The position numbers and the translations under genes were made by a program. This document shows positions 1 to 64,000 of a stretch of DNA of 64,000 nt, piece after piece. How positions within the stretch are numbered: position 1 is the stretch's first letter; every line of letters begins with the position of its first letter. The notes under the pieces were generated by a model. That model was not told the origin of the DNA and searched no databases. It was given only the letters and a program-made list of their open reading frames with translations. Source of the stretch: Methanofollis sp. W23. Its GTDB lineage: Archaea; Halobacteriota; Methanomicrobia; Methanomicrobiales; Methanofollaceae. The stretch spans positions 1,178,001-1,242,000 of the forward strand of contig NZ_JAGGMN010000001.1 of NCBI RefSeq assembly GCF_017875325.1, in the 5' to 3' direction.

Positions 1-1
1 G

Positions 2-784
2 CCGGCGGCGACGGCGTCGCTGCTCCTCAATTTCGAGGCGGTGGCCACGACGATCATCGCGGTGCTCTGGTATCGTGAGCCGGTAGGGAGGCGGATGTGG
101 GCCGCGCTCTCCCTGATCACGCTCTCGTGCATTATCCTCTCGTACGTCCCTGACCAGCCTTTCGGGCTCTCGCTCGGGGCGCTCGGGGTCATCCTGACCT
201 GCACGTTCTGGGGGATGGACAACAACTTCAGCAAGAAGATCTCGGCAAAGGACCCGATCCCGATCGTGATGATCAAGGGGTTTGGGGCAGGGGCGGTCAC
301 CTTCGTCATCGCCCGTCTCCTTGGCGAGGCGATCCCGGACCCGGCCACCTGTCTGGCGGCGATGGTGATCGGGTTCCTGGGCTATGGCGGGATGATGAGC
401 GTCTTCTTCCTGATGGCGCTGCGCGGGATCGGGTCGGCGCGGACGAGCGCCCTGGTCTCGACCTCGCCGTTCTTCGGGGTCTTCGTCTCGTTCCTGCTCT
501 TCACCGAGGAACCGAGACCTGCCTTTTTCGTCTCTCTGCTGGTGATGGCCCTTGGTGCCTGGCTTCTCATCACCGAGAAGCACTCCCACCCTCACCGGCA
601 CGAGGTGATGGTCCACGAGCACCGGCACCGGCACGACGACCTCCATCATGACGGCCACCCGCATCCGCCTGGCACCCCGGCGCTCGATGCAAAGGGTTAC
701 CACTCGCATCCTCACCGGCATGAAGCAATGGTCCACGACCACTCGCACGCCCCCGACCTCCACCATCGGCACACCCATGAGTGA
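2..784 (+). CDS. DMT (EamA) family transporter with His-rich C-terminal tail, 5' end outside window
   Basis: The reading frame is open from base 2, so the N-terminus lies upstream. About 190 residues of alternating hydrophobic segments (for example ALSLITLSCIILSYV and SLLVMALGAWLLITE) match the second half of a ten-helix drug/metabolite transporter of the EamA type. These are inner-membrane exporters or importers of small metabolites. The last ~68 residues form a hydrophilic tail with 23 histidines, containing two copies of an HSHPHRHExMVHxH unit. Such tails bind divalent metals in other transporters, so a link to Ni, Co or Zn is possible but is inference; the membrane domain alone does not define the substrate. 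The fold is well supported, the substrate is not. Confidence 0.85.
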   Translation, partial: PAATASLLLNFEAVATTIIAVLWYREPVGRRMWAALSLITLSCIILSYVPDQPFGLSLGALGVILTCTFWGMDNNFSKKISAKDPIPIVMIKGFGAGAVTFVIARLLGEAIPDPATCLAAMVIGFLGYGGMMSVFFLMALRGIGSARTSALVSTSPFFGVFVSFLLFTEEPRPAFFVSLLVMALGAWLLITEKHSHPHRHEVMVHEHRHRHDDLHHDGHPHPPGTPALDAKGYHSHPHRHEAMVHDHSHAPDLHHRHTHE

Positions 785-883
785 GTGGTGGGGCGGCACG
801 ATAACTCTCTGGGGGGTGGAGGCGCCCTCGAGCTCATTCTGTACATCAGGAGTTGTGCCCGGGCAGCGTCGGGTGGTCACTCC

Positions 884-893
884 TTCCTTTTTT
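884..893 (+). terminator. poly-T terminator candidate after the DMT transporter
   Basis: A T-rich run (TCCTTTTTTCC) about 100 bp after the transporter stop resembles archaeal oligo-U termination sites. It lies just upstream of a repeat element. Confidence 0.4.
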
Positions 894-916
894 CCATGGG
901 ATTTTAGAGAGTCAAG

Positions 917-1089
917 GGCTTTGTAGAAATGCTCTGGGTGGGGCTCTCTGGCGGGGGGCGTGCGCACCCCGCACCCCCGCCACACGATAATAGGTCAAGG
1001 ACGGCGGCACTCGCCCCCGGCCAAAGGGGTAGGAAGGCGGATGACAGACACGCATTCTCCCCACGATACGTGAGGGTTTCTACAGAGCC
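917..1089 (+). mobile_element. Family A MITE-like element, 173-bp internally deleted copy
   Basis: Ends are GGCTTTGTAGAAA and TTTCTACAGAGCC, an imperfect 13-bp inverted pair. The flanks are a perfect 8-bp direct repeat, GAGTCAAG, at 909-916 and 1090-1097. The left interior (CTCTCTGGCGGGGGGCG) matches the 232-bp copies, but about 60 bp of the middle is missing. No ORF of its own. It sits 55 bp upstream of the next gene. Confidence 0.85.
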
Positions 1090-1144
1090 GAGTCAAGGAT
1101 GCAGAACCTGCCCGGCGCAAGGTTGATGGAGGTTTGCAGAGCAC

Positions 1145-2107
1145 ATGGGGAGTATGAAAATAGCCGTGGCAGGCGCAGGTGTGGCCGGGAGTTTTCTTGC
1201 CTCCCGGCTCTCTGATGCAGGATATGTGGTAGACCTCTATGACCTCCCGGCACAGACGGCGTGCCGGGCGTCTCCATGTGCCTGGATGGCGACACGGGAC
1301 TTCCCGGCCGTGCTCGAGGCCGAGGGGCTTGAGCCCGAAAAATACGTGATCGAGCACTTCGACGCCTTCTTCCTTCAGGAGCAGCGCCTGGAGGCCGACC
1401 TGATGACGATCCATAAACCGGCGCTTCTCGCCGACCTGCGGGGCGAGGTGGGGGTGCGGACAGGGAGGCCCGACCTTTCGGAATATGGCCGGGTCATCGA
1501 TGCCACCGGGACGGCACGGGCCTATCTCCCGGCGATCACGGGGGACGACTTCTGCCGGTGCGTCCAGTTCAGGGTGCAGGGCGGGGACCGGGCGCCCTCC
1601 CTCCCGTCGGTGCGGTATGTCCATGGCGGGTATGCCTGGTCGTTCCCGCTCGGCGGCGGCGAGCGGCATGTCGGGTGTCTCAGCCATCTCGCCGACCCCG
1701 CCGGGCTCATCGGGGAGACCGGGTATCTGGACGGCGAGGCGCACTGCGGGTGCAGGAGCAGGTTGCGGGTCACGTCGCCGTACCGGGCGCAGCCGTTTGT
1801 CTCTGGAAATGTTTGCGGGGTGGGCGAGGCGATCGGGTGTACTTATCCGTTGGTCGGCGACGGGATCGTTCCTGCCCTCCTTTCCGCCCGTCTTCTCCTC
1901 GACCACTTCGACGACCCTGCGGGCTACACGCAGGCGGTCCTCGACGCCTTCCCGGGGATGCAGGGGGAGCGCACTCTCCTGGAGAGGATGAAGGCCGGGC
2001 GCCGTCCGTCGCCTGCGTGGATCGATGAGGTCGATACTTCGCGCCTTGGCGTCAGGGTCACTCCGGCCGGGGTTGCCCGTATCCTCTTTGCGCTCATTGC
2101 AAGGTGA
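1145..2107 (+). CDS. NAD(P)/FAD-dependent oxidoreductase, geranylgeranyl reductase-like
   Basis: The N-terminus carries a Rossmann dinucleotide-binding motif (VAGAGVAGSFLASRLSDAG). The C-terminal third has the FAD-contact region GxGxAIGxxxPLxGDGIxPA typical of geranylgeranyl/digeranylgeranylglycerophospholipid reductases. In archaea these flavoproteins reduce isoprenoid double bonds of membrane lipids, but methanogens carry several paralogues and the substrate here cannot be read from sequence. At 320 residues it is shorter than the usual ~390-400. The start could be 1145 or the ATG at 1154, which directly precedes the conserved MKIAVAGAG; GGAGG lies at 1129-1133. It appears monocistronic. 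Confidence 0.8.
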   Translation: MGSMKIAVAGAGVAGSFLASRLSDAGYVVDLYDLPAQTACRASPCAWMATRDFPAVLEAEGLEPEKYVIEHFDAFFLQEQRLEADLMTIHKPALLADLRGEVGVRTGRPDLSEYGRVIDATGTARAYLPAITGDDFCRCVQFRVQGGDRAPSLPSVRYVHGGYAWSFPLGGGERHVGCLSHLADPAGLIGETGYLDGEAHCGCRSRLRVTSPYRAQPFVSGNVCGVGEAIGCTYPLVGDGIVPALLSARLLLDHFDDPAGYTQAVLDAFPGMQGERTLLERMKAGRRPSPAWIDEVDTSRLGVRVTPAGVARILFALIAR

Positions 2108-2221
2108 CCGGGGCCGCTCCAGTCTGTTTCTCCGGGGTGAAGAGGAGGGGCAGAGTGACGAAGCGCGATTGGTCGGCGTCCCTGCTCCCCTGTCGATGTC
2201 TGGAAGGAGAACTGAGAGACC

Positions 2222-2301
2222 GATCCTGTAAAAATCCTCTGGACGGGTATCTTTGGCGGGCGACACATATCCCCTCACAATAGGAGGGGTTCTGCAGGGC
2301 C
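2222..2301 (+). mobile_element. Family A MITE-like element, 80-bp minimal derivative
   Basis: Ends GATCCTGTAAAAA and GGTTCTGCAGGGCC are degenerate forms of the family A inverted ends. The flanks GAGAGACC (2214-2221) and AAGAGACC (2302-2309) match in 7 of 8 positions, like a target duplication. Only the outer arms of the 232-bp element remain. The rest of this spacer (2108-2472) shows no gene. Confidence 0.65.
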
Positions 2302-2472
2302 AAGAGACCTGAGATCTCCTGGAGTCGCGCCTGATTATCGTCTTCCCCCATATGCCTGGGGGCAGAATCGGTGAAGACAGAGAGGGGGGGCACCAACGCC
2401 CTCCCTCCCCTTCATGGTGCAATTTCCCTGGAAGAGGTCTGCAAAACCAGGATCTCTTCCTGGGGTATGATT

Positions 2473-2628
2473 TCAGAAGAGTTCTCGAACTTCGATCGCC
2501 TCGGCGCTGATGCCGCGCACATTGAGCATGACGGCATGGTAGAGGTTGACATTGCGCATGCATTCCCTGAACTCACCGTCGTACCATTCTTTGATGGATT
2601 CGCGGTACATCATCATCTTGGTCTGCAT
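2473..2628 (-). CDS. 51-residue conserved-looking small protein
   Basis: A short gene reading MQTKMMMYRESIKEWYDG at its start and ISAEAIEVRELF at its end. The composition is that of a folded, mainly helical cytosolic protein, with well-spread charged and aromatic residues unlike the Pro/Arg-rich shadow frames nearby. No Shine-Dalgarno site precedes the ATG. A TATA-like TATAACTC at about 2657-2663 lies ~32 bp upstream, the spacing seen at other apparently leaderless genes in this window. The in-frame codons upstream reach a stop without another start codon. I do not recognise the family and give no function. Confidence 0.6.
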   Translation of the reverse strand: MQTKMMMYRESIKEWYDGEFRECMRNVNLYHAVMLNVRGISAEAIEVRELF

Positions 2629-2901
2629 AATGGTATCTTCGCGTTTGGCCGAGGGAGTTATAGTCGTTTTGAATTGAATCTGCCGGATTATTGACTATCT
2701 TTCATGATAATTCCAGATTTGCGGCGGCGAATGGGAGCGATGGTTGAGGGGTGGGGGGCCGGGTGCGAGGCAGGGTGAGAGGAGCGCAGGCCAACAGATC
2801 AGGTGAAGGCGATTCTTCGTTTCCTGGCCCAGGAGGGGGCCTGATCTATTTCTCACGAGGGGCTCTCTCGATCGCCTCCCTGCCGCGACCGCGCCGGGGG
2901 A

Positions 2902-3565
2902 CTTTTGTGGCGAGTATGTCTCTCACCCTCCGCCGGGGGTTCTGCCCCCGGACTCCCGGCGAGGGCGAGTGGTCGTGGACCGGAGGGCGGCGGATTGGTG
3001 GGAGTGATCATAGTTCTTCGTGGTGAGTGAGTCGTTCCCCCCCCCGCCCGGGGACGAGTGCCCCCAAACCCCCGCGATGGCGATTTGTCGTGGATCAGAG
3101 AACGGTGGATCATTGAGGGCGATCTTTTTTCTTCGGGTGGTGTGTGTCTTCTTGGTCTTTGTGGCGAGTAGATCGTTTGCCCTCCGCCGGGGGACGAGTG
3201 CCCCCGGTCCCCCGGCGATAGCGATTGGTCGGAGATCGGAGGGCGGTGGATCAGTGAGGGCGATCTTTTTTTCTTCGGGAGGTGTGTGTCTTCCGGTCTT
3301 TGTGGCGGAGGACTACTGTGAGATCATACCAGATGAAGAGGGAGGTGCCGTCCTCGACCAATCGTGTGGTGGGGGGTCCGAGGGGTGCAACCGCCCGGCC
3401 CTGAGAGAGAGCAAGAGGATTTTTTTCTGGTGAGTAGATCCTTCACCTCCATCGGGGGACGAGTGCCCCGGGACTCCCGGAGAGGGCGAGTGGTCGGGGA
3501 CCGGAGGGTGGCGGACCAAGTGTGGGCGATCTTTTTTCTTCGGGTGGTGTGTGTCTCCCGGTCTT
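2902..3565. repeat. Degenerate tandem array, unit about 130-140 bp, 4-5 copies
   Basis: Blocks starting near 2902, 3015, 3155, 3294 and 3430 share the order: TTTGTGGCGAGTAG-like start, a GC hairpin (CGCCGGGGGACGAGTGCCCC and variants), GCGATTGGTCG, GGAGGGCGGTGGATCA, then GCGATCTTTTTTCTTCGGG and GGTGTGTGTCTTC. The block from 3305 to 3428 looks like a family A-like insertion into one unit. No open frame crosses the array coherently, so I treat it as noncoding. Confidence 0.75.
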
Positions 3566-4300
3566 CAACCATGTCTCCCGCGAGCGGACAGGGAGGCCTC
3601 TGGATCGACGCCGCCGCCCCTGACTGACCTCGTCACCTTCGCACCTTCGCGCCTGGTTCGCACCCGGCGGGCGCGAAGATGGCGGCCCGGAAAGAACCTC
3701 AGTCCTGACGTGATTTTGGTACTGGAGTACAGAGAGAGAAGTGTGTACAGTTCCCCCTGGTATTTTGCATACGATCCAGGGAACACCCGGCACCCATGGC
3801 GGCCAGGTGTAGGGGGGGAACGTACAAATGAAGGGGGGAAACCTGGCACGCATGCCTGGTCGACTGATCAGACGCGGCATATGCGTTTTATTCCAGGGGT
3901 AAACCAGGTGCGAAGAAAAAAATGCCTCTCCATGGGGCGGAAGGGTCCATCTCTCTGAGGCTATCCCAGAACTCTCCTGCTTCTCTCTGAAGATCGAGAG
4001 AGATAGTGGTGGAGAGGGTGCGGTCCCCGGCCAATCTTCATCAGTGGGGGTCAAGGAGGCACTCGCCCCCGGCGCGAGGATATGGGAAGGCCATGGATGC
4101 ATGTGTGCGCTACGAAGAGGCGACCTCCCCTCTTCATGATCGTCTCTTCTCCTCCCCGAGAGTTCTGGGATATGCTCACCCATACACGCAGTACACAATT
4201 TTGAACAGAACTCAGGACCGGGCCTACCCGCCGGGCAGAAAAACGTTTGAGTCCTCGCACCTGCGCATGGCACCGAGGAGAGTACGGCGGTCTCTCCCTG
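3566..4300. other. Gene-free spacer with repeat fragments
   Basis: I see no gene in this stretch. 3700-3930 is of mixed composition with several CCTGG/CCAGG inverted pairs. 4010-4190 is a truncated mosaic repeat: a GC hairpin segment near 4070, the GGGAAGGCCATGGATGCATG block at 4085 and a family C right end (GAGAGTTCTGGGATATGCTC) near 4158-4177. Confidence 0.5.
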
Positions 4301-4608
4301 TCATGTCCCGCCGCCGTACCTCGTTGTAGGGGTGTTTTTGTGGTTGTAATTTTATCTCTGTAGTCTGTGGGCTACGAGTTGCAGCATGGAGGACGCGGCA
4401 GGCCCCGGCGAGGTGGTACATCATCTCATTCTCCGGCACCCGGGAGGTAAGTCGGGGGCCGGTTGCTGGGGGGCCAGGGCGGTCAAGGCGCCTGGTGAGT
4501 TGCCTGGATGCACAATACCTGGCCGCGGATTTTCTGGGTCGATGAGGGAGTGGGTCGCCGAAGTCCTGCCGACAGGAGAAAGATTGTGGATTAAGGTTAA
4601 AAAACCTC

Positions 4609-4622
4609 CGAAACGCGTTTCG
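4609..4622. promoter_or_regulatory. Perfect 14-bp palindrome upstream of the pilin promoter
   Basis: CGAAACGCGTTTCG is an exact dyad about 100 bp upstream of the pilin TATA box, next to further CGAGATCT/TTTCGATC half-sites. It is a candidate operator for a dimeric regulator. The protein that binds is unknown. Confidence 0.4.
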
Positions 4623-4724
4623 AGATCTATTTCGATCTTCAGATCAATATGGTGTGGTTTTACGGTATTTTGGGGTTTTAGATCTCGAATTTGCCAGAGG
4701 AGCTCTCCAAAGCATATCGAAATG

Positions 4725-4733
4725 TTTATATTT
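4725..4733 (+). promoter_or_regulatory. TATA box and leader of the pilin gene
   Basis: An AT-rich TTTATATTT preceded by a purine-rich BRE-like CGAAATG lies 47-55 bp before the pilin ATG. The predicted transcript start near 4755 leaves a ~25-nt leader with GGGGCGGTGA as ribosome site. A short GCCCCG/CGGGGC stem at 4755-4768 touches that site and could modulate translation (inference). Confidence 0.6.
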
Positions 4734-4779
4734 TTGTGCGAGATCTGATCCTATGCCCCGCACGGGGCGGTGAAACTCG

Positions 4780-5250
4780 ATGAACTCACAAAAAGAAATG
4801 CATGAAGAGGCCGTTTCGCCGGTCATCGGCGTAATCCTGATGGTCGCGATCACGGTGGTGCTCGCGGCGGTCGTCGGGATGTACGTGATGGGCCAGGCCG
4901 ACGCGATCCCTGAGTCGAAGTCGGTCACGATGACGGCTGAGAAAAGTATCGTCACTGATGATTCTAAAGAATTTACAGAAATTAAGGTCACGGTTGTAGG
5001 GGGATCTGACCTCAACGCACTTCAATCTCTTACATTGAAGTGGGATGGCAAGAATACTGAGTCACTTACATATAATGGGGAGGGATCAGCGATAACTACT
5101 GGAGTTGTTGACAAAGACTTCGCTCCAGGTGATGTTATCACCATCGACTATGATGGTACCAATAATAAGTATGGAGACTCAGGCAAACTGACCATCGCTG
5201 GAAAATTCTCTGACGGTTCAGAGGCCCTCCTCCTCACCAAGAACTTCTAA
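4780..5250 (+). CDS. Type IV pilin / archaellin-like protein
   Basis: The N-terminus MNSQKEMHEEAVSPVIGV is followed by a long hydrophobic helix (ILMVAITVVLAAVVGMYVMG). This is the hallmark of archaeal class III prepilins (DUF1628-type N-terminal domain), cleaved next to VSPVIG by a prepilin peptidase and assembled through the helix. The remaining ~110 residues are a beta-rich extracellular domain. From about 4930 the codons become noticeably A/T-richer than in neighbouring genes, which fits a fast-evolving surface protein or horizontal exchange. The ribosome site GGCGGTGA lies 7 nt before the ATG. DUF5658 follows 31 nt downstream and is probably cotranscribed. Confidence 0.88.
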   Translation: MNSQKEMHEEAVSPVIGVILMVAITVVLAAVVGMYVMGQADAIPESKSVTMTAEKSIVTDDSKEFTEIKVTVVGGSDLNALQSLTLKWDGKNTESLTYNGEGSAITTGVVDKDFAPGDVITIDYDGTNNKYGDSGKLTIAGKFSDGSEALLLTKNF

Positions 5251-5281
5251 CCTGGTTGACCACTGAGGAGCGAAAAAATCC

Positions 5282-5743
5282 ATGCCGCCCTGGGACCGGT
5301 GCGTGAGGTGCGAGGGGGAGGGAGGCGCCCGTGAAGACGGGGGCCTGGAGAACACCCTCCGCCGCCGCCCCTTTGCATGCCGGGACCAGGGGGACAGGAC
5401 TCCCCTGGGCGCGGGAGTCTTCCCGCGCCCGTTCACCTTGACCGAAAAAATTCTTCTCCTCTGCCTGGTCGCCCTCCTCGTCTGCGACGTGGTCACCACC
5501 ACCTATGCGGTCGGGAAGGGGATCGGCTATGAGGGCAACCCGGTGATGACCGGCGTGACGGCATGCCCTCCGGCACATCTGCTGCTCAAACTCACCTATG
5601 CCGGGGTGGTGGTCGGACTCGCAGGGGCGGCCGAGCGCTTCGTGGAAGGGGCAGGGGTGTACTGCATCGCCGCGGCGTGCGCCTTCTATCTCCTGCCGTT
5701 CGTCAACAACCTCTGGGTCATCGCGACCTTCCCGCCGGCGTGA
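5282..5743 (+). CDS. DUF5658 family membrane protein
   Basis: A 153-residue protein with a ~50-residue hydrophilic, Arg/Gly-rich N-terminus followed by three hydrophobic segments (about 53-74, 96-115 and 123-145). The segment CDVVTTTYAVGKGIGYEGNPVM matches the D-x-x-T-T ... E-x-N-P pattern of DUF5658 proteins, small membrane proteins of unknown role in archaea and bacteria. A GAGGAG lies about 14 nt before the chosen ATG. The N-terminal region is atypical, so the true start may be downstream, though no better start codon exists before the first helix. Likely in an operon with the pilin. Confidence 0.7.
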   Translation: MPPWDRCVRCEGEGGAREDGGLENTLRRRPFACRDQGDRTPLGAGVFPRPFTLTEKILLLCLVALLVCDVVTTTYAVGKGIGYEGNPVMTGVTACPPAHLLLKLTYAGVVVGLAGAAERFVEGAGVYCIAAACAFYLLPFVNNLWVIATFPPA

Positions 5744-5832
5744 ACAAACCGGCCGCGACCGCGGCCTGTCCTGGCCCGAGGGGCCTGGCGGAGGCGGGGG
5801 GGCAACTATCCTCTAAAATCTATATCAAAAGG

Positions 5833-5840
5833 TTTATATG
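5833..5840 (+). promoter_or_regulatory. TATA box upstream of a gene-free segment
   Basis: AAAAGGTTTATATGG is a strong archaeal BRE/TATA match with no ORF behind it. It lies inside an inverted pair TCTAAAAT/ATTTTAGA (about 5813-5870). Confidence 0.5.
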
Positions 5841-5859
5841 GTCATGAATTATATTTTAG

Positions 5860-5980
5860 AGATGTCTGCCCCTCACACATAGTTTCATCGGTTCAACCAT
5901 TCACCCTTGGTGGGATCACGCCACCGCTGGGCCCTGGGGGGCAGCGGTTTCATTTCATTACCTCCTATCATCTTTTTTTC
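5860..5980 (+). ncRNA. Candidate small noncoding RNA
   Basis: A segment of ~120 nt starts about 25 nt after the TATA box at 5833 and ends in an oligo-T run (TCTTTTTTTC, 5971-5980). It contains a 7-bp stem ACCGCTG (5923-5929) / CAGCGGT (5942-5948), and no ORF longer than about a dozen codons. Promoter, hairpin and terminator in the right order suggest an independent transcript. No known RNA family was recognised. Confidence 0.4.
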
Positions 5981-6330
5981 CCTGAAAAAATCCTCGCCTC
6001 CTGCAAGAGAACGTGTGCATCAACGCCTCCCCCCGTCACTCGCGCCAGGGACTCCGCCCCAGAACCCCCAGGAGATAGATCGATCAGGGAAGGCAGTCTC
6101 GAAGTTCCAGGAGAGGAGGATGCTGGCTTTGCCTTTATCATGGGACTGAGGAGCGCACGCCGACCAGAGAACGCCGTCGCGAGAACCTCTCCAGATCTTT
6201 TTTCCAGGTGCGGACGCCCCCGCACCCGGTCTGGCACACGCCACACGAGTGTGGTCTCCCCCTCTTCATGAGAGGAGTCGCAGGGCAATGGGCCAGGTTG
6301 CTGGCCTGGACCCCCGCCCTCCTTCATGTG

Positions 6331-6864
6331 AAACTACGCCCATATTGCCCCTGGATCCAGGGGCGGGGCGTCGGATCCAGGGACGATCTGGCGATATCGG
6401 GAACAAAGGAGAAAATGAGGGCGGATCGCACAATAAAGAGAAAACCATGGACCGGATCCGCATGCATATGAGAGATATGAGCCTCAGAGATACTATGGGT
6501 CCACTCGCCCGGCGAACGCCGGTCCTGGAGGCGTGAGAATGGCAGGAAATCGGCGCGATTTTTCGGCATCCCGAATTCGCGCACCTGCCACCCCCCCTGG
6601 ATCCGGTGAGAAGACCACCCGTCTCTCAGGGAAAAATACGGCCATATCGCCCATGGATCCGGGATCATGCCTGGCGATCCGGGCCCGGTACGGGGAGATC
6701 GAGATCAGACGGGAAAATGAAGAGCGATCATGCAATAAAGGAAAAATCATCGAGTGGATCCGTATGCCCTTGAGTGATATCTGCGCGTAGGGCTATGGCC
6801 CCTCAGACCCCATGAACGCCTATCCTGGAGGCCCAGGAACGCATGGAAACCGGCGCGATTTCGA
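6331..6864. repeat. Tandem duplication, unit about 300 bp, two diverged copies
   Basis: Copy 1 starts at 6331 (AAACTACGCCCATATTGCCC) and copy 2 at 6633 (AAAATACGGCCATATCGCCC). Shared blocks in the same order include GGATCC motifs, GAAAATGA, GATC(G/A)(C/T)(A/G)CAATAAAG, GTGGATCCG/CCGGATCCG, CCTGGAGGC and GGAAA(T/C)CGGCGCGATTT. No gene is apparent. The stretch from 5990 to 6330 before it has GC hairpins but no recognised feature. Confidence 0.7.
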
Positions 6865-6870
6865 GGGGGC

Positions 6871-7446
6871 TCACTCCCCCCTCGTCACCATACGGACATG
6901 CCACATCCGCTGCACCGCCGTGAGATTGGTGAAGACCGCAAGCACCCAGAGCGCCGGGACCAGGAGACCGGTGAGAAGCCCGACGATGAGGACAAGCATC
7001 CGTTCAAGCCTCGTGAAAAGTCCGGTCCTGCACTCCACGCCCAGCCCCTCCGCACGCGCACGGGTGTAACTCACCATCAGGGACCCCACCAGCGCCGCGA
7101 AGGTGAGCACCCGGGCCGTCTCGTCCCCGGCACAATAGAGAAAAACCCCGCCAAAGAGAAACGCCTCGGCATACCGGTCAAGGACCGAGTCGAAGAACGC
7201 CCCGAACCGACTGGCCTGCCCGTTGGTCCTCGCCACCGCACCGTCGAGTGCGTCAAAAACCCCGCCGAAACCCAGGACCAGCCCCGCGGCCAGGAGATGC
7301 CCCATGGCGATGAGCCCCGCCGCACCGACCATAATGACAAGCCCTGTAGCCGTCAGCATGTTCGGCGTCACCCCGGTCTTCCCGATGACCGCCGCCACCC
7401 GCGAAAGCATCCCTTCTGTCCGTTCCCTCATCCACCCGTCGATCAT
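6871..7446 (-). CDS. CDP-alcohol phosphatidyltransferase (archaetidylinositol-phosphate / PgsA-type synthase)
   Basis: This membrane enzyme transfers a polar head group to CDP-archaeol during ether-lipid synthesis. The family signature D-x2-D-G-x2-A-R-x8-G-x3-D-x3-D is complete in FDALDGAVAR...RFGAFFDSVLDR, where the aspartates bind the metal and CDP. The length (191 residues) and several hydrophobic helices fit the archaeal archaetidylinositol-phosphate synthase group, but head-group specificity cannot be proved from sequence. The ribosome site GAGGCGGC directly precedes the ATG. The gene is divergent from the small acidic protein gene and its 3' end abuts the tandem repeats. Confidence 0.88.
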   Translation of the reverse strand: MIDGWMRERTEGMLSRVAAVIGKTGVTPNMLTATGLVIMVGAAGLIAMGHLLAAGLVLGFGGVFDALDGAVARTNGQASRFGAFFDSVLDRYAEAFLFGGVFLYCAGDETARVLTFAALVGSLMVSYTRARAEGLGVECRTGLFTRLERMLVLIVGLLTGLLVPALWVLAVFTNLTAVQRMWHVRMVTRGE

Positions 7447-7576
7447 GCCGCCTCAGATCCGTTTGATATCTGAATGGAATCGACATCAACCTTTCTTCAG
7501 GGAACCATCCGGTTTTATATAGAGGAGACGAAATGATAGATCGATCAGGCACGCAGACACAGGGGGGGAGCATGTC

Positions 7577-7819
7577 GTGAAACGAGTAGGCATCAGGCTA
7601 GAGACTCTTGCCGCCATCATTGAAGACCTCGACAGTGACGAAGACCTCAGGGCCATCTTCGGTGATCCCGTCACCGGCCACCTCGCCATCGTCGCCGAAT
7701 ACGCCGACGGCACCGTCGACCTCAGGATCGAAGAGATCAGGGAAGTCCCGCTCACCGCCGACGAGACCACCAGGTTCACCGAAGTCACCGACCGCATCGT
7801 CTATGCAAACCTTCTCTGA
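7577..7819 (+). CDS. Small acidic protein, unknown function
   Basis: An 80-residue acidic cytosolic protein (MKRVGIRLETLAAIIEDLDS...RIVYANLL) with no transmembrane segment or recognised domain. The start is GTG at 7577, preceded by GGGGGGAG with 7-nt spacing; the nearby ATG at 7572 runs straight into a stop. A TATA-like TTTTATATAGAG lies near 7512-7522. A secreted-protein gene follows 19 nt downstream, suggesting cotranscription. I do not recognise the family. Confidence 0.65.
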   Translation: MKRVGIRLETLAAIIEDLDSDEDLRAIFGDPVTGHLAIVAEYADGTVDLRIEEIREVPLTADETTRFTEVTDRIVYANLL

Positions 7820-7838
7820 AAAAAATCGTGGGCCCCGG

Positions 7839-8378
7839 ATGCACCGCAGACCCGCCGCCCTCCTCCTCGCCTTCGCCCTCGTCGCCATCACCCACGGCGC
7901 CGTCCTCGGGGAGGAAGTGACGCTCACCGGCACGGCCCCCGCAGGGGAGACCGTCTACCTCTTCTTCACCGGCCCAAACCTCCCGGCCGGAGGCGTCGAC
8001 CTCGTGCACCTCGACGCCGTCGCAACCGGCGAGCCTGAGACCTTCACCACCGTCACCGCCGGCGACGACGGCAGGTGGCGATACCGCTGGAAGACCGCCG
8101 GCCTCGGGATCGATCCAGGCACCTACACCGTCTACGCCTCTGACCGCCCGGCCGCGCACAACGACCTCGGGACAAGCGACGCGACCTACTCCACCCTTGC
8201 CGTCAGCCTCAGGCGTCCTGGCCTCGTCATCGACGGACCCGACGAGACACCCAAAGAGACCCCGACGACCCGGGTCGAAGAGACCGAGACCCCGGAGACC
8301 CCGGCCACCACCACGCCCTCACCAGGCCTTGCCGCGGCCGCCGCCCTCGCCCTTCTCATCGCGAAGCGCCGCCCCTGA
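7839..8378 (+). CDS. Secreted surface protein with Thr/Pro-rich stalk and C-terminal sorting-type tail
   Basis: A 179-residue protein with a signal peptide (MHRRPAALLLAFALVAITHG, cleavage near GEE), a beta-rich middle, a stalk rich in Thr/Pro/Glu (TPKETPTTRVEETETPETP), then PSPG, a hydrophobic stretch (LAAAAALALLIA) and a basic end KRRP. That tripartite tail resembles archaeosortase-processed PGF-CTERM-like signals and would anchor the protein at the cell surface; which sorting enzyme acts is inference. Its stop codon is directly adjacent to the stop of the convergent zinc protein gene. Confidence 0.7.
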   Translation: MHRRPAALLLAFALVAITHGAVLGEEVTLTGTAPAGETVYLFFTGPNLPAGGVDLVHLDAVATGEPETFTTVTAGDDGRWRYRWKTAGLGIDPGTYTVYASDRPAAHNDLGTSDATYSTLAVSLRRPGLVIDGPDETPKETPTTRVEETETPETPATTTPSPGLAAAAALALLIAKRRP

Positions 8379-8561
8379 TCAGTCGTACTTCCCCTTCACC
8401 CCGGCCCACCCGGTATACCCGCAATAAATACACCCGTCCCCCCCGCACTCCTCACACCGCCGGGCAGGCTTCCTGACCCGCACCTTCCCGGTCTTCTCGC
8501 AGTACATACAGCCCGCACCCTCGCAGTGGTTGCAGACCACCTCCTCGTATTCAATCTCCAT
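8379..8561 (-). CDS. Small zinc-binding protein with two tandem CxxC-x4-CxxC modules
   Basis: A 60-residue protein containing two copies of the same module: VCNHCEGAGCMYCEKTGKV and RCEECGGDGCIYCGYTG. Each has four cysteines in a C-x2-C-x4-C-x2-C layout with the glycine pattern of DnaJ-type zinc modules (CxxCxGxG). It most likely binds two zinc ions and may act in protein or nucleic-acid contacts. The ATG at 8561 is chosen because the protein upstream of it looks unstructured. The gene is convergent with and immediately abuts the secreted-protein gene. Confidence 0.7.
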   Translation of the reverse strand: MEIEYEEVVCNHCEGAGCMYCEKTGKVRVRKPARRCEECGGDGCIYCGYTGWAGVKGKYD

Positions 8562-8649
8562 ACCATTCTTTTGCCCCAGATGAGGCATTAACCCATCGAA
8601 AACCACCCCTCCAGACAAGACTTATCACGTTCCCTGCCCATCCTCCCGC

Positions 8650-9204
8650 ATGCGCGAACTCGGACGCCAGGCCGTCCACCTCATCTTCGGCCTCGGCATC
8701 GCCGCAGTCCTCCTCATCCCCATCCCCGGGCTTGCCCCCAAAATCTATGCCGCCTTCCTCATCGCCGGCCTCATCATCAGCGAAGCGATCCTCCACGGCC
8801 GCCACGTCCCCCTCTTCACCGCGATCGTCGAGGCCTTCGAACGCAAAGAGACCATCCCTGGAAAAGGCGCCGCATACTTCGTGGCCGCCGCCCTCTTCTC
8901 CTCGATCTTCTACGACCCCCCCACCGCCTTCATCGCCGTCCTCTCCCTTGCCGTCCTCGACTCGGTCGCCACCGTCGCCGGACTCACCTTCGGCCGCCAC
9001 CCACTCGTCAACGGCCGGACCCTCGAAGGCTCTGCCGGCGGGTTCCTCGCACTCGCCGCCGTCCTCCTCATCCTCCTCCCTCCCCTCGCCGCCCTCATCG
9101 CCGCAGCCACCGCCATGCTCGCCGAACTCCTCTCGCCAGTCGACGACAACCTCGTCATCCCCCCGGCCGTCGGGGCCGTCCTCACCGCCCTATCCTGGAC
9201 CTGA
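8650..9204 (+). CDS. Diacylglycerol/polyprenol kinase family membrane protein
   Basis: A 184-residue polytopic membrane protein (about six helices) with the features of the dolichol kinase / cytidylyltransferase-like superfamily: an N-terminal RQAVHLIFGL, a conserved KETIPGKGAAYF loop, LDSVATVAG, GRTLEGSAGGF and a C-terminal ELLSPVDDNLVIP motif. Members phosphorylate lipid alcohols, often with CTP. In archaea a role in recycling polyprenol carriers for glycosylation is plausible but inferred. A TATA-like CTTATCAC 26 bp before the ATG suggests a leaderless mRNA. Its last 23 bp overlap the convergent kinase gene. Confidence 0.78.
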   Translation: MRELGRQAVHLIFGLGIAAVLLIPIPGLAPKIYAAFLIAGLIISEAILHGRHVPLFTAIVEAFERKETIPGKGAAYFVAAALFSSIFYDPPTAFIAVLSLAVLDSVATVAGLTFGRHPLVNGRTLEGSAGGFLALAAVLLILLPPLAALIAAATAMLAELLSPVDDNLVIPPAVGAVLTALSWT

Positions 9205-12142
9205 ACAACCCCTCGGGCACCGCGATCTCGAAACACGCCCCCTCCCCCTCCCGACCAGTCTCGGCGATCGTCATCCCGGTGATATCCAGGATCTCCCTCA
9301 CCAGGAAGAGCCCGTACCCCGTATTCTTCCCAAACCCCGCCTCGAAGATCTGGGGCTTATGCTCGACCGGCACCCCTGCCCCATCGTCCTCGATGACCAG
9401 GACACCCCCCTCCTCGCTCTCCCTGAACGAGACCCTGATCTCCGAGACCTCGTTACCGTGCCGCACCGAATTTTCAAACAAATTAAAGACCGCCTTCTGG
9501 AGCATCGGGTCGGCAAAGACCTCCAGCGCCCCGGTCTCCACCGTGAGCGCGACCCCATTCACACCCAGGTCGCCGGCCGCCTGCCGCACCACCTCCTCCA
9601 GTCCCTGCCACTCAGGAGCCTTCACGCCCATATTCTCGTAGTCACGCGTGAACAGGATCTGCCGCTTGATCTTGTCGGTCAGGTCCATACATGAACTGAC
9701 CCGCCCGCTAAGGGCACGGTCCGCCCCGGCCGAGCGCCCGATGAGATACAGGTAACCCTGCAATGCCACGATCTGGTTGACGATATCATGCCGCGTCACC
9801 CCGTTGAGAATATTCAGTTTCTTATTCGCCTTCTTCAGCGCCTCCTCATACCCCCTGACCTCGGTGATATCCTGGTGGACCCCGGTCATCCTGAGCGCCC
9901 GGCCCTGCTCGTCCCTCTGCACTACCTTTCCCTGGCTCCGCACCCATGCCCATCGTCCATCTCCCCGCCTCATCCTGAACTCGACATGATAATACTGGAT
10001 CATCCCGTCAATATGCGCCCGCAAGGTCTCCTGGACACGAGGATAATCCTCAGGATGGATGAGATCGTCCCAGAGCCGATCACTTCTCTCCAGTTCGCCC
10101 TGGTCATACCGGAGCATCTGCTCATAGATCTGGTTGAAGAGCAACTCCCCTGAGGACGGGTTCCAGTCCCACACCCCCAGGTTGGCCCCTGAGATGACCA
10201 GGTTCATCGTCTCCTCGCTCTCCTTCAGCGCCCGCACCGCCTCGTTGCGCCTGGTGATGTCCCGCGAGATCGCCGAGAACCCGGTGACCGACCCGTCTTC
10301 ATCCCTCATCGGCGAGATCGTGATCGAGACCTCGACCTCCCTCCCGTCCTTTCTCCTCCGCCTGCTCTCGTAATGCTCGGTCGTCTCGCCCCTCCTGATC
10401 CGCCTGACGACCGCCATGAACTCGCTCTTCCGGTCCTCAGGGGCCAACATCGAGACATGACGGCCGATCATCTCGTCAGGGGCATACCCATAGATTGTCT
10501 CTGCCGCAGAGTTCCAGCTCGTGATCACGCCCTCCAGGTCAGTCCCAAAGATCGCGTCCTCTGAGGACTCGACGATGGCCGCAAGCCTGAGCCGTTCGGC
10601 CTCGGCCTTCTTCTCTGTGGTCACATCGCGGAAGACGAGCACTACCCCCACAATCCTGCCGTCCCGGTCCCTGATCGGGGCGGCACTGTCCGCGATCAAC
10701 CGCTCGCTCCCGTCTCGCGCGATGAGCGCGGTGTGGTTCACCAGACCCACCACCCGCCCGGTCTCGATCACCCGCGTCACCGGGTTCTCGGCCGTCCTGC
10801 GGGTTTTCTCGTTGATGATGACAAAGACCTCGTCGAGGGGATGGCCCAGCGCCTCTTTCTCGATCCACCCGGTCATCCCCTCGGCCACGGCATTGAGCAT
10901 CACCACCCGCCCCATCTCGTCGGTCACGACCACTCCGTCCCCGATCGAACGGAGAGTGACATTCAGACGCTCCTCGCTCTCCCTGAGTGCCTGCTCGGCC
11001 TGTCTCTGCCTGGTGACATCGCGCATGATACTCTGGGCGCCACAGATCCCCCCTTCCTTGTCAAAGACAGGACCGCCGTTCATCTCGAGGTCGGCACACT
11101 CGCCGTTCTTCTGCACCACCCGGACATGCAACCCCTCGAAGAACTCCCCTTCAAGCGTCCTCCTGAAATGCTCCTGGATCCTCTCAAGGTCTGGACCCCC
11201 GACAAAGGACGGGTATGACTCTCCGACCATCTCTTCAGGCGTGTATCCGATGATCCGCTCCATCGACGGGGATGCGAAGGTGATCGTCCCGTCCCTCTCT
11301 CCAATAGTGACGCCGTCATAGATCCCCTCGGCGATGACCCGGTATTTGGTCTCCGCCTCCATGAGGGCTTCTTGTGCCTTTTCTCTCTCAGAAATGTCGA
11401 CGGCGATCCCGTGAAGACCGACGAACTGGCCGTCCCCATCCCAGAGCGGCGTAAAAGTGAGGAGGACGGGGAACGCCTTTTCCCTGTCTCTTTGCCGCAG
11501 AACCCTGGTCTCATAATTGATCACTGGTTCACCGGTCCTGACCATCTCGCTCCCCCGCTCCCATGCCGCCTGCCGGTCGTCAGGGTGGAGATAGAGGTCC
11601 CACTTCTGGCCGATCACCTCCTCACGGCTCATCTCGAGTGCGGCAAGTCCGTACTTGTTGAGATAGGTGATCTCTCCCTCCCGGTCGGCCCTGAAGAGGA
11701 TGTTTGGGAGACTCTCCACCAACTCCCGGTAATTTTTCTCCGACTCCCGCAGCGCCCGTTCGGTCCACCTCCTGTTCACCGCCTGCCTGACCTTGTGGGC
11801 CAGTTCGGTGAACTGGGAGACTGGATCTCCCCCCTTCTGGAGATAAAAATCTGCACCACTGTTCAGAGCCTCGATCACCACCTCTTCCCGCCCCTTTCCA
11901 GTGAAGAGGATGAAAGGCATCCCTGGGAAAAGACGGCGGACCGCCTTGAGAAAGGCGATCCCGCTGGTCTGGGGCATCTCATAGTCCGAGACGATGGCAT
12001 CGTACCTGTGGGACCTGAGACAGGCCATCGCCTCTTCGGCCGACCCCGCCACGTCGACACAGAATCCCCCCTGGTCTTCAAGAAATTCCCTCCCCACCTC
12101 TAAAATCGCGGGTTCGTCGTCCACCAACAGCAGATGAATCAT
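9182..12142 (-). CDS. Hybrid two-component sensor: receiver domain, about five PAS domains, histidine kinase
   Basis: A 986-residue soluble signalling protein. Residues 1-120 form a receiver domain (LLVDDEP, phospho-acceptor Asp in IVSDYEMP, conserved Lys in LQKGG). About five PAS domains follow (roughly 133-255, 263-385, 390-505, 515-635, 640-770), with PAS S-box motifs such as FSAISRDITRR and WDLYLHPDDR. The transmitter has the phosphoacceptor motif TRHDIVNQ and an HATPase with N box NLFENSVRHG, G1 DDGAGVP and G2 GYGLFLVREIL. No membrane segment is seen, so the signal is probably cytosolic (redox or ligand). The C-terminal cassette closely matches that of the kinase at 33728-35047. No partner regulator lies nearby. 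Confidence 0.92.
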   Translation of the reverse strand: MIHLLLVDDEPAILEVGREFLEDQGGFCVDVAGSAEEAMACLRSHRYDAIVSDYEMPQTSGIAFLKAVRRLFPGMPFILFTGKGREEVVIEALNSGADFYLQKGGDPVSQFTELAHKVRQAVNRRWTERALRESEKNYRELVESLPNILFRADREGEITYLNKYGLAALEMSREEVIGQKWDLYLHPDDRQAAWERGSEMVRTGEPVINYETRVLRQRDREKAFPVLLTFTPLWDGDGQFVGLHGIAVDISEREKAQEALMEAETKYRVIAEGIYDGVTIGERDGTITFASPSMERIIGYTPEEMVGESYPSFVGGPDLERIQEHFRRTLEGEFFEGLHVRVVQKNGECADLEMNGGPVFDKEGGICGAQSIMRDVTRQRQAEQALRESEERLNVTLRSIGDGVVVTDEMGRVVMLNAVAEGMTGWIEKEALGHPLDEVFVIINEKTRRTAENPVTRVIETGRVVGLVNHTALIARDGSERLIADSAAPIRDRDGRIVGVVLVFRDVTTEKKAEAERLRLAAIVESSEDAIFGTDLEGVITSWNSAAETIYGYAPDEMIGRHVSMLAPEDRKSEFMAVVRRIRRGETTEHYESRRRRKDGREVEVSITISPMRDEDGSVTGFSAISRDITRRNEAVRALKESEETMNLVISGANLGVWDWNPSSGELLFNQIYEQMLRYDQGELERSDRLWDDLIHPEDYPRVQETLRAHIDGMIQYYHVEFRMRRGDGRWAWVRSQGKVVQRDEQGRALRMTGVHQDITEVRGYEEALKKANKKLNILNGVTRHDIVNQIVALQGYLYLIGRSAGADRALSGRVSSCMDLTDKIKRQILFTRDYENMGVKAPEWQGLEEVVRQAAGDLGVNGVALTVETGALEVFADPMLQKAVFNLFENSVRHGNEVSEIRVSFRESEEGGVLVIEDDGAGVPVEHKPQIFEAGFGKNTGYGLFLVREILDITGMTIAETGREGEGACFEIAVPEGLFRSRIGR

Positions 12143-12255
12143 ATTTCACCACCAACTCAGCAGGATTCTAATCGACCATTCGATCGACGATATATATTAT
12201 TTATTCCATATGTCGTCGCCAGGAAAATCTCTTGACAAAGAAAAGAATAAAAATG

Positions 12256-12487
12256 GGCTCTGTAGAAACCCTCTGGATGCCTCTCTCTGGCGGGGGGCGT
12301 GCCGCCCCCCGAACCCCCTCGAATATGATCGCTCGGGGCCCTGAGCACCCTCTTCAGGAACGTCGAATATGCCTCCCTGTCCTGATCTCCGCCCAGGGGA
12401 TCAGGGGGCAACCCCCCGGGCAAGAGACTATGGGAAGGCAATCCAATCGCCCTCACACCAAGAATGAGCGAGGAGTCCCACAGGGCC
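12256..12487 (+). mobile_element. Family A MITE-like element, full 232-bp copy
   Basis: It starts GGCTCTGTAGAAA and ends GGAGTCCCACAGGGCC, a decayed right end. It includes both GC hairpins, the first being GGGGGGCGTGCCGCCCCCC. No target duplication is recognisable (flanks TAAAAATG and GACTTTTT). It lies in the divergent spacer between the hybrid kinase and the DUF1624 gene. Confidence 0.75.
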
Positions 12488-12556
12488 GACTTTTTCTCTT
12501 CTATGCGGCGTGAAAAGAGTCATCACCTCTTGGGGTGTATAGTTCTCACTCCAGAT

Positions 12557-13348
12557 ATGCCGCACCCGCACCAGACCCGGGTCCAGGACCTCGTGACCGG
12601 AATCTTCTCCACCCATAGCGCGGGCCGCAGGTTCCTGGAGATCGACCTCCTGCGCGGGGTGGCGATCCTGATGATGGTCCTCTACCACTTCCTCTTCGAC
12701 CTCTCCTTCTTCGGGATCGCCGACGTCGAGGTGCACACCGGCGTCTGGAAATCCTTTGCCCTTGCCACGGCCTCGCTCTTCATCGCCCTTGCCGGGCTCT
12801 CGCTTCCCATCAGTTATGCAAGAAGAAAAGACAGGCTTTCAGGGCAGGCACTCTGGGCCGACTATGCACGACGTGGCGGGAAGATCTTCCTGTACGGTCT
12901 CCTCGTCACCCTCGCCACCTGGCTCTACCTCGGCGACGGGTTCGTGGTCTTCGGGATCCTCCACCTCATCGGATTTGCCATCATCGTCGCCCCTTTCTTT
13001 CTCAGGTTCGGACTCTGGAACTTCCTTATCGGAGCGACGGTCGTCCTCGCCTCCGTCCCTCTCGCCGGGGTCAACGGTCCGTACTGGCTCCTCTGGCTCG
13101 GGGTCCACCCGGCCTCCTTCTACAGCGTCGACTATGTCCCGGTCATCCCCTGGCTCGGTGTCGCCCTCATCGGGATGGCGATCGGGTTCTGGCTGTACCC
13201 TGACGGGAAGAGGCGGTTTGGTGTCCCTGAGGTGCACCACTGGTGGGCGGACCTCCTCTCGCTTTTTGGCAGGAACTCGCTCTTCATCTATCTCGTCCAC
13301 CAGCCCGTGATCGTGGGAGTGATGATGGCCCTTGGACTGGTGGCGTGA
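12557..13348 (+). CDS. DUF1624 / heparan-alpha-glucosaminide acetyltransferase-like membrane protein
   Basis: A 263-residue integral membrane protein with about seven helices. The beginning FLEIDLLRGVAILMMVLYHFLFDLSFFG is the classic R-G-x-A-I-x-M-x-x-x-H-x-x-F-D signature of DUF1624/HGSNAT-like proteins, with the conserved His in helix 1 thought to take part in acyl transfer across the membrane. The end SLFIYLVHQPVIVGVMMALG also fits. The substrate in archaea is unknown; surface glycan acetylation is an inference. The ATG at 12557 is preferred over an upstream in-frame ATG at 12464, which would start inside the family A element. Confidence 0.82.
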   Translation: MPHPHQTRVQDLVTGIFSTHSAGRRFLEIDLLRGVAILMMVLYHFLFDLSFFGIADVEVHTGVWKSFALATASLFIALAGLSLPISYARRKDRLSGQALWADYARRGGKIFLYGLLVTLATWLYLGDGFVVFGILHLIGFAIIVAPFFLRFGLWNFLIGATVVLASVPLAGVNGPYWLLWLGVHPASFYSVDYVPVIPWLGVALIGMAIGFWLYPDGKRRFGVPEVHHWWADLLSLFGRNSLFIYLVHQPVIVGVMMALGLVA

Positions 13349-13365
13349 GGAGAAGGAGGCGAGAA

Positions 13366-13424
13366 GATGGGGAAGGCGGTTGAATCGTACTTGAACCAAA
13401 AAAAGTGAGGATTTCTACAGGGCC
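13366..13424 (-). repeat. Family A right-end fragment
   Basis: The block GATGGGGAAGGCGGTTGAAT followed by GTGAGGATTTCTACAGGGCC is the outer arm of family A without its partner end, just after the DUF1624 stop codon. Confidence 0.55.
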
Positions 13425-13445
13425 AAAATAAGGGGGCTTTCCCTC

Positions 13446-13877
13446 TCACGCGGACCTGACGCACCGGCCGTGCTGGAAACCGCACCGCTCGAACCCTGCG
13501 GCAATCCCGCTCTCATCGAGGGCGGCCTGCAATTCGGTCCTGAACTCCTGCATCGTCTCGAATGCCGTCTCGCAGTCTCCGTGCTCACGAGCCTCCTGCG
13601 CAGTCTTGAGGAGAGCGGTCAGCGCCGAGGTGTCGTACCCGCTCTCATCGAGAGCGCCGAGCACCGGGGCCGCAGGGTATGCGCCGTGGTTGCCCGCACC
13701 AAACCCGTGCCCGCCGAATCTGTTCTCCTCGCATACAACGCCCGGCGCCCCTCCCCGGGCATAATGCATGCCAGGGGCGTCGCCGGATCCTCCGCCGAAG
13801 AATGCGCTCGCCGGCATGGCGAAGAACGCACAGACGCAGCAGAGGCATATGATTCCGATGATGCCGATCTTTCTCAT
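13446..13877 (-). CDS. Small secreted protein, unknown function
   Basis: A 143-residue protein with a signal peptide (MRKIGIIGIICLCCVCAFFA, then MPASA). A Gly/His-rich segment (GGGSGDAPGMHYARGG, GGHGFGAGNHG) is followed by a helical C-terminal half (YDTSALTALLKTAQEAREHG...MQEFRTELQAALDESG). Two cysteines flank a His near the end (CGFQHGRC). The layout recalls small periplasmic metal-handling proteins, but I do not recognise the family. A perfect 8-bp dyad at 13969 lies ~90 bp upstream and may be its operator. Confidence 0.65.
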   Translation of the reverse strand: MRKIGIIGIICLCCVCAFFAMPASAFFGGGSGDAPGMHYARGGAPGVVCEENRFGGHGFGAGNHGAYPAAPVLGALDESGYDTSALTALLKTAQEAREHGDCETAFETMQEFRTELQAALDESGIAAGFERCGFQHGRCVRSA

Positions 13878-13968
13878 GTTTTTCCTCTGGATATTCGGTG
13901 CCGGAAGGCACCCTGATCACCACTCGGCAGGTGTGGATAAATATTCCCGAAATACCCGGAGTGCAACG

Positions 13969-13988
13969 GTTGAACCGGTTGGTTCAAC
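13969..13988. promoter_or_regulatory. Perfect inverted repeat upstream of the secreted-protein gene
   Basis: GTTGAACC - GGTT - GGTTCAAC is an exact 8-bp dyad in the upstream region of the gene starting at 13877. It could be an operator or an RNA stem; no oligo-T follows on either strand, so a terminator is less likely. Confidence 0.4.
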
Positions 13989-13998
13989 GATATGATTT

Positions 13999-14575
13999 GT
14001 AGAATTTTTCATGAGGCGAGAGCACGCCTCAAGCATACGGGATGAAAATTCCTCGTCGCTTGATCGCTCTTTTTCAAGAGAGGAGAATCGATGGAGATCA
14101 TGTTCCATTAGCCGCCCCACCAATCTTCGGTCCGTGGGGGGTCCGGGGGGTAAAACCCCCCGGCGCGAGACAGCGGTGAAGATTCGACGATTTGGGGCGG
14201 CCGATCAGATCGACGTGCCTTCCCACACCCTTGCACCGGGGGCGCTGCCCCCGAACCCCGGGGATGAAGATAGGATCGGGAAGGCAGAGGACCGATCACG
14301 CTGAGGAACTTTCTATCCTCTGCGTATCGGCTTCAACGAGATATGGCGAGTTCAAACTCTCATACAAACCTGAAGAGAGGATCGTCAGGATCATTTTCAT
14401 AGTAATTTTTCATGAGGGGAAAGCACGCCTCAGACATGCCGAATGAAAATTCTATTTGGTCTCCGGCGTGTGGATCCTTGCTCCCTCTTCGGAGCAAGAC
14501 ACCAGATGAAACCACCACTTCATTGCCGCCCCCGCATATCCTCTCTCCGTGGGAGTGGCACGTCGGATCATCACG
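13999..14575 (+). repeat. Family B mosaic repeat, one near-complete and one truncated copy
   Basis: The first copy (13999-14406) starts TGTAGAATTTTTCATGAG, has a GAGGCG/CGCCTC hairpin, two GC hairpins (near 14141 and 14242) and the typical end GATCGTCAGGATCATTTTCA. A second copy begins immediately (about 14406) with the same hairpin and breaks off at about 14575. No gene lies in 13878-14611. Confidence 0.7.
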
Positions 14576-14611
14576 CTTTCACTTCAGGATCGATCCACAA
14601 CATCCAACAGT

Positions 14612-16255
14612 TCACCCCTTCTCCTCGACCTCGTCGAGGGCGTCGAGGAGTTCAGCGGCCGTGTGATACCGCCGCTCAGGATCCTTTGCCAGACACCTCC
14701 CGACGACCCGGTCCCATCCGGCAAGGGAGGGATCCATCACCGAAGGCGGCGGCGGGTCGGCGGTGAGGATCGCCATACTCACCTCGCCGATCCCCTCACC
14801 CGTGAACGGACGCCTGCCGGTGAGGAGTTCATACAGCACCACCCCAAACTGGAAGATGTCGGTCTCTCTCCCGAGGGGCCCGAACTTTGAGGGCGAAACC
14901 TGTTCTGGGGCTGCATAGTCCAGGGAGAAGGCGATCACCCCGGTTATCCCGGTATCAGCCATCTCCTTACTCAGACCCCAGTCGGTGATCTTTGGAACCC
15001 CTCCTGGTGCAAGAAGGATATTTGCCGGTTTGATATCCCGGTGGATCACCCCCCTCTCGTGGGCATATGCCAGGCCCGCAGCGACTCCCTGTGCGATCTT
15101 TACGGCCTCCGCCGGGCTCACCGGTTTCTCGATCTCCTGGAGCGACCGCTCCACATACTCCATCTCGACAAAGGGGACGGGAAGGATGTTGAGGGCGTAC
15201 AACTTCACGATATTCCGGTGGTCAAGCCCCTCCCAGATCCGCATCTCCTTGAGGAAGTAGCGCCCAGTCAGTTCGTCTGTCCCCAGGGGGATCTTGACCG
15301 CGACGACCTCGCCGTCGGTACGGCGGACCGCACGGAACACCTTCGCGTTCCCACCCCTGCCGATGTAGATCACGTCGGTGTACCGGCCCGCAAGCCCAGC
15401 GGGAAAACCCGAGGACGGAGCAGCGGTGGCCACCGCCTCGTCGTCCCCGACGATCGTCAGGGGCCCCTCGTCACCGCCGCCGGTGATGGTCATAGGCCCT
15501 CGTTCCGCAACGGTGAGACTCCGCATCTGGAGAACCGGAAGGAGTGCGGACGCAACGAGCACCAGGACCAGAAGGAGATCACCGCCCGACCCGCGGAAGA
15601 GCGGCATGATTCCGATCAGACCGACCAGGAGGAGGCCCAGCGCCGGAAACGGATGGGCCCTGAGAAGATAGACCGTCGGGACACGCCTGAACGAAGCATA
15701 CGCCAGGGCGAAGGAGGAAAAGGCAAGGTAGACAAGGCAGATACCCATGATGGCGACTGCCAGATCAGGCGCTCGCCCTCCACCGGTGACCGGGCCTGTC
15801 GCCACTACACTGAATGACGAAAGGGCGCCGATAGCGGAGACGGCGGAGAAAGATCCGAGAATACCGTACGCTACTGTGAAGAGGGCGCAAGCCCATCCGG
15901 GGAAGGCGTATCGGTAGCCACGAGACGGATCCCTCCCGAGGACAAAAAGCACGGCGACAACCAGGATGGAGAGACCGCCGCTCACGAGTGCGGTGAAGAA
16001 GGCCATCACCGTCGCGGTCATGGCGGCCTGATGTGCCGCCGGATGGATCGCGCTCCTCGCCGCCTGGAAGCCGGGTTCGTCCCCGGTGGCATTGCCCCCC
16101 CGCCAGGAATGTTGCATCTCCTGGAAATCCGGATGCGGCCCTTCGACCGGGATCATCACCTCAGTCGCTCCCATAACCGAGGCGACCACTCCGACGAGGA
16201 AAAAAAGAAGAAAACACCAGAGGGAGAGGGGCTCGGGGGATTGCATGCATGTCAC
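14612..16255 (-). CDS. Membrane Ser/Thr protein kinase (Hanks type)
   Basis: A 547-residue protein. Residues 1-245 hold an N-terminal hydrophobic segment (11-30), an extracytoplasmic loop with an HPDFQEMQHSW stretch (41-51), and further membrane helices (about 78-106, 119-155, 167-190 and 204-240). The kinase domain spans about 291-545: glycine loop IGRGGNAKVF, Lys321 in VAVKIP, Glu337, catalytic HRDIKPAN with Asp407, and DWG (Asp425) in place of DFG, a substitution that still keeps the metal-binding Asp. AAPEQ near 450 marks the end of the activation segment. It sits 79 bp downstream of the FHA/winged-helix gene on the same strand, which suggests that FHA protein is its phospho-Thr-reading partner. 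Confidence 0.92.
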   Translation of the reverse strand: MTCMQSPEPLSLWCFLLFFLVGVVASVMGATEVMIPVEGPHPDFQEMQHSWRGGNATGDEPGFQAARSAIHPAAHQAAMTATVMAFFTALVSGGLSILVVAVLFVLGRDPSRGYRYAFPGWACALFTVAYGILGSFSAVSAIGALSSFSVVATGPVTGGGRAPDLAVAIMGICLVYLAFSSFALAYASFRRVPTVYLLRAHPFPALGLLLVGLIGIMPLFRGSGGDLLLVLVLVASALLPVLQMRSLTVAERGPMTITGGGDEGPLTIVGDDEAVATAAPSSGFPAGLAGRYTDVIYIGRGGNAKVFRAVRRTDGEVVAVKIPLGTDELTGRYFLKEMRIWEGLDHRNIVKLYALNILPVPFVEMEYVERSLQEIEKPVSPAEAVKIAQGVAAGLAYAHERGVIHRDIKPANILLAPGGVPKITDWGLSKEMADTGITGVIAFSLDYAAPEQVSPSKFGPLGRETDIFQFGVVLYELLTGRRPFTGEGIGEVSMAILTADPPPPSVMDPSLAGWDRVVGRCLAKDPERRYHTAAELLDALDEVEEKG

Positions 16256-16334
16256 CGGAGAGGGGAGGTATTTTGACCTGAAAAAAATATGGGGAGACGA
16301 GGGTATGAAACCGACGGAAGGTGACCCCGCCGCC

Positions 16335-17117
16335 TCAGGCCCCTGGCAGGGTGACGACGAGACGGGCGCCCTTCATGCCCTTCCCGAGACCGATGAGGTC
16401 TCCGTCACTGAGGGCGACCCTCTCTCTCCCTTCAAGCGGCACACTGTTGAGCACCGTCCCACCGGTGCTCCCGCAGTCCTCCAGGTACCAGACACCCTCC
16501 TCCAGCGACAAGAGGGCGTGCGGGTGCGTGACCCTGGTCACCGCGGCGTAGTGTTCGGCGAGGACGATGTCGACCACCCGGTCGTATCCGCCCTCCCCGC
16601 CCGGATCCTCGCGACCGACAGCAACCCGCTCCCCATGGAGGGGGAAGACCTTCCCGTCGTCAGGCCCGCCAAGGAGCATCAGCACCGGCACGGCCGTTGC
16701 GAGTTCCTCAGAGACCTGCCCCTGCACCGCGGCAATCCGTTCTGAAAGCGCAGCGTCGGCGGGCATGAGTCCGACATTGCCGAAGAGACTGAGGCTCCTG
16801 ACAATCCCTTCCATCCCGCCCGGGACCACCGAATACTTCCAGACCGGGTGCACCCCTTTTGCCGTCGGCCTGCTCATCCCGGCCTCTTTCCTGACCACCC
16901 CGATCCTGAGCAGTCTGTCGAGGTGTTTTTTGGTGTTCTCATAACTCGTCTCGATCTCGCGCGAGATCTCCCTGACATCCTTGGGTCGCCGCTCGATCGC
17001 CTTCAGGATTCTCAGGCGCGTCCCGCTCCCGAGCACGTCAAGATACTCGGAAAGTTCGGCGAGGAAGTCCTCGTCGCGCTCGACGAGAAGTGTATGGGTT
17101 CCTTCATCCCCCTTCAT
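16335..17117 (-). CDS. Winged-helix DNA-binding protein with C-terminal FHA domain
   Basis: A 260-residue protein. Residues ~25-95 form an ArsR-like winged helix (LGSGTRLRILKAIERRPKDVREISREI, recognition helix SYENTKKHLDRLLRIG). A linker follows, then an FHA domain (~150-255) with VAVGREDPG, VTHPHALLSL, DCGSTGGTVLN and LSDGDLIGLG, matching the GR, SxxH and GSxNG elements that bind phosphothreonine, although the last reads GSTGG. It probably reads phosphorylation set by the adjacent kinase and changes transcription accordingly (inference from fusion and neighbourhood). First gene of the pair. Confidence 0.9.
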   Translation of the reverse strand: MKGDEGTHTLLVERDEDFLAELSEYLDVLGSGTRLRILKAIERRPKDVREISREIETSYENTKKHLDRLLRIGVVRKEAGMSRPTAKGVHPVWKYSVVPGGMEGIVRSLSLFGNVGLMPADAALSERIAAVQGQVSEELATAVPVLMLLGGPDDGKVFPLHGERVAVGREDPGGEGGYDRVVDIVLAEHYAAVTRVTHPHALLSLEEGVWYLEDCGSTGGTVLNSVPLEGRERVALSDGDLIGLGKGMKGARLVVTLPGA

Positions 17118-17500
17118 CGTCTATCATATCCCTTCATGCACCCAGAGGGTATGAACCCGTCGCCGCTCTGTGGGGGACGTGCCCCCCGCCGACCCTACGC
17201 ACGAAGATAGACACTGGACTGCGTTTTCCTCTTCATGCCTGTTGAGGGTGCCTTTCCGGCTCAATCTTCCACCCGGAGGGTCCAGGGACAGAGACCGATC
17301 ATTCAGAAGAGTCGATCAGTCTCCCAAGAACGTAGAGTCTGCCTTCTTTCTCCACCCTCTTCTCGTGGGGGAACAAGCGTCAGCAAGTCCGAGATTGGGG
17401 AAGGGTTTCGCCGTGTCAGTGAGGACGATCTTGAGATACGCCGTCCTTTTCTCTATCAAGGTAAGGGGATAGGAGGAAATAATCAGGACCGCGATGACCT

Positions 17501-18137
17501 GAAGTCCACTCAGACAGATCAATGAGTTTTCGGCCCTGTAGAGACCCATAAAGATCGGTCAGGGTGGCTTCTGATCACATGGCTTCCCGCCTCGGTCACG
17601 CCAGGGGGTGCATCCCCCGACCCCCACCACACGATTTTGGTCGAGGACGCCAACCTCTTTCGTCGTGGTCGTCGATTCTGCCTTCCGTGCTCGATCTTGC
17701 TTTCGGAGGTCCGGGGGCACTCGTCCCCCGGCGCGAGCATTGAGGAAGGCAGTTGAGTCACAATTGCACCTAGAAGAGGGGAGGGTTTCTACACAGCGGG
17801 ACGATCTTTAAGTTTCGATGAATTAGTGGGGACAGCGACACTTGAAGTCCACACAGACAGATCAATGAGTTTTCGACTCTGTAGAGAACCTTACAGATCT
17901 GTCAGAGTGGCCTTCTGATCATATGCCTTCCCGCCTCGGTCGCGCCGGGGGGTGCACCCCGGACCCCTGCCCCACGATGGGTCGAGGACGGGGCAATCCC
18001 TCTTCAGGGAGTACGAATATGCCTTCCCAGCTCAATCTTCATCCTGGGGGTCCGGGGGCAGCGCCCCCGGTGAGATGATGGGGAAAGGAGGTTGAGTCAC
18101 GCGCACATCAGGAATAGGTGAGGGTTTCTCCAGAGCC
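17501..18137. repeat. Direct duplication of a family A element with a shared leader (~300 bp each)
   Basis: Two copies, 17501-17800 and 17844-18137, each begin GAAGTCCACxCAGACAGATC then AATGAGTTTTCG, enter family A at (G)G/ACxCTGTAGAGA (17532 and 17875), and end at GAGGGTTTCTACACAGC or GAGGGTTTCTCCAGAGCC. The shared leader outside family A shows a segmental duplication and not two independent insertions. The preceding part of the spacer (17118-17500) contains a GC-hairpin repeat fragment and no gene. Confidence 0.75.
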
Positions 18138-18157
18138 AAAACATCGGAGGCCCCAGG

Positions 18158-19006
18158 TCACACCAGGGGCTCGGGCCCCCGCGGCCCCGCGACCGGGAGC
18201 GTCCCGCCGGTGACCACCACCTGCCGGTCGGTCTCCCTGATCTTATCCAGGACGATCTCCTTGCCCCTCTGCGTGAGGGCGAAGACCGGGACCGCAGTCC
18301 CGGCCTGGAGGAGGGCCCGCCGCCCGGCAGCCTCGCGGAGGTGCCGCGAGGCGCAGACCGCCACGATGTCCGCCACCGCCGCCATCTGCTCGGCCTCATC
18401 GACCGACAGACCGGTGAGGTGCACCCCCACGATGAGGACATCGGGATAGCGCCTCCTCACCTCGACGGCGACCGCGGGGGAGGCGACCGTCACCGCCACC
18501 GCCTGGTGCCCGGCCTGCACCGCCGCCTCGACCCCGGAGACCGGATCGATCCGCGCCGTGGCCGGGTCGAGCACGGTCCCGCCGTTCTCCTCGATCCGCC
18601 TGATCACCGCAGGGATGGGCGAGGTCTTCACGAGCCCAGACATCCGCCCGCCGATCCCCTGGACCAGCCGCGGATTTCTGGCGAGCACCGTCCCGGCGCC
18701 GTCGCAGGCGATGACCGCAGCGTCGAGATCGCCGCGCCGCACCGCCGCGCTCATCAACTCCGAGGCCCCGAAGAGGACGAAGTCGGGGTCGGCAAGCACC
18801 TCGCGCGCCGGCGTGCACATCCCAAAACCGCGGATCCGCGCCTCGATGTTCTTCTTGATCTCCTCTCTCGTCATCTCCCGGACCGGGGACGAGAAACGTT
18901 CCGCGAGCGGGCACGACCTGATCACGGGCTCGCCCACCTCGACGACCTTCCCGTCCCTCACCACGACCCGCGTCTTCCCGGCGGCCTCGATGATATGCTC
19001 GTCCAT
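18158..19006 (-). CDS. Methanogenesis marker protein 8 (DUF2099)
   Basis: A 282-residue soluble protein matching the DUF2099 / methanogenesis marker 8 family, which is confined to methanogens and relatives and whose exact function is unknown. Recognisable stretches are VVVRDGKVVEVGEP, CPLAERF, FGMCTPARE, FVLFGASELMSAAV, IPAVIRRIEENGGTVLDP and VCASRHLREAAG. The conserved cysteines (CPLAERF, GMCTP, VCASRH) could bind metal. The ATG follows the adenine deaminase TAG with no gap, so the two are translationally coupled; there is no metabolic reason known to me for that pairing. Confidence 0.85.
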   Translation of the reverse strand: MDEHIIEAAGKTRVVVRDGKVVEVGEPVIRSCPLAERFSSPVREMTREEIKKNIEARIRGFGMCTPAREVLADPDFVLFGASELMSAAVRRGDLDAAVIACDGAGTVLARNPRLVQGIGGRMSGLVKTSPIPAVIRRIEENGGTVLDPATARIDPVSGVEAAVQAGHQAVAVTVASPAVAVEVRRRYPDVLIVGVHLTGLSVDEAEQMAAVADIVAVCASRHLREAAGRRALLQAGTAVPVFALTQRGKEIVLDKIRETDRQVVVTGGTLPVAGPRGPEPLV

Positions 19007-20668
19007 CTACTCATCCTCACAGAAGAGGGGGACGTCGGCAAATGCCGCCGCATCAAAGACCCCGCGGTCGGTCACCCGCAGGTGCGGGATCACAGTGAGG
19101 GCAAGGAACGAGAGGTACATGAACGGATTCCTGACCGCCCCCATCGCCCCGGCCTCCTCCTTGAGGGCCGAAAGAATCTCGCAGACCTCGGAGTAGGGCT
19201 CGGTCGCCATCAACCCCCCGCACGGGAGCGGGAGGGCCGTCACCCGTTCGCCTCGCACCGCGACCACCGCGCCCTGGTGGGCGATCACTTCCCTGATCGC
19301 CAGGCAGATCTCCTCGTCAGAGACCCCGACAGCGATGATGTTGTGGGTGTCGTGGGAGACGCTCGCGGCGATCGCTCCCTCTTTCATCCCAAAACCATGG
19401 ACCAGGCCGACCCCGCACCCCCCGTGCCGGTAGCGGTCGCAGACCACCACCTTGAGGACGTCCTGCTCAAAGTCGGGGACCGCAGTCACCCTCATCCGCA
19501 GGTCGTCGGTGACGACCTGCCCTTTGTTGAGCCCGATGACCCTGGCAACGCCCTCGCCCTCGATCCTGAGGTCCTCGTCGGGGGCGGGCGGGCGGCACCT
19601 GAAGACCGGCGGTGGGGAGACCGGCGCCTGGTAGCCAGGGTCTTGGTAACGTGCACCCCGCACATAGGTCGCCGCCACCTCGAACTCTGCCGAACTCTTG
19701 AGCACGCAGAAGTCAGCCCGTCGGCCAGGGGCGATCGCACCCCGGTCGGTCAGCCCGAAACGCTGGGCAGAGGAGAGGGTCGCCGCCCTGAGCGCTACCT
19801 CCAGAGACACCCCGCACCCCACCAGTTTCCTGATGCAGTCATCGATATGCCCCTCAGAGACGAGCATATCGGCATGCCGGTCGTCGGTCGCCAGACAACA
19901 ACGCGACGAAGTGCAGGGTGTGAGCAGCGGGGCAAGGGCTCTGATGTTCCTCTCGGTCGAGCCCTCTCTGATCATGATGTACATCCCGAGACGGAGTTTC
20001 TCTTCTGCCTCTTCAAGCGAAGTAGACTCGTGGTCGCTCTGTATCCCGGCGAACACGTAGGCGTTGAGATCCTTTCCTGAGAGGAGTGGGGCATGACCGT
20101 CCCTGACCTGCATGAGCCCGAGTTTTTTCCAGACCTCGGGGTCGCCGTTCAGGACGCCAGGGACATTCATCATCTCGCCCAGGCCCACCACATCCTCTCT
20201 CCCGACAAACTCCGCAAGGTCTTCAGCCGTGAGCACCGCCCCGCCCTCGTCATGGGGTGTGGCAGGGACACATGAGGGAAGAGTGACCTTGACCGAGAGG
20301 GGGGAGCGCGCACCCTCTGCAAGGATGAACTCGATCCCCTCCGTGCCTGAGACATTGGCGATCTCGTGTGGGTCGGCGACGACCGTCGTCGTCCCGCGCG
20401 GGAGGACCACCCGTGCGTACTCGCCAGGCGAGAGCATCGAACTCTCGATATGCGCATGGGCATCGATGAGTCCAGGGACGACCTTCGCGCCCTTGAGGTC
20501 GACGGTCTCCAGCCCTTCGTAGCCCTCGCCCATCCCGACGACCGTCCCGTCCTTCACTGCAAAAGAGGTCTCCTCCCAGGAACAGGTGAAGGGGTTGTAC
20601 AGAGAGAGATGGGTGAAGACCTGGCCTGCGGTCACCCTCCCGCGTGCGGCATCCATGTATGCGTCCAT
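19007..20668 (-). CDS. ade: Adenine deaminase
   Basis: Converts adenine to hypoxanthine and ammonia in purine salvage. About 553 residues, the usual length. The amidohydrolase metal motif is GLIDAHAHIESSM; further family motifs are VVADPHEIANVSG, CVPATPHDEGG, ATDDRHADML, HDTHNIIAVG and PCGGLMATEP. The ATG at 20668 is preferred to the in-frame GTG at 20674 because AGGTG lies 5-6 nt before it. The start overlaps the end of the upstream lipoprotein gene, and marker 8 follows immediately, so the three probably form one operon. Confidence 0.95.
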   Translation of the reverse strand: MDAYMDAARGRVTAGQVFTHLSLYNPFTCSWEETSFAVKDGTVVGMGEGYEGLETVDLKGAKVVPGLIDAHAHIESSMLSPGEYARVVLPRGTTTVVADPHEIANVSGTEGIEFILAEGARSPLSVKVTLPSCVPATPHDEGGAVLTAEDLAEFVGREDVVGLGEMMNVPGVLNGDPEVWKKLGLMQVRDGHAPLLSGKDLNAYVFAGIQSDHESTSLEEAEEKLRLGMYIMIREGSTERNIRALAPLLTPCTSSRCCLATDDRHADMLVSEGHIDDCIRKLVGCGVSLEVALRAATLSSAQRFGLTDRGAIAPGRRADFCVLKSSAEFEVAATYVRGARYQDPGYQAPVSPPPVFRCRPPAPDEDLRIEGEGVARVIGLNKGQVVTDDLRMRVTAVPDFEQDVLKVVVCDRYRHGGCGVGLVHGFGMKEGAIAASVSHDTHNIIAVGVSDEEICLAIREVIAHQGAVVAVRGERVTALPLPCGGLMATEPYSEVCEILSALKEEAGAMGAVRNPFMYLSFLALTVIPHLRVTDRGVFDAAAFADVPLFCEDE

Positions 20669-20670
20669 GC

Positions 20671-21033
20671 TCACACCTGGATATCCCTGATCACTGCGGC
20701 CGTCCGTTCATCCCCTTCTAGGAGATAGAGATAGAGTTTATAGGAACCAGGTTCAAGGGCCACAGGATAGGAGAAGGTATTGGTGCCGTCCTGTAAATCT
20801 ACACTCCTGACGATGGTCTCGACCTCTTCCTGTTCAAAGGTGCTGGTCCTGGAAATGGTCACCTGGAAGGTAGCCTCCAGCGGTCCTGACGGGTTGTCCA
20901 CCTTGACCTGGAGAGCGCCATCTGCATAGTCCACCTCTCCAAATCCGGTGCCAGTACATCCTGCGGTCAGCGCGAGGATGCAGAGGCAGGGGAGCCAGAT
21001 CAGAGGTGCAGTCCGGGGAATTGCTGCCATCAT
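20671..21033 (-). CDS. Small lipoprotein
   Basis: A 120-residue protein with an N-terminal hydrophobic segment ending in the lipobox LTAGC (Cys26), then a ~95-residue beta-rich domain (VKVDNPSGPLEATFQVTIS ... EPGSYKLYLYLLEGDERTA) resembling an Ig-like/FxLYD-type fold. It is probably anchored to the outer face of the membrane. An ACTATATC box ~26 bp before the first ATG indicates a leaderless transcript and excludes the longer upstream frame. Adenine deaminase follows with overlap. Confidence 0.75.
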   Translation of the reverse strand: MMAAIPRTAPLIWLPCLCILALTAGCTGTGFGEVDYADGALQVKVDNPSGPLEATFQVTISRTSTFEQEEVETIVRSVDLQDGTNTFSYPVALEPGSYKLYLYLLEGDERTAAVIRDIQV

Positions 21034-21166
21034 CAGAATGTGACCGCTGGGAGAAGATATAGTATTGGTTTCCAGTTCCCGGCGGTCGAACTGGAATAAA
21101 AAGAGGGGGTGAAAGGGGACCGATTGAACGGAGAACTCTGGCACCGATGAATGGTATTGAAATGGG

Positions 21167-21670
21167 TTATGCGGGATTGCACCCCTCGACAATCCCGCTG
21201 ACAAAGGAGACAAGGGCTTCATGGACATTTTCCCCGGTCCGTGCCGAGATGAGATGGACCGAGGCGTCACCGACCGCCTCGGCATAGAGCGACGGCCTTG
21301 ACTCGGGGAGGTCACATTTGTTGAGCATGAAGACGACCGGGAGACCGGTCTCTTTCAACCATGAATATAATTGTCTTGTCATCTGATCTGGCGCAATGGT
21401 CGAGTCCGCCACGATGATCGCTCCGTCCATTCCCCTGGAGAGGATCTTCCTGGCAAATTCAAACCTGTCCTGACCGGGCGTTCCGAAGAGGAAGACCTGC
21501 TGCTCTCCCACCCGCACCCTCCCAAAGTCGAGGGCGATGGTCGTCGCCTCGCCGTCGCAGTCTGCCTCGATGTGTCTTGCAGAGGGATCGAGGGCAGTGA
21601 TGAGAGAGGACTTCCCTGCATTGAAGGTGCCAAATATGCAGAGTTTGAGTTTCTCGCGTGCCATCACCAT
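21167..21670 (-). CDS. Small Ras-like GTPase
   Basis: A 167-residue single G domain: P-loop GTFNAGKSS (11-20), switch II FGTPGQDRFEFAR, NKCD for guanine specificity, and SARTGENV as G5. The threonine of G2 is in GEATTIALDFG. It belongs with archaeal/bacterial MglA/Rab-like small GTPases that act as molecular switches; partners are unknown. A TATA-like AGATATGAA about 29 bp upstream of the start suggests a leaderless mRNA. The lipoprotein gene follows 133 bp downstream with its own promoter. Confidence 0.88.
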   Translation of the reverse strand: MVMAREKLKLCIFGTFNAGKSSLITALDPSARHIEADCDGEATTIALDFGRVRVGEQQVFLFGTPGQDRFEFARKILSRGMDGAIIVADSTIAPDQMTRQLYSWLKETGLPVVFMLNKCDLPESRPSLYAEAVGDASVHLISARTGENVHEALVSFVSGIVEGCNPA

Positions 21671-21816
21671 GTGGTGCGACGCAGGTTCATATCTACTTTT
21701 CGAAACTCACTTCTGCGTAATTTACTTATTTTATAGAAAAATTGGGAGTATTTGTCTCTGAAAATGTGTTGCCCCACCCATCAGCAGGGCAAAATACGAT
21801 CCCCGTCTTCACCAAT

Positions 21817-22014
21817 TTAGATCTTCTCGACCGTGATCCGTACGCGGTCGCCCGCCTTGAGGCCATGGGCCTTCGGGATATCGATATTGAACCAGAGTTG
21901 TTCAGGGTCCTGTTCGCCCCCACTTTCAGGGCCCTGCTGCATAATACAGTCCTTGAACTCGTTGATCCTGGCAACAAACTCGATCTCAGACTCGAAAGAG
22001 ACAATCGGTTCCAT
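21817..22014 (-). CDS. 65-residue protein with AbrB/MazE-like C-terminal strand pattern
   Basis: A small protein (MEPIVSFESEIEFVARINEF...QLWFNIDIPKAHGLKAGDRVRITVEKI). The final half, with a strand, a hydrophobic patch and GLKAGDRVRITVEK, resembles swapped-hairpin AbrB or MazE-type subunits, which bind DNA or act as antitoxins. No toxin-like gene is adjacent, so an antitoxin role is not supported. AGGT precedes the ATG closely, and a TATA-like TATACTATAAC lies just upstream. It follows the HTH gene by 29 bp. Confidence 0.6.
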   Translation of the reverse strand: MEPIVSFESEIEFVARINEFKDCIMQQGPESGGEQDPEQLWFNIDIPKAHGLKAGDRVRITVEKI

Positions 22015-22043
22015 ACCTAAAAATTGTAGTTATAGTATATGTA

Positions 22044-22295
22044 TCATGCCGCCCTGGGGCTGACCATCCAGGTGGTCGAGTTTGAATAGCTCCAGCGTGT
22101 GATCTCGAGTTCCTCGCAGATCTCAGAGAGGATCGCGAGGTTTGTACCGACCTCTTTTGCTGAAAGTCCGAGGTCATGGGCGATGTATTTTGACTTGAAG
22201 TAGTGCTTCCCTCTTCTCAGACCGCCTATTAAATATTGGACAATCCGGCTCTGTGTATCATTATAATTTTCTCGGAGACTTTTATGTTTGACCAT
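22044..22295 (-). CDS. Small winged-helix protein (DUF7123-like)
   Basis: An 83-residue protein with a helix-turn-helix core: DTQSRIVQYLIGGLRRGKHY, FKSKYIAHDLGLSAKEVG, TNLAILSEICEELEITRWSY, ending SNSTTWMV. It resembles haloarchaeal DUF7123 proteins (from memory), presumed DNA-binding regulators. The ATG at 22295 is chosen because GAGGT lies 6 nt upstream and because the TATATATA at 22334-22341 would start transcription near 22312, inside any longer frame beginning at 22325. Confidence 0.7.
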   Translation of the reverse strand: MVKHKSLRENYNDTQSRIVQYLIGGLRRGKHYFKSKYIAHDLGLSAKEVGTNLAILSEICEELEITRWSYSNSTTWMVSPRAA

Positions 22296-22333
22296 CTCGA
22301 TACCTCGACTTGTTAGTCCTATCATCAGTTGTT

Positions 22334-22341
22334 TATATATA
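22334..22341 (-). promoter_or_regulatory. TATA box of the small HTH gene
   Basis: AGATATATATAAAC is a strong archaeal TATA element ~43 bp before the chosen ATG at 22295, leaving a short leader that carries GAGGT. Confidence 0.6.
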
Positions 22342-22425
22342 TCTTACGTTTTCTATCCATTTTATCCCAGGAATTCCGAATTTGGGTCCGCTAAACCCGT
22401 TGGCTTAAAATAAAATGAGAAGTGT

Positions 22426-23445
22426 TTATTTTCTGGCCAGTACGAGGATTCCAAGTGAAAGCGCGGCAAGAGCAGGGATCAATGACAACGGGGTCTGCGT
22501 AGGTGCCGTCGTTGGAGCTTCTGTTGTCGTCTCCGGAACCGGCGTCGTCTGGACCGTGGTTTCAGTGACCGTCTCTGCCGGTACCGGCGTGGTTGCAGTC
22601 GGCGCCGGGGTCTCGGTGACACTCGGGGTCTCGGTGACCGTCTCTGTCGGCACGGTCATATTGACGCCGATCCTGTTACCCGAGTCAAAGGTGACGACAT
22701 TTGAGTCCTCAGCATAGTCGGCAAAGCCCTGGGGTGCACTCCACCGTGCCTGGACTTTATACTCCCCTTCTTCGAGTCTGTCAAGCACGATCGGTCCAGA
22801 TACCCCTGGGTCGTCGGTATAGATGACCGAAGCGGTGAGCGGAATATCTGAGAGATCCTGCCCCTTGAAGTACGTCACTTCGGCCCCGCTCGGTGACGTG
22901 ACCACGAGATCGACCATGGCATATTCATCACCGGCATGATACTCGGTGCCCACATAGTGACCGACCACCTTGAAGGCGATCGCAGTCCCTGCCGGGATGG
23001 TGATCCCCTCGATCCTGTCGGCATGGTTGGGGGCGGCAAGGACAGGTTCGATCCTGACTTCAGGGTACCGGATCATGATCCTGTCCCCAGTCCGTCCATT
23101 GTCTCCCCTGCTGTAGGCATAGTATGTCCCGGTCTCGTCCTCATCTATATCGACATCGATGAGGCTGACAGAGGAGTCGTCAGGGACCGAGATCCGGTTC
23201 TGCTCGCCCTTCTCGACATCGCCGTCTTCGTACCTGACCAACGCCGTGACCGGATTGTTGGTCGTCTCATTTCTCAGGGCAGAGAGATTGAGCCCTTCTT
23301 CATAGACAAAGACCGTGTCTCCAGGTTCGATCTGGGATATCGTATCTCCTCGTGCGGCGGCCGGCGACATGACAACCAGGCCCAGCAGGAGGAGACCGCA
23401 TAGTATCCCGAACAGGGAGGCCCGGGAATAGATATTTCGTACCAT
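22426..23445 (-). CDS. DUF3821 surface protein with sorting-type C-terminus
   Basis: A 339-residue exported protein. Signal peptide (SLFGILCGLLLLGLVVMSPAA), then a DUF3821 domain recognisable by QIEPGDTVFVYEEGLNLSAL, YYAYSRGDN and a second beta domain (VVTSPSGAEVTYFKGQDLSDIP...EEGEYKVQARW). Next is a ~65-residue Thr/Pro-rich stalk with tandem TETP/TVTETP units (about 273-317), a hydrophobic segment (LSLIPALAALSLGILVL) and a basic tail ARK. DUF3821 is known to me mainly from Methanomicrobiales; its function is unknown, probably cell envelope. The tail would be an archaeosortase-type or plain membrane anchor. Confidence 0.85.
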   Translation of the reverse strand: MVRNIYSRASLFGILCGLLLLGLVVMSPAAARGDTISQIEPGDTVFVYEEGLNLSALRNETTNNPVTALVRYEDGDVEKGEQNRISVPDDSSVSLIDVDIDEDETGTYYAYSRGDNGRTGDRIMIRYPEVRIEPVLAAPNHADRIEGITIPAGTAIAFKVVGHYVGTEYHAGDEYAMVDLVVTSPSGAEVTYFKGQDLSDIPLTASVIYTDDPGVSGPIVLDRLEEGEYKVQARWSAPQGFADYAEDSNVVTFDSGNRIGVNMTVPTETVTETPSVTETPAPTATTPVPAETVTETTVQTTPVPETTTEAPTTAPTQTPLSLIPALAALSLGILVLARK

Positions 23446-23682
23446 GGCATTCCCTCCAATGAACTACTATCTCAGGGCCGTCGCATAAATCACTTCTGCC
23501 GCGGGAGGACGCGATGGCGCACCCAAAAGAGAGGAGAAAAGGTGCGACCCTGGACGGGCGGGGGACGGAGATGCCGAATGGATGATCATGACGGGGGTGG
23601 TGCCGTCCTCGACCTCCCGTGTGGCGGGGGGCGTGGGGGGCGGCACGCTTCCCACCACCGAGAACCATCTGTCCAAAATTTC

Positions 23683-23914
23683 GGCGGTGTAGAAACCCTC
23701 TCCACTTTTTGGTGTGAGCGCGACTCACCTGCCTTCCTATACTTCCGCGCCAGGGGCGCGGCGCCCCCGGACCCCAGGGACGATGATAGGGCCGGGAAGG
23801 CATAATGGACGGCTATGATGAGCGTGATGCCGTCCCCGACATATCGTGCCGCAGGGGGACCGGGGAGTGCAACCCCCCGCCACCGAGAGGAACTGAGAGG
23901 ATTTTTACAGGGCC
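23683..23914 (-). mobile_element. Family A MITE-like element, 232 bp, with perfect 8-bp target duplication
   Basis: Ends GGCGGTGTAGAAA and TTTTTACAGGGCC; flanks AAAATTTC at 23675-23682 and 23915-23922 are identical. Orientation is opposite to the 36978 copy. A second, truncated family A fragment lies just before it (about 23590-23680). Confidence 0.88.
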
Positions 23915-23967
23915 AAAATTTCAGGAAGGAAGCGCTTCAGGTCAGGAGAATGTCCATACTTCAATTC

Positions 23968-24262
23968 TGTAGAATCATGCATGAACCCCCGGCCCACAGA
24001 TGCGTGATGAACATGATCGCGTGTCTCCAGGGCGTGTGGACCCGTGCTCCCCTTTCGTGCAGGGACACCACGGGGGGAACCACCACTTCGTTGCCGCCCG
24101 GGCCCCGAGCCGAGGACGAAGATAGGACCGGGAAGGCATCATGGGCAACCGTGACGAGAATGCTGCCCTCCTTGACCTATCTATATGCGGCGGGGGGTTC
24201 GGGGAGCGGCACGCACCCCAGGCAGGAGCGTAGGGGAAAGCCAGAGAATTTTGGGATGCCCT
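23968..24262 (+). repeat. Family B left part fused to family A and C fragments
   Basis: TGTAGAATCATGCATGAACC at 23968 starts a B copy that runs to ~24112, then A-type sequence (GGGAAGGCATCATGGG, GC hairpin near 24200) and a family C right end (GAATTTTGGGATGCCCTC, ~24245-24262). No gene lies between 23446 and 24343. Confidence 0.6.
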
Positions 24263-24343
24263 CCTGAATAATATGAAAAGAATAGTACGCCATGACCCCG
24301 CCTCTCCTGAGAAAGGAGAAAGAAGAGGCCTTGAGCCTGAGGT

Positions 24344-26209
24344 TCACTCTTCTGAATGCTCGGGCAGGGACGTCTCCACCGGCACGCGCCCGATCTTCTC
24401 GACCAGACTGGCGAGCGCCTCCTCGCGCATCCCCTCGACGAACTTGATCGACCCGACCACCAGGTGACCGCCGCCGCTGATCCCGCCGCCCTTGATCTCC
24501 TCGTGGAGCTCCCTGACCATCTGCGGGATATTCATCATCACGCCACGGGAACGGAGCACCGCAAAGTCCGGGCCAAACCCAAGCGTGACCACCGGTTCGC
24601 CCGGGTGCTGCTGGCAGAGACGGTCGTGGATCTCGCCCGACGTCTTGCCCGGCGGGGGGAACGTAAACCTGTGGGCAAAGATCTCCACATCGATCCTGAA
24701 GAGATGCGCACCATTTGCGAGAATTTCCTCGGTGACATGGGGCATGGACGCACTCATCTGGTCCTCGATGGCGGCGTTCGCCTCGTCGACCAGGAGGTTG
24801 ACGAACCTGTCCTGCAGGTCACGCTCGCCGTCCACATTCAGGAGGTCCTTGACGATCTCCCTGCCGTCATTGAACCGCAGCCAGAACTGCTCGTAGTCCA
24901 GGGCCAGGGCGATGTCCTTGCACTCGTCCTCGGTGTAGTCGTCGGCGATGAGGTCGAGGTAACGCTGCCTCTCGGGCGCCTCGCTCCGGTCACCGACCGC
25001 CGCAACCGCCGGGAAGTGTTTGATCCGGTCGCTCACGCCCGGGAAGATGAGCCGTGCCACCTCGGTCCCGAGCATCCCGGCCGTGATCCCGAAGTCGGCA
25101 CCCACATGATAGGGGTTGACATGGGCGACCAGGTAATCGTCGACGACAGCGTCGGGATGATGGTGGTCGACGACGATGATCGGGAGGTCGTAGACCCTGG
25201 CCACCTTCATCGCCGGGATATCCTCCTCAGTGGACCCGTTGTCCATCAGGACGATCAACGGCATCTTCTGCCCGAACCTGACATTGTCCTTCAGCGCGAA
25301 GTCAAGATCCCTCGTGATATCCTCGATCTCGTAGAAGGGCGCCTTCGACGGCGAGCGCTTGAAGAGATAATACGCCGTGTCCAGGTCATTGCCCTCCTCC
25401 TTGATGAGAGAGACCACCGCCTGCTCGACCGCGACCGCCGCGCTGATCCCGTCGGCGTCGGCGTGGTGGCGCAGGATGATCGGCTGGGCCTCAAAGACCG
25501 CCCGCCTGATCCGCTTGGCGACCTTCCGCATCTCAGGGCGCAACTGCTCCATCGCCTCGCTCTCGATGAGAAGCGGGATCTCTTCGGGCTCAGAGCGGGC
25601 ATCGAGCGCCTCCTCGATCCGGTCGTGGACCCTCTGGGCGTCCTCGCCGGAGAGACGTTCCATGGCGCTGACCTCGATCTGGAGCTGGTTCTGCCGGCGC
25701 ATCACCTCACCGACGACAAAGACCGAGTCGCCGAGTTCGACCTCAGGGTAGGCGCGCACCCCGGCCTCGACAAAGGCCGCGGCATTCCCGCTCCCGGTGG
25801 CATCGACCAGGGTGAAGATCGTCGGCCCGCTCGTCTGCTTGATCTGAGCGACGATCGTCTCAAGAGTGACGTCACGCCCGACCCGCGAGGCCAGGTCGCC
25901 AAGCCCGGTCACCTTTGCCTGTCTGGTCACGTTCTCCAGGCGGAAGACCGTGGGGGTGACCTCGGCAAGGTCGATGTTCCCGTTGTTCCTGATGTTGATG
26001 ACCTTCACGAAGATCTGTTCCTTCTCCTCATGACGCCCAAGGATGTTGCTCTTGTGGACCAGACCCTTGAGCCTGGCATTCAACTGGACAAAAGTGCCGA
26101 AGTTAGCAAAGCCCTGCACGGTCCCTGCATAGATCTTGCCTTCTTCGACGTCCTCGAGCCCACATCCCGAGCCAAGGGAGTACACAATCGTATCTTCTTG
26201 TTGAACCAT
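24344..26209 (-). CDS. DHH-family phosphoesterase with S1 and OB domains (archaeal RecJ-like nuclease)
   Basis: A 621-residue soluble protein. An S1 RNA-binding domain at ~20-90 (GKIYAGTVQGFANFGTFVQL, GLVHKSNI) is followed by an OB-fold nucleic-acid-binding domain (~100-205). The DHH phosphoesterase domain has RHHADADGISAAVA, VLMDNGSTEED and VVDHHHPDAVVDD metal-binding motifs; a C-terminal DHHA1 domain ends with KGGGISGGGHLVVGS. Such proteins are Mn-dependent 5'-3' exonucleases of the RecJ type involved in DNA repair, replication or RNA turnover; the S1 domain suggests RNA or mixed substrates. It follows the PhoU/RCK_C gene by 28 bp, probably in one transcript. Confidence 0.9.
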   Translation of the reverse strand: MVQQEDTIVYSLGSGCGLEDVEEGKIYAGTVQGFANFGTFVQLNARLKGLVHKSNILGRHEEKEQIFVKVINIRNNGNIDLAEVTPTVFRLENVTRQAKVTGLGDLASRVGRDVTLETIVAQIKQTSGPTIFTLVDATGSGNAAAFVEAGVRAYPEVELGDSVFVVGEVMRRQNQLQIEVSAMERLSGEDAQRVHDRIEEALDARSEPEEIPLLIESEAMEQLRPEMRKVAKRIRRAVFEAQPIILRHHADADGISAAVAVEQAVVSLIKEEGNDLDTAYYLFKRSPSKAPFYEIEDITRDLDFALKDNVRFGQKMPLIVLMDNGSTEEDIPAMKVARVYDLPIIVVDHHHPDAVVDDYLVAHVNPYHVGADFGITAGMLGTEVARLIFPGVSDRIKHFPAVAAVGDRSEAPERQRYLDLIADDYTEDECKDIALALDYEQFWLRFNDGREIVKDLLNVDGERDLQDRFVNLLVDEANAAIEDQMSASMPHVTEEILANGAHLFRIDVEIFAHRFTFPPPGKTSGEIHDRLCQQHPGEPVVTLGFGPDFAVLRSRGVMMNIPQMVRELHEEIKGGGISGGGHLVVGSIKFVEGMREEALASLVEKIGRVPVETSLPEHSEE

Positions 26210-26237
26210 TTCTTTAACTCACTTGATTGTACGTGCG

Positions 26238-27431
26238 TTATGTATTCTCAGCTGAACAAAGGGTGGCAAGCCGTTCCTCGCCGTCTCTCCTCCCTTTTGC
26301 GATGATGCGATCGCCTGCGTGAAGCCGTTCGTCACGGCCGGGACGGTATTTCCAGCGTTCACCACCGCGTTTGACCGCGAGCACCACCATGCCGGTGACC
26401 GTCGCAAGCGACGCCTCCTTGAGGCTCCGGTCGGCAAGGGCCGCACCCCTCTCCACCTGGAGATGGGTGATGATCTCGTCTGACTCGCGCACGATCATCC
26501 TGAAGATCGGCGGGATCTCGATGTCCCTGAGGAGGATATCAGCGATCGAAGAGGCCGCACCCGAGATGGTCTCGGCAAAGGAGGAGAGGTAGAGGAGACC
26601 GCGGAGATATTCCACGTTCTCGATCCTCTTTGCGGCCTCGAGCACCCACAGGTCGAACTGGTAGCGCATGTCCTCCATCCGTTCATTGAGGGCGACGACC
26701 TCCTGGGCCACGTCCTCGTTGGTAAAGAGGAGAGAGGTGTATGCAAGTCCGACTGCAAGCTCGGAGAGATTTTTCATCTCGATCATAAGGGCGACAGCGC
26801 GGTCGAGGTCGTCGACGCATCCGGCCTTTGCCGCTTCTTCTTTTGCTTCCTGGACTGCACCGGTCATGATGTGGAAGGGGCGGATGCCGGCTTCAAGCCC
26901 TTTTGCAAGGAGGATGTCGCCGGCCGCGACCCCTGAATACTTGTCAGGGTCATAGATCCAGCCGTTCCCCCGCCTGATGGCAATGACACGCATCCCTGAC
27001 CTGCTCTGGAGTTTCACCTCGCCCAGGGTCTGGCCGTCGAGGACCGAGCCAGACCTGACCTCGACCCGCACCGTGACCTCCTCGGCCTCGGGCAGGGCGT
27101 TTCTGAGTTTCTGCGGGAACTTGGCCCCTTTGAGGATGAGCTTCGAGACCTCTGAGGCCGAGTTCGAGATCCGCTCGGCCGACTCTGCGATCTGCAACAG
27201 TCCGCTCATCGACTCAGCCTCCTCTACCCGCCGCGCCCCGAGCATCGCCGAGATGCGGGCCTGGTAGACGTGCCTGTTCATGATCTCTTCGAGGTTTCCT
27301 ACCTCGCCGGCGACGTCCCGGCTTTCAAAAAGAATGGCAGAATAGGCGAGGTCAACCATCAGTTCAGAGATGTCTTTCATCTCGATGAGGACATCTTTGA
27401 GGCTGGTCGGCTGATATTCGACTTCCATCAT
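26238..27431 (-). CDS. Tandem PhoU / RCK_C (TrkA-C) regulatory protein
   Basis: A 397-residue soluble protein built from two similar halves. Each half has a PhoU-like all-helical part (LKDVLIEMKDISELMVDLAYSAIL and VALMIEMKNLSELAVGLAYTSLL) followed by an RCK_C domain (GSVLDGQTLGEVKLQSRSGMRVIAIRRG... and GAALADRSLKEASLATVTGMVVLAVKRG...). RCK_C domains bind small ligands and gate K+ or other ion transporters, so this is probably a cytosolic regulator of a cation transporter. No transporter gene is adjacent. The two-halves architecture points to an internal gene duplication. Confidence 0.85.
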   Translation of the reverse strand: MMEVEYQPTSLKDVLIEMKDISELMVDLAYSAILFESRDVAGEVGNLEEIMNRHVYQARISAMLGARRVEEAESMSGLLQIAESAERISNSASEVSKLILKGAKFPQKLRNALPEAEEVTVRVEVRSGSVLDGQTLGEVKLQSRSGMRVIAIRRGNGWIYDPDKYSGVAAGDILLAKGLEAGIRPFHIMTGAVQEAKEEAAKAGCVDDLDRAVALMIEMKNLSELAVGLAYTSLLFTNEDVAQEVVALNERMEDMRYQFDLWVLEAAKRIENVEYLRGLLYLSSFAETISGAASSIADILLRDIEIPPIFRMIVRESDEIITHLQVERGAALADRSLKEASLATVTGMVVLAVKRGGERWKYRPGRDERLHAGDRIIAKGRRDGEERLATLCSAENT

Positions 27432-27639
27432 GGTCAGTACCGTCTTCCATTTTGGTATTGTCCCGAGGGTATATTAACTGGTAGTTGGGCGCACCTCCTC
27501 AGGGGTTGCACGGGTTTCCCCTACGCCGCCTGTGGCCGGGGATGATAGGACTGACGCCATGGTCCCTGGAGGCGCGGCGAGATCGATCTTTGCAGGGGCA
27601 TCTCTGTGATCCACAGGTCGTCGTGAGCGCCGTGAGGGG

Positions 27640-28623
27640 TTGCGGTGATGAAGAATCGGGCACGCATATCAGATGAAATTCCAGGCGTGTAGAATCTCTC
27701 ATCTCTTCGAAGTGCACGTGTGACTCAATCGCGTTCCTTCATGCCCGCGCGGGGGCGAGTGCCGCCCCGACCCACAGGATCAAGATGGGGCTGAGAAGGC
27801 ACGATGGACGAACATAAAGGAGGGCTGCATTCCTCGCCTCATCGCTCATGTGATGGGTGGGGGGTCGTGAGGCGACCACTCTCAAGCGAAGGGAATCATC
27901 GAGATAATTTTCCATGAAAATGATCCTGAAGATATTCTCTCCAGTTTTGCATGATGGTTTCAGTTCTCTAGAATATTTTCGAAATGATATGAAGAGGAGA
28001 GAAGGGCTCTGTAGAAACCCTCGCCTATTCCTGGGGTGAGCGTGACTCCCCCGCCTTCCCCATCATCTCACCAGGGGCGCGGCCGCCCGGACCCCGAGAC
28101 CACGACGTGAACGAGAAGGCAGAATAGAGGACTATGACGAGAGGGTGCCGCCCTCCTCCTATCGTCATCCAGGGGGTCCGGGGGCAGCGCCCCCGGCACG
28201 AGCGTGCGGGAAGGCCATAGGTACTTCTGGGCTACGAGGGGGTGAGGATCTTTCAACCATCATCCATCGCTATCTTCTGTAAAGGTAAGGTTGGAGAGTT
28301 TTGAGATGACTTCTCTGAATTCCCTCCCCTATCCTCATCCCGGGGGTCCGAGGGCAGAGCCCCAGGCGCGATTCATGGGGGAAGGCGGGCGAATCACACC
28401 TCCGATCCTTCGCGAGGAGGAGAGGTGATGGCACCCATTTGATGATGTTGCCGCGTGGTGTCCTGCTCTGAAGGGGGAGCAGGGGTCCAGACACCCGCTT
28501 GCGCGGGCGCGGATCTCAGGCATAGAAGCATCCATGGATCTGTAGAGCCCGGCATGATCTCTGGGTTCACGCATACGCGATGCAAATGATCGTGGGTCTC
28601 TCGACATGTGGAACCCGGCACCC
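27640..28623. repeat. Cluster of truncated family A, B and C repeats
   Basis: A fragment from 27684 (GTGTAGAATCTCTC... GTGTGACTCAATCGCG) ends near 27840. At 27910-27950 the inverse of the family B end (CCATGAAAATGATCCTGAAG) appears. A family A copy starts at 28005 (GGCTCTGTAGAAACCCTCGCC) but has no matching right end; C-type sequence follows to 28320. 28430-28540 is a B fragment on the minus strand and 28548-28623 one on the plus strand. I see no gene from 27432 to 28634. Confidence 0.65.
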
Positions 28624-28634
28624 CCGCATCTGCT

Positions 28635-29837
28635 TCACAGGAAGAAGTTGATCACCGCAATGAGGACCACTGCCCCCAGGAGATCGATCACCGAGGTGAT
28701 CACCGGGATCCCGAAGTTGTCAGGGTCAAACCCGTACCTGAACGAGATACTCGCCGTGAGATAGGCGATCCCGTTGACGATGGTCATCACCACCACTCCT
28801 GCGCAGACGGCGATCCCGACCAGGGTGAACAGGCCCGGCGAGGTCGCCCCGAGGAGGAGGGCGGCGCCGTGGGCGAGGGCGGCCATCAGCGGGAGGAGGA
28901 CGAGGGTGAAGAGATAACTCTGGACACACTGGATACCGACCTCACGGGACGGCCGGAGGGACGGGTCGATCAGCCCGAGGTGCATCCAGGTTCCGAGACG
29001 CGAGCAGAGGATCCCGCCGATCGACCCGCAGATCCCGGCGAAAGGCGGGATGAGAATGAGAAGCGCCCCGACCGTGACGAGACGGTCGAGGTCCATCGTA
29101 TAGGTCACCCCCGCGACCGTCCCGAGGACCGAGAGCCCGACAAGGAGGGGCAGGATCTCGGAGACGATCTCCCTGGCCCGGTCACCATGCACCCATGAAT
29201 ACCCGGTCGCCACCGCTGCAACGATGAGTACAAGGACGAGGAGAGCGGCCCGCCATTCTGTGGGTAGGGCGACGACCGTCACCGCCGTGAGGGCGAGGAC
29301 TGGGATGGTGACCAGGTCGCCGATGGTCGTTACCGCCGGGGCGGCGATCATGTCCATGTCCACCCCGCGCCTGTACGAGAGAACCGAGACCAGGACCGTG
29401 AACCCCATCACCAGGAGCCCAGAGAGGATCCCGGCGATCACCGAGATGAGAATGAGGTCGCCGGCCGCGATCACCTCGACCCCAAAGCCCCAGGCCGCAA
29501 GTTTTGCGATGAACCCGAGGGCGATGGCGGTGGCGACGGTAAGAATAAAAGAAGCGTGCAGGTTCTCGGCAAGGACGCCTCCCCGCCGCCAGTCAGGGGA
29601 GAACTCCCCCAGGTGCATCGACGAGGAGAGGCGGGAGGCGAGCACCCCCGAGATGCTGCCGCGCATATTGATCGTCGGTGGGACGAGGACCAGCAGCCCA
29701 GGGATGAGCGTGAGAGTCTCACGGATAGAGGAGAGATATGACCCGGCGACGACCGCGACGGCGGTGCTGATCAGCAGCGCTGTTGTGCCGGTAAGAAAGA
29801 GGCGATGCTCGCGCCCCAGGACGTTTCCCGCACTCAT
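28635..29837 (-). CDS. MgtE-like (SLC41-type) divalent cation transporter, two fused membrane domains
   Basis: A 400-residue integral membrane protein with about ten helices. Two MgtE integral domains are visible by their matching motifs: LVPPTINMRGSISGVLASRLSSSMHLG in the first half and LIPPFAGICGSIGGILCSRLGTWMHLG in the second. This fused arrangement is that of SLC41 and archaeal MgtE relatives lacking the CBS regulatory region, which move Mg2+ or other divalent cations. The ribosome site GGGGGAGG immediately precedes the ATG. Last gene of the operon starting at 32872. Confidence 0.85.
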   Translation of the reverse strand: MSAGNVLGREHRLFLTGTTALLISTAVAVVAGSYLSSIRETLTLIPGLLVLVPPTINMRGSISGVLASRLSSSMHLGEFSPDWRRGGVLAENLHASFILTVATAIALGFIAKLAAWGFGVEVIAAGDLILISVIAGILSGLLVMGFTVLVSVLSYRRGVDMDMIAAPAVTTIGDLVTIPVLALTAVTVVALPTEWRAALLVLVLIVAAVATGYSWVHGDRAREIVSEILPLLVGLSVLGTVAGVTYTMDLDRLVTVGALLILIPPFAGICGSIGGILCSRLGTWMHLGLIDPSLRPSREVGIQCVQSYLFTLVLLPLMAALAHGAALLLGATSPGLFTLVGIAVCAGVVVMTIVNGIAYLTASISFRYGFDPDNFGIPVITSVIDLLGAVVLIAVINFFL

Positions 29838-29866
29838 CCTCCCCCTCCGTCACATCCATCACTTCG

Positions 29867-30790
29867 TCACTCCCTGAAAGGAATCTCCACCATTGTCAGG
29901 TCTGGTGGTGCAATCACTTCGCCTTCAAACTTCTTTCGTGCATCCTGTATATGGTTTGCCGTCGATGTGTACCTGGAACTGATATGGACAAGGGCAAGAG
30001 CGTGCGCCCCAAGCGCCGCCGCCGCTTCCCCGGCCTCCCCTGCAGAGGAGTGGAAGACCTCGCTCGCCCGTTCTCGTTCTGCGTCATCGAAGGTGGCGTC
30101 GTGGATGAGGAGATCCGCGTCTTCCAGGCCGTCGAGGGGGCCGTGGTGAAGGGGCCGCGTGTCCCCAGAATAGATGACCGTCCGCCCGGGGCGCGCCCGC
30201 CCCATGACCTGGTCGGGGGTGACGGTCACCTCTTTTCCTTCGTGATCCACCGTCACCGTCTCACCGCGCTGGAGATGGCCGAAGAGCGGGCCAGGGGGGA
30301 TCCCGAGGGCGATCGCCTTCTCCCTGTTGAACCGCCCCGGGCGCCCGTCCTCCCTGAGGACATACCCGAGGCTCGGCATCCCATGACAGGTGGCAAAGGC
30401 CTCCACCTGGTAGCCATCGAAGCGCACCGTCGAACCAGGACTGAGCCTGACCGGCTGGAGGTCAAAGCCGAGCCTGGTCTTGCCGAGTTGCCTGGTGTGC
30501 TCGACAAATTCGTAGACCCCTTCCGGGCCGTAGATGACGAGCGGTTCGGTCCGGCCGTTGAACGACATCGTCTGGACCAGCCCGAGCACCCCCAGAAAGT
30601 GGTCGGCATGCCAGTGGGTGATGAAGATCGCGTCGACCAGGAACCCGGTCCGCGCCCGCATCATCTGCTGCTGGCCCCCTTCCCCGCAGTCGAAGAGGAG
30701 GGTGTCAGACCCCCGCCTCACCATGATGCAGGGGGGGTTGCGGGTTATGGTGGGGAGCGCCCCGGCGGTGCCGAGGAAGTAGACCTGCAA
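29867..30790 (-). CDS. rnz: Ribonuclease Z (tRNase Z)
   Basis: Endonuclease that removes the 3' trailer of tRNA precursors. A 307-residue metallo-beta-lactamase fold with the zinc signature HWHADH at 59-64, N-terminal FLGTAGALPT, PxKx loop equivalents, and downstream ligands in CHGMPSLGY, IYSGDTRP and HISSRYT. The start is TTG at 30790 (TTGCAGGTCTACTTC), supported by the conserved beginning of the family; no in-frame ATG is better. It lies 11 bp after the TIM-barrel gene and 29 bp before the transporter. Confidence 0.95.
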   Translation of the reverse strand: MQVYFLGTAGALPTITRNPPCIMVRRGSDTLLFDCGEGGQQQMMRARTGFLVDAIFITHWHADHFLGVLGLVQTMSFNGRTEPLVIYGPEGVYEFVEHTRQLGKTRLGFDLQPVRLSPGSTVRFDGYQVEAFATCHGMPSLGYVLREDGRPGRFNREKAIALGIPPGPLFGHLQRGETVTVDHEGKEVTVTPDQVMGRARPGRTVIYSGDTRPLHHGPLDGLEDADLLIHDATFDDAERERASEVFHSSAGEAGEAAAALGAHALALVHISSRYTSTANHIQDARKKFEGEVIAPPDLTMVEIPFRE

Positions 30791-30801
30791 CGTCTCGCCG
30801 G

Positions 30802-31578
30802 CTATACGAACCGCCTCCTGAAGACTGCAAGGCTCTCTCGTGCCTCGTCGAGGTTGCGCCCCTCGACGACGGCGACCTTGCCCCGGTATCCCTGTGCGAC
30901 GACGCGCCCGACCTTCTCCCAGTCGATGGTCCCGGCGCCGAGGGCGAGGTGCTCGTCCGAGGTTCCGTGGTTGTCGTGGATGTGGAGGTGGTCGGCATCG
31001 CCGATATGCGCAAGGAACCCGTTGACCGCCCTGACCGTGTTGGCATGGCCCAGGTCGAAGGTGACCCCCACGCCCTCGATCCCCTCGGTGATCCCGAGGA
31101 GTTCGTCGGGGTCGTGGCAGAGGAACTCAGGGATATTGATCATATTCTCGAGGCAGACCTTCACCCCGTGCTCGATACCGCATGCCCCGAGCACGCGGAG
31201 AGCCTCCTTCTGCAGGCTCCATACCTTCTCAGGCAGGAGTTTTCCTGCAGGCGAGAGGTAGCCGGGATGGATGGTGACCCGGTCGGTGAGGTCGGCGGCG
31301 TGCTCGACGCAGGCACAGAGCTGGTGTACCGACTCCTGCCAGATGGGGTCGTTGATGGAGGCGAGGTTGAGGTCGGCGTAGGGGGCGTGGACGGTCACGT
31401 CGAGGTGCGTGCTCTCGATGACGTCGAGGACGGCCCGCTTCTTCTCCGGATCATCAAGGCGGTAGTTGCCGTCGGCCGAGATCTCCCAGCCGGTATACCC
31501 GACCTCCTCGATCCCAAAGACCCACTCGACCGATTTCCAGACCGTCGAGGAGGACGAGAAATAGGGAACGACGCTCAT
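30802..31578 (-). CDS. Xylose isomerase-like TIM-barrel protein (sugar phosphate isomerase/epimerase)
   Basis: A 258-residue AP-endonuclease-2-type TIM barrel. Visible family motifs: VEWVFGIEEVGYTGWEI, TVHAPYADLNLASIN, TIHPGYLSPAGKL, KVCLENMIN, VTFDLGHANT, HIHDNHGTSDEHLALGAGTIDWEKV, ending with AVVEGRNLDEARESL. His, Glu and Asp residues in these motifs bind divalent metal. Members are isomerases, epimerases or endonucleases; the substrate is unknown here. The ATG at 31578 overlaps the upstream TGA (ATGA) and has GGAGGGG before it; the in-frame GTG at 31584 is less likely. Confidence 0.82.
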   Translation of the reverse strand: MSVVPYFSSSSTVWKSVEWVFGIEEVGYTGWEISADGNYRLDDPEKKRAVLDVIESTHLDVTVHAPYADLNLASINDPIWQESVHQLCACVEHAADLTDRVTIHPGYLSPAGKLLPEKVWSLQKEALRVLGACGIEHGVKVCLENMINIPEFLCHDPDELLGITEGIEGVGVTFDLGHANTVRAVNGFLAHIGDADHLHIHDNHGTSDEHLALGAGTIDWEKVGRVVAQGYRGKVAVVEGRNLDEARESLAVFRRRFV

Positions 31579-32123
31579 GGGCACCCCTCCATCGCCCCGA
31601 TGAGCCTGGCGACCTTCGCGGTGTATTCTCCCATGCCGCCTTCGTTCGTGACCTCGACGTCGGCCATGGCCATCGCCGTACCCAGGCCCCAGCCGCGCTC
31701 ACGCTCGTCCCGTCTCCTGAGTTCTTCTGCAGACTCGACGTCGTCGGCGCGGCCGCGTTCCTTGAGGCGGCCGAACCTGGTCTCGAACGAGGCCTTGACC
31801 GCGACAAGGAGGAAAGTGGGGAAGTGTTCCCTGAAGATCTCGACCTCGGCGCTGCCCCTGATCCCGTCGATGACCACGATCGGGGCGGCCTGGCCCTCGA
31901 CGAAGGGGACGGTCTTGAGGGCGATCGCCCCCATGCCATGCTCGGCGCGGAGGTCTGAGGAGACCTTCCCCATGTTGGCGTCGGTCATCTCAAGCCCTGC
32001 TTCGAGGACGGCGGCCCTGATCACGTCGCCCATCACCACGACCGGGATGCCCCTGGCCTCTGCGATCTTTGAGAACTCTCCTTTTCCGCTCGCCGGCATC
32101 CCGACGATCCCGATGACCTTCAT
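31575..32123 (-). CDS. UPF0200-family P-loop nucleotide kinase
   Basis: A 182-residue protein with Walker A GMPASGKGEFSK at the N-terminus, VVVMGDVIRAAV, IDGIRGSAEVEIFREHFP and a lid-like RLKERGRADD. This matches the archaeal UPF0200 family of adenylate/dephospho-CoA kinase-like proteins, whose substrate is not established. ATGA overlaps on both sides (32120-32123 with the activase and 31575-31578 with the TIM-barrel gene) show tight translational coupling. Confidence 0.82.
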   Translation of the reverse strand: MKVIGIVGMPASGKGEFSKIAEARGIPVVVMGDVIRAAVLEAGLEMTDANMGKVSSDLRAEHGMGAIALKTVPFVEGQAAPIVVIDGIRGSAEVEIFREHFPTFLLVAVKASFETRFGRLKERGRADDVESAEELRRRDERERGWGLGTAMAMADVEVTNEGGMGEYTAKVARLIGAMEGCP

Positions 32124-32872
32124 CGTACATGCTCCTGCTCGATCCTGCTGACATCAATGCGTTCTGCTCTGACGATCCGTCTGCCTTCGTAGACGACCTC
32201 GCCGTCTTCTCGTGTCCTGATCTTCACGGTCCGGCCCAGGCCGTCGGCGATGGCCGCAAGTTCGGTGAAGGTGAGGGGGGCGACGCCGGCGATAACTCCC
32301 TGCTGGAGGACAAAGTCGACGCCGTCGGCGTCCTGTGCGATATATCTGATCTCGTCCTCGCATCCCCTGAAGGTCGTGACCACGACCTCGAACTCGGGGA
32401 GGGCGCCCTGTTGGAAGCCCCTGATGCAGAGGTCGAGCGACTCCTGGACACGTTCTTTGAAGTCCTGTTTGAGGAGGTTGTTATAGCGGCGCCAGGTGGT
32501 CTTGACGTCGAGGGCGATATGGTCGATGAGCCCTTCTTCGAGGAGGGCCCTGATCGTCGCCGGGTAGACTCCGTTGGTCTGGAGGCCGACGCCGAGCCCC
32601 ATCTTCTTCGCGCCCCTGGCCAGGGCGAGGAGGGCGTCCTTCTGCATCGTCGCCTCGCCGCCTGAGAAGACGACGCCAGAGGCGAGGAGGGTGGACTCCC
32701 TGATCATGGCAAGCACCTCATCAACCTCGCGCTCGTCTTTTCCTTCGAGGATGGCGGTGTTCTGACAATAATGACACCGTACCGGGCAGCCGCGTAAAAA
32801 TACCGTACAGACCGCCTTCCCTCTCCAGTCCACCGTGCTGAGCGGGATAAATCCCCCGAAGTTCACCTTCAA
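32120..32872 (-). CDS. nrdG: Radical-SAM activating protein, NrdG-like (anaerobic ribonucleotide reductase activase)
   Basis: A 250-residue radical SAM protein with the [4Fe-4S] motif CPVRCHYCQN (C-x3-C-x2-C) at ~29-38, the GGE motif (SGGEATMQKD) and LQTNGVYP. The start MKVNFGGFIPLSTVDWRGKA is typical of archaeal anaerobic ribonucleoside-triphosphate reductase activases, which install the glycyl radical on NrdD; no nrdD is in this window. The start appears to be TTG at 32872, or GTG at 32866. A TATA-like TCTATAAAACC lies 34-40 bp upstream. First gene of a five-gene operon. Confidence 0.82.
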   Translation of the reverse strand: MKVNFGGFIPLSTVDWRGKAVCTVFLRGCPVRCHYCQNTAILEGKDEREVDEVLAMIRESTLLASGVVFSGGEATMQKDALLALARGAKKMGLGVGLQTNGVYPATIRALLEEGLIDHIALDVKTTWRRYNNLLKQDFKERVQESLDLCIRGFQQGALPEFEVVVTTFRGCEDEIRYIAQDADGVDFVLQQGVIAGVAPLTFTELAAIADGLGRTVKIRTREDGEVVYEGRRIVRAERIDVSRIEQEHVR

Positions 32873-33003
32873 AAAATCACCGTTGTGTAGTATGGGTGAT
32901 CGGTTTTATAGAACCTATCGAACGTTCAAGGAGAGGGGTGGAGGAGTATATCCCAGAATTTTTCGGGGCCTGAACTCTCCCTACAGAACCTTTTTTCCGG
33001 CAT

Positions 33004-33600
33004 TGTAGAATCGAGCATGACTCTGAGTTCACGCATACGCGATTGAACATGATCGTGGGTCTCCAGGGCGAGGGACCTGTGCCCATCCCTTCCGGACAGG
33101 GCACTCTGTGAGACTGCCGCCTCATCGCCGACCCCACATCTCCTCTCTCCGTCCCCGGTGCGAGACGACGGTGACGGTGCTGCGCTGAGGACGGGCAATC
33201 ATTCTGAGAGTGTTTCTGTAGTTCGTATATCAGGTATGGAGGATCCTGGTGAGGGGAAATCATCGTATAAACCTCCCGGGTCGATCGTCAGGATCATTTT
33301 CATGGTAAACCTCTGGATGTCTTTCTCTGGCGGGGGGTCGCACCCCGTCTTCACGATCATCGCGTTGCCTTCACGCTCCTATCGCCATCCCGGAGGTCCG
33401 GGGGAGGCCCCCCAGGCGCAGTGGGGAGGGAAGGCATGAATGCATGGGGGCACACCGAAAAGGGGAGGATCTCTCCACCACATCCATTGCTATCTTCTGC
33501 GAGGGGGAGGGCGGGAGATGGTGGGATGACCTCGGAGATATTCTCTGTTCTCGACGTCCTCAGGTCATCCCCTGGTTGTCCACTACCTGGGGCGAGGGAA
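33004..33600 (+). repeat. Family B element joined to family A/C sequence
   Basis: B runs from TGTAGAATCGAGCATGAC (33004) to GATCGTCAGGATCATTTTCA (33308). It then passes seamlessly into the inner left arm of family A (CCTCTGGATGTCTTTCTCTGG), two GC hairpins and a C-type right end (GATGGTGGGATGACCTC, ~33517-33533). The same B-A junction recurs at 43025 and 55872. No gene in 32873-33727. Confidence 0.65.
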
Positions 33601-33727
33601 GACAGTGCACGCCCTGGAAGACTCGTGAGAATTTACATCGGTATGGGTGAGGGGTGCGGACTGATCTTTGAGACCCCTCCCCATGGCATCAAGAGGGACA
33701 CGATCGGCCGAAGAGTGCAGGATGCCC

Positions 33728-35047
33728 TCACGGCGCAGCCATGTCGAGGGAACGGCCCCACCGGAACCCGCCGGCCGGCACGACGATCTCGAACCGCGCC
33801 CCCTCCCCCTCGCCCCCTGTCTCGGTGATGGTCATCCCGGTGATGGCAAGGATCTCCCTCACCAGGAAGAGCCCGAGCCCTGAGTCCTCTCGCCCAAATC
33901 CGCGGGTGAAGATCTTTTCCTTGAGGGCAGGGGGGACCCCGACCCCGTCGTCTTCATAGACGATGACGCCCTCTTCCTGCTCTTCACGGAACGAGACCAT
34001 GGCCTTCGTCGCCCTCTTCCCATGGCGGAGGGTGTTGTCCACGAGGTTGAAGAGGATCTTCTCGAAGAGTGGGTCGGCAAAGATCTCGAGTCGCCCGGTG
34101 AGGATGGTGATCTCAAGGTCTCCACGTGAAGCCCTCTCCCCGGCGGCCCTGGCGACCGCCTCCACGCACTGCCATGCAGGGGCCTTCACTCCCATGCTCC
34201 TGTAGTCATGCATGAAGACGATCTGTTCCCTGATCGTCTCACTCGCAGCGGCTATGCGCCGGGTAAAATCCTTGAGCGTCTCATTCTTGCCGACTGCCCC
34301 CTCGACCATGCCATTATAGGCGACGATGGTACTGAGTTGGTTGAGGAGGTCGTGCCTGGTGATGGTGGAGAGGAGGTCGAGTTTTTTGTTTGCCTCCCTG
34401 AGGGCGTCCTGGGCCCGGTGGACCTCGGTGACGTCCCTTGAGATCCCGGTCGCCCTGGCAGGGTGGCCTTCGTGGTCGCGGGCCGTCACCTTCCCCCTGA
34501 CATGCACCCACCGCCATCCTCCTTCATGGCCCTGCAGCCTGCAGTCCCCTTCATAATAGGGCATGGTGTCGTCCCGCACCTCTGCCATCTTTCTCATCAG
34601 CAGGGAGCGGTCGTCGGGGTGGATGCGCTCTCCCAGGGTCGAGACATGAGTCTCCTCCTCAAGGGACCGGTCATCCCTGGTTTTGACCCACCCATGGATC
34701 AGTGATATTTCTCCTGTGGCAACGTCCCAGTCCCATACCCCGAGAGAACCGCCCTCGATGGCAAGGTTCAGCCGTTCCTGGGTCTTTTTCCGTGCCTGCA
34801 TCTCGGCCCTGAGTTCACGCCACCGCCGCAGCGAGAAGATGGCAAGCCCCACCGAGAGGATGAGGACCGCGATGAAGATCTCGTCGATCTCCCAGCGCTC
34901 ATAGAGGCGAGTGAACGCCACGAGCATCTCGAAGGCATCAATATATACGGCGGTCAGGAAGAGGAGGCCTCCGGCTGAGAGAAGGACCAGCGCGTCACAT
35001 CCTGCCCTGGAGAGTGACTGTGTTCTGGGGGGTCTCTCAGGTCTCAC
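33728..35047 (-). CDS. Membrane PAS-domain histidine kinase
   Basis: A 439-residue sensor with two N-terminal helices (~17-38 and 57-74), a PAS domain (~92-210; LGVWDWDVATGEISL, ERIHPDDRSLLMRKM, TGISRDVTEVHRA), a transmitter motif TRHDLLNQLSTI and an HATPase domain with NLVDNTLRHG, DDGVGVP and GLGLFLVREIL. From the linker REANKKLD to the end it is a close paralogue of the C-terminus of the hybrid kinase at 9182-12142. It would autophosphorylate on the TRHD histidine; no response regulator is nearby. Confidence 0.9.
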   Translation of the reverse strand: MRPERPPRTQSLSRAGCDALVLLSAGGLLFLTAVYIDAFEMLVAFTRLYERWEIDEIFIAVLILSVGLAIFSLRRWRELRAEMQARKKTQERLNLAIEGGSLGVWDWDVATGEISLIHGWVKTRDDRSLEEETHVSTLGERIHPDDRSLLMRKMAEVRDDTMPYYEGDCRLQGHEGGWRWVHVRGKVTARDHEGHPARATGISRDVTEVHRAQDALREANKKLDLLSTITRHDLLNQLSTIVAYNGMVEGAVGKNETLKDFTRRIAAASETIREQIVFMHDYRSMGVKAPAWQCVEAVARAAGERASRGDLEITILTGRLEIFADPLFEKILFNLVDNTLRHGKRATKAMVSFREEQEEGVIVYEDDGVGVPPALKEKIFTRGFGREDSGLGLFLVREILAITGMTITETGGEGEGARFEIVVPAGGFRWGRSLDMAAP

Positions 35048-35170
35048 GTAGGATAATATTTTCTCTGAAGTTATGATAATGATTTCTAAATTTTTATAGT
35101 GATTTAACCTTCCAATTTTGGAAAAAATAATTTTATTTCATAGTTTTCATCAATATCATCGATATTTATA

Positions 35171-35340
35171 GTCCTGTAGAAAATCTCATCATTTCCTGGA
35201 TCAAGTATGATTCGACCACCCCCCACATCGGTCGCACCCAGGGAACAAGATTGAGACGGGAAGATGGAGATGTGTCCATGAAGAGGAGGGCGCCGTCCAC
35301 TGCCTATCGCACGCGCGAAGGGAATGGGGGCGCAGACCCA
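35171..35340 (-). repeat. Truncated family A fragment upstream of thiC
   Basis: GTCCTGTAGAAAATC at 35171 followed by GATTCGACC, GACGGGAAGATGGAG and GGCGCCGTCCACTGCC segments matches the minus orientation of family A; both right end and second hairpin are lost. Confidence 0.5.
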
Positions 35341-35458
35341 TGGAGAAAAATTCACTTGTGAAAACGTAAACAAATTTACTTGATCGGAGAACAAGCAAAA
35401 TTTAGCGAAGATTTTGGAAACAGAGAGTTTATCTGGGAGTTTCTCCAATCTTAGGGAT

Positions 35459-36733
35459 ATGGGACTAATTGAGGATGCAAAACGCGGCGTCATCACGAAA
35501 GAGATGAAAATCGTCGCCGAGAAGGAAGGAGTCACCGAGGACTTTGTCCGGCGCGGCGTGGCCGAGGGCCATATCACGATTCCGGTCTCCCCGTACAGGG
35601 ACGTCAAAATCTGCGGTATCGGCGAGGGACTGCGGACCAAGGTGAACGCATCCATCGGGACCTCCACCGATATCGTGGACGTCGACCAGGAGATCGAGAA
35701 GGCACGGCAGGCCGAACTCGCCGGCGCCGACACCCTGATGGAACTCTCCACCGGCGGCGACTTCCTGGATATCAGGCGCCGGGTCGTCGAGGCGACGACC
35801 CTCTCGGTGGGGAGTGTCCCTCTGTACCAGGCCTTCATCGAGGCCGCCAGGAACAAAGGCGGCGTCGTCTTCATGGATCCTGACGACCTCTTCAGGATCA
35901 CCGCGGAGCAGGCGAAGCTCGGCACGAACTTCATGGCCATCCACACCGGCATCAACCTGGAGACGATGAAGAGGCTCCAGAACCAGGGCAGGCACGGCGG
36001 CCTGGTCTCCCGCGGCGGGGCGTTCATGACCGCATGGATGCTCCACAATGAGCAGGAGAACCCGCTCTATGCTGAGTTCGACTACCTTCTGGAGATCCTC
36101 AAGGAACACGAGGTCACCCTCTCCTTTGGCAATGGCATGCGGGCCGGGGCCGTCCACGACGCCACCGACCGGGCGCAGCTCCAGGAACTGATCATCAATG
36201 CCGAACTCGCCGACAAGGCCAACGACTTCGGGGTCCAGACGATCATCGAGGGGCCCGGTCACATCCCGCTCGACGAAGTCGAGGCAAATGTCGTCGTCCA
36301 GAAGCGGGTCACCAACAGGAAGCCCTTCTATATGCTCGGCCCCCTGGTCACCGACATCGCCCCCGGCTACGACGACCGGGTCGCCGCGATCGGTGCCTCC
36401 CTCTCCTCGGCCTGCGGCGCTGACTTCATCTGCTATGTCACCCCGGCAGAGCACCTTGCCCTCCCGACCCCTGAGGAGGTCTATGAAGGCGTGATGAGTT
36501 CACGGATCGCCGCCCATGTCGGCGACATGATCAAACTCAAGAAGCGCGACGACGACCTCGAGATGGGCCATGCCCGCCGCGACCTCGACTGGGAGCGCCA
36601 GTTCGCGGTCGCCATGAACCCTGAGCGTGCGAAGAAGATCAGGGACGAGCGGATGCCCGCCGACACCGACGGCTGCACGATGTGCGGCGATTACTGCGCC
36701 CTCAAGATCGTCAACAAGAATTTCCATTTCTAA
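35459..36733 (+). CDS. thiC: Phosphomethylpyrimidine synthase (HMP-P synthase)
   Basis: Radical SAM enzyme converting aminoimidazole ribotide to hydroxymethylpyrimidine phosphate for thiamine. 424 residues, the usual archaeal length. Family stretches: [105 protein letters not shown]. The C-terminal cluster motif reads [11 protein letters not shown], i.e. C-x2-C-x3-C. The ATG at 35459 is chosen over an upstream in-frame TTG; GTTTATCTGG at 35426-35435 is a TATA box ~28 bp before it, suggesting a leaderless mRNA without riboswitch. Confidence 0.95.
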
Positions 36734-36744
36734 AAAATCAAAAA

Positions 36745-36763
36745 TTTTTTTGAATCTTTTTTT
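36745..36763 (+). terminator. Double oligo-T terminator of thiC
   Basis: Two runs of seven T (36745-36751 and 36757-36763), preceded by an A-rich stretch able to pair with them, lie directly after the thiC stop. Confidence 0.65.
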
Positions 36764-36977
36764 CAGCTATGTAGGAGAAGAGACGAGGACATCAACACCC
36801 CTCTTGTAGTCAACCATTCCGTCTTCCTGGTTTCATATTCACTGTGGGGGCAGGGCAGTAGCGCGCTCTTGAAAGACGCCGTACTTCAGGAACTTCCTCC
36901 GTCACATCGCAGGGGCGGAGAGTTTGATCTTGATGATCATCTCTTCTGGTTTCCATACTGGTTTGAGTTCATTAAAC

Positions 36978-37209
36978 GGCTCTGTAGAAATCCTCTTGAT
37001 GAATCTCTCTGGGGGGGGGCGTGGCGCCCCCCGAACCCCCACCACACGATAGGTCGAGGACGGCAGCCCCTTCGTCATGGTCGTCTATTCTGCTTTCCCG
37101 TTCACGTCGTGGTCCCGGGGGTCCGGGCGGCACTCGCCCCTGGTGAGCTGATGGGGAAGGCGGGGGAGTCACGCTCACCCCAGGAATAGGTGGGGGTTTC
37201 TACAGAGCC
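36978..37209 (+). mobile_element. Family A MITE-like element, 232 bp, perfect 13-bp inverted ends
   Basis: Best-preserved ends: GGCTCTGTAGAAA and TTTCTACAGAGCC are exact inverse complements. Flanks CATTAAAC (36970-36977) and CATCAAAC (37210-37217) match in 7 of 8 bases. It contains the two GC hairpins and the GATGGGGAAGGCGGGGGAGTC block seen in other copies. Confidence 0.9.
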
Positions 37210-37217
37210 CATCAAAC

Positions 37218-37435
37218 ACCTTCTGAACAGATACGCAGATTGCAGTTCCATCCTCTGAATGATCGACCCTTTCTCTTGCCTCATCGTCATCCAGGGGGTA
37301 CAGCCCCACGATGAGAAGAGACGTGGGCGGCCATCAGGTGATTCCCGCGTGATGTCCTGCTCTGAAAGCAGAGCACGGCCCCAGACACATGCCTGAGCCC
37401 CAAGGTTCATGTTAGATTCTACAGAGTTGATATAT
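37218..37435 (-). repeat. Family B fragment on the minus strand
   Basis: From CGTGATGTCCTGCTCTGAAAG (part of the B interior) to GTTAGATTCTACAGAGTTG, which is the inverse of the B left end. The remainder of 36764-37493 holds no gene. Confidence 0.55.
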
Positions 37436-37493
37436 TCGATTCTCTAAATCCAAAAAAGACAGACTGATAACCCACGCCTTCCAAGATCCATTC

Positions 37494-37886
37494 ATGAAAC
37501 CGACGACACAGAAGACCATCGACGACTTTCTCACCCATGCCGATGAGATGGCAGACGATGTCCTTGCAGAGACCGAGGAGTGGCTCGGGACCGTTCCCTT
37601 CATCTTCAAACTGATGCGCGAGCGCCCCGAGGCCTTCGTCTTCTCGGCGCTCGGCGACTACAAGACCGCCCGCCCCGAGAGTCTCGACGCCAAAACCGCA
37701 GAACTCGTGGCAATCGCCGCCGCCGCCGGGGCAGGTGCCGACAAGTGCGTGAAGGTCCACATCGGCGCGGCCCTCAAGGAAGGGGCGACCCGCGACGAGA
37801 TCCTCGACACCATCCTCATCGCCGGCATCCTTGGCAAGACAAAGGTGCTCGCCGACTCCCTCAGGGCGTTCAAGGAATCGTTCTGA
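37494..37886 (+). CDS. Carboxymuconolactone decarboxylase (AhpD-like) family protein
   Basis: A 130-residue all-helical protein of the CMD/AhpD family: TVPFIFKLMRERPEAFVFSALGDYK, LDAKTAELVAIAAAAGAGADKCVKVHIGAALKEGATRDEILDTILIAG. In AhpD-type enzymes a C-x2-C-x3-H site catalyses disulfide chemistry; here only one Cys is present, followed by His four residues on (CVKVH), so peroxidase-partner activity by the classical pair is doubtful. Methanogens often carry such single-Cys versions. It is flanked by repeats on both sides and appears monocistronic. Confidence 0.85.
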   Translation: MKPTTQKTIDDFLTHADEMADDVLAETEEWLGTVPFIFKLMRERPEAFVFSALGDYKTARPESLDAKTAELVAIAAAAGAGADKCVKVHIGAALKEGATRDEILDTILIAGILGKTKVLADSLRAFKESF

Positions 37887-37982
37887 ACAGTGGCTCTGTA
37901 CAATTCTCTTCGGGAGGATGAATCAGGGGCTGACCACACCCTCACCGCTCCCGTGTGACCGGTGGGGGGAGGACAGGAATAA

Positions 37983-38340
37983 CGGCTCTATTGAATAGGG
38001 CATGAAGCGAACGTACGCTTCAGGCATATGGGATGAAAATTGTTCTGAGTGGCGTTTCGAGGTGTGGAGGAATCCCTTTCCTCACGACAGGGCAACAGAG
38101 AATATCCCGTTCAATCGCCGCCCCTGCCTATCTTCTGTCCGTGGGGGGTCCGGGGGGCAACGCCCCCCGGCGCGAGACGGCGGTGAAAATTCTACAATCG
38201 GGGCGGCACGTCTGATCATCACACCTTCCCATACCCTCGCGCTGGGGGTGGTGCCTTCCCCACCGCCCGGCCGTGATTGAGAGGGAATAAGGATCCTTCC
38301 ACACTCCGAAGCGTTGCTCGGAGCAATGTTCATGTGGCAT
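37983..38340 (+). repeat. Family B element
   Basis: It starts near TGAATAGGGCATGAAGCG with a GAAGCG/CGCTTC hairpin, continues with ATGGGATGAAAATTG, a GC hairpin at ~38146-38171, GAAAATTCTACAATCGGGGC and ACCTTCCCATACCCTCGCGC. The right end is diverged. Direct counterpart of 13999-14406. No gene in 37887-38424. Confidence 0.65.
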
Positions 38341-38424
38341 GCGTGAGGCATGCTCTTGACCCATGCCCAATACTACACGGCCCGAACAGCGGATTTATCC
38401 CGGATCTCGTCCCACGCCTCTAGG

Positions 38425-39012
38425 ATGAGTGCTGTGCCGGACAGACAGGCCATAGAGAAAAACGCACTGAGAGAGCAGGTCAAGGCACGCCGTGCCGCCC
38501 TCTCTCCAGACGAGATCACAGAAAAGAGCGAGGCCATCACGAGGCGCCTCCTCCCCCTTCTCGACAGGGCGGAGACCGTGATGCTCTACGCCTCCAAATC
38601 TCCAGAGGTCGAGACCGCCGGCCTCATCGACGCCCTCCTCGCCGCGGGCAGGAGGGTGGTCCTCCCGATCATCGAAAAGGAAACCCACACCCTCCGCCTT
38701 TCTTCCATCCCCGACCGGAGCGTGCTGGTCGAGAGCACCTTTCATGTCCCCGAACCCATCGGCCACGAGGTGCCGGTCGACCCCGCCGCCCTTGATGCCG
38801 TGGTCGTCCCCATGGTCGGGTTCGACCGTGGCTGCAACCGCCTCGGGTATGGGGCCGGTTACTACGACCGTTTCCTCGAGGCCAACCCAGGCCTGACCAT
38901 CATCGGGGTCGCCTTTTCCTGTCAGGAAGTTCAGTCCATCCCGAGCGAGCCCTTCGACCGGCGGATGGACTGGATCATTACCGAAGGTGAGTGTATCTCC
39001 TGTCCATCATGA
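38425..39012 (+). CDS. 5-formyltetrahydrofolate cyclo-ligase family protein
   Basis: A 195-residue protein with the ligase signature: K-x-x-L-R near the N-terminus (KNALREQVKARRAAL), YASKSPEVETAGLIDALLAAGRRVVLP, and the nucleotide/substrate loop GFDRGCNRLGYGAGYYDRFL. The enzyme recycles 5-formyl-THF using ATP; methanogens use tetrahydromethanopterin, so the natural substrate may be a pterin analogue (inference). The ATG at 38425 is preferred because GATTTATCC ~30 bp upstream looks like its TATA box, giving a leaderless mRNA. CDC48 follows 70 bp downstream with its own promoter. Confidence 0.9.
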   Translation: MSAVPDRQAIEKNALREQVKARRAALSPDEITEKSEAITRRLLPLLDRAETVMLYASKSPEVETAGLIDALLAAGRRVVLPIIEKETHTLRLSSIPDRSVLVESTFHVPEPIGHEVPVDPAALDAVVVPMVGFDRGCNRLGYGAGYYDRFLEANPGLTIIGVAFSCQEVQSIPSEPFDRRMDWIITEGECISCPS

Positions 39013-39027
39013 AAAAGCCACCCGAAA

Positions 39028-39079
39028 TTTTTAAGTACTGGTTGCACTAACTTGTAGTAAGTCACGTATACAAGGTGGA
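39028..39079 (+). promoter_or_regulatory. Promoter and ribosome site of the CDC48 gene
   Basis: TATA-like TTTTTAAGTAC at 39028-39038 and a strong ribosome site AAGGTGGA at 39072-39079, four bases before the ATG. This gene clearly has a leader, unlike many neighbours. Confidence 0.65.
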
Positions 39080-39082
39080 ACC

Positions 39083-41530
39083 ATGCCAAAGGATCAGGTT
39101 GAAGTCATCGTCAAGGAAGCATATCACGAGGATGCAGGCCGGGGGATTGCACGCGTCGGGATCGACGTGATGAAGGCCCTCAACCTTGTCTCCGGCGATG
39201 TGGTTGAGATCCAGGGACGGGAGAAAGCCGCCGCCATCGTCTGGCCCGGTTATCCAGAGGACACCGGGCGGGGAATCATCAGGATCGACGGCAACATCAG
39301 GAGCGACGCACGCGTCGGGATCGACGACACCGTCAAGATCAGAAAGGTGGAGGTGGGCTATGGCCAGAAAGTGGTCATCCAGCCCACCCAGCCGATCAGA
39401 CTCGTCGGCGGCGAGCAGTACCTCCGCCGGTTGATGGCCGGGCGCCCGGTCTTTGAGGGACAAACCTTCAGGATCAACGTCCTCGGCAACCCGCTCACCT
39501 TCGTCATCTCCAAGGTGACTCCCAGGGGAATCGCGATCATCACCGACACCACCGAGATTGAACTGAAAGAGACCCCGTACAAGCCAGAGGAAGGCAAACG
39601 CACACAGGTCTCTGACATACACTACGAGGACATCGGCGGGTTGGGCCGGGAACTCGACATGGTCAGGGAGATGATCGAACTCCCGTTGCGCCACCCCGAG
39701 ATCTTCGAGCGCCTCGGGATCGAGCCGCCCAAGGGCGTACTCCTCTACGGCCCACCGGGCACCGGCAAGACCCTCATCGCCAAGGCCGTCGCCAACGAGG
39801 TGGACGCCCACTTCATCTCGATCTCAGGCCCTGAGATCATGAGCAAGTACTATGGCGAGTCAGAGGAGCGGCTGCGCGAGGTCTTTGAGGAGGCCCAGGA
39901 GAATGCCCCGACGATCATCTTCATCGACGAGATCGACTCCATCGCACCCAAACGCGAGGAGACGAAGGGCGAGGTGGAACGCCGTGTGGTCGCCCAGCTC
40001 CTCGCCCTCATGGACGGGCTCGAGTCGAGGGGGCAGGTCGTGGTCATCGCCGCCACCAACATCCCCGACGTCCTCGACCCGGCGCTGCGCCGGGGCGGGC
40101 GGTTCGACCGCGAGATCGAGATCGGGATCCCTGACAAGAAAGGACGCCACGAGATCCTCCAGGTCCACACCAGGGGCGTGCCCCTTGCCGAGAACGTGGA
40201 CCTCGACCACCTGGCCGAGATCACCCACGGGTTTGTCGGGGCCGACGTCTCGCTCCTGGTGAAGGAGGCGGCGATGCACGCCCTCCGCAAGGTGATCCCG
40301 AAGATCAAGTCAGAGGAGGAGATCCCGGCTGGCCTGATCGAGGAACTGAAGGTGACCGGTGATGACTTCGACGAGGCCCTCAAGCATGTCGAACCCTCGG
40401 CGATGCGCGAGGTGCTCGTCGAGGTGCCTGACGTGAAGTGGACCGATGTCGGCGGGCTTGAGGAGGTGAAGGCCGACCTGAGCGAGGCGGTGGAGTGGCC
40501 GCTGAAGTACCCCGAGGTCTTTGCCAGGATGCAGACCAAACCGCCCAAGGGCATCCTCCTCTTCGGTCCTCCCGGCACCGGCAAGACCATGCTTGCCAAG
40601 GCGACGGCAAACGAGAGCGAGTGCAACTTCATCTCGGTGAAGGGCCCAGAACTCCTCTCCAAGTGGGTCGGCGAATCCGAGAAGGGCGTGCGCGAGATCT
40701 TCAGGAAGGCCAGGCAGGCGGCGCCGTCGATCGTCTTCTTCGACGAGATCGATTCGCTGGTGCCTAGGCGCGGCTCGTACTCCGGGTCGACACATGTCAC
40801 CGAGAGTGTCGTCTCCCAGCTCCTCACTGAACTCGACGGCCTGGAGGAACTCAAGGGCGTCATGGTGCTGGGTGCAACAAACCGGCCCGACATGCTTGAC
40901 GAGGCCCTGATGCGCCCTGGCAGGCTCGACCGGATCGTCTATGTCCCGCCCCCAGACAGAGAGAGCAGGAAGAAGATCTTCGAGGTCTACCTGCGCGGCA
41001 TCGAGGGACTGCTCGCCGCCGATGTCGATATCGAAGCCATGGTGAACCGGACAGAGGGCTTTGCCGGCGCCGATATCGAGGCGTTGGTGAGGGAGGCGAA
41101 GCTGGCGGCGATGCGCGAGTTCATTGAGGCGATGCGGGAGAAGTCGCCCCAGGAGCGGGCCGACGCCATTGCAAATGTGCGGCTCACGAAGACGCACTTC
41201 GAGGAGGGGTTTGCAAAGGTGAAGCCGTCGCTCCCGAAAGAGCGGCTCGAAGAGTTCGAGCGGCTCTCCTGGGATATCCTGTACGGCGGGGAGCAGCGGG
41301 CCGCCCTCGAGACGGCCGCCGCCCTGATCAAGCGTGCAGACCTCATCAAGGACTCAGAGAAGGACGAGGAGATCAAGGGCATGGTCCAGGCGCTGGAAAA
41401 CGCCGTCTTTGCGAGGAAGAAGGACTTTGCGAAGGTCCAGCACCTCACCGACGACCTGGAGAAGAAACTCGAAGCGATCAGGAAAAAACCATCCTATGCC
41501 GGCCTTACGGCCCCTATGAGCGGGGCCTGA
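39083..41530 (+). CDS. CDC48/VCP (p97) AAA+ ATPase
   Basis: An 815-residue archaeal p97. N-terminal CDC48_N double-psi barrel (~1-85; [38 protein letters not shown]) and CDC48_2 (~105-175). D1 AAA domain: Walker A GPPGTGKT, Walker [15 protein letters not shown], arginine fingers in [13 protein letters not shown]2: Walker A GPPGTGKT, Walker [26 protein letters not shown] charged helical C-terminus ([24 protein letters not shown]) follows. It unfolds proteins, likely feeding the archaeal proteasome. Standard length and complete motifs. An oligo-T terminator follows at 41554. Confidence 0.97.
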
Positions 41531-41553
41531 GCGGTTCCTATGGACCTATCCTC

Positions 41554-41559
41554 TTTTTT
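41554..41559 (+). terminator. Oligo-T terminator after CDC48
   Basis: CCTCTTTTTTCG begins 21 bp after the CDC48 stop codon. Confidence 0.55.
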
Positions 41560-41703
41560 CGACCTGGAGAAGATTTCAGGATCGGTCTCTCTGGCGAGGA
41601 CGGGACACCATAGATCAGTCCAGTTGCGTTCTCTCTTCATGACAGAGTAATTGAGATCCCCGGCCTCCCGCACAAAGAGAGGCGGACAAGAATTCTTTCT
41701 GGG

Positions 41704-41740
41704 TCCCAGGGGCGAAACCTGCATATAGTGTATCCTGGGA
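41704..41740. repeat. Inverted pair in the CDC48-TPR spacer
   Basis: TCCCAGG (41704-41710) and CCTGGGA (41734-41740) can form a 7-bp stem with a 23-nt loop. The rest of 41531-41862 is AT-rich towards the TATA box of the next gene and holds no gene. Confidence 0.4.
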
Positions 41741-41831
41741 GGGGCCACCCCTGTATGGTGCCCATTATCTCATAGCTATATATCCAATATCCAATAATAT
41801 CGGTTAAAAATAGGTTTACAAAATACAATAA

Positions 41832-41839
41832 TTTTATAT
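41832..41839 (+). promoter_or_regulatory. TATA box of the TPR gene
   Basis: AATTTTATATGTG lies ~28 bp before the ATG at 41863, consistent with a leaderless transcript. Confidence 0.6.
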
Positions 41840-41862
41840 GTGATCCATTGTGATTACTGGTT

Positions 41863-42651
41863 ATGAAGGTGAAGTGGGCCGTCGTCCTCGCCCTCCTCCT
41901 TGTCGGGACCGCATTTTTTCTCTCCGACAGGATCGCGGAAGACCCAGAATACCTCCAGGAGCAGGCCGCCGGTAGCGGGGCCATCGTTGCCGAAGTTTTC
42001 CTCTCAGCCGGACATACCGAACCGGCCCTCGACTGTATCGAACTCTTTGCTATGGCCGACCCCGACAACCCCGATCTGCTCTGGGTGAAGGGGGACGCCC
42101 TCTCTTCACTGGGCCGATATGAGGAGGCGGTCGCCTGCTACGACATCGTCCTCATGAAAGACCCCAAAAACCCAGAGATGCTGGTTGGGAAGGCTGACGC
42201 CCTCTCGATGGCCGGTGAACTTGATGAAGCCTTAGTAATCTGCGAGCAGGCCCTTGCCAGCGAACCAGAGACGATGGCCGCGCTGGACAAGGCCGGGTAC
42301 CTCAACCTGCGCCTTGGCAGGTACCTCGAGGCCGCCGACTACTATGACACCATCACCGAGGCACGCCCAGGGGATGCCGCCGCCTGGATCCGGCGCGGGG
42401 ACGCCTTCCTGTACATCTCCATCAAACAAGAAGAGCAACTCAAAGAGACCTACCGCTCCCTTGGCACCCCTGGTGCCGCGGCCCGGGCCTCTTTCCCCAA
42501 CATCGACCCCTACATGGAGGCGATGGACTGCTATAACCAGGCCATCGCCCTTGACCCAAAGACCGCCCCCTTCCTTGCCGCAAGACTGGTGGCGCGCTCA
42601 GAGATCACGGTGAATACCTGCGAAGACATCCTGGAAAACCTCGGGAAATAG
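41863..42651 (+). CDS. Membrane-anchored TPR-repeat protein
   Basis: A 262-residue protein with an N-terminal signal anchor (WAVVLALLLVGTAFFLS). Tetratricopeptide repeats cover about 45-225: DNPDLLWVKGDALSSLGRYEEAVACYDIVL, KNPEMLVGKADALSMAGELDEALVICEQAL, ETMAALDKAGYLNLRLGRYLEAADYYDTIT, then a variant repeat with DPYMEAMDCYNQAIALDP. TPR arrays scaffold protein complexes. It is probably exported and tethered; partners are unknown. Confidence 0.82.
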   Translation: MKVKWAVVLALLLVGTAFFLSDRIAEDPEYLQEQAAGSGAIVAEVFLSAGHTEPALDCIELFAMADPDNPDLLWVKGDALSSLGRYEEAVACYDIVLMKDPKNPEMLVGKADALSMAGELDEALVICEQALASEPETMAALDKAGYLNLRLGRYLEAADYYDTITEARPGDAAAWIRRGDAFLYISIKQEEQLKETYRSLGTPGAAARASFPNIDPYMEAMDCYNQAIALDPKTAPFLAARLVARSEITVNTCEDILENLGK

Positions 42652-42658
42652 AACGTCG

Positions 42659-43403
42659 GGTTTTGTAGAATCAGGCATGAACCTTTGGGCTCACGCATAC
42701 GAGATGAAAATGATCGTGGGTCTCCAGGGTGTTTGGATCCGTGCTCCCCCTTCAGATCAGGACACCACGGGATACACCGCTTCGTTGCCGCCCCCCTATC
42801 CTCTCTCTCCGTGGGGGGTCCGGGGGTGCGCCCCCGGCGCGAGATTGCGGTGAAGGGTCTGCAATAGGGGCGGCATGTTCTGATCATCATGCCTTTCCTC
42901 ACCATACGCGCCGGGGGCCCTGCCCCGGACCCCGGGGACAAAGATAGGAGCGGGAAGGCAGAGGGCCGAGCATGCCGAGGGAGTATCTACAAACTTCCTG
43001 GATTGATCGTCAGGATCATTTTCATGGTAAATCCTCTTGATGAATCTCTCTGGCGGGGGGCAGCGCCCCCGGCCAAAGGGTAGGAAAGCGGGCGACACAC
43101 ATCTCAGCCACACAAGAGGTGAGGGTCTCTACAGAACCAATATTTCGTCATTTGTTTTCTCTCTTTTTTCAAGACAGGAGAATCGGAGGAGATCGTGTTC
43201 AGGTCACTGCCCTCCACCCCTCCTCCTCCCTTCTTGAGCGAGGGGTGGTGGACATCACATCTCTCTCCAGGTCATCGATTGTATCTTCCCCCCTCAATCA
43301 TCATCCGTGGGGTCAGGAGGTAACGCCCCGGCACGATCGATAGAGGGAGTGGCGATGTGATTCATGTCCATACCAGAAATGAGGAATGGTCTCTACAAAG
43401 CCG
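42659..43403 (+). repeat. Composite of family B, short family A and A right-end fragments
   Basis: GGTTTTGTAGAATCAGGC (42659) opens a complete B copy with both GC hairpins and its end GATCGTCAGGATCATTTTCA near 43024. It is joined to a short A arm pair (CCTCTTGATGAATCTCTCTGG, one hairpin, ending GGTCTCTACAGAACC at 43138). Another A-type right end, GGTCTCTACAAAGCC, lies at 43389-43403. No gene in 42652-43419. Confidence 0.7.
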
Positions 43404-43419
43404 AAAAAATTTGCTTCGA

Positions 43420-44244
43420 TCAGGCGACACGCCGCCCGGTCGTCGGCCGGACGTGTATCCGCACCCGCTCATAGGCGGGATCGTCGTAGAGGTCGGCAGG
43501 GCCGACAAGCATCTGGTTGCGGACCGAGAACCCGAGGCAGGCGGTCTTCGGGCAGGTCGGGTTCATGTCGCAGAGGCTGACCGGCATGAGCCCTGACGCC
43601 GAAGCGACGCCAAGGGCGGTCACGACGTCCGGGAGGCCGGAACCCACCCTGAGGAGAAGGGCCGGGTCGGCACCCTGACCTGCGACGGCGGCCAGAACCC
43701 CGTCCCTTCGCCTGACCTCCTGTACCCTCCCGCCTGCGTCCAGATGGGCGAGGAGGGCGTAGGTCTCGTCAGGGGTGCAAAAGACCGCACCGCCGTCGCA
43801 GACGAACTCGAACCCCCGGCGCATCAGAGGGTCGCCAACCAGGCCCGAAGAGGTGAAGGGGTCGGCATAGAGCCTGGCAAAGATCTGGTCCCATGCCCCG
43901 GCCTCCGCCCCGCTGGTGAGGAAGACGAGCACCTCGGCCGCACTCTCCTCGCCGAGGGGAAGGGTGACGGTCTGCACCTCCCCTTCCCCGAAAACCCCGG
44001 TCTCTTTTGCGGTCTCTGCACATGCAGAGAGGACGTCATCACAGAGGGCGGCGACCTCCGCACCCTCCTGGTGAGTGACCACACAGGCGGTCCTCCCGCC
44101 GGCCCGCGTCACGAACGAGTCGGCGATCACCCCGCCGTGCTCGCCCCTGAACGCCTTTGCCGCCCGCTCGACGACGAGCGGATGGGCCCGCATCCCGGCC
44201 GGGTAGCCGCCGAGGTCGACGGTGAAGACCGTGACCGCATTCAT
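43420..44244 (-). CDS. Degenerate homologue of class V fructose-1,6-bisphosphate aldolase/phosphatase, probably inactive
   Basis: A 274-residue protein aligning with archaeal FBPA/P by eye: VFTVDLGGYPAGMRAHPLVV, GVIADSFVTRAGG, LYADPFTSSGLVGDPLMRRGFEF, FCTPDETYALLAHL, LLLRVGSGLPDVVTALG, GLMPVSLCDMNPT, CLGFSVRNQMLVGPADLYDDPAYERVR. Compared with the enzyme as I remember it, the metal-binding DD after ITHxG, the Gln of the GAGQDL segment, the DK pair and the Schiff-base Lys segment are missing, and ~100 C-terminal residues are absent. It overlaps the class I FBPase stop codon (ATGA), so it is made with it, perhaps as a regulator or binding partner. Confidence 0.75.
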   Translation of the reverse strand: MNAVTVFTVDLGGYPAGMRAHPLVVERAAKAFRGEHGGVIADSFVTRAGGRTACVVTHQEGAEVAALCDDVLSACAETAKETGVFGEGEVQTVTLPLGEESAAEVLVFLTSGAEAGAWDQIFARLYADPFTSSGLVGDPLMRRGFEFVCDGGAVFCTPDETYALLAHLDAGGRVQEVRRRDGVLAAVAGQGADPALLLRVGSGLPDVVTALGVASASGLMPVSLCDMNPTCPKTACLGFSVRNQMLVGPADLYDDPAYERVRIHVRPTTGRRVA

Positions 44245-45146
44245 CGCCTGGTCCCTTCGAAGGCCGCTTCCACTTTCTGGATCATCCCCGGGCTCCCGAC
44301 ATAGATAGGCGTGCGCTGGTGCGGTTTTTCAGGGAGGATGTCGAGAAGACTCTGGCGGCCGTCCGAAGTTCTCCCTCCCGCCTGCTCGGCGATGAACCCA
44401 ATGGGGATGGCCTCATAGAGGAGACGGAGTTTGCCGTTCGGTTTCTCTTCGAGGGCCGGGTAACAGTAGATCCCGCCATAGGTAAGGATCTGGTGGAAGT
44501 CGGCCACGAAGGATCCGGTGTATCTGATCTTTGCCCCATCGGCCTCGATCTCTTCGATGAAGGCGCGGTGAGGGACGACCCAGGTCGGGCGCGTCCCGCC
44601 GGTGCCGTAGTTCTTTCCTTCCGGGATCGTCATGTTCTGGTGGAGGAGACGGTACTCCCCATCTTTGTCCAGCGCAAAGACCTGCACCCCCTGCCCGACC
44701 GAGAGGGTGAGCGTGGTCATCGGGCCGTAGAGCATATAGAGGGCGGCTTTCAGGTTTCTTCCCTTCTGCATCACGCTGCCCCCGCCAAAGATCCCGATGA
44801 TCGTCCCGACTGAGAGATTGGTCTGGATGAGGGACGACCCGTCCATCGGGTCCATCACGACGGCGTACTCATGGGCAGAGTCAGGGAAGACCGCCACCTC
44901 CTCCTGCTCCTCAGAGGCGAGTTCCCTGACCAGCCCCGACTCCCCGAGGACGCGGGTGATCCAGGCGTCAGCCCAGGTGTCCATTGCGGCCTGTTGCTCC
45001 CCGAAGACGTTCTCGGTATCGACATAGGCCTGATGGGTGATGAAGGCCTCTCTGATCGGGGTCGCCTGTCCGGCGATGAGTATGATAAGGTTCTGCAGTC
45101 CGGCCTCGCAGTCTACGGACTCCAGATATTCGCGCAGTGTCGTCAT
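44241..45146 (-). CDS. fbp: Class I fructose-1,6-bisphosphatase
   Basis: Hydrolyses fructose-1,6-bisphosphate to fructose-6-phosphate in gluconeogenesis. 301 residues with the class I active-site motif DPMDGSSLIQTNLSVGTIIGIF, metal-ligand ELASEEQ region, GGTRPTW, FVADFHQILTYGGIYCYP and PIGFIAEQAGGRTSDG with the catalytic substrate-binding Glu/Gly loop. The ATG at 45146 is chosen over an upstream TTG because CGGAG lies ~10 nt before it. It follows class I aldolase by 83 bp and overlaps the degenerate FBPA/P homologue. Confidence 0.93.
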   Translation of the reverse strand: MTTLREYLESVDCEAGLQNLIILIAGQATPIREAFITHQAYVDTENVFGEQQAAMDTWADAWITRVLGESGLVRELASEEQEEVAVFPDSAHEYAVVMDPMDGSSLIQTNLSVGTIIGIFGGGSVMQKGRNLKAALYMLYGPMTTLTLSVGQGVQVFALDKDGEYRLLHQNMTIPEGKNYGTGGTRPTWVVPHRAFIEEIEADGAKIRYTGSFVADFHQILTYGGIYCYPALEEKPNGKLRLLYEAIPIGFIAEQAGGRTSDGRQSLLDILPEKPHQRTPIYVGSPGMIQKVEAAFEGTRR

Positions 45147-45229
45147 AATCCACAACTCCGAGAATCTCTATATCAGATCCCCTATAAGAAGACCGCCCCC
45201 TCCAGGAGGGCCAAAAAGAAGAGAGAGTT

Positions 45230-46147
45230 TTAGTTGCCCTTCAGGAGCGCAAGGGCGTCCTCGACCGAGGCGTCGTCGAGGGTGATGGCCGAGATGGCAT
45301 TGCACATCCTGACCGCCTCGTCGAAGGACTTCTGGTGGATGTTGCGGCCGGTGGCGTTCCCCCGCGCACCGCCGGTGTGGATCTGGTCGTAGAGTTGCCT
45401 GAGGAAGGCCTCTTCGTCGACGCTCGACCCGCCGGCGCATACGACCGAGGTTCGGCCTGCGGCAAGGGTCGCTTCCTTGAGGAGGTCGGCGGAGGCGGCG
45501 CCCTCTTTCTTGGGAGCGTTCACCTTGACGAAGTCTGAGCCCAGGCACGCAGCGACGCCGGTCGCCCCGGCGATGAGGTGAGGATCTTTCTCGTCCTTGA
45601 CCGCCGAGCCCCTTGGGTAGATCCAGAGCACGGTGACCAGGCCGTGCTGGTGGGCCTCGTTGACGACTTCGGCCGCTTCGGCAAGCATCCGGTCCTCGAA
45701 CTCAGAGCCAAGATAGATGGTGTAGCCGACGCCGGCGATCGTGAGCCCACTCTGCTCACGGAACCGAACGACCTGCTCGACAGTGGTGAGGAGCGGGCTG
45801 ACCGGATCATTCTGGGCGGTCTTGACCAGGTTGGTCTTGGAGTTGAGTTTGACGAGATAGGGTACTTCGGGATAGTCGGGGCCGTACCTCGCGACAAGCC
45901 CGATCTGGGTCGCAAAGACCCCGATGCGCCCCTGCGCCGCGACTCTGAAGAGATGTTCTGGGTCGGCGTCGTCTGCCGGGATCCCTTTGCCGTAAAAGTC
46001 GCTGTTGAGGTGTTCGATCTTCTGGTCTCCGGCAAAGAGCATCAGGCGGCCGGTGCCGTGGGTGATGGTGGTGAGGTTCTTGATATAGATCTCCCGCGCC
46101 GTCTCTGGGACGTCGGCGGGGACGGAAATGGAAGCCTGTGAAGACAT
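45230..46147 (-). CDS. Class I fructose-bisphosphate aldolase (archaeal DhnA type)
   Basis: Schiff-base aldolase joining glyceraldehyde-3-phosphate and dihydroxyacetone phosphate. 305 residues; motifs MLFAGDQKIEHLN, PYLVKLNSKTNLV, GVGYTIYLGSEFEDRML, VLWIYPRGSAVKDEKDPHLIAGA, SDFVKVNAPK with the likely catalytic Lys, VVCAGGSSVDEEAFLRQL and GARGNATGRNIHQKSFDEA. A TATA-like AAGTATACGG ~27 bp before the ATG suggests a leaderless mRNA. First gene of the gluconeogenic operon with fbp. Confidence 0.92.
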   Translation of the reverse strand: MSSQASISVPADVPETAREIYIKNLTTITHGTGRLMLFAGDQKIEHLNSDFYGKGIPADDADPEHLFRVAAQGRIGVFATQIGLVARYGPDYPEVPYLVKLNSKTNLVKTAQNDPVSPLLTTVEQVVRFREQSGLTIAGVGYTIYLGSEFEDRMLAEAAEVVNEAHQHGLVTVLWIYPRGSAVKDEKDPHLIAGATGVAACLGSDFVKVNAPKKEGAASADLLKEATLAAGRTSVVCAGGSSVDEEAFLRQLYDQIHTGGARGNATGRNIHQKSFDEAVRMCNAISAITLDDASVEDALALLKGN

Positions 46148-46751
46148 ACAGACTCAATCATTCCACCGTATACTTATGTTTTACTGGGCTGAAGAGGGGA
46201 GTGAGGGTCTCGCTGGAAAAAAGAAAGGGGGAGGAGATGACCGGGCCGTTCTCTGATTTTTCCGTTCTATACGATCAGGCATGGGTCGAGAGCACCCCAC
46301 ATGTATACCCCTGGTTCATCCCGGCACTCTCCTCCCCGTATCTGCAGAAGATGGCACCTGGATGATAATGGTGGAGAGAACCCCGTCTCTCCGGCAAATG
46401 TGTCGCGCACCGGTCCGCCCCAGACTATTGATCGCGCGGGGAGCGAATGCCGCCCTGACCTGCCGGGATGATGATGGGGTCGGGAAGGCAGCATGGACGA
46501 CCACGATGAGAGGACCGTGTGGCGGCGGCACGCCAGAGAGCATCATCAAAAAATTTCTCCAGGCCCAGAATTTCAGGAACAAAGTACACTTCCAGCGCGG
46601 TGTCCAGGAATGGGAGAGACATCTGCGTTCGTTGCATGCCTGTATCTTCCTGACCTATTATTGTACGCGAGATAAAATGAAGAGGTCATCCCAAAACTCT
46701 CGCGCCCACCTCCTCACCAATGACAGCGATGGATGAGAATGAAGAAATTCC

Positions 46752-47030
46752 GGCCCTGTAGAAACCCTTACCAATTCTCGGTGCGAGCGCGATTCAACCG
46801 CTTTTTCTCATCTTTTCGCCGGGGGCTCAGCCCCCGGACCCCGAGGATGAAGATAATGCTGGGAAGACAAAATCAATCGCCATGAAGAGCGTAATGCTGT
46901 CACGACCTATCGTTCGCGCGGGGGCCAGGGGGCGGCCAAGCCCCCGGTGGATGAGAGAGTGTAGAATTTCTGAAAGGAAGCGCTTCGGTTCGAGGGGATG
47001 TTCACCCCATGAGAGTTTTGGGATATGCTC
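46752..47030 (-). repeat. Family A copy whose right end is replaced by an inverted family C end
   Basis: GGCCCTGTAGAAACCCTTACC at 46752 begins a minus-oriented A copy with its hairpin (GGGGGCTCAGCCCCC). At ~46958 it switches to GTAGAATTTCTGAAAGGAAG followed by GAGAGTTTTGGGATATGCTC (ending 47030), the inverse of family C. Upstream, 46190-46740 contains other A/C fragments and no gene. Confidence 0.65.
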
Positions 47031-47160
47031 GAATTCAATTGGGTGCCGGCGCCTCACGGCACATTGAAACTGCGCTCTGCCAGGCAGGCCCTTCAAATAC
47101 GCCGCGTCATCCCTGCCCCTCAAGGCCCGCCCCATCCTGCTCCGCCCTCTCACACCCATA

Positions 47161-47169
47161 AATTAAATA
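47161..47169 (+). promoter_or_regulatory. TATA box of the LSm operon
   Basis: ATAAATTAAATAC lies ~28 bp upstream of the LSm ATG, again fitting a leaderless mRNA. Confidence 0.6.
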
Positions 47170-47193
47170 CTTTCCACCTCCACATAACCTCAG

Positions 47194-47430
47194 ATGGTCA
47201 ACAGTATCGTTCTGCCGGTCAAGAAGGTTTTTTCGCTTGTCGATTCCAGGATCGTCGTTGAGATCAAGGACGAAGGGAAGAAACTTCAGGGCAGGCTCGT
47301 CGCGGTCGACGAACACATGAACCTGCACATGGATGAGACGATCGAGTACAACGGCGACCAGCGGGGGCGCACCCTCGGCACGGTCGTCATCAGAGGGAAC
47401 AACATCCTGACAATCTCACCTCTTGTCTGA
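47194..47430 (+). CDS. LSm (Sm-like) RNA-binding protein
   Basis: A 78-residue archaeal Sm-like protein that assembles into a heptameric ring binding U-rich RNA. Sm1 motif: RIVVEIKDEGKKLQGRLVAVDEHMNLHMDET; Sm2 motif: GTVVIRGNNILTISPL. Aromatic and Asn residues of the RNA pocket (H-M-N, R-G-N) are present. It is followed 6 bp downstream by a winged-helix gene, so both are probably on one leaderless mRNA. Confidence 0.95.
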   Translation: MVNSIVLPVKKVFSLVDSRIVVEIKDEGKKLQGRLVAVDEHMNLHMDETIEYNGDQRGRTLGTVVIRGNNILTISPLV

Positions 47431-47436
47431 TGGGCC

Positions 47437-47781
47437 ATGCCGTCTATCGAAGATGAAGCACTGAAAGTTATCCAGTCCAGATCTGAAGGAGTGCTCCAGA
47501 GCGAACTCTGGAAACTTCTCAACATCGACAGCCGGAAGTGCTCAAGGGTCGTGCGCAGACTTGCCGACGCCGGTCTCATCGACCGCATCGAGTTCAGGGA
47601 AGAGGGGATCAAGACCTACCGTCTCAAGGCACGGCAACAGGCGGCCGACCCCTCGTTGCTCCTGGCAGGGGACGAACTGATCCCCTGCATCGGCTGCGAA
47701 CTCGACTGCAATGTCGAGCAATGCCCCCTCCTCATGGACTGGATGTATGAACTTGCAATCGCTGAGATGAGCAGCGAGTAA
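47437..47781 (+). CDS. Winged-helix protein with C-terminal four-cysteine motif
   Basis: A 114-residue protein with an MarR/Lrp-like winged helix (EDEALKVIQSRSEGVLQSELWKLLNIDSRKCSRVVRRLADAGLIDR) and wing (EGIKTYRLK). The C-terminus has CIGCELDCNVEQCPLLMDWMYELAI, a C-x2-C-x3-C-x4-C cluster that could hold a zinc ion or Fe-S cluster and make DNA binding redox- or metal-sensitive (inference). It sits 6 bp after the LSm gene. Confidence 0.85.
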   Translation: MPSIEDEALKVIQSRSEGVLQSELWKLLNIDSRKCSRVVRRLADAGLIDRIEFREEGIKTYRLKARQQAADPSLLLAGDELIPCIGCELDCNVEQCPLLMDWMYELAIAEMSSE

Positions 47782-47791
47782 AGAGGAGAGG

Positions 47792-48925
47792 TTACTTCCT
47801 CCTCCCAAGCAAGACCAGGGCCGCGCCGACCGCAACCAGGGCACTTCCCCCGGCCACAAGTGCCGGGAGAGGGATGCCCTCTCCTATTTCTTCAAGTTCT
47901 GCAGCTGCCACCTGCTCTCCTCCCGGTGCTTCTGTCGTCTCTGCCTCAGGTATCTCAGTCGTGCCGATGGTCTCAAGGATCGCGGTGGGGACTGGTTCCT
48001 CGACAACCGGCACTCCCAGGGCATACAGGAAACCACAGTTGCCGCCGCTGCCGGTCGAAAACGCAAGTGACGCCCCATCTCCTGATAGGGAGACGCTGCT
48101 GACTTTTGCCGCCATCTTCTCTCTCCAGAGTTCCTCGCCTGCCTCTGAGAAGAGCGAGATCCACCGGTCTTCGGCCCCTGCGGCGATAGTCCCGTTGTTT
48201 GCGACCGAGACGCTATGCACCCTGTTCCCGGTCTTATGCTCCCACAGAAGGTCACCGCTTGCCCGGTCATAGAGGTGAACCCTATAGTCCTGCGAGCCAG
48301 AGGCTACCAGTCTGCCGTCAGGCGAGAGCGCAACTCCGGAGATTCCCTTTGCAGTCGGATGTTCCCAGAGAAGGGTGCCGTTTCTGGCGAAAAGATAGAC
48401 ATTGTTCCCTGCCCCTGCGGCAATATACTCACTGTCCCCTGAGATCGAGACTGCACGTACATCATCGACCGTCTCATTCTGCCAGATCTCTCCTACGCCC
48501 CTCTCAAGCAGGTAGACCTTTTTGTTGTCACTCCCGACCACGATGTACTTTCCGTCCGGGCTGACCGCAACCGAATACGCAAAAAAGCCAGAGTCCCACT
48601 GCCAGTCGTGAGCGCCCTCCCTGGTAAAGACCCGCACCTTCTCTGCGCCCTGGACCACATATGCCCCGTTCTCAGAGATCGCCGAACCAAAGACCGGACA
48701 CCCGGTCGGGTGGTCCCAGAGCCGCGTCCCATTTATATCATAAAAATAGAGCGCCCCATTCCCTTTTGTCCCGAAGGCCATATGCGATCCGTCCGGAGAG
48801 ATGGACGCAGTCAGGACTTCCCCCCCGAATGTCTCTTCCCATATCATCTCACCCCGCATCTCCTGTGCACCCGCACCCCAGGATACCGAGAGCAGGAGCA
48901 CTACGACCACTACCCTTCCTATCAT
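47792..48925 (-). CDS. Secreted beta-propeller (WD40/PQQ-like) protein with C-terminal membrane anchor
   Basis: A 377-residue exported protein: signal peptide (VVVVLLLSVSWGAGAQ), then seven blade-like repeats of ~40 residues with S-PDGKYIVVGSDNKKVYLL and LLWEHPTAKGISGVALSPDGRLVASG patterns. After ~305 come an acidic Thr/Glu linker (TTEIPEAETTEAPGGEQ), a hydrophobic segment (LPALVAGGSALVAVGAALVLL) and GRRK. The propeller is probably displayed on the cell surface. Binding partner unknown. Convergent with the LSm operon. Confidence 0.85.
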   Translation of the reverse strand: MIGRVVVVVLLLSVSWGAGAQEMRGEMIWEETFGGEVLTASISPDGSHMAFGTKGNGALYFYDINGTRLWDHPTGCPVFGSAISENGAYVVQGAEKVRVFTREGAHDWQWDSGFFAYSVAVSPDGKYIVVGSDNKKVYLLERGVGEIWQNETVDDVRAVSISGDSEYIAAGAGNNVYLFARNGTLLWEHPTAKGISGVALSPDGRLVASGSQDYRVHLYDRASGDLLWEHKTGNRVHSVSVANNGTIAAGAEDRWISLFSEAGEELWREKMAAKVSSVSLSGDGASLAFSTGSGGNCGFLYALGVPVVEEPVPTAILETIGTTEIPEAETTEAPGGEQVAAAELEEIGEGIPLPALVAGGSALVAVGAALVLLGRRK

Positions 48926-49110
48926 ATCGTCCCCCCAGAAAACCCAGCATTATCATGCTTTGACTGTCACGCTGTCATATCTGAGATAAAATATATAGGT
49001 TGCGCTCACGGGCAGAGGGGCTGCGATCCTGTCCTCTGATTCTGTTCAATGTCCACCCGTGCATGACCGGAGAGCGAACCAATATATACTGCCTGGACAA
49101 TCCCTGTCCG

Positions 49111-49704
49111 ATGGCTCTGAGATGCAGGGATGACGCGGGTGTCTCTCCCCTGACCGGCGCACTCCTCCTCCTGGCACTGACCGCGGTCCTTGCCATTCTC
49201 ATTCTGGCCCTCCTCCCTGAGTTCCCACCCACATTTGATCTTTTCCCGCAGGAGGAACCCTGCATCTTTGAGATCGTCTCGGTCCTCCACACCAATGAGA
49301 AGGGGAAATACACCAAGGCCAGCATAGTCACCCTCTGGTACAACAAGACCCCTGTCCAGGTAGATCATCACGACCCGGCGACGCGTATAAAAGAGATATT
49401 TGGATGGGTGAAGGAGGTGCCAGACCGCGAGAAAGACTATCTCAAAGATGACCTCTGGGCACAATTTTATCGGAACGGTGAGCCGCTTACCTTTCAAGTC
49501 AGTACCATGGATGCCTCTCGTCTCATTCCAACGCACCACTATAAGATCAAGACGATGAACGGCCACGGAAGTAAGTGGTCCATGAACGGCCGGATCACCA
49601 TCGACTTCTCTGACGGCACCTTCGGGCCAGGCGACATGGTGAGGGTGGAGATCTACTCGAAGTCTGAAGAACACCTCATCTCCGCCCATACCTATGACGC
49701 ATAA
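49111..49704 (+). CDS. Pilin-like (DUF1628-type N-terminus) exported protein
   Basis: A 197-residue protein beginning MALRCRDDAGVSPLTGALLL and continuing ALTAVLAILILALLPEFP. The DAGVSPLTG plus hydrophobic helix pattern is that of archaeal prepilin N-termini, cleaved by the class III peptidase. The rest is a soluble beta-rich domain (IVTLWYNKTPVQVDHHDP ... GRITIDFSDGTFGPGDMVRVEIYS). The ATG at 49111 is chosen because CAATATATACTG lies 26 bp upstream as TATA box; a longer frame from 49000 would begin before transcription starts. Its 3' end overlaps the convergent DUF99 gene by 29 bp. Confidence 0.75.
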   Translation: MALRCRDDAGVSPLTGALLLLALTAVLAILILALLPEFPPTFDLFPQEEPCIFEIVSVLHTNEKGKYTKASIVTLWYNKTPVQVDHHDPATRIKEIFGWVKEVPDREKDYLKDDLWAQFYRNGEPLTFQVSTMDASRLIPTHHYKIKTMNGHGSKWSMNGRITIDFSDGTFGPGDMVRVEIYSKSEEHLISAHTYDA

Positions 49705-50245
49705 GGGCGCGTGCGGCGAGTCTGGCGGTCCTGAGAGGTTCAGGGACCTTCCCCTCCAGGGTGAAGCCCTCGACCAGCGCCCCGGCCTCCTGTACGTCGA
49801 TCCCTGCCGCCCGCAGGTATACCGTGTAACCAGTGCGGTGGGTGCGGGGCGTGCGCGCCCCAAGGCGGCGGTACGCCTCCAGGCGCTCTTCGTCACCGGG
49901 AAAATGCGCGCCTATCTCCTCTTTGAGCCCCTCGGAGTCCTCGTAGGTAACAACGACGACCGGCACCCCGGTCTCCCTCCAGACTTCTTCAGGACTGATG
50001 ATATTGTACCAGGCGATGACGCACCCGCTCAGCATGATCAGGTTGACATCTTCCCTTTCAAAGGCCTTAAAAAGTGAAATAACTGCATTGGTGGCGTCCA
50101 TGCCCCCCACCGTCACCTCCGCAAACCCAAAGCCGTCGATGATCCTGTCCCGGCGCATCACCACCCCGGCCAGGGTGGAGTCCTCCCGCCCCCTGAAACT
50201 CTCGGCGACCCCAAGGACCCGCAGCCCCTTCTTCGCCAGGTGCAT
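49676..50245 (-). CDS. DUF99 (UPF0215) family protein, EndoV-like nuclease fold
   Basis: A 189-residue protein: LRVLGVAESFRGREDSTLAGVVMRRDRIIDGFGFAEVTVGGMDATNAVISLF, VNLIMLSGCVIAWYNIISPEEVWRETGVPVVVVTYEDSEGL, ending in HRTGYTVYLRAAGIDVQEA. This is the DUF99 family of archaea, related in fold to endonuclease V and, as I recall, annotated in some resources as endonuclease dU; I cannot verify that. The start is at 50245, because CTATTTAAGAG lies ~29 bp upstream as TATA box. Divergent from the AglJ-like gene, with only 38 bp between starts. Confidence 0.82.
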   Translation of the reverse strand: MHLAKKGLRVLGVAESFRGREDSTLAGVVMRRDRIIDGFGFAEVTVGGMDATNAVISLFKAFEREDVNLIMLSGCVIAWYNIISPEEVWRETGVPVVVVTYEDSEGLKEEIGAHFPGDEERLEAYRRLGARTPRTHRTGYTVYLRAAGIDVQEAGALVEGFTLEGKVPEPLRTARLAARALMRHRYGRR

Positions 50246-50283
50246 GCAAGCACTTATGATTATGGCTCTTAAATAGTATTTCA

Positions 50284-51207
50284 ATGGAGATTGAGAGAGA
50301 CCAGGTGTGCATCCTGATTCCAACCCTGAACGAGGCTCCCACCATCACCGAACTGATCCATGCCTTCCATTCCCTGGGCTACTCCCATATTATGGTCATG
50401 GACGGCAACAGCACCGACGGCACCCGGGACCTGGCCAGAAAGGCTGGTGCTGAGGTCCATGTCCAGACCGGAAAGGGCAAGGGCAACGCGATCATCGAGG
50501 CCGCCGATCTCATCGATCTCCCCTATGCCTTGATGCTTGACGGTGACGGGACCTACCTGCCAGAAGACGCGGAAAAAATGCTGGCCCCGCTCTTCAAGGG
50601 TTATGTCCACGTGATCGGGGACCGCCTGGCCTACCCCGAGACAGGCGCCTTCACCCGCCTCAACCTCTTTGGCAACAAGGTCATCAACTTCTTCTTCAAG
50701 ATCGCCCATGGCCGCGACTACCATGACATCCTCTCAGGCTACCGGGCCTTCACCCTCTCCTCGTTACGGGAGATGAACCTCAAGGAGGCGGGCTTTGAGA
50801 TCGAGACCGAGATGGCCGTCCAGTCAGTCAAGTGCGACCAGCGGGTCGCAGTCATACCGACCAGATATCTCCCGCGCCCTGGCACGCCCACCAAACTCAA
50901 CCCCCTCCAAGACGGTTTCAGGATCGTCTCGGCCATCTACCGGCTTGCAAAAGTGAACAACCCGCTCTTCTACTTCGGACTGATCGGGATCGGCATCGCA
51001 ACGGTCGGCGGGGTTCTCGCCCTGTACGTCCTTTATGAATGGCTCAATGGTATCGAGCACCTGCCGCTGACCGTCCTCACCGTCCTCCTCATCGTGGTCG
51101 GGTTTGAGATCTTTATGTTCGGGGTGATCAGCGACATGATCCTCTCCTTCCACCGCGAGATGATGAGGGAGATTCAGCGCCTGCAGCCGCCGAAGAAACC
51201 CGAGTAG
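50284..51207 (+). CDS. aglJ: Family 2 glycosyltransferase, AglJ-like
   Basis: A 307-residue protein with a GT-A domain: ILIPTLNEAPTITELIHAF, VMDGNSTDGTRDLARKAGAEV, GKGKGNAI, and the DxD-type MLDGDGTYLPEDA, followed by GRDYHDILSGYRAFT and the IETEMAVQSVKCDQRVAVIPTRYLPRPG stretch of dolichol-phosphate sugar transferases. Two C-terminal helices (~227-250 and 260-285) anchor it in the membrane. It most resembles AglJ, which adds the first hexose to dolichol phosphate in N-glycan assembly; that assignment is from memory of the family. The stop overlaps the convergent class II aldolase gene by 34 bp. Confidence 0.82.
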   Translation: MEIERDQVCILIPTLNEAPTITELIHAFHSLGYSHIMVMDGNSTDGTRDLARKAGAEVHVQTGKGKGNAIIEAADLIDLPYALMLDGDGTYLPEDAEKMLAPLFKGYVHVIGDRLAYPETGAFTRLNLFGNKVINFFFKIAHGRDYHDILSGYRAFTLSSLREMNLKEAGFEIETEMAVQSVKCDQRVAVIPTRYLPRPGTPTKLNPLQDGFRIVSAIYRLAKVNNPLFYFGLIGIGIATVGGVLALYVLYEWLNGIEHLPLTVLTVLLIVVGFEIFMFGVISDMILSFHREMMREIQRLQPPKKPE

Positions 51208-51719
51208 GCGAGCACCCGGCACGAGTGCTCGGCAAGCGAGGTAAGGAGATAGGCGCGGTCGAGGTCGTCGGCGCCCGCAAAGGTGCCGTGGCCCCTGGCG
51301 ATGACCAGTGGGGCCTCTTCCAGGGCCGTCGCCACATTCTCGGCAAGGTCGTCGGTCCCTGGCGCCCCACCAACGACCGGGATCTCCGGACAGAGCATCT
51401 CGCCCTCGCTGTCTACCGGGATGATTTTTGAGAGGGCGACCGAGGCCGCCACTGCATGGGCCGGGTGAGCATGGACGACCGCCCTATACCCGGTCCTCTG
51501 ATATATCGCCTGATGGACACGGTACTCGCTGGACGCCCCGGCAGGCGCCTGGCCTTCGAGCGGGACCAGGACAGGGACGCCCGGCACGTCGAGGTATGCC
51601 CCGGTCCGCGTGATATAAAATCCTTCATCGGCCCGCAGGCTGATGTTCCCAAAATTTCCTCCGACAAGCCCCTCAGAAAAGAGCCTCTTTCCTATCCTGA
51701 CAAATTCTTGACCTGGCAT
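51174..51719 (-). CDS. Class II aldolase (L-fuculose-1-phosphate aldolase type)
   Basis: A 181-residue zinc-dependent class II aldolase/adducin fold. Substrate loop GNFGNISLR; zinc ligands His-x-His in VVHAHPAHAVA and a third His in ARGHGTFAGADDLDRAYLLTSLAEHSC; catalytic Glu in SSEYRVHQAI. In methanogens such enzymes have been linked to lactaldehyde formation for coenzyme F420 synthesis (fuculose phosphate aldolase), a plausible role here. The start overlaps the end of the EndoIII-like gene by 28 bp. Confidence 0.88.
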   Translation of the reverse strand: MPGQEFVRIGKRLFSEGLVGGNFGNISLRADEGFYITRTGAYLDVPGVPVLVPLEGQAPAGASSEYRVHQAIYQRTGYRAVVHAHPAHAVAASVALSKIIPVDSEGEMLCPEIPVVGGAPGTDDLAENVATALEEAPLVIARGHGTFAGADDLDRAYLLTSLAEHSCRVLAYSGFFGGCRR

Positions 51720-52321
51720 GTTTTACACCCTCGCTCTGATTTACAGCACTCTTTTGCATATTCAACGATCCGACCATGTGCCTGCGCATATGCCATGGCG
51801 TCCCTGGGGAGCGCCTGCTCGAAGAGCCGTCGCAGTTCCGCGTCGCCCACGGTGACGCCCATGCACCGGCATATCCGCCTGGTGTAGGCATCGATCACAA
51901 AGGCGAGGCGGCCAAAGCCATAGCAGAGGATGCTGTCTGCGGTCTCCTCGCCGACCCCACGGACCGCCAGGAGTTCTTCACGCAGCCTTGCCGTTGGCAT
52001 CGCCGCGAGGGCTTCGACCCCGCCAAGGTCCGTCACCTGTCCGCAGAGCGCCTTGAGACGTTCGGTCTTTACCCGATAAAAACCGGTCGGCCGCACCGCC
52101 GTCTCGATGACCTCGCGCTCAGTTTCGACCACCCCGGCGACCGAACAACACCTGATCTCCTTGAGGGTGGCGATGGCCTGCTCTACATTCTCCCAGCGAG
52201 TCTGCTGGGTGAGGACGGCCCCGATGAGCACCTCTTCAGGCGGGGCCTCCCACCAGGATATCGCACCGTAGCGACCCTCGAGTTCCTGCAAAAGAACCTG
52301 GATTCTTCTATCTATGTCCAT
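51692..52321 (-). CDS. Endonuclease III-like HhH-GPD DNA glycosylase
   Basis: A 209-residue base-excision-repair glycosylase of the EndoIII/MagIII group: PPEEVLIGAVLTQQTRWENVEQAIA, helix-hairpin-helix LLAVRGVGEETADSILCYG with the catalytic-region Asp in FVIDAYTRRICRCMG. The C-terminus CCKSERGCKTCQVKNLSG follows the Fe-S spacing C-x6-C-x2-C-x5-C but the fourth Cys is replaced by Ser. The usual catalytic Lys position (LPGVGRKTA) reads VRGVGEETA, so it is more like monofunctional enzymes. The ATG at 52321 is chosen; a longer frame from 52348 would overlap the upstream terminator. Confidence 0.85.
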   Translation of the reverse strand: MDIDRRIQVLLQELEGRYGAISWWEAPPEEVLIGAVLTQQTRWENVEQAIATLKEIRCCSVAGVVETEREVIETAVRPTGFYRVKTERLKALCGQVTDLGGVEALAAMPTARLREELLAVRGVGEETADSILCYGFGRLAFVIDAYTRRICRCMGVTVGDAELRRLFEQALPRDAMAYAQAHGRIVEYAKECCKSERGCKTCQVKNLSG

Positions 52322-52324
52322 CGA

Positions 52325-52356
52325 AAAGAAAAAAATAATTCCCTGCACTTGCAGGG
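52325..52356 (-). terminator. Hairpin plus oligo-T terminator of the thioredoxin pair
   Basis: On the minus strand the stem CCCTGC/GCAGGG (52341-52356) is followed by AATTATTTTTTTCTTTT, directly after the second thioredoxin gene. It lies right before the ATG of the EndoIII-like gene, so that gene would depend on read-through. Confidence 0.6.
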
Positions 52357-52369
52357 GCCTGACCCCGCC

Positions 52370-52648
52370 TTATTCTTCCTCGATCAGGGGCTTGAGGTAC
52401 TGTTCCAGGGCGTCGGCCCTGGTCACGCCCTCCAGTTTCTGGATGACCTGGCCATTTTTCTCGATGACCAGCGTCGGGACGACCCTGATGCCGTACTTCA
52501 TCGCCGCCTCCATGTCCTGGTCAACGTCGACCTTCCTGATCTCGACCTGCTCGCCGAGCTTTTCCTTGAGCTCCTCAAGAATAGGCGTCTGCATCTTACA
52601 GGGGCCACACCATGTCGCAAAAAAGTCAGTCAGCACTGGTCTACTCAT
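52370..52648 (-). CDS. Thioredoxin family protein (second of pair)
   Basis: A 92-residue thioredoxin fold with active site FFATWCGPCKMQTPIL, the cis-Pro in RVVPTLVIEKNGQ and a short helical end. It reduces protein disulfides, fed in methanogens by ferredoxin- or F420-linked reductases. The ATG at 52648 has GAGGAG 7 nt before it and overlaps the end of the first thioredoxin gene by 8 bp, so both are translationally coupled. Confidence 0.92.
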   Translation of the reverse strand: MSRPVLTDFFATWCGPCKMQTPILEELKEKLGEQVEIRKVDVDQDMEAAMKYGIRVVPTLVIEKNGQVIQKLEGVTRADALEQYLKPLIEEE

Positions 52649-52943
52649 ATGTGTCTCCTCGCGTTCCATGATCATCGGCCAGGGAATTTAAAAGACTTTC
52701 GAGCGTCTCCGCATCGACAGGACGCTCAAGCCGTGTGACAATTTTTCCCTCCCTTTCGATGACGATGGTCGGCACGGTCGTCAACCGGTAGGCCGAGACC
52801 AGGTCGCGCCTGGCGGCGACGTCGACCTTCCGCACCTCGACCAGATCCCCGAGCCGCCCGGCCACCTCATCCACTGCTGCGGTCTGAGCCCTGCACGGCC
52901 CGCACCATTCTGAGTAGAAGTCGATGAGCACAATCCTTGGCAT
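52641..52943 (-). CDS. Thioredoxin family protein (first of pair)
   Basis: A 100-residue thioredoxin with active site FYSEWCGPCRAQTAAV and cis-Pro TTVPTIVIEREGK. The ATG at 52943 is preferred because a TATA-like CCTATATCCC lies ~30 bp upstream, making the longer upstream frame untranscribed. It shares only moderate similarity with its neighbour, mainly around the active site, so the pair probably has distinct partners. Confidence 0.9.
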   Translation of the reverse strand: MPRIVLIDFYSEWCGPCRAQTAAVDEVAGRLGDLVEVRKVDVAARRDLVSAYRLTTVPTIVIEREGKIVTRLERPVDAETLESLLNSLADDHGTRGDTYE

Positions 52944-53059
52944 AGGGGAGCAGTAGGCAGAAGAGAGGGGATATAGGTTCTGGCATAATTTGAGACCTCC
53001 CAAAACCTTCCCTATCCCACTCTCTACCACAGAGGGAGACCGATGATAAGGGAAAACTG

Positions 53060-53290
53060 GGCCCTGTAGAAACCCTTACCTTTTCTAGGTGCAGGTGTGA
53101 TTCAACCGCCTTCCCCTATCTTCTCGCCGGGGGCTCTGCCCCCGGACCCCCGGGACGAGGATAGTGCAGGGAAGGCAAAATTAGTCGCCATAAAGAGCGT
53201 AATGCTGTCTACTGCCTATCTTCACGCGGGGGGACCGGAGGCGGCGAGCCCCCCGCCAAAGATAACTGTCCAGAGGATTTTTACAGAGCC
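53060..53290 (-). mobile_element. Family A MITE-like element, 231 bp, with perfect 8-bp target duplication
   Basis: Ends GGCCCTGTAGAAA and TTTTTACAGAGCC. Identical flanks GAAAACTG at 53052-53059 and 53291-53298. Both GC hairpins are intact (GGGGGCTCTGCCCCC near 53130). Confidence 0.9.
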
Positions 53291-53376
53291 GAAAACTGAC
53301 CCTTTTGAATTCAGTATGAGGTGATATCACGCCTCACCAATAGGGGATGAAAATTTCCTGTTGTCGAACACTCTAT

Positions 53377-53652
53377 GAGCATATCCCACAACTCTCCTGG
53401 GGTGAATATCTCCTCGAAATGAAGTGCATCCTTCCAGAAATTCTGAACCCTTACCTCCACCAGGGGGCGTGCCGCCCCCCTCTGACCCCCTGCAGATGAA
53501 GAGTGACAGGGGATCGTAGCCCGTCTTCATGGTTTTCTGCCTTCCCGCCCCAATCACCATCAGGGGGTCAGGGGCGAATTTTCCCGGCGTAAGGGGGGGG
53601 GGAGGCGACGAATGCATGGGTGCGTGATGAAAACGCAGTTTGGAATGACCTC
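53377..53652 (+). repeat. Family C element, both ends recognisable
   Basis: The left end GAGCATATCCCACAACTCTC continues with TGGGGTGAATATCTCCTCG and CTTCCAGAAATTCTG; the interior has a GC hairpin; the right end GTTTGGAATGACCTC is a decayed inverse of the left. About 276 bp, no target duplication seen. No gene in 52944-53755. Confidence 0.6.
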
Positions 53653-53755
53653 ATAGTAACCGCTCTTGATGATACTCTCAGGCTGGGAGTGGGTGAGGTG
53701 TGCCTGTGCCCTGGAGAGGCAAGGGGTTCTCCAGGGCCAGAAGATGAGTCTTTAT

Positions 53756-54103
53756 TCACCCCGCGACCGCCCCACCGATCGCCCCGCCGATGAAGGCAAG
53801 AACCCCGTTGACGATGAAGACGCTGACGACCAGGAGTGAACCGACGACAAAACCCGAAAGGAGACCTATGCCCCCCAGGAACGCCGTCGCCCCGATGAGG
53901 ATGAGGATCGCGATGATCACCGCCCCGATGATCCCGGCGACCAACCCCGCCATGCCCCCATTCCACAGTCCCCCCTTCGCGATGTAACCGGCCGCAAATC
54001 CGCCGACCAGGGGCCCGACGATCGGGATGAAGATATTGATGATCATCATCAGGACCCATCCGACAACGACACCCCACCAGAAATTGCCTTCCTCTGTTGC
54101 CAT
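53756..54103 (-). CDS. DUF5518 family membrane protein
   Basis: A 115-residue hydrophobic protein with three or four helices rich in Gly/Ala/Ile (GVVVGWVLMMIINIFIPIVG, GGFAAGYIAKGG, LVAGIIGAVIIAILILIGA, VVGSLLVVSVFIVNGVLAFIGG). The GPLVGGFAAGYIAKGGLWNGGMAGLVAG region is the DUF5518 signature; function unknown. AAGGTGA precedes the ATG, and CTATTTTATATC at ~54140-54151 is its TATA box. Confidence 0.8.
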   Translation of the reverse strand: MATEEGNFWWGVVVGWVLMMIINIFIPIVGPLVGGFAAGYIAKGGLWNGGMAGLVAGIIGAVIIAILILIGATAFLGGIGLLSGFVVGSLLVVSVFIVNGVLAFIGGAIGGAVAG

Positions 54104-54351
54104 ATGGCATCACCTTGCCGGCGATAGAGTGAGCGAAGATATAAAATAGTATGTGGGGAGCGGCACCCAGTTCTTCGGATCTTTTCTCTCTGCCTTCCTG
54201 GCCCAATCCCAATCTCAGGGGTGCAGGGTTGGCCAGTCCCCGGCGAGGGGCAATCAATATACTGCTCAAAAAGATCGGGGCGAGAACACAGACTCTCATC
54301 AGGAAGATTGATCAGGGACGACAGGCGGTCGATCAAAATGAATGAAATTCA

Positions 54352-54972
54352 TTGAACTCACCGTTCTGCGATCTCCTGCCCATCGCCATCGCGACCCTGA
54401 CAACCACCCGCGATGCACTGTCATTATATGGTCGGCCGACACCCCATCCTCTGAGGCGCGGATATAACGGGAGAGCGGTGGGGGGCCGCCTTCACGTGGT
54501 TTCCTTGGGCCAGGGCCGACCGACTATGGGGTGGTGGCCTTCTATGACCCCGGCGCCCGTCCTATCACCGAGGACGCGGCGCGGGAGAACCCTGGTCTAT
54601 GCAGAAGCGTTCGGGCCAGGGGTGGGGGTCAGGGACTTCACCGCCTTTTCCCTCAGATACTATGCCGTGCTCGTCGACCAGGCCACCGACCAGGGTATCG
54701 GCGAGGTGACCGTCGACCGCTACACCGGCGAGGCTGGGATGGACCCCGGCACTGCCAGGTACGATCTTCCCGCTGCAGAGACGATCGCGGAGACCTTCCT
54801 TGACGGGTTTCTGCCGGGTGCAACATTGCAGGAAAACCGGACTTTCCCTGGCTATTACACCTTCAAATACGGGCGCGACGAGAGAGAAGGGATGCTGAGC
54901 GTCAACGACCGGACCGGCCAGGTCTGGGTGCACACCTGGCATGGGCACTCCCTGGGGGCGGGCGACGACTGA
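54352..54972 (+). pseudogene. PepSY-like exported protein gene, 5' part frameshifted
   Basis: The 3' half encodes YYAVLVDQATDQGIGEVTVD, RYTGEAGMDPGTARYD, AETFLDGFLPGATLQENRTF, PGYYTFKYGRDEREGMLSVN, DRTGQVWVHTWHG, the C-terminal half of a PepSY-like family of exported methanogen proteins. Its N-terminal continuation (YGVVAFYDPGARPITEDAAR) sits in a different frame up to ~54585. The two join by a single-base shift near 54585-54595, and no signal peptide is found upstream. I read it as a decayed gene; a sequencing error is the alternative. Confidence 0.6.
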
Positions 54973-55073
54973 CAGCGAGAGGTATGAATGCGACATTTTG
55001 AGACCGCGTGACGCACCCATCTTCCCATAGTCCCACACGGGGGGCTCAATCAAAAATCAGAAATTTTCGTACA

Positions 55074-56302
55074 TTCGAGCATATCCCAAAAGTATCCAGA
55101 GTTCGATCAATCATCTGGATCAAGACTCTTTTCGGCCGTTCATCTATCTTCCTGCTTCAATTGCCATCTAGAGGTTTTCAGAGGCAACGCCTCCCGGGGG
55201 AGTGGCGGAGGAACGCATATACATCAGCCGTGCCGCCCACAGAGAGCATAAAGAATGTTTCCTTGCTCTCTCCTGCCGGGGGGAGACCCCCCGGACCCCC
55301 ATATGACGAAGATAGCCGAGGGGGGGGCACCAATCTCTTGAATGACACCATGCTTCAGAAACTTCTTCTCCTCACCGATCAAGGCCAGAGAAGTTTTGGG
55401 ATACCCTCTTCATTATCACCTGGCCACAGGGATGCCAATGGAGTCGGGATAGCAGAATAAACGACCATGACGAGGACATTGCCGCCCTCGACCTCTCTTC
55501 GCGCGGGGGGTCAGTGGGGACAGAGATAGTCACCCGGAGGGGTTATCATGAGCATATCCTAAAACTCTCTGAAACTTGGGTTCTGTAGAATCGAGCATGA
55601 TCCTGAAGCTCACGCATACGTGATTGAACATTATCACGGTCCTCCAGGATGTGTAGATCCGTGCCCGCCCCTTCAGCACAGGACACTCTGTGAGACCCCC
55701 GCCTATCCTCTCTCCGTCCCTGGTGCGAGACGACGGTGAGACGGTGCTGCGCTGAGGGCAAGCGATCTTTCTGAAAGAGTTTCTGTAGTTCGTAGATCAG
55801 GTCTGGAGGAACCAGGCGAAGAAAAATTATCATACAAACCTCCCAGGTTCATCGTCAGGATCATTTTCATGGTAATTCCTCTGGATGACCATCTCTTGCA
55901 GGGGGTGTGCCACCCCCCGAACCCCCCGTGTCACGATAGATCAAGGACCGCACCACTCTCTTTATGGCCATCTATTCTGCCTTCCAGGCCCAATCTTGAT
56001 CCAGGGGGTCCAGGGGCGGCACGTCCCAGGTGCGAGCGCGTGGGAAGGCCATAGATGCTTCTGTACGCTATGAAGAGACGAGGACCTCTTAACCGTCGTC
56101 CCCCGTTAAATTCACGCTTTCCCTATATACCGCGCCGGGGGCGCTGCCCCCGGACCTCCTGGAATGAAGAGAGAGTCGGGAAGGCACACTCAATGATCAT
56201 GGAAAGGGGATTGCCGTCCACCGCCTATCGCTCGCGCGGGGGAACCGGGGGGCTTGGCCGCCCCCCGCCAAAGATAACTGCCCAGAGGATTTCTACAGAA
56301 CC
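55074..56302. repeat. Long cluster of family C, B and A fragments
   Basis: C ends at 55077 (GAGCATATCCCAAAAG), ~55385-55412 (GAGAAGTTTTGGGATACCCTC) and 55550 (GAGCATATCCTAAAACTCTC). A complete B copy starts at 55577 region (TCTGTAGAATCGAGCATGATC), ends near 55872, and is joined to A-type sequence to ~56090. A minus-oriented A half with hairpin (GGGGGCGCTGCCCCC) ends in TTTCTACAGAACC at 56290-56302. No gene in 54973-56633. Confidence 0.65.
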
Positions 56303-56354
56303 CCTTTTTCAGAACGATCCATCCCTATCTTCTCCCCTGAGGTTCCGGGGACAG

Positions 56355-56485
56355 CAATGAAGCAGAGTCTTCCTCTGGTATCCTGCTCAGAAGGGGGAGG
56401 GCAGGGGTCCATTCACTCTTAGAGGACTCCAATCATTTCCAACCGCGTATGCGTGAGTCTGGGGTTCATGTCAGATTCTACAAAC
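56355..56485 (-). repeat. Family B fragment on the minus strand
   Basis: GGTATCCTGCTCAGAAGGGGG to CATGTCAGATTCTACAAACCC is the inverse of the B left region (compare 42659). Confidence 0.55.
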
Positions 56486-56633
56486 CCAATATGCCCAAAA
56501 TCCCAGGACCTCGCCATGATACATATCGCCACTCCCAGGACGCCGGGCGGTCGCCCCCTGATCCAAATGCACACCTTCATAACCTCAGCAAGCATTTACT
56601 CCTGTGCAGCACAATACTGCATGAGTTAATCGT

Positions 56634-56804
56634 ATGGAAAGAAGAGGCAATTTTGGTGGGCGGAGAGACTTCGGCCCCCGTGAGATGCACAAGGCAATCT
56701 GCTCTGACTGCGGCAAAGAGTGTGAAGTTCCGTTCAAGCCCACTGAGGGAAGACCGGTCTACTGCAACGACTGCTTCCCCAAGCACAGAAAGCCCAGGTA
56801 CTGA
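56634..56804 (+). CDS. CxxC-x17-CxxC small zinc protein
   Basis: A 56-residue protein starting MERRGNFGGRRDFGPREMHK and continuing AICSDCGKECEVPFKPTEGR, PVYCNDCFPKHRKPRY. The four cysteines are spaced exactly C-x2-C-x17-C-x2-C, the signature of a small zinc-binding domain family (TIGR04272-type, from memory), found in archaea and bacteria, often with a basic RGG-like N-terminus that may contact nucleic acid. No Shine-Dalgarno site is obvious. It is embedded in a repeat-rich spacer but is itself clearly coding. Confidence 0.85.
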   Translation: MERRGNFGGRRDFGPREMHKAICSDCGKECEVPFKPTEGRPVYCNDCFPKHRKPRY

Positions 56805-57136
56805 TCTGAAATCATCTGATTTCAGAGCTATTCGAGATGGAGCGGTTCACCATGACCGCTTCTCAATTTTGATCTGCACGATTTTTTGCTCGTACTCTTC
56901 TGTGTCACCATTTGACCACTGCGCCCTCTCTCATTCAAGGCTGTGGGAAGAGAATACAGAACGGCTTTGGAGAATTCGATATGAAGCGAATGCACACCCC
57001 AGGGCACAAGTGGATAGAAAAGATTCTGTGAGGAGGGGGCCATTGCGCCGGGCGACACTCGCCCCCAACTGGCGAGGGGTGAGGGGCGAGGGGGGTGACA
57101 CACATCCTCCCCACACAATAGGCAAGGGGTTCCCAT

Positions 57137-57204
57137 GAGCATATCCCACAACTCTCCTGGGGTGAAGATCTCATCGAACCGAAGTGCTTCCTTCCAGAAA
57201 TTCA
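57137..57204 (+). repeat. Family C left end
   Basis: GAGCATATCCCACAACTCTC, GGGGTGAAGATCTCATCGAA and CTTCCTTCCAGAAATTC match the 53377 copy. Upstream, 57000-57130 is a decayed short family A arm pair. Confidence 0.6.
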
Positions 57205-57341
57205 AAACGATTTCCTCCACCAGGGGAGACCCCCACGACGAGGAGAGGGGGGAGCGGCGATCGAGTGAGGTCTCCACCTGGCTCTCCTGTCTTATATTGA
57301 GAGATCACACGACGAAAAATGATCATCAAATCTGCGTGACG

Positions 57342-57571
57342 GGCTTTGTAGAAATCATTGTGATGGTTCTCTTCGCCGGGGGGCGTGCCGCCACCCGAAC
57401 CCCCGCGTGAAGATAGGCAGCGGGCGGCAATTTCCTCTTCATGGTCATTGATGGTGCCTTCCCAGCCCAATCTTCGTCCCGAGGGTCCGGGGGCAGCGCC
57501 CCCGGCGGGAGCATGGGGGAAGGCGGTTGAGTCAGTTTGCATTGAGAAGAGGCGAGGGTTTCTACAGAGCC
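57342..57571 (+). mobile_element. Family A MITE-like element, 230 bp, with perfect 8-bp target duplication
   Basis: Ends GGCTTTGTAGAAA and TTTCTACAGAGCC. Flanks GCGTGACG at 57334-57341 and 57572-57579 are identical. The bases after the right flank (GGCTTT) resemble the element start, so the target itself looked like an end. It lies just downstream of the epoxyqueuosine-reductase-like gene's stop. Confidence 0.9.
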
Positions 57572-57629
57572 GCGTGACGGGCTTTCCTCATGCTGAATTC
57601 CGCAGAGCCACTCTTCCCTTCTCCCTGCC

Positions 57630-58433
57630 TCACCTGCTCCCATATGCGCGCACATGCTCCCAGGCGCGGTGCAGGTCAGGGCGGCGCGTATGGTCTCCAT
57701 AGACCGAGGCGTCCTCCCTGTCATAGAACGCCCGGTCCCTCCCGATTGGGCAGACCTTGATGCAGACCCCGCACGGGGCAAGCCGCCGCTTCTCCAGTTC
57801 GGCGCTGTTTTTCGCGCAGGCCTTTTTGTCAGTAAGACCCTCGGGATAGTCCTCAGCCTTGAGGGCACCTGCCGGACACATCTCCACGCAGCGCATACAG
57901 CGGTTGCAGACCTCTTCGGTCATCACCGGATCGGAGGGGAGGGGCGCGGCGGTGAGCACTGATCCGAAACGGACCCGTGGCCCATACTCGGGGGTGAGAA
58001 GCATATTGTTCACCCCAAAGGTCCCAAGCCCCGCAAAGTATGCGGCGTGCCGGTGAGAGAAGAAGGCGACCGGATTTTTCAGGAGCGCCCCGATCCCTCC
58101 ATACCCGTCCCGCGGCACAAAGACCGAAGGATATCCCTCTTCATTGAGAAACTCTGCCAGGCGGTAGGTGTACTGGTCCAGGAGGGCGTTCACCGTCATG
58201 TAGGTCTCGCGGTACCAGATGGACGGAGCGCTCTCCAGCGCCGGGAGATGGACCGGGAGACCGATCACGACCACCGAGCGCGCCTCAGGGAAGAAGTGCC
58301 GCGGATAAAATTCTTCGGGCATCCAGGGTTGGAAAGGCGGTTCCTCCCACCGTTCGACATCCGCCACCCCGACGAGAGGGATCTCCATCGCCCGGCACCG
58401 CTGGAGAAGGGCGGCTTTCAGGTCCTCGTGCAT
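57630..58433 (-). CDS. Epoxyqueuosine reductase-like 4Fe-4S protein
   Basis: A 267-residue protein with an N-terminal corrinoid-reductase-like region (IPLVGVADVERWEEPPF, EARSVVVIGLPVHLPALES, AAYFAGLGTFGVNNMLLTPEYGPRVRFGSVLTAAPL) and two ferredoxin-type clusters: CNRCMRCVEMCPAGAL and, after KKACAKN, CGVCIKVCPIG. This is the QueG/cobalamin-dependent reductase family layout but lacks the C-terminal HEAT repeats of true QueG; archaea do not make queuosine by that route, so the substrate is uncertain (possibly a reductive or demethylation partner). The ATG at 58433 has an AGGGATC upstream. Divergent from the RsbW-like/GNAT gene. Confidence 0.82.
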   Translation of the reverse strand: MHEDLKAALLQRCRAMEIPLVGVADVERWEEPPFQPWMPEEFYPRHFFPEARSVVVIGLPVHLPALESAPSIWYRETYMTVNALLDQYTYRLAEFLNEEGYPSVFVPRDGYGGIGALLKNPVAFFSHRHAAYFAGLGTFGVNNMLLTPEYGPRVRFGSVLTAAPLPSDPVMTEEVCNRCMRCVEMCPAGALKAEDYPEGLTDKKACAKNSAELEKRRLAPCGVCIKVCPIGRDRAFYDREDASVYGDHTRRPDLHRAWEHVRAYGSR

Positions 58434-58539
58434 GATGATCCCTTCTCCTACATGCGGCATGAAATGCGTTGTGCTCCGACCCGACAAGACCAGAAACACT
58501 CAAGAACCCCCATGTCATAGAAGGGCAGAAGGTGTTCGT

Positions 58540-60000
58540 GTGCCAGAGCGGTGTATAGTCTGTATCCCAGGTGACCCCTCCTACCTCCCGCTGGTCAGGT
58601 CAGGCATCGCTCACCTCTCGTCCCTTGCCGGGTGCTCAGAGGACGAGGCACACGCCGTCGCCTCCTGCGTCGAAGAAGTCGTCGCTCATCTCATCGCCCA
58701 TGCCTTCTCGACCCGCGGAGAAGAGGCCATCACGCTCACCTTTGAGCGCACCGGCGAGATGCTGGAGATCACGCTCAGGGAGAAGGGGGCACCCTACGAC
58801 CCGGCGGTCGAGGGACCGCCCCCCGGTCTCGACCAATGGAGGACGGTGCTTGACGGCGTCGCCTTCCACACCCTTGGCGCCGCAGGCAAAGAGACGCGGC
58901 TGTGGAAACGGCTCCCTCCCGCAAGGATTCCTACGGCAGAGGAGGAGGCCGGTAGCCCCGCACTCCACGGATCTGACGCTCCATTCGCCTGCGAGATCAG
59001 GCCGAGCCATATCGACGAGGCCGTGGCGATCACGCAGCGTGCCTATCTCTCGTACGGCTACTCGTACGGCTACGAAGATGTCTATTTTCCTGATCGCCTC
59101 AAAGCCCTCATCAGGAGCGGACAACTCAGTTCGTTCGTCGCCGTCCACGATGGGGCGGTGATCGGCCATGCCGGGCTGCTCTTCGGGGACGATCCTGGCG
59201 CGGCCGAACTCTCGCTCGGGTTTGTGGACCCCCCGTTCCGCAGGCACGGGGTCTTCAAGCGACTGATGGCGACGACCGCGCACGAGGCCGAGCGGCGGGG
59301 TCTCTGTGCGGTGAGGGGGCAGGGCGTCTGCACCCACCCGTACTCGCAGAAGTCTGTCGCATTCCTTGGGATGAGCGAGTGCGCCCTCTTCCTCTCCCAC
59401 TATCCTGTGATGCAGTTTACGGGAATCGCTACCGAGAACCAGGCCAGAGAGAGCGTCGTGCTCCTCTACCGCTACCTGAGAAGACCAGGGCCCACGACAC
59501 TTTTTGTACCCCCCCATCACGAGGAGATGGTCCGCACGATCTACCGCCGCCTTGGGGGCGTGCCGCGTTTTGAGACCACCTGGGAGTGTCCGATGGAATG
59601 GAGCGACCCCGAGACCAGACCTACAGTGGAGATCGAACCGTACGGTTCGGCACAGGTCGCCGTCCACTCCTATGGTGCAGAGACCCTGCCCTCGCTCAGG
59701 GCGGTCCTTCGAGACCTCTGCACCAGACGCCTGGAAGTCGTCTACCTCTCCCTCCCGCTCACCGACCCGATCACCAGGTGGATCACCGGCACGATCGAGG
59801 AGATGGGGTTCTTCTTTGCCGGGGTGGACCCCTCGTCCAACGGCGAGGACCGTCTTATCCTCCAGTACCTCAACAACCAGGTCGTCGACTATAACCGCGT
59901 ATTCATCGGTTCGGTCTTTGGAGAAGAGATGAAGGAGTATGTGCGCCGGTGCGACCCTGGAGAGGGGGCGGGGGAACGTGCTCCTGAGCGGGGGGTATAG
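58540..60000 (+). CDS. RsbW-like ATPase domain fused to GNAT acetyltransferase
   Basis: A ~486-residue protein. Residues ~5-130 resemble an anti-sigma-factor kinase HATPase (YLPLVRSGIAHLSSLAGCSEDEAHAVASCVEEVVAHLIAHAF, then LEITLREKGAPYDP), but the N-box Asn position is His (VVAHLIAHA). Residues ~150-300 form a GNAT fold (EIRPSHIDEAVAITQRAYLSYGYSY, VIGHAGLLF, ELSLGFVDPPFRRHGVFKRLMA), followed by ~180 further residues of a second acetyltransferase-like or unknown domain. The start is probably GTG at 58540 (AAGGTG 7 nt before); an ATG at 58432 would overlap the divergent gene's start codon. Confidence 0.8.
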   Translation: MPERCIVCIPGDPSYLPLVRSGIAHLSSLAGCSEDEAHAVASCVEEVVAHLIAHAFSTRGEEAITLTFERTGEMLEITLREKGAPYDPAVEGPPPGLDQWRTVLDGVAFHTLGAAGKETRLWKRLPPARIPTAEEEAGSPALHGSDAPFACEIRPSHIDEAVAITQRAYLSYGYSYGYEDVYFPDRLKALIRSGQLSSFVAVHDGAVIGHAGLLFGDDPGAAELSLGFVDPPFRRHGVFKRLMATTAHEAERRGLCAVRGQGVCTHPYSQKSVAFLGMSECALFLSHYPVMQFTGIATENQARESVVLLYRYLRRPGPTTLFVPPHHEEMVRTIYRRLGGVPRFETTWECPMEWSDPETRPTVEIEPYGSAQVAVHSYGAETLPSLRAVLRDLCTRRLEVVYLSLPLTDPITRWITGTIEEMGFFFAGVDPSSNGEDRLILQYLNNQVVDYNRVFIGSVFGEEMKEYVRRCDPGEGAGERAPERGV

Positions 60001-60391
60001 TATGCACCAGACTTCTCGCCTTCTCTCACCTCACAGATTTTTGCCACCGGTCCACGACAGAGAAGGGTGAGGAAACACTATATGGGTTCAAAGACATATA
60101 TAGATCCAAATACCGGTCAATAGTTTTGTCCGACGGCATGGGCTACGTCTATTCCACGCCTCCAGGTTTTCCATGACTGATACTCTGGCACCATAGAATA
60201 TCCAGAAAGATCATAGAGAATAGTTTTCAGGTCTCATCATGATGGACGGTTCTTTTTTCCGACCATTTCAAGCCCTGTTTCAGTCCTGCGACCAACCCCG
60301 ACCAGTCCATGCCGTCTGTTAGAAAGATCTCGATTCAAAGAGGGATATCAGGAACGTAGAAAAAAACCAGGAAAATAATGAGACAAAAGGT
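60001..60391. other. Gene-free spacer before the MATE gene
   Basis: I see no gene. TATA-like ACATATATAGATCC lies at 60094-60107 and CACTATATGGG at ~60077, so a long leader or a short transcript is possible. No repeat family member is evident here. Confidence 0.4.
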
Positions 60392-61810
60392 GTGGCTCTC
60401 CTGAAAGGAGAGCCCAGGACTGCGATCTGGAAACTCTCCGGCCCTTTGGTCGTCTCCATGCTCCTCCTCTCGGCCTTCAACATCGTGGACGCCATCTGGG
60501 TGTCGGGCCTTGGCGAGGAAGCTCTTGCCGCCGTCGGACTCGCCTTCCCGCTCTATATGATCATGGTCGGGTGCGGCGAAGGTCTGGGCGCAGGTGTAGG
60601 GACGGCCATCGCCCGGAGGGTCGGCAGGAATGACCGAAGAGGAGCCAACGGCGTCGCGGCGCAGGGCCTGATCCTTGCCGCATTCCTTGCCGTCGTCTTC
60701 ACGGTCTCGATGGTGCTCTTCTCCGAGAACATCTTCGGCCTCTTCGGGGACGGTGAGGCCGCCGCTCTTGCCTCGGTGTATGCGACGATCATCTTTGGAG
60801 CCTCGACGATCGTCTTCTTCTCCGAACTTGCGTATGGAGTGCTGAAGGGAGAGGGGGACACCAAGCGGGTGATGGAGGTCATCATCGCTGCCGAAGTGAT
60901 CAACTTCATCCTTGACCCGATACTCATCTACGGCGCCGGGATGGGGGTCGCAGGTGCGGCGTGGGCGACCGTGATCTCTTTGATCGCGGAGTTCCTGGTG
61001 ATGGTCTACTGGTTTTTCGTCAGAAAAGATACCTATGTCACGCTCTCGTTCCGGAGGACGCCGGTCAGGTGGCCGGTCATCTCCGAGATCGTGAGGGTCA
61101 GCATCCCCAACACGCTCGGGTGTTCCCTGATCTCGGGCGTTGTCATCGTGATCAACGCGATCCTCTCTACCATCGCGGGGGACACGGCCATCGCGGTCTA
61201 CACCTCCGGGTGGCGGGTCGTCACCTTTGTGCTGGTCCCGCTCTTCGCACTCTCGTCGGCCGTGATGATGGTGGCGGGTGCGGCGATCGGGGCAAAACTC
61301 TACCAGAAACTCGAAGAGGTCTTCAGGTATGCGGTACGCCTGGGGGTGGGGATCGGGGTGTTGCTGAGCGTTGCGGTCTTCGTCTTCGCCCCGCAGATCA
61401 CCCTGATCTTCACCTACTCTGAGGCCTGTGCAGGCATCGCCCCCGAGATCGTCACTTTCCTCAGGACGGTCTGTATCTTCTTCCCGGCCGTCCCGCTGGG
61501 AGTCCTGGCAGGGGCGTTCTTCATGGCCTCTGGCCGGGGGGTCGCCTCCCTCACCGTCACCTCTCTTGGGGTCGGGATGGTGAGTTGTCTCGCCTACCTC
61601 CTCGGGGACGTCATGGGCTTTGGCGTGGCCGGGGTCTGGTGGGGGATCGTCGTCGGCGAGGTGGTCGGCAATGCGGTCGGGTTCCTCTGGATGAGGCATG
61701 AACTCGGTACGCTGGCGATGAGGGCGGAGGAGCAGGAATATGCGGCGCCCTCAGGGTGCTCCTCCGGTGCGAGGGGGACGGCCGCCTCCCAGCGGCAGGG
61801 CGATCTCTGA
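60392..61810 (+). CDS. MATE family efflux transporter
   Basis: A 472-residue membrane protein with 12 helices, exporting drugs or metabolites by Na+ or H+ antiport. MATE motifs: LSGPLVVSMLLLSAFNIVDAIWVSGLGEEALAAVGLAFPL, GAGVGTAIARRVGRND, FSELAYGVLKGEGDTKRVM and ILDPILIYGAGMGVAGAAWATVIS. The start is uncertain: GTG at 60392 is the first usable codon, but upstream in-frame residues (NNETKGVALL) look family-like and reach a stop without any ATG/GTG/TTG, so a short frameshift near the start is possible. The C-terminus has a ~35-residue hydrophilic extension. Confidence 0.9.
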   Translation: MALLKGEPRTAIWKLSGPLVVSMLLLSAFNIVDAIWVSGLGEEALAAVGLAFPLYMIMVGCGEGLGAGVGTAIARRVGRNDRRGANGVAAQGLILAAFLAVVFTVSMVLFSENIFGLFGDGEAAALASVYATIIFGASTIVFFSELAYGVLKGEGDTKRVMEVIIAAEVINFILDPILIYGAGMGVAGAAWATVISLIAEFLVMVYWFFVRKDTYVTLSFRRTPVRWPVISEIVRVSIPNTLGCSLISGVVIVINAILSTIAGDTAIAVYTSGWRVVTFVLVPLFALSSAVMMVAGAAIGAKLYQKLEEVFRYAVRLGVGIGVLLSVAVFVFAPQITLIFTYSEACAGIAPEIVTFLRTVCIFFPAVPLGVLAGAFFMASGRGVASLTVTSLGVGMVSCLAYLLGDVMGFGVAGVWWGIVVGEVVGNAVGFLWMRHELGTLAMRAEEQEYAAPSGCSSGARGTAASQRQGDL

Positions 61811-61859
61811 GAAGAGATCACGGCACTCTTTTTCGATCTTTGCAGCGGGAACAGATCCC

Positions 61860-62334
61860 AACCTCTCCTTGGGTGAACATCTCCTCGAACTGAAATGCTT
61901 CCTTCCTGAAATTCAGATCCCTCTCCTCCACCGGGGGACGTGGTCATGGGGGGAGGCGACGAATGCATGGGTGCGATCATCCATCGCTCTACATCGATAA
62001 GAAGACCGTGAGGAGAGTTTTGGGATGACCTCCGGGATTTATGATCTGATCATCTCGAAGATCAGCCCTATAGAATCTGGCATAAACCCCTGGCTCACGC
62101 ATACGCGATGAATATTTCTCGTCACGTGCTTTTTCTCTCTATTCAAGACGATAATATCGGGAGAGGCCGTGTTCAATACGCCGCCCCCAGGTGTGAGATG
62201 ACGGGAAGGCAGAGGCCTAATTATCCATGAGATGGATCTATAATCTGTGTATCGGTCTTGAAGGAATCTGGTGGATCCAAACCATTATGGAAACCCTGAG
62301 AGATAATATTCGCAATCATTTTCATGGGAACCCC
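61860..62334 (+). repeat. Family C element followed by family B element
   Basis: C-like sequence (GGGTGAACATCTCCTCGAAC, CTTCCTTCCTGAAATTC) from ~61870 ends in GAGAGTTTTGGGATGACCTC at ~62014-62033. B-like sequence starts near 62063 (CCTATAGAATCTGGCATAAAC), passes ACGCATACGCGATGAA and ends CGCAATCATTTTCATGGG near 62328. No gene in 61811-62535. Confidence 0.6.
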
Positions 62335-62535
62335 TCACCAATTCCTGATGTGAACCTGACCCCACCGTCTTCCCGGATCGATCGCGCCGGTGGCAGAGTC
62401 CCCCGATTCCCTGAACCACGATAAGACCAGGAAGACGAGACGACCATGAAAAGAGGTGGGTGCAGTCTTCGACCTATCCTGACCGCCGGGGGCCCATCAC
62501 GAGGACTTCGCCAGGGTCAAAAGTCCGGGAAAACC

Positions 62536-62925
62536 ATGACACCCAAAAAAAGTCACCCAAATATCAAATTAGGACCAGTCCTCCTCAGCATCGCCATTCT
62601 CCTCTTTGTGGCCTTTGCAGGATATGGGCTGTACCGAGAAATAAAAAGTACTGATCATCCTTATTCTATCCATCTCTCATCTGTGAATGAGAGCGAGACA
62701 GGGGATGGTGTCATCGTCCACCTCACCGAGGAAGACTTTGAGAGGTGGCCATTTCTCGGGGAAGCGGTCAAGGGAGAGAGTAGCAATCCATATGCACCTG
62801 AATTGACGAACTCCTCAAGGCGGAGTGAGTTCACTCATGAGTATATATACAACGGCACCCTTGACAGGCCGATTTATCTCGAATATGAAGGAAATTATTT
62901 CAAAACCTGGATCAGTGTAGTGTGA
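62536..62925 (+). CDS. Single-pass membrane protein, unknown function
   Basis: A 129-residue protein starting MTPKKSHPNIKLGP with one transmembrane segment (VLLSIAILLFVAFAGYGLY) and a ~95-residue extracytoplasmic domain rich in Ser/Glu/Tyr (DGVIVHLTEEDFERWPFLGEA...HEYIYNGTLDRPIYLEYEGNYFKTWISVV). The EEDFxxxPxLxxA pattern recalls small surface proteins of Methanomicrobiales, but I do not recognise a named family. Codons are A/T-richer than the average of the window. Confidence 0.6.
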   Translation: MTPKKSHPNIKLGPVLLSIAILLFVAFAGYGLYREIKSTDHPYSIHLSSVNESETGDGVIVHLTEEDFERWPFLGEAVKGESSNPYAPELTNSSRRSEFTHEYIYNGTLDRPIYLEYEGNYFKTWISVV

Positions 62926-63214
62926 GGAGACAAAACCGTCACCATACAAAAGATACCATGTGCAGCGGTGGAGAAAATCTTGAACAAATCTTGTAGAGAG
63001 CCTCTTGATAGTGCTCTGTGGCGGGGAGCGTGCCACCTGCAAATCAAAAATTTTCGATAGAGTCCCAGGCATGCCGCCCTTGATCAGAGGATCTTTCCAG
63101 GCATCTTCTCTGGCAAGAGCAACGACCGATCAAATACGTGATGTAACCTTCCAGACCCTTCACAAGAAATTAAAAAATAGTTCGATACTATTGGGATAAA
63201 AAACCGGTTCACGA

Positions 63215-63445
63215 GGGTTTGTAGAAGTCCTCTTGTTCGTTCTCTTCGCCGGGGGGCAGAACCCCCCGGTCCCCCCGCGTGAAGATAGGTGGCGGACACC
63301 AATGTCCTCCTTATAGTCGTTGATGATGCCTTCCTGGCCCTATCTTCATCCTGGGGGTGCGGCGGCACGCGCCCCCGGCGGGAGCATGTGAGAAGGTGTT
63401 AGAATCACGCTCGCATCCCTGATAGGCGGGGGTTTCGACAGAGCG
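63215..63445 (+). mobile_element. Family A MITE-like element, 231 bp, decayed ends
   Basis: Left GGGTTTGTAGAAG and right GGGTTTCGACAGAGCG are mutated forms of the inverted ends; both GC hairpins remain. Flanks no longer match. A family C end (GAGGGTTTTGAGATATGCTC) follows at ~63466-63485, and a truncated A left arm lies at 62990-63045. No gene in 62926-63650. Confidence 0.7.
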
Positions 63446-63650
63446 GTCCGAAGGGATATTCAAACCAGAGGGTTTTGAGATATGCTCTCTGAAAATGATC
63501 CCTGATTTCAACCCTGGCGGTATGAGGGACATTTTGTCTTCAGATCCCTTCAGGCTTAATACCCAGAGGACAGAGGCCTCTCCCGCATGATCGGACCTCT
63601 GCCTTCCAGGAGGCCCTATCTTTGTCCCGGGGAAACGCGGCCTTCGTCGT

Positions 63651-63989
63651 TCAGAGCAGTCTTGTAGCCCCTGTCGGCCGCGGCACCTTGACCACCAGCA
63701 CCCTGAAGTCCTGGTCAGAGTCGTTGAACCACCGGTGCGGGATCCCTGCCGGGCTCTCGACAAGGTGGTCTCTCTCCACGCGCGCCCCTTCGTCACCGAT
63801 CTCGACGACACCGACCCCCTCAAGGACATAGAAGAAGACGTCCACAGGGGTGATGTGCTGTTTAAGGGTCTCTCCAGGCTTGAGGGTGATGACGACGGCG
63901 ACGGCGTCTTTGGAGTCATAGACTTTTCTGGCGTCCACATGATGGGGATTTGGGTGGACCGGCACCTCGGTGAGATTGATGATATTCAT
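63651..63989 (-). CDS. Cupin-domain protein
   Basis: A 112-residue single-domain cupin. Motif 1 is seen as LKPGETLKQHITPVDVFFYVLEGVGVVEIG (G-x5-H-x-H-type, here with only one His then a Val/Phe-rich strand) and motif 2 as ESPAGIPHRWFND (P-x2-x2-H). The barrel probably binds a metal through the two remaining His and Glu; small cupins of this kind are sugar- or metal-binding proteins or isomerases. The start at 63989 lies 11 bp from the window edge, so upstream context is not visible. Confidence 0.85.
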   Translation of the reverse strand: MNIINLTEVPVHPNPHHVDARKVYDSKDAVAVVITLKPGETLKQHITPVDVFFYVLEGVGVVEIGDEGARVERDHLVESPAGIPHRWFNDSDQDFRVLVVKVPRPTGATRLL

Positions 63990-64000
63990 CTCAATTCATC

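Follow-up and report, generated by a model that had tools for sequence, protein, structure and literature searches.

A conserved pair of a membrane Ser/Thr kinase and a winged-helix/FHA regulator in Methanomicrobiales, with a candidate phospho-acceptor threonine in the regulator tail

Does a membrane-bound Ser/Thr kinase of a methanogenic archaeon signal to a DNA-binding protein encoded beside it? The question is raised by two minus-strand genes in a 64,000-nucleotide stretch of the genome of Methanofollis sp. W23 (hereafter the window, whose numbering we use unless another contig or locus is named). A sequence-only reading of this DNA had placed a regulator gene at 16335–17117 and a kinase gene at 14612–16255, both on the minus strand, and had proposed a signalling route from one product to the other. 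Both reading frames stand where it put them: the regulator has 260 amino acids and an ATG start, and the kinase gene (547 amino acids, GTG start) lies 79 bp downstream on the same strand, across an intergenic gap at 16256–16334. In our judgement, the Ser/Thr kinase signalling of euryarchaea has been little mapped. A 2023 paper describes archaeal FHA proteins as conserved in Crenarchaeota only (PMC10470591).

The upstream gene does join an ArsR-type winged helix to an FHA domain, as had been read from the sequence. Pfam places HTH_5 at residues 33–77 (E = 2.6e-7) and FHA (PF00498) at residues 168–245 (E = 5.5e-11), and an AlphaFold2 model (pLDDT 83.5, pTM 0.54) divides the protein into a winged-helix domain at residues 16–97 (16827–17072, minus strand), with the recognition helix at about residues 58–66, two helices at 101–114 and 119–139, and an FHA domain at 145–256 (16350–16685, minus strand). 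The top structural match was the FHA domain of DgcB (Z = 16.6, rmsd 1.3 Å over 98 residues), in a look-up whose rows cover almost only the FHA domain of the regulator.

The downstream product has a Pfam Pkinase domain at residues 295–536 (E = 9e-42) with the Lys, Glu, HRD, DFG-type and APE-type motifs of a Hanks-type Ser/Thr kinase, among them the Lys321, HRD (H405-R406-D407) and DWG (D425-W426-G427) motifs that had been picked out earlier. Across the 70 paired kinases described below, K321, E337, D407, D425, G427, P450 and E451 are each present in 70/70 and R406 in 61/70. The DWG form, with Trp in place of the Phe of DFG at residues 425–427, occurs in 70/70. Hydropathy indicates six N-terminal transmembrane segments ahead of the cytoplasmic kinase domain, in agreement with the AlphaFold2 model (pLDDT 82.4), which consists of long N-terminal helices, a low-confidence linker and the kinase domain; a Foldseek search with the whole model returned PknB-type kinases first, the best match being PknB of M. 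tuberculosis (E = 6.6e-17). The layout is receptor-like throughout the paired kinases, with hydrophobic segments N-terminal in 70/70 and C-terminal in 0/70 by hydropathy. Their lengths range from 379 to 867 amino acids and the outside part varies: among 40 scanned kinases, 11 matched NosD, 10 a right-handed beta-helix model and 3 PEGA, while the domain scan found no named sensor domain in the window kinase.

To judge how constant the pairing is, we examined 76 loci, comprising 74 stretches chosen by hand from the listed matches with a preference for good assemblies (and so a non-random sample), the second locus of the Methanofollis genome, and window positions 8001–26000. These hold 77 FHA genes, 73 of which encode a winged helix. 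The FHA-only genes in L133, L137, L138 and L141, excluded from the 73, encode proteins of 184–189 amino acids without a winged helix; the same loci hold large kinase genes, and these proteins form a separate FHA class found in one genus.

A same-strand kinase gene lies directly downstream in 70 of the 73 regulators, with a gap measure of −168 to +488 (median 16) that falls within 200 bp in 68 of the 70 pairs. The three exceptions are L090, where the contig ends, L124, whose neighbouring kinase gene runs on the other strand, and L112, whose first regulator copy has no adjoining kinase. L112 carries tandem regulator copies (5616–6416 and 9551–10354 of that locus) with a PP2C-like gene between them, and its second copy has a shortened tail. 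The side-by-side but opposite-strand order of L124 (G181) recurs at G159:C63 as a variant arrangement. In a replication on 80 named loci, many of them from genomes already in the hand-picked sample, an adjacent kinase was found for 63 of 81 regulators; 11 others end less than 2 kb from the locus edge, leaving 7 without one. Of these 7, two have about 6 kb available (L155, which resembles the tandem case of L112, and L215), and the other 5 have 2.0–2.9 kb, where a kinase frame running off the end of the locus would go unlisted. The association also holds at the level of genomes: of the 152 genomes in which FHA is matched, 149 also have a Pkinase match at E ≤ 1e-20, versus 15 of the 80 in which it is not (Fisher 7e-39, computed on typed counts that had been read by eye from the match tables).

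The two partners also appear to share their history. Pairwise distances between regulators correlate with those between kinase domains (r = 0.81, 70 pairs), and none of 2000 randomizations that swapped partners within genomes reached the observed value; when the test was confined to the 17 genomes that hold more than one pair (36 pairs), 1 swap in 5000 did. Since swapping partners within a genome breaks the correlation, regulators and kinases seem to be passed on jointly, as cognate sets. The Methanofollis genome (2.9 Mb) itself holds two pairs: FHA matches and strong kinase matches number two each, and a further kinase match is weak and falls below the cut-off. Its second FHA gene (C1:1935671–1936459) also encodes a winged-helix/FHA protein, 55% identical to the window regulator, and is followed after about 15 bp on the same strand by the second kinase gene (1934315–1935655), whose 446-amino-acid product has two hydrophobic segments with a Pro/Thr-rich stretch in between.

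The earlier reading had looked to conservation of the pair across methanogens; we find it conserved across the order Methanomicrobiales rather than in methanogens at large. Of 232 Methanomicrobiales genomes, 152 have an FHA match, and a whole-regulator profile (A1, built from 58 sequences) found full-length regulators in 154 of the 232, spread over 33 of 40 genera; a class-level search covered the identical set of 232 genomes. Within this set, the genomes of genus g9 are listed without a regulator. Beyond the order, in a phylum sample of 392 genomes, the fused winged-helix/FHA protein was not found, and matches were limited to about residues 3–91, the winged-helix part, with E no better than 1e-10, so the fusion looks specific to Methanomicrobiales. 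Among the best 80 of 144 relatives listed, all titles name Methanomicrobiales members or unclassified Euryarchaeota apart from that of L187, where a clear relative of the regulator lies on a contig labelled as a Thermoplasmata archaeon, possibly a misnamed bin.

Order-wide conservation, near-constant adjacency and cognate co-inheritance together support a route from a membrane kinase to a DNA-binding FHA protein, in which we infer both the phosphorylation step and the binding to DNA from the sequences.

If the kinase does act on the regulator, the likely phospho-site is a threonine in the N-terminal tail, Thr9 (codon at 17091–17093, minus strand), a more specific target than the N-terminal region suggested before. 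Thr9 is present in 72 of the 73 aligned regulators, the remaining one having a gap (the second copy of L112), while the rest of the tail ahead of the winged helix varies. It is found in 30 of 31 representatives at less than 60% identity, among which the entropy at position 9 is 0.21 bits, compared with 3.21 at position 8, 1.96 at position 10 and about 2 to 3.7 at neighbouring positions generally. After adding the named loci and removing duplicates, Thr9 is present in 137 of 139 distinct proteins, both misses being gaps, and it is never replaced by Ser. All four threonine codons are in use (ACC 28, ACA 20, ACG 16, ACT 8), which points to selection on the amino acid. The +3 residue is Leu, Val, Ile or Met in 108 of the 137 proteins. 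In this genus, winged-helix matches that lack an FHA domain begin to align no earlier than residue 17, so Thr9 appears to be proper to the FHA-bearing family and not to the winged helix. The tail is predicted to be disordered (pLDDT below 50 for residues 1–11), and docking of Thr9 is not seen in the AlphaFold2 model of the regulator, in which pTM is 0.54 and the tail is disordered. FHA domains read phosphothreonine and not phosphoserine; a residue that is always Thr and never Ser, in a tail predicted to be disordered, is what a phosphothreonine-reading FHA domain would need. Thr9 could also be conserved for some other reason.

The FHA pocket itself is unusual. The earlier reading had made its proposal depend on the pocket residues Arg, Ser and Asn being present, with a warning that the window regulator reads GSTGG in place of GSxNG. 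Arg and Ser/Thr are there in 73 of 73 regulators; the Asn mostly is not, and the warning turns out to be well placed and to apply to the whole family. At position 219, which we take to be the equivalent of Asn107 of Rad53 (our own assignment), 66 of 73 regulators have Gly, 6 have Ser and 1 has Asn. The pocket, which in the window regulator comprises R169, T197, H198, H200, S217, T218 and G219, is otherwise largely kept: Arg169, His200 and Ser217 are each present in 73/73, as is Asn224, residue 197 is always Ser or Thr (62 + 11), and residue 218 is Thr in 63 and Ser in 5. Such a uniform change from Asn to Gly in an otherwise retained pocket looks like modification rather than decay. In DgcB this Asn (N97) makes contact with the bound peptide (PMC6733907); with Gly in its place, classical phosphothreonine-peptide binding may be weak or altered, and the lost contact could be compensated by tethering the tail in cis.

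The reading we favour, with a probability of roughly 60%, is that the two proteins form a sensor-kinase/regulator pair that acts like a two-component system on Ser/Thr chemistry. The kinase would sense a signal through its membrane or outside part, the region that varies between pairs, and once active would phosphorylate Thr9 in the flexible tail of the regulator encoded just upstream. The phosphorylated Thr9 would then be captured by the regulator's own FHA domain, either in cis or between the two subunits of a dimer, much as the N-terminal tail phosphothreonines of Bdellovibrio DgcB and of GarA/OdhI are bound by the FHA domains of the same proteins (PMC6733907, PMC8546545). Since the tail leads straight into the winged helix at its first helix, capture would be expected to move or mask the DNA-binding domain and so switch transcription. 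A phosphatase would reset the switch, and in some relatives a PP2C gene does lie directly upstream of the pair.

These PP2C-like genes are on the same strand as the regulator at a distance of −91 to +116 bp, in L095, L099, L100, L103, L110 and L144, and the one in L099 is PP2C_2 by Pfam. PP2C_2 matches occur in 170 of the 232 genomes of the order; a search of this Methanofollis genome found none, and its one SpoIIE-type phosphatase match lies elsewhere than the pair. Genes for an ABC ATPase and a MacB/FtsX permease end 22–72 bp before the regulator in seven loci (L072, L074–L077, L090 and L096). In L072, where the permease is MacB/FtsX by Pfam, the block also includes an exported CARDB-like protein; neither the window nor L073 has a match to its three proteins, although genes on the flanks of the block are matched there at 88–94%, so the block is absent beside the pair in the window genome and in L073. 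The flanking DUF2099 gene remains in both (window region 17118–18157). Clustering of neighbours gave no gene family other than the kinase and the regulator that is common to most loci, with PP2C and MacB-type transporters in subsets only; the large opposite-strand clusters look like frames inside the regulator and kinase genes.

The same observations can be read in other ways. The FHA domain might instead dock on the kinase in the manner of EmbR and PknH, binding an autophosphorylated threonine in the activation loop or the juxtamembrane region and recruiting the regulator to the membrane, with phosphorylation falling elsewhere and Thr9 being one acceptor or a docking element. The activation loop does carry hydroxyl residues, at position 438 (Thr in 39 and Ser in 21 of 70 kinases) and at position 444 (Ser in 64, Thr in 6), but the loop residue is often Ser, which FHA domains disfavour, whereas Thr9 is Thr in all 137 proteins that have it. 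Docking alone would also leave a near-invariant threonine in an otherwise variable regulator tail unexplained. We consider this arrangement rather unlikely, though it has precedents: phosphorylation of EmbR by PknH needs the FHA domain of EmbR (PMC4601284), and GarA/OdhI is recruited through a phosphothreonine of PknG (PMC8546545).

The family-wide replacement of Asn by Gly in 66 of 73 regulators would also fit an FHA domain that has given up phosphothreonine binding and now serves as a dimerisation or protein-binding surface, with the kinase acting on the DNA-binding domain directly or on other proteins; the title of a paper on GarA speaks of phospho-independent FHA interfaces. One would not expect an inactive pocket to retain Arg169 and His200 in every regulator, a Ser or Thr at 197 without exception and a Thr or Ser at 218 in 68 of 73, nor would such a pocket account for the strictness of Thr9, and we regard the loss of binding as improbable. 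Finally, the biochemical link between the partners is a prediction, and the two genes might be adjacent without direct signalling, held together by chance or operon inertia. That the pairing is kept at 70 of 73 loci across the order, that partner swaps break the distance correlation and that this genome holds two paralogous copies make such an explanation scarcely credible.

What the regulator would bind is suggested by the winged helix. The recognition-helix segment (residues 58–66) has the lowest variability of the segments measured, with a mean entropy among the 31 representatives of 0.5 bits, where the FHA domain has 1.92 and tail residues 1–8 have 3.24, and its near-invariance even between paralogues suggests that different pairs may read one common DNA site. 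Upstream of 46 representatives, expectation maximization yielded a GC-rich motif that scored above block shuffles; we rejected it, since much of the searched stretch is probably coding sequence of the upstream genes, and for this reason we claim no operator. On the minus strand of the window, TTCATACCCT has exactly two exact copies, one upstream of each gene of the pair: at 16301–16309, inside the intergenic gap, and at 17147–17155. Exact or near copies occur in the closest relatives, L072 and L073, and none is shown in loci L074–L077.

More speculatively, Methanomicrobiales may have evolved a Ser/Thr counterpart of two-component systems, in which interchangeable sensors (beta-helix/NosD-like, PEGA or multi-transmembrane) would drive cognate kinases towards a tail threonine and a modified FHA pocket, with Gly for Asn, would capture that tail. 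Several sensors might even converge on a shared operator, given how little the recognition helix varies between paralogues. We put this generalization forward tentatively, as a possibility.

Of the Methanomicrobiales genomes searched, two in three carry an FHA regulator that has its own membrane kinase and a candidate phospho-site. Beyond the proposal of a kinase acting on an FHA protein, the analysis shows that the pairing is nearly one to one and that paralogous pairs exist, names a testable candidate phospho-site in the tail, and describes how the FHA pocket is altered and how far the regulator has spread. We found no description of the pair in the open-licence literature searched (CC0, CC BY and CC BY-SA papers), which is not a claim of its absence from print. 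If the favoured reading is true, this would be a second case of a kinase acting on an FHA transcription factor besides PknH–EmbR, and it would offer a compact way into the question of how the surroundings are sensed by these methanogens.

Set beside known systems, the pair resembles two-component systems in having one sensor with variable input and one cognate DNA-binding regulator, encoded by adjacent genes, with paralogous pairs kept together. It differs in chemistry: two-component systems use a histidine kinase and a receiver Asp, whereas here there is a Hanks-type kinase and a Thr/FHA arrangement, and Pfam finds no histidine kinase or receiver domain in either protein. With GarA/OdhI and DgcB the regulator has in common a conserved Thr in a disordered N-terminal tail and a hydrophobic +3 residue, which is Val in DgcB (PMC6733907); in those proteins the output is a metabolic inhibitor or a diguanylate cyclase, in contrast to a DNA-binding domain here, and the pocket Asn of DgcB, N97, is Gly in this regulator. 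In the Sulfolobales, ArnA/ArnB with the kinases ArnC/ArnD provide an archaeal FHA protein that acts on transcription under Ser/Thr kinases (PMC10470591, PMC12852372), and the pocket of ArnA consists of Arg134, Ser148 and Asn170 (PMC10470591). ArnA has a Zn-ribbon before its FHA domain, whereas the regulator described here has a winged helix instead and has lost the pocket Asn.

PknH is a membrane kinase, and the mycobacterial PknH–EmbR system is like the present pair, by architecture and gene adjacency here, in combining a membrane Ser/Thr kinase with a winged-helix/FHA regulator. EmbR, the partner of PknH, is a transcription factor whose winged helix is N-terminal and whose FHA domain is C-terminal (PMC4601284), and the regulator's FHA domain aligns with that of EmbR (2fez) both by profile (E = 2.6e-5) and by structure (Z = 15.1 over 97 residues). 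However, EmbR combines an OmpR/SARP-type DNA-binding domain with a bacterial transcriptional activation domain, whereas the regulator has an ArsR-type winged helix followed by two helices; Pfam detected no such activation domain up to E = 1, and residues 101–143 are modelled by AlphaFold2 as two helices only. The regulator also has Gly for the FHA Asn and one near-invariant tail Thr, while the passages on EmbR available to us from PMC4601284 name no single conserved tail site. The pair is therefore a variant of the kinase-to-FHA-regulator kind known from PknH–EmbR, and not a member of that family.

Follow-up and report, generated by a model that had tools for sequence, protein, structure and literature searches.

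Several MITEs linked to IS5-family elements (for example ISMac15, ISMma12, ISMba19 and IsMbu10) have been described in methanogens, with lengths of 140–252 bp and inverted repeats of 15–17 bp (Kamoun et al. 2013, PMC3852290). Short repeats of very high copy number are known in bacteria (PMC10969869), and 8-bp target duplications have been recorded for many members of the IS6 family (PMC6807381). Here we describe a family of short repeats in Methanofollis sp. W23 (G000; 2,907,262 bases in two contigs), examined in a window, the whole 64-kb stretch of DNA analysed (C1:1178001–1242000), and in further stretches of the same genome. We consider it highly probable that the repeats represent a non-autonomous DNA transposon (MITE) of a Methanofollis species, moved in trans by an IS5-family transposase.

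Family members in the window and their 8-bp flanks

On re-checking the window, we found units with the described ends and flanks at every coordinate given in a preliminary description of this DNA. The perfect 8-bp flanks claimed at 917, 23683, 53060 and 57342 match at 8/8 positions each, and the 7/8 matches claimed at 2222 and 36978 hold as well. Members of the family in the window are listed here, with scores in bits against the family profile:

917..1089, minus strand: shortened MITE copy, 173 bp; target duplication GAGTCAAG, 8/8
2222..2301, minus strand: strongly shortened MITE relic, 80 bp; flanks GAGAGACC/AAGAGACC, 7/8
12256..12487, minus strand: MITE copy, 232 bp; right end decayed, no target duplication; 142 bits
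17532..17798, minus strand: diverged MITE copy; 119 bits
17875..18137, minus strand: diverged MITE copy; 135 bits
23675..23682, unstranded: left target duplication AAAATTTC of the 23683 copy
23683..23914, plus strand: MITE copy under study, 232 bp; target duplication AAAATTTC, 8/8; 183 bits
23915..23922, unstranded: right target duplication AAAATTTC of the 23683 copy
28005..28194, plus strand: MITE copy, left end perfect, right end replaced; 121 bits
36978..37209, minus strand: MITE copy, both 13-bp ends perfect; target duplication CATTAAAC/CATCAAAC, 7/8; 193 bits
43228..43402, minus strand: truncated MITE copy; 73 bits
46752..46956, plus strand: MITE copy with left end, without right end; 151 bits
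53060..53290, plus strand: MITE copy, 231 bp; target duplication GAAAACTG, 8/8; end-to-end fold; 211 bits
55874..56089, minus strand: MITE copy, end replaced by ...TTTCATGGTAA; 140 bits
56112..56302, plus strand: MITE copy, right end present (1 mismatch); 134 bits
57342..57571, minus strand: MITE copy, 230 bp; target duplication GCGTGACG, 8/8; 203 bits
63215..63445, minus strand: MITE copy, 231 bp, diverged ends, no target duplication; 173 bits

The copy under study carries the ends GGCGGTGTAGAAA/GGCCCTGTAAAAA, each with two mismatches. Several copies differ from the 13-mer at one to three positions, and the copy at 2222 at three or more in each end. Two diverged family members, 12256–12487 and 63215–63445, have flanks matching at only 2/8 and 3/8 positions, respectively. 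The neighbouring diverged copies at 17532 and 17875 are both preceded by the same 20-mer, agacagatcaatgagttttc, which suggests a local duplication.

An alignment of 36 copies of 215–250 bp gave a 231-bp consensus with complementary 13-bp ends, that is, a short unit with the terminal inverted repeats of a MITE and too short for a transposase gene. At up to three mismatches the 13-mer occurs 45 times in the window, compared with 11.0 (sd 3.4) in shuffles; genome-wide, at up to one mismatch, it is found 237 times on the forward and 246 times on the reverse strand, and its reversed control 0 and 2 times. A literature search with the end sequence returned no mobile-element paper.

We then compared the flanks with chance, a check called for in the preliminary description, using end pairs separated by no more than 700 bp in 464 kb (the window plus 400 kb, partly picked for density; n=76). 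Exact 8-bp repeats flank 18 of the 76 pairs (permutation mean 0.4, maximum 4), and 34 match at 7/8 or better (mean 1.2, maximum 6). None of the 76 pairs has exact flank repeats of 9–12 bp, so the target duplication has the constant length expected of a prokaryotic MITE, with a sharp peak at exactly 8 bp. For an evenly spaced 400 kb, 10/39 pairs match at 7/8 or better (permutation mean 0.8, maximum 5). Target sites are AT-rich, and their first position is often G.

Other repeats lie among these copies. Often ...GGATCATTTTCATGGTAA stands in place of the 13-bp end, joined straight to the MITE interior (33298, 43020 and 55865 in the window; 17 sites in the 464 kb); it resembles either a chimera that keeps recurring or a separate, second family of repeats. 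Yet another family has GGCTCTGTAGAAT ends, behind which lie sequences similar to CRGGCATGAACCC (55579 and 37416 in the window; L032 13312–13936); it forms mosaics with the 231-bp family and shows some 8-bp duplications. Elsewhere, MITEs surround an AT-rich gene whose 375-aa product contains two GNAT acetyltransferase domains (L051 12756–14753; G000:C1:652756–654753). We rejected this arrangement as a composite transposon with target duplication TATTTTGT (8/8): for 178 long pairs 0.27 perfect matches are expected and at least one arises in 24% of permutations, so the match is not evidence of joint movement.

Empty sites, load and age

Empty sites in sister genomes, proposed earlier as a check, were found. 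The two flanks of each insertion were joined with one target copy and aligned to the genome of Methanofollis sp. STE_20 (G001; assembly 81% complete), where the precise empty sites of four insertions were located, every one of them holding a single target copy and aligning without a break over the junction:

G000:C1:888485–888714: target ATTCTTTC; 89–90% identity, ungapped over the junction
G000:C1:1419298–1419531: target GGGAATAG; 93% identity
G000:C1:909090–909321: target GAGAAGAC; 82% identity
G000:C1:847675–847907: target GGGATTTC/GGAATTTC; 81% identity

At the GGGAATAG, GAGAAGAC and GGGATTTC sites the single target in G001 has one or two mismatches to the 8-mer. Some insertions, including 36978 in the window, sit in other repeats whose paralogues are uninterrupted, which adds further empty sites to the four in G001. 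The locus of the 917–1089 copy was set aside as imprecise: relatives lack the element, but neighbouring intergenic sequence has also been lost or replaced, as in Methanofollis G004.

The family is very abundant. With a profile built from 29 of the 36 aligned copies, all from this genome, we found 139 copies or fragments in the evenly spaced 400 kb (~35 per 100 kb, 5.4% of the sequence), 25 of them near full length, and zero matches in the reversed control. Extrapolation from these sampled stretches gives ~1,000 copies or fragments genome-wide, ~180 near full length. The window is denser than the sample, at 9.7% of its sequence. In 100-kb samples of sister species the load was 0 (G002), 0.2% (G003), 1.5% (G005) and 1.7% (G004), values possibly understated by a profile trained on this genome. 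Copies are 69% identical on average and the closest pairs mostly 75–94%, so that, judged from these identities, most of the amplification is probably not recent.

The transposase and alternative explanations

A transposase fragment adjoining the same ends in a Woesearchaeote led us to IS5-family elements in methanogens. The preliminary description had asked for an IS with matching ends, and such elements, 954–1011 bp long and mostly with 8-bp duplications, are present in other Methanofollis and Methanomicrobiales; the MITE thus has ends in common with autonomous elements. The clearest, in Methanofollis G005 (L099 1444–2451), is 1008 bp long, with an intact 305-aa transposase, ends GGCTCTGTAGAAT and GGCCCTGTAGAAA, and target duplication GAACAATC. 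Methanofollis G009 holds a decayed 954-bp copy (L103 829–1782; CGAAAATC). Further elements of 979–1011 bp occur in the Methanomicrobiales G020 (L100; AAAATTTC) and G032 (L101; GAAATTAT) and in G038, the last with a 9-bp duplication. Three intact copies of 1007 bp lie in G003, with differing 8-bp duplications and ends three mismatches off.

The partner's transposase belongs to the DDE proteins of the IS5 family, scoring 237 bits against NCBIfam NF033579 (transpos_IS5_2, IS5 family; cut-off 140) and 77 bits against PF01609 (DDE_Tnp_1). Read from the ends of seven IS copies against the MITE consensus, and on each side separately, the agreement extends over ~17 bp (left AAACCCT, right WTCCT). Past these ~17 bp the interiors have nothing obvious in common, as judged from that reading of the ends, so the comparison does not establish that the MITE arose from a known IS simply by losing its interior.

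In its own genome the family has no intact partner. What is left is a relic of about 32 residues, the last codons of the transposase, with the right end GGCTCTGTAGAATTCCTC (~C1:1034512–1034620). With nothing more than this fragment surviving in the genome, the MITE family is probably orphaned there. Across the sister species MITE load and transposase presence do not correspond: the heaviest genomes, G000 and G001, hold relics only, and G003, with its three intact transposase copies, has few MITEs. A search of viral contigs with the DPANN transposase fragment found no relatives.

The lack of an intact IS5 source, together with the fact that the families searched are a subset of all transposase families, would fit units moved by another family still active here, such as IS1595 (which also makes 8-bp duplications) or a diverged DDE family. 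We consider this quite improbable. The own genome gives no match to PF12762 (IS1595), and its IS5 relic bears the matching end. Its sole PF01609 match above cut-off (L052, element 374–3161, near C1:20983–21840, with GGCTCTGTTGAAT-type ends) was rejected as a source: the DDE_Tnp_1 gene, which from its sequence we take to be IS1634-like, is broken by stops and nested in fragments that we likewise read as IS110-like, and the flanks are unmatched.

The preliminary description had noted a likeness to IS6/IS26-type elements; on such an origin the ends would belong to an IS6-family element, whose transposase would move the units and make the duplications. The GG...CTGT...AAA ends and the 8-bp length do recall that family, but we judge this origin highly improbable, and the proposed kinship did not stand: PF13610, the IS6-type transposase, has no match in the own genome though the same search finds matches in control archaea, and the elements that do carry these ends encode IS5-family transposases.

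The 8-bp peak, the four empty sites and the autonomous relatives with the same ends do support the broader proposal of that description, a non-autonomous family that depends on a transposase from elsewhere. Under mobilisation by an IS5-family element, a ~1-kb element would supply a DDE transposase in trans; this protein would recognise the ends GGCTCTGTAGAAA[C/T]CCT and mobilise the unit, which would enter an AT-rich target opened by staggered cuts, giving the 8-bp duplication. Because no intact source remains, activity in this genome has presumably ended. What the sequences show is the shared ends, the 8-bp duplications, the empty sites, the autonomous elements in sister species and the relic in the own genome; the action in trans, the chemistry and the end of activity are inferred.

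The 231-bp consensus is mostly self-complementary, and five window copies fold far better than shuffles (z −3.2 to −5.6; 53060..53290 reaches −5.0 as RNA and −3.1 as DNA), with the 13-base complementary ends adding to every fold score. Structured intergenic elements of use to the host (RNA genes or regulatory hairpins) lying near chance direct repeats would show such foldedness, a reading to which we give almost no credence: insertion is shown both by the exact 8-bp duplications and by the precise empty sites, the permutation test argues strongly against the chance duplications it needs, there is no Rfam match, and as to conserved RNA structure the covariation term is about zero, with compensatory change in 3/26 consensus pairs. 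Single MITE copies may have been co-opted later, which is compatible with an origin by insertion.

The same ends enclose unrelated interiors of strong self-complementarity in Methanoregula, Woesearchaeota, Nanoarchaeota and a Micrarchaeote, and these elements too fold better than shuffles (z −4.7 to −12.6). The Woesearchaeota and Nanoarchaeota elements (L004, L005, L010, L017, L026, L027, L031; G061–G071) have identical 13-bp ends and mostly 9-bp duplications, compared with 8 bp in Methanofollis, and contigs of these archaea frequently break at the 13-bp ends. One could suppose that self-complementarity is selected, archaeal IS5 transposases favouring compact fold-back units with a preferred size near 230 bp, such that unrelated sequences in all five groups, Methanofollis included, independently became MITEs of the same ends and similar size and foldedness. 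We find this doubtful. The similar size is partly an effect of the collection search, which asked for 216–246 bp, and shorter elements with the same ends (131–163 bp) are also present in those archaeal genomes.

Comparison with known systems

What sets this family apart is its copy number, its precise empty sites and the apparent loss of its source. A single non-autonomous family takes up about 5% of the 2.9 Mb of this archaeon, far above the archaeal MITE copy numbers in the literature cited here, and of the complete genomes the one with the greatest load has apparently lost the source. The family offers a clear case of MITE amplification in an archaeon: the transposase family can be named, empty sites in a sister genome give the insertions their polarity, and sister species have the source element. 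The same ends around unrelated interiors in DPANN make the substrate needs of an archaeal IS5 transposase directly testable.

Among bacterial repeats, likened here by description, the Chunjie MITE of Geobacter uraniireducens (PMC10969869) is 235 bp at full length and likewise has conserved inverted ends, direct repeats and many partial copies, but it is bacterial, with 38 copies with conserved ends (178–235 bp) and 57 partial ones. ERIC, with 711 copies in Photorhabdus luminescens (PMC10969869), is also a short intergenic repeat of very high copy number; it is enterobacterial and again likened by description. IS6/IS26 elements (PMC6807381) are alike in their GG-starting ends with CTGT and their 8-bp duplications, but that transposase family is absent here and the partner is IS5. 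The G005 IS5 element shares ends of ~17 bp and the 8-bp duplication with the MITE and differs in its 305-aa transposase, with no interior similarity seen. The IS5-linked methanogen MITEs (PMC3852290) are, like this family, archaeal and similar to their autonomous IS at the ends only; likened by description, they have 5–24 copies, and for most of them no duplication is recorded (0 or 3 bp), whereas here the duplication is clearly 8 bp and ~1,000 copies or fragments are extrapolated. The kind is thus already known, namely archaeal MITEs that are tied to IS5 and resemble the parent element at the ends alone; the family itself is new and very abundant.

Follow-up and report, generated by a model that had tools for sequence, protein, structure and literature searches.

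What role is left to an enzyme homologue that has lost almost its entire active site and is still kept, under selection, behind the unrelated enzyme that took over its reaction? The question is raised by a pair of overlapping genes in the window, a 64,000-nucleotide stretch of DNA from Methanofollis sp. W23. The bifunctional fructose-1,6-bisphosphate aldolase/phosphatase (FBPA/P) forms an octameric assembly that carries both activities, and enzyme-derived non-catalytic subunits (pseudoenzymes) exist. A proposal by Say and Fuchs (2010), cited in PMC3267732, makes FBPA/P the ancestral pacemaking enzyme of gluconeogenesis. Literature searches of open papers listed none that describes a degenerate FBPA/P. 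Within one archaeal order, the displacement of this enzyme can be traced through copies that are intact and alone, intact behind their replacements, partly eroded, fully eroded yet selected, and cleanly lost. With this series one can ask, in testable form, what keeps a displaced enzyme in place and if it may turn into a subunit of an unrelated successor.

Organization of the locus

The features of the locus, all on the minus strand, are as follows.
43420..44244, minus strand: degenerate FBPA/P homologue (PF01950), the 274-residue pseudoenzyme; from the ORF, Pfam, PDB match, active-site count and model
43477..43584, minus strand: best-conserved stretch of the degenerate family, residues 221-256 (PVSLCD ... 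LGFS...L.GPADL.DDP); from the alignment
43666..43677, minus strand: remains of the Schiff-base loop, pseudoenzyme residues 190-193; canonical Y229 and K232 absent
44241..44244, minus strand: ATGA stop/start overlap from fbp into the pseudoenzyme gene; offset of -4 in 12/12 Methanofollis genomes
44241..45146, minus strand: class I fructose-1,6-bisphosphatase (FBPase) gene fbp (PF00316 + PF18913), 301 residues; from Pfam, with catalytic motifs recognized by eye in the alignment
45230..46147, minus strand: DhnA/DeoC-type class I fructose-bisphosphate aldolase, 305 residues; from family profiles, with 4moz as the closest solved structure

The aldolase gene comes first, 83 bases ahead of fbp, and is followed by fbp and the 274-residue ORF. 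The fbp gene starts with the ATG at 45146 and stops at 44241-44243; the pseudoenzyme ATG (44244-44242) runs into this stop as ATGA. The ORF coordinates thus bear out the three genes, their strand, the 274-residue length, the overlap and the aldolase at the head of the operon, as described in a sequence-only reading of this DNA. Profiles place the FBPase and the aldolase in normal enzyme families. A class II aldolase was not found in the Methanofollis sp. W23 genome. The genome contains one gene of the PF00459 inositol-phosphatase family, which could be an extra source of FBPase activity.

Fold and missing segments

The pseudoenzyme matches the Pfam FBPase_3 family (PF01950) with an E value of 1.7e-28 and 100.3 bits (cut-off 25), and PDB entries 1umg/3r1m with E values of about 1e-22. 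AlphaFold2, given the window protein with 50 relatives, produced a model with a mean pLDDT of 93.1. Comparison of the model with 1umg yielded a TM score of 0.89 with Foldseek, and a Z score of 33.7 and an rmsd of 3.0 over 274 aligned residues with VIA. The FBPA/P scaffold is therefore kept, as the sequence-only reading had proposed with a structure-based alignment as the check. Chance similarity and membership of a different family are ruled out by the Pfam, PDB, Foldseek and VIA matches.

The same reading had about 100 residues missing from the C-terminus. Of the roughly 91 residues that the pseudoenzyme lacks compared with a 365-residue canonical copy, only about 35 (net) were lost from the C-terminus and about 56 (net) from within the protein; a C-terminal loss is real, and its extent was overestimated. 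The loops of Q95 and of the Schiff base are among the internal losses. An alignment that includes 22 degenerate copies shows that these retain the N-terminal GG motif, D42, PVS.C and the LGF...L.GP.DL.D stretch. Residues invariant among the degenerate copies are mostly conserved in FBPA/P enzymes too, and no new polar motif common to the degenerate copies was seen in this alignment.

The score against the NCBIfam equivalog FBP_aldo_phos (95.4 bits) is far under the cut-off of 520. Pfam labels the pseudoenzyme a fructose-1,6-bisphosphatase, which is almost certainly wrong and calls for caution in annotation pipelines.

Erosion of the active site

The FBPA/P active site, which we take to consist of D11, H18, D52, D53, Q95, D132, K133, Y229, K232, D233, D234, Q241/242, R265, D286 and Y348, was scored at 15 positions (12, 19, 52, 53, 94, 131, 132, 227, 230, 231, 232, 240, 264, 285 and 346 in the numbering of L082). 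Y229 is named in the title of structure 3t2g. Only two of the 15 positions, D10 and D193, are left in the window copy; the equivalents of the Schiff-base Lys and Tyr, His18, Asp52/53, Gln95, Lys133, Arg265 and Asp286 are gone. The loss of metal ligands and of the Schiff-base Lys segment, noticed earlier by eye, is thereby confirmed, and 13 lost positions make the protein, as far as its sequence can tell, probably non-catalytic.

Erosion on this scale was confined to one order in the material covered. A GTDB scan of 84,980 species, made with the degenerate profile and one peptide pattern and thus no census, gave 351 loci, of which the best 80 were examined. These come from many phyla of archaea and bacteria. 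All 15 positions are kept in 69 of the 80; among the other 11, one contig-cut copy keeps 14, one keeps 13, and nine keep 1-3, all nine belonging to Methanomicrobiales. In 119 genomes of the phylum, the sole truncated-looking match outside the order is split across two contigs (G230), and four matches from outside the order that were checked keep 14 or 15 positions. Within the order, 36 of 70 apparently intact FBPA/P copies were checked; 35 keep all 15 positions and one keeps 14.

Between these extremes lies a graded series, from full-length proteins with 8-10 of the 15 positions (L072-L075) to forms of 298-316, 258-274 and 214-223 residues with 0-3, the short forms shown having 0-2. Certain active-site losses vary by lineage, which is expected under relaxed constraint as well as under a new role. 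Three full-length copies adjoin fbp (L072:5571-6671, L073:514-1614 and L074:5297-6397); their first metal ligands and Gln95 are changed and the Schiff-base Lys is kept. Judged by these residues, they are possible phosphatase-dead, aldolase-competent intermediates.

Distribution across Methanomicrobiales

PF01950 genes were tallied by hand in 150 genomes of Methanomicrobiales, genomes absent from the match listings being assigned by elimination. The gene is degenerate in 46 genomes, full-length and eroded in 4, apparently intact in 70 and absent from 30. The degenerate carriers comprise 12 Methanofollis (f1/g1), 33 Methanocorpusculaceae (f6) and one member of family f5. The degenerate gene is present in all 12 sampled Methanofollis, in Methanocorpusculaceae and in a few Methanoregulaceae, and it is kept in every sampled genome of Methanofollis and of two f6 genera. 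Three of the eroded full-length copies belong to f2/g13 (9-10 of 15 positions) and one to f5/g12 (8 of 15). In Methanofollis sp. W23 itself, a search for an intact FBPA/P elsewhere in the genome found none; the window gene is its sole PF01950 copy.

The state of this gene follows the FBPase. The FBPase type of the window occurs in 76 of the 150 genomes; of these, 45 have a degenerate PF01950 gene, three an eroded one and one (G116) an intact one, and 27 have none. Another 14 genomes have a second FBPase type, 43-48% identical to that of the window; twelve of them keep PF01950 intact, one has an eroded copy and one has no copy. Neither type is found in the remaining 60, of which 57 have an apparently intact FBPA/P, two are incomplete MAGs without PF01950 and one (G109) has a fragment of the degenerate gene at a contig edge in a broken assembly. 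Intact FBPA/P and the window-type FBPase are nearly mutually exclusive (57/60 versus 1/76). Together with the degenerate state of the sole PF01950 copy and the presence of class I FBPase and aldolase in the window, this upholds the earlier view that separate enzymes replaced the bifunctional one. An aldolase orthologue (E below 1e-60) accompanies the window-type FBPase in 73 of the 76 genomes. Many f4 genomes combine such an orthologue with an intact FBPA/P; thus, aldolase alone does not track erosion.

Family f2 shows clean loss of PF01950 in 25 of 28 genomes. Profile searches for a pseudoenzyme remnant after fbp covered 30 loci; the 26 loci from f2 and f5 that have no PF01950 gave only short matches at chance level, and other small ORFs come next to fbp there.

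Selection and linkage to fbp

Constraint on the protein was measured as NG86 dN/dS for pairs with dS of 0.05-1.5. The median for the pseudoenzyme is 0.38 in Methanofollis (60 of 66 pairs, maximum 0.55), 0.14 in f6/g16, inferred to be Methanocorpusculum (61 of 300 pairs), and 0.13 in f6/g6, Methanocalculus including M. taiwanensis (3 of 21 pairs). The corresponding values for fbp are 0.27, 0.06 and 0.12, and that for the aldolase in Methanofollis is 0.15. Across 13 close pairs, third positions carry 674 of 1094 differences, and every pair shows the excess. The pseudoenzyme is thus constrained, more loosely than fbp and aldolase. Not one of the 45 assessable degenerate copies has an interrupted frame. 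The statement that the old gene has been kept is therefore accurate, and under purifying selection the pseudoenzyme is no plain relic. In f6/g16 the protein occurs in forms of 277-285 and 214-223 residues, so that shortening goes on. The short forms (for example L081:5527-6171) are without the mid-fold, approximately canonical residues 143-190, and are still under selection; they are perhaps the minimal scaffold.

Linkage to fbp is strict. Each of the 45 assessable degenerate copies comes immediately after fbp, in the same orientation (a contig end truncates fbp in L039). Among the nine degenerate loci in the best 80 of 351 from the GTDB scan, eight lie directly after fbp and the ninth is cut by a contig end. 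The start is offset from the fbp stop by -4 in all 12 Methanofollis, by -1 to +19 in f6/g16 (25 copies), by +6 to +12 in f6/g6 (7 copies) and by +5 in L051. The ATGA-type overlap is accordingly found in all 12 Methanofollis, and none of that kind occurs in f6. The order aldolase, fbp, FBPA/P, which was to be looked for in other Methanomicrobiales, recurs within the genus and in L051, L127, L140 and L086. In f6 the aldolase is located elsewhere, and the adjacency of fbp and pseudoenzyme is nevertheless kept. In L086 the FBPA/P at the end of the row is intact (15/15), and this locus likely represents the ancestral stage.

Role of the retained protein

The pseudoenzyme shares family, fold and order of conserved segments with the FBPA/P structures from Sulfolobus tokodaii (1umg/3r1m) and Thermoproteus neutrophilus (3t2b-3t2g). 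Unlike these enzymes, it stands behind a class I FBPase, has lost internal loops and about 35 net residues at the C-terminus, and retains just two of the 15 active-site positions. That FBPase (PF00316), the product of the overlapping gene, belongs to another family, performs one of the two lost reactions and is the replacement. As in pseudoenzyme subunits in general, selection keeps a dead homologue whose gene accompanies that of an active enzyme in the same pathway. Here, however, the neighbour is no paralogue; it is a member of the unrelated family that took over the reaction.

We take the gene for the old bifunctional enzyme, converted into a conserved pseudoenzyme. The sequences show that a class I FBPase and a class I aldolase are there to supply both reactions formerly performed by FBPA/P, and that the FBPA/P downstream of fbp has lost almost its entire active site, retains its fold core and has a protein sequence still under selection. 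We propose that this protein, translated along with FBPase by way of the overlapping start, would bind FBPase as a non-catalytic subunit and stabilise or regulate it. Selection that still preserves a dead protein suggests a non-catalytic helper role, and strict linkage, translational overlap and constraint point to FBPase as the most likely partner. The replacement and the retention as a pseudoenzyme, both part of the first interpretation, are well supported; for the conserved pseudoenzyme as a co-made, bound subunit of FBPase, we see about an even chance. FBPase as such does not need the pseudoenzyme, since 27 of the 76 FBPase genomes have no PF01950 at all.

This last count also suits a selected pseudoenzyme whose role has nothing to do with binding FBPase, such as a metabolite sensor or a partner of a different protein, the adjacency to fbp being ancestral and serving only co-expression with gluconeogenesis. 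The intact copy behind aldolase and fbp in L086 makes the adjacency older than the erosion, as such a role would have it. Nonetheless, the adjacency survives in every assessable degenerate copy, even in f6 with its relocated aldolase, and no new shared polar motif was seen, the invariant residues being mostly ones that the enzymes conserve as well. We regard a role apart from FBPase as a plausible but rather unlikely explanation. It is improbable that the gene is a functionless relic, decaying slowly and seen before its loss, with f2 as the end state. The graded erosion from full-length copies with 8-10 positions to 214-223-residue forms with 0-3, and the clean loss in 25 of 28 f2 genomes, are what slow decay would produce; however, 45 copies without one interrupted frame, dN/dS well under 1 in three groups, an excess of third-position changes that extends to the shortest forms and retention in all sampled genomes of Methanofollis and two f6 genera argue against it. 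Least probable is residual or new catalytic activity. D10 and D193 remain and the fold is predicted to be intact, but the Schiff-base Lys and Tyr and the other equivalents listed above are gone, and the short forms keep 0-2 of the 15 positions.

For the FBPase-subunit reading, the FBPase itself was also compared between loci. FBPases with and without a pseudoenzyme neighbour differ consistently at just 3 alignment positions (80% threshold), which gives no plain sign of a partner-binding surface.

Probable repeated displacement

A second cassette, found in Methanoregulaceae and further f5 genomes, combines another class I FBPase, 43-48% identical to that of the window, with a class II aldolase (PF01116). 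It was seen at 16 loci (L113-L116, L002-L004, L006, L007, L011, L023, L075, L076, L120, L124 and L108), which include two pairs showing the same place. FBPA/P is the next gene at 15 of the 16 and is mostly intact, with 8/15 positions in L075 and 13/15 in L124; in L108 it is gone.

Trees were computed from subsets of 60 FBPA/P rows, with 27 of 45 degenerate copies, and 56 FBPase rows. The degenerate copies are grouped in the FBPA/P tree (100/99), but long branches meet there. In the FBPase tree, L127 and L140, which have a degenerate FBPA/P, group with L086, which has an intact one. A single clade of the FBPases from degenerate loci is rejected by the FBPase data (p-AU 3.7e-5), and a single clade of L086, L127 and L140 is rejected by the FBPA/P data (p-AU 0.03). 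The conflict may reflect either several erosions or operon transfer. The positions of the f2/g13 copies and of the f5 copies of the class II cassette in the FBPA/P tree support their probable erosion apart from the main group. Tentatively, and with more doubt than confidence, we suggest that installation of FBPase and aldolase upstream has repeatedly led to FBPA/P being stripped and recruited as a subunit of its unrelated displacer, several times in Methanomicrobiales, with the second cassette now entering this path.

L107 and L109, the two f5 FBPases without a PF01950 neighbour, have branch lengths of 0.94 and 0.75, longer than any others in the FBPase tree. Past the aldolase of the window, on the opposite strand, a pair of LSm and winged-helix genes lies at 47194-47781. 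In the f2 loci L087-L105, ORFs of 80 and about 120 residues come directly after fbp and are, by size, perhaps the same pair. These small ORFs and the LSm pair of the window hint at an older fbp-LSm neighbourhood.
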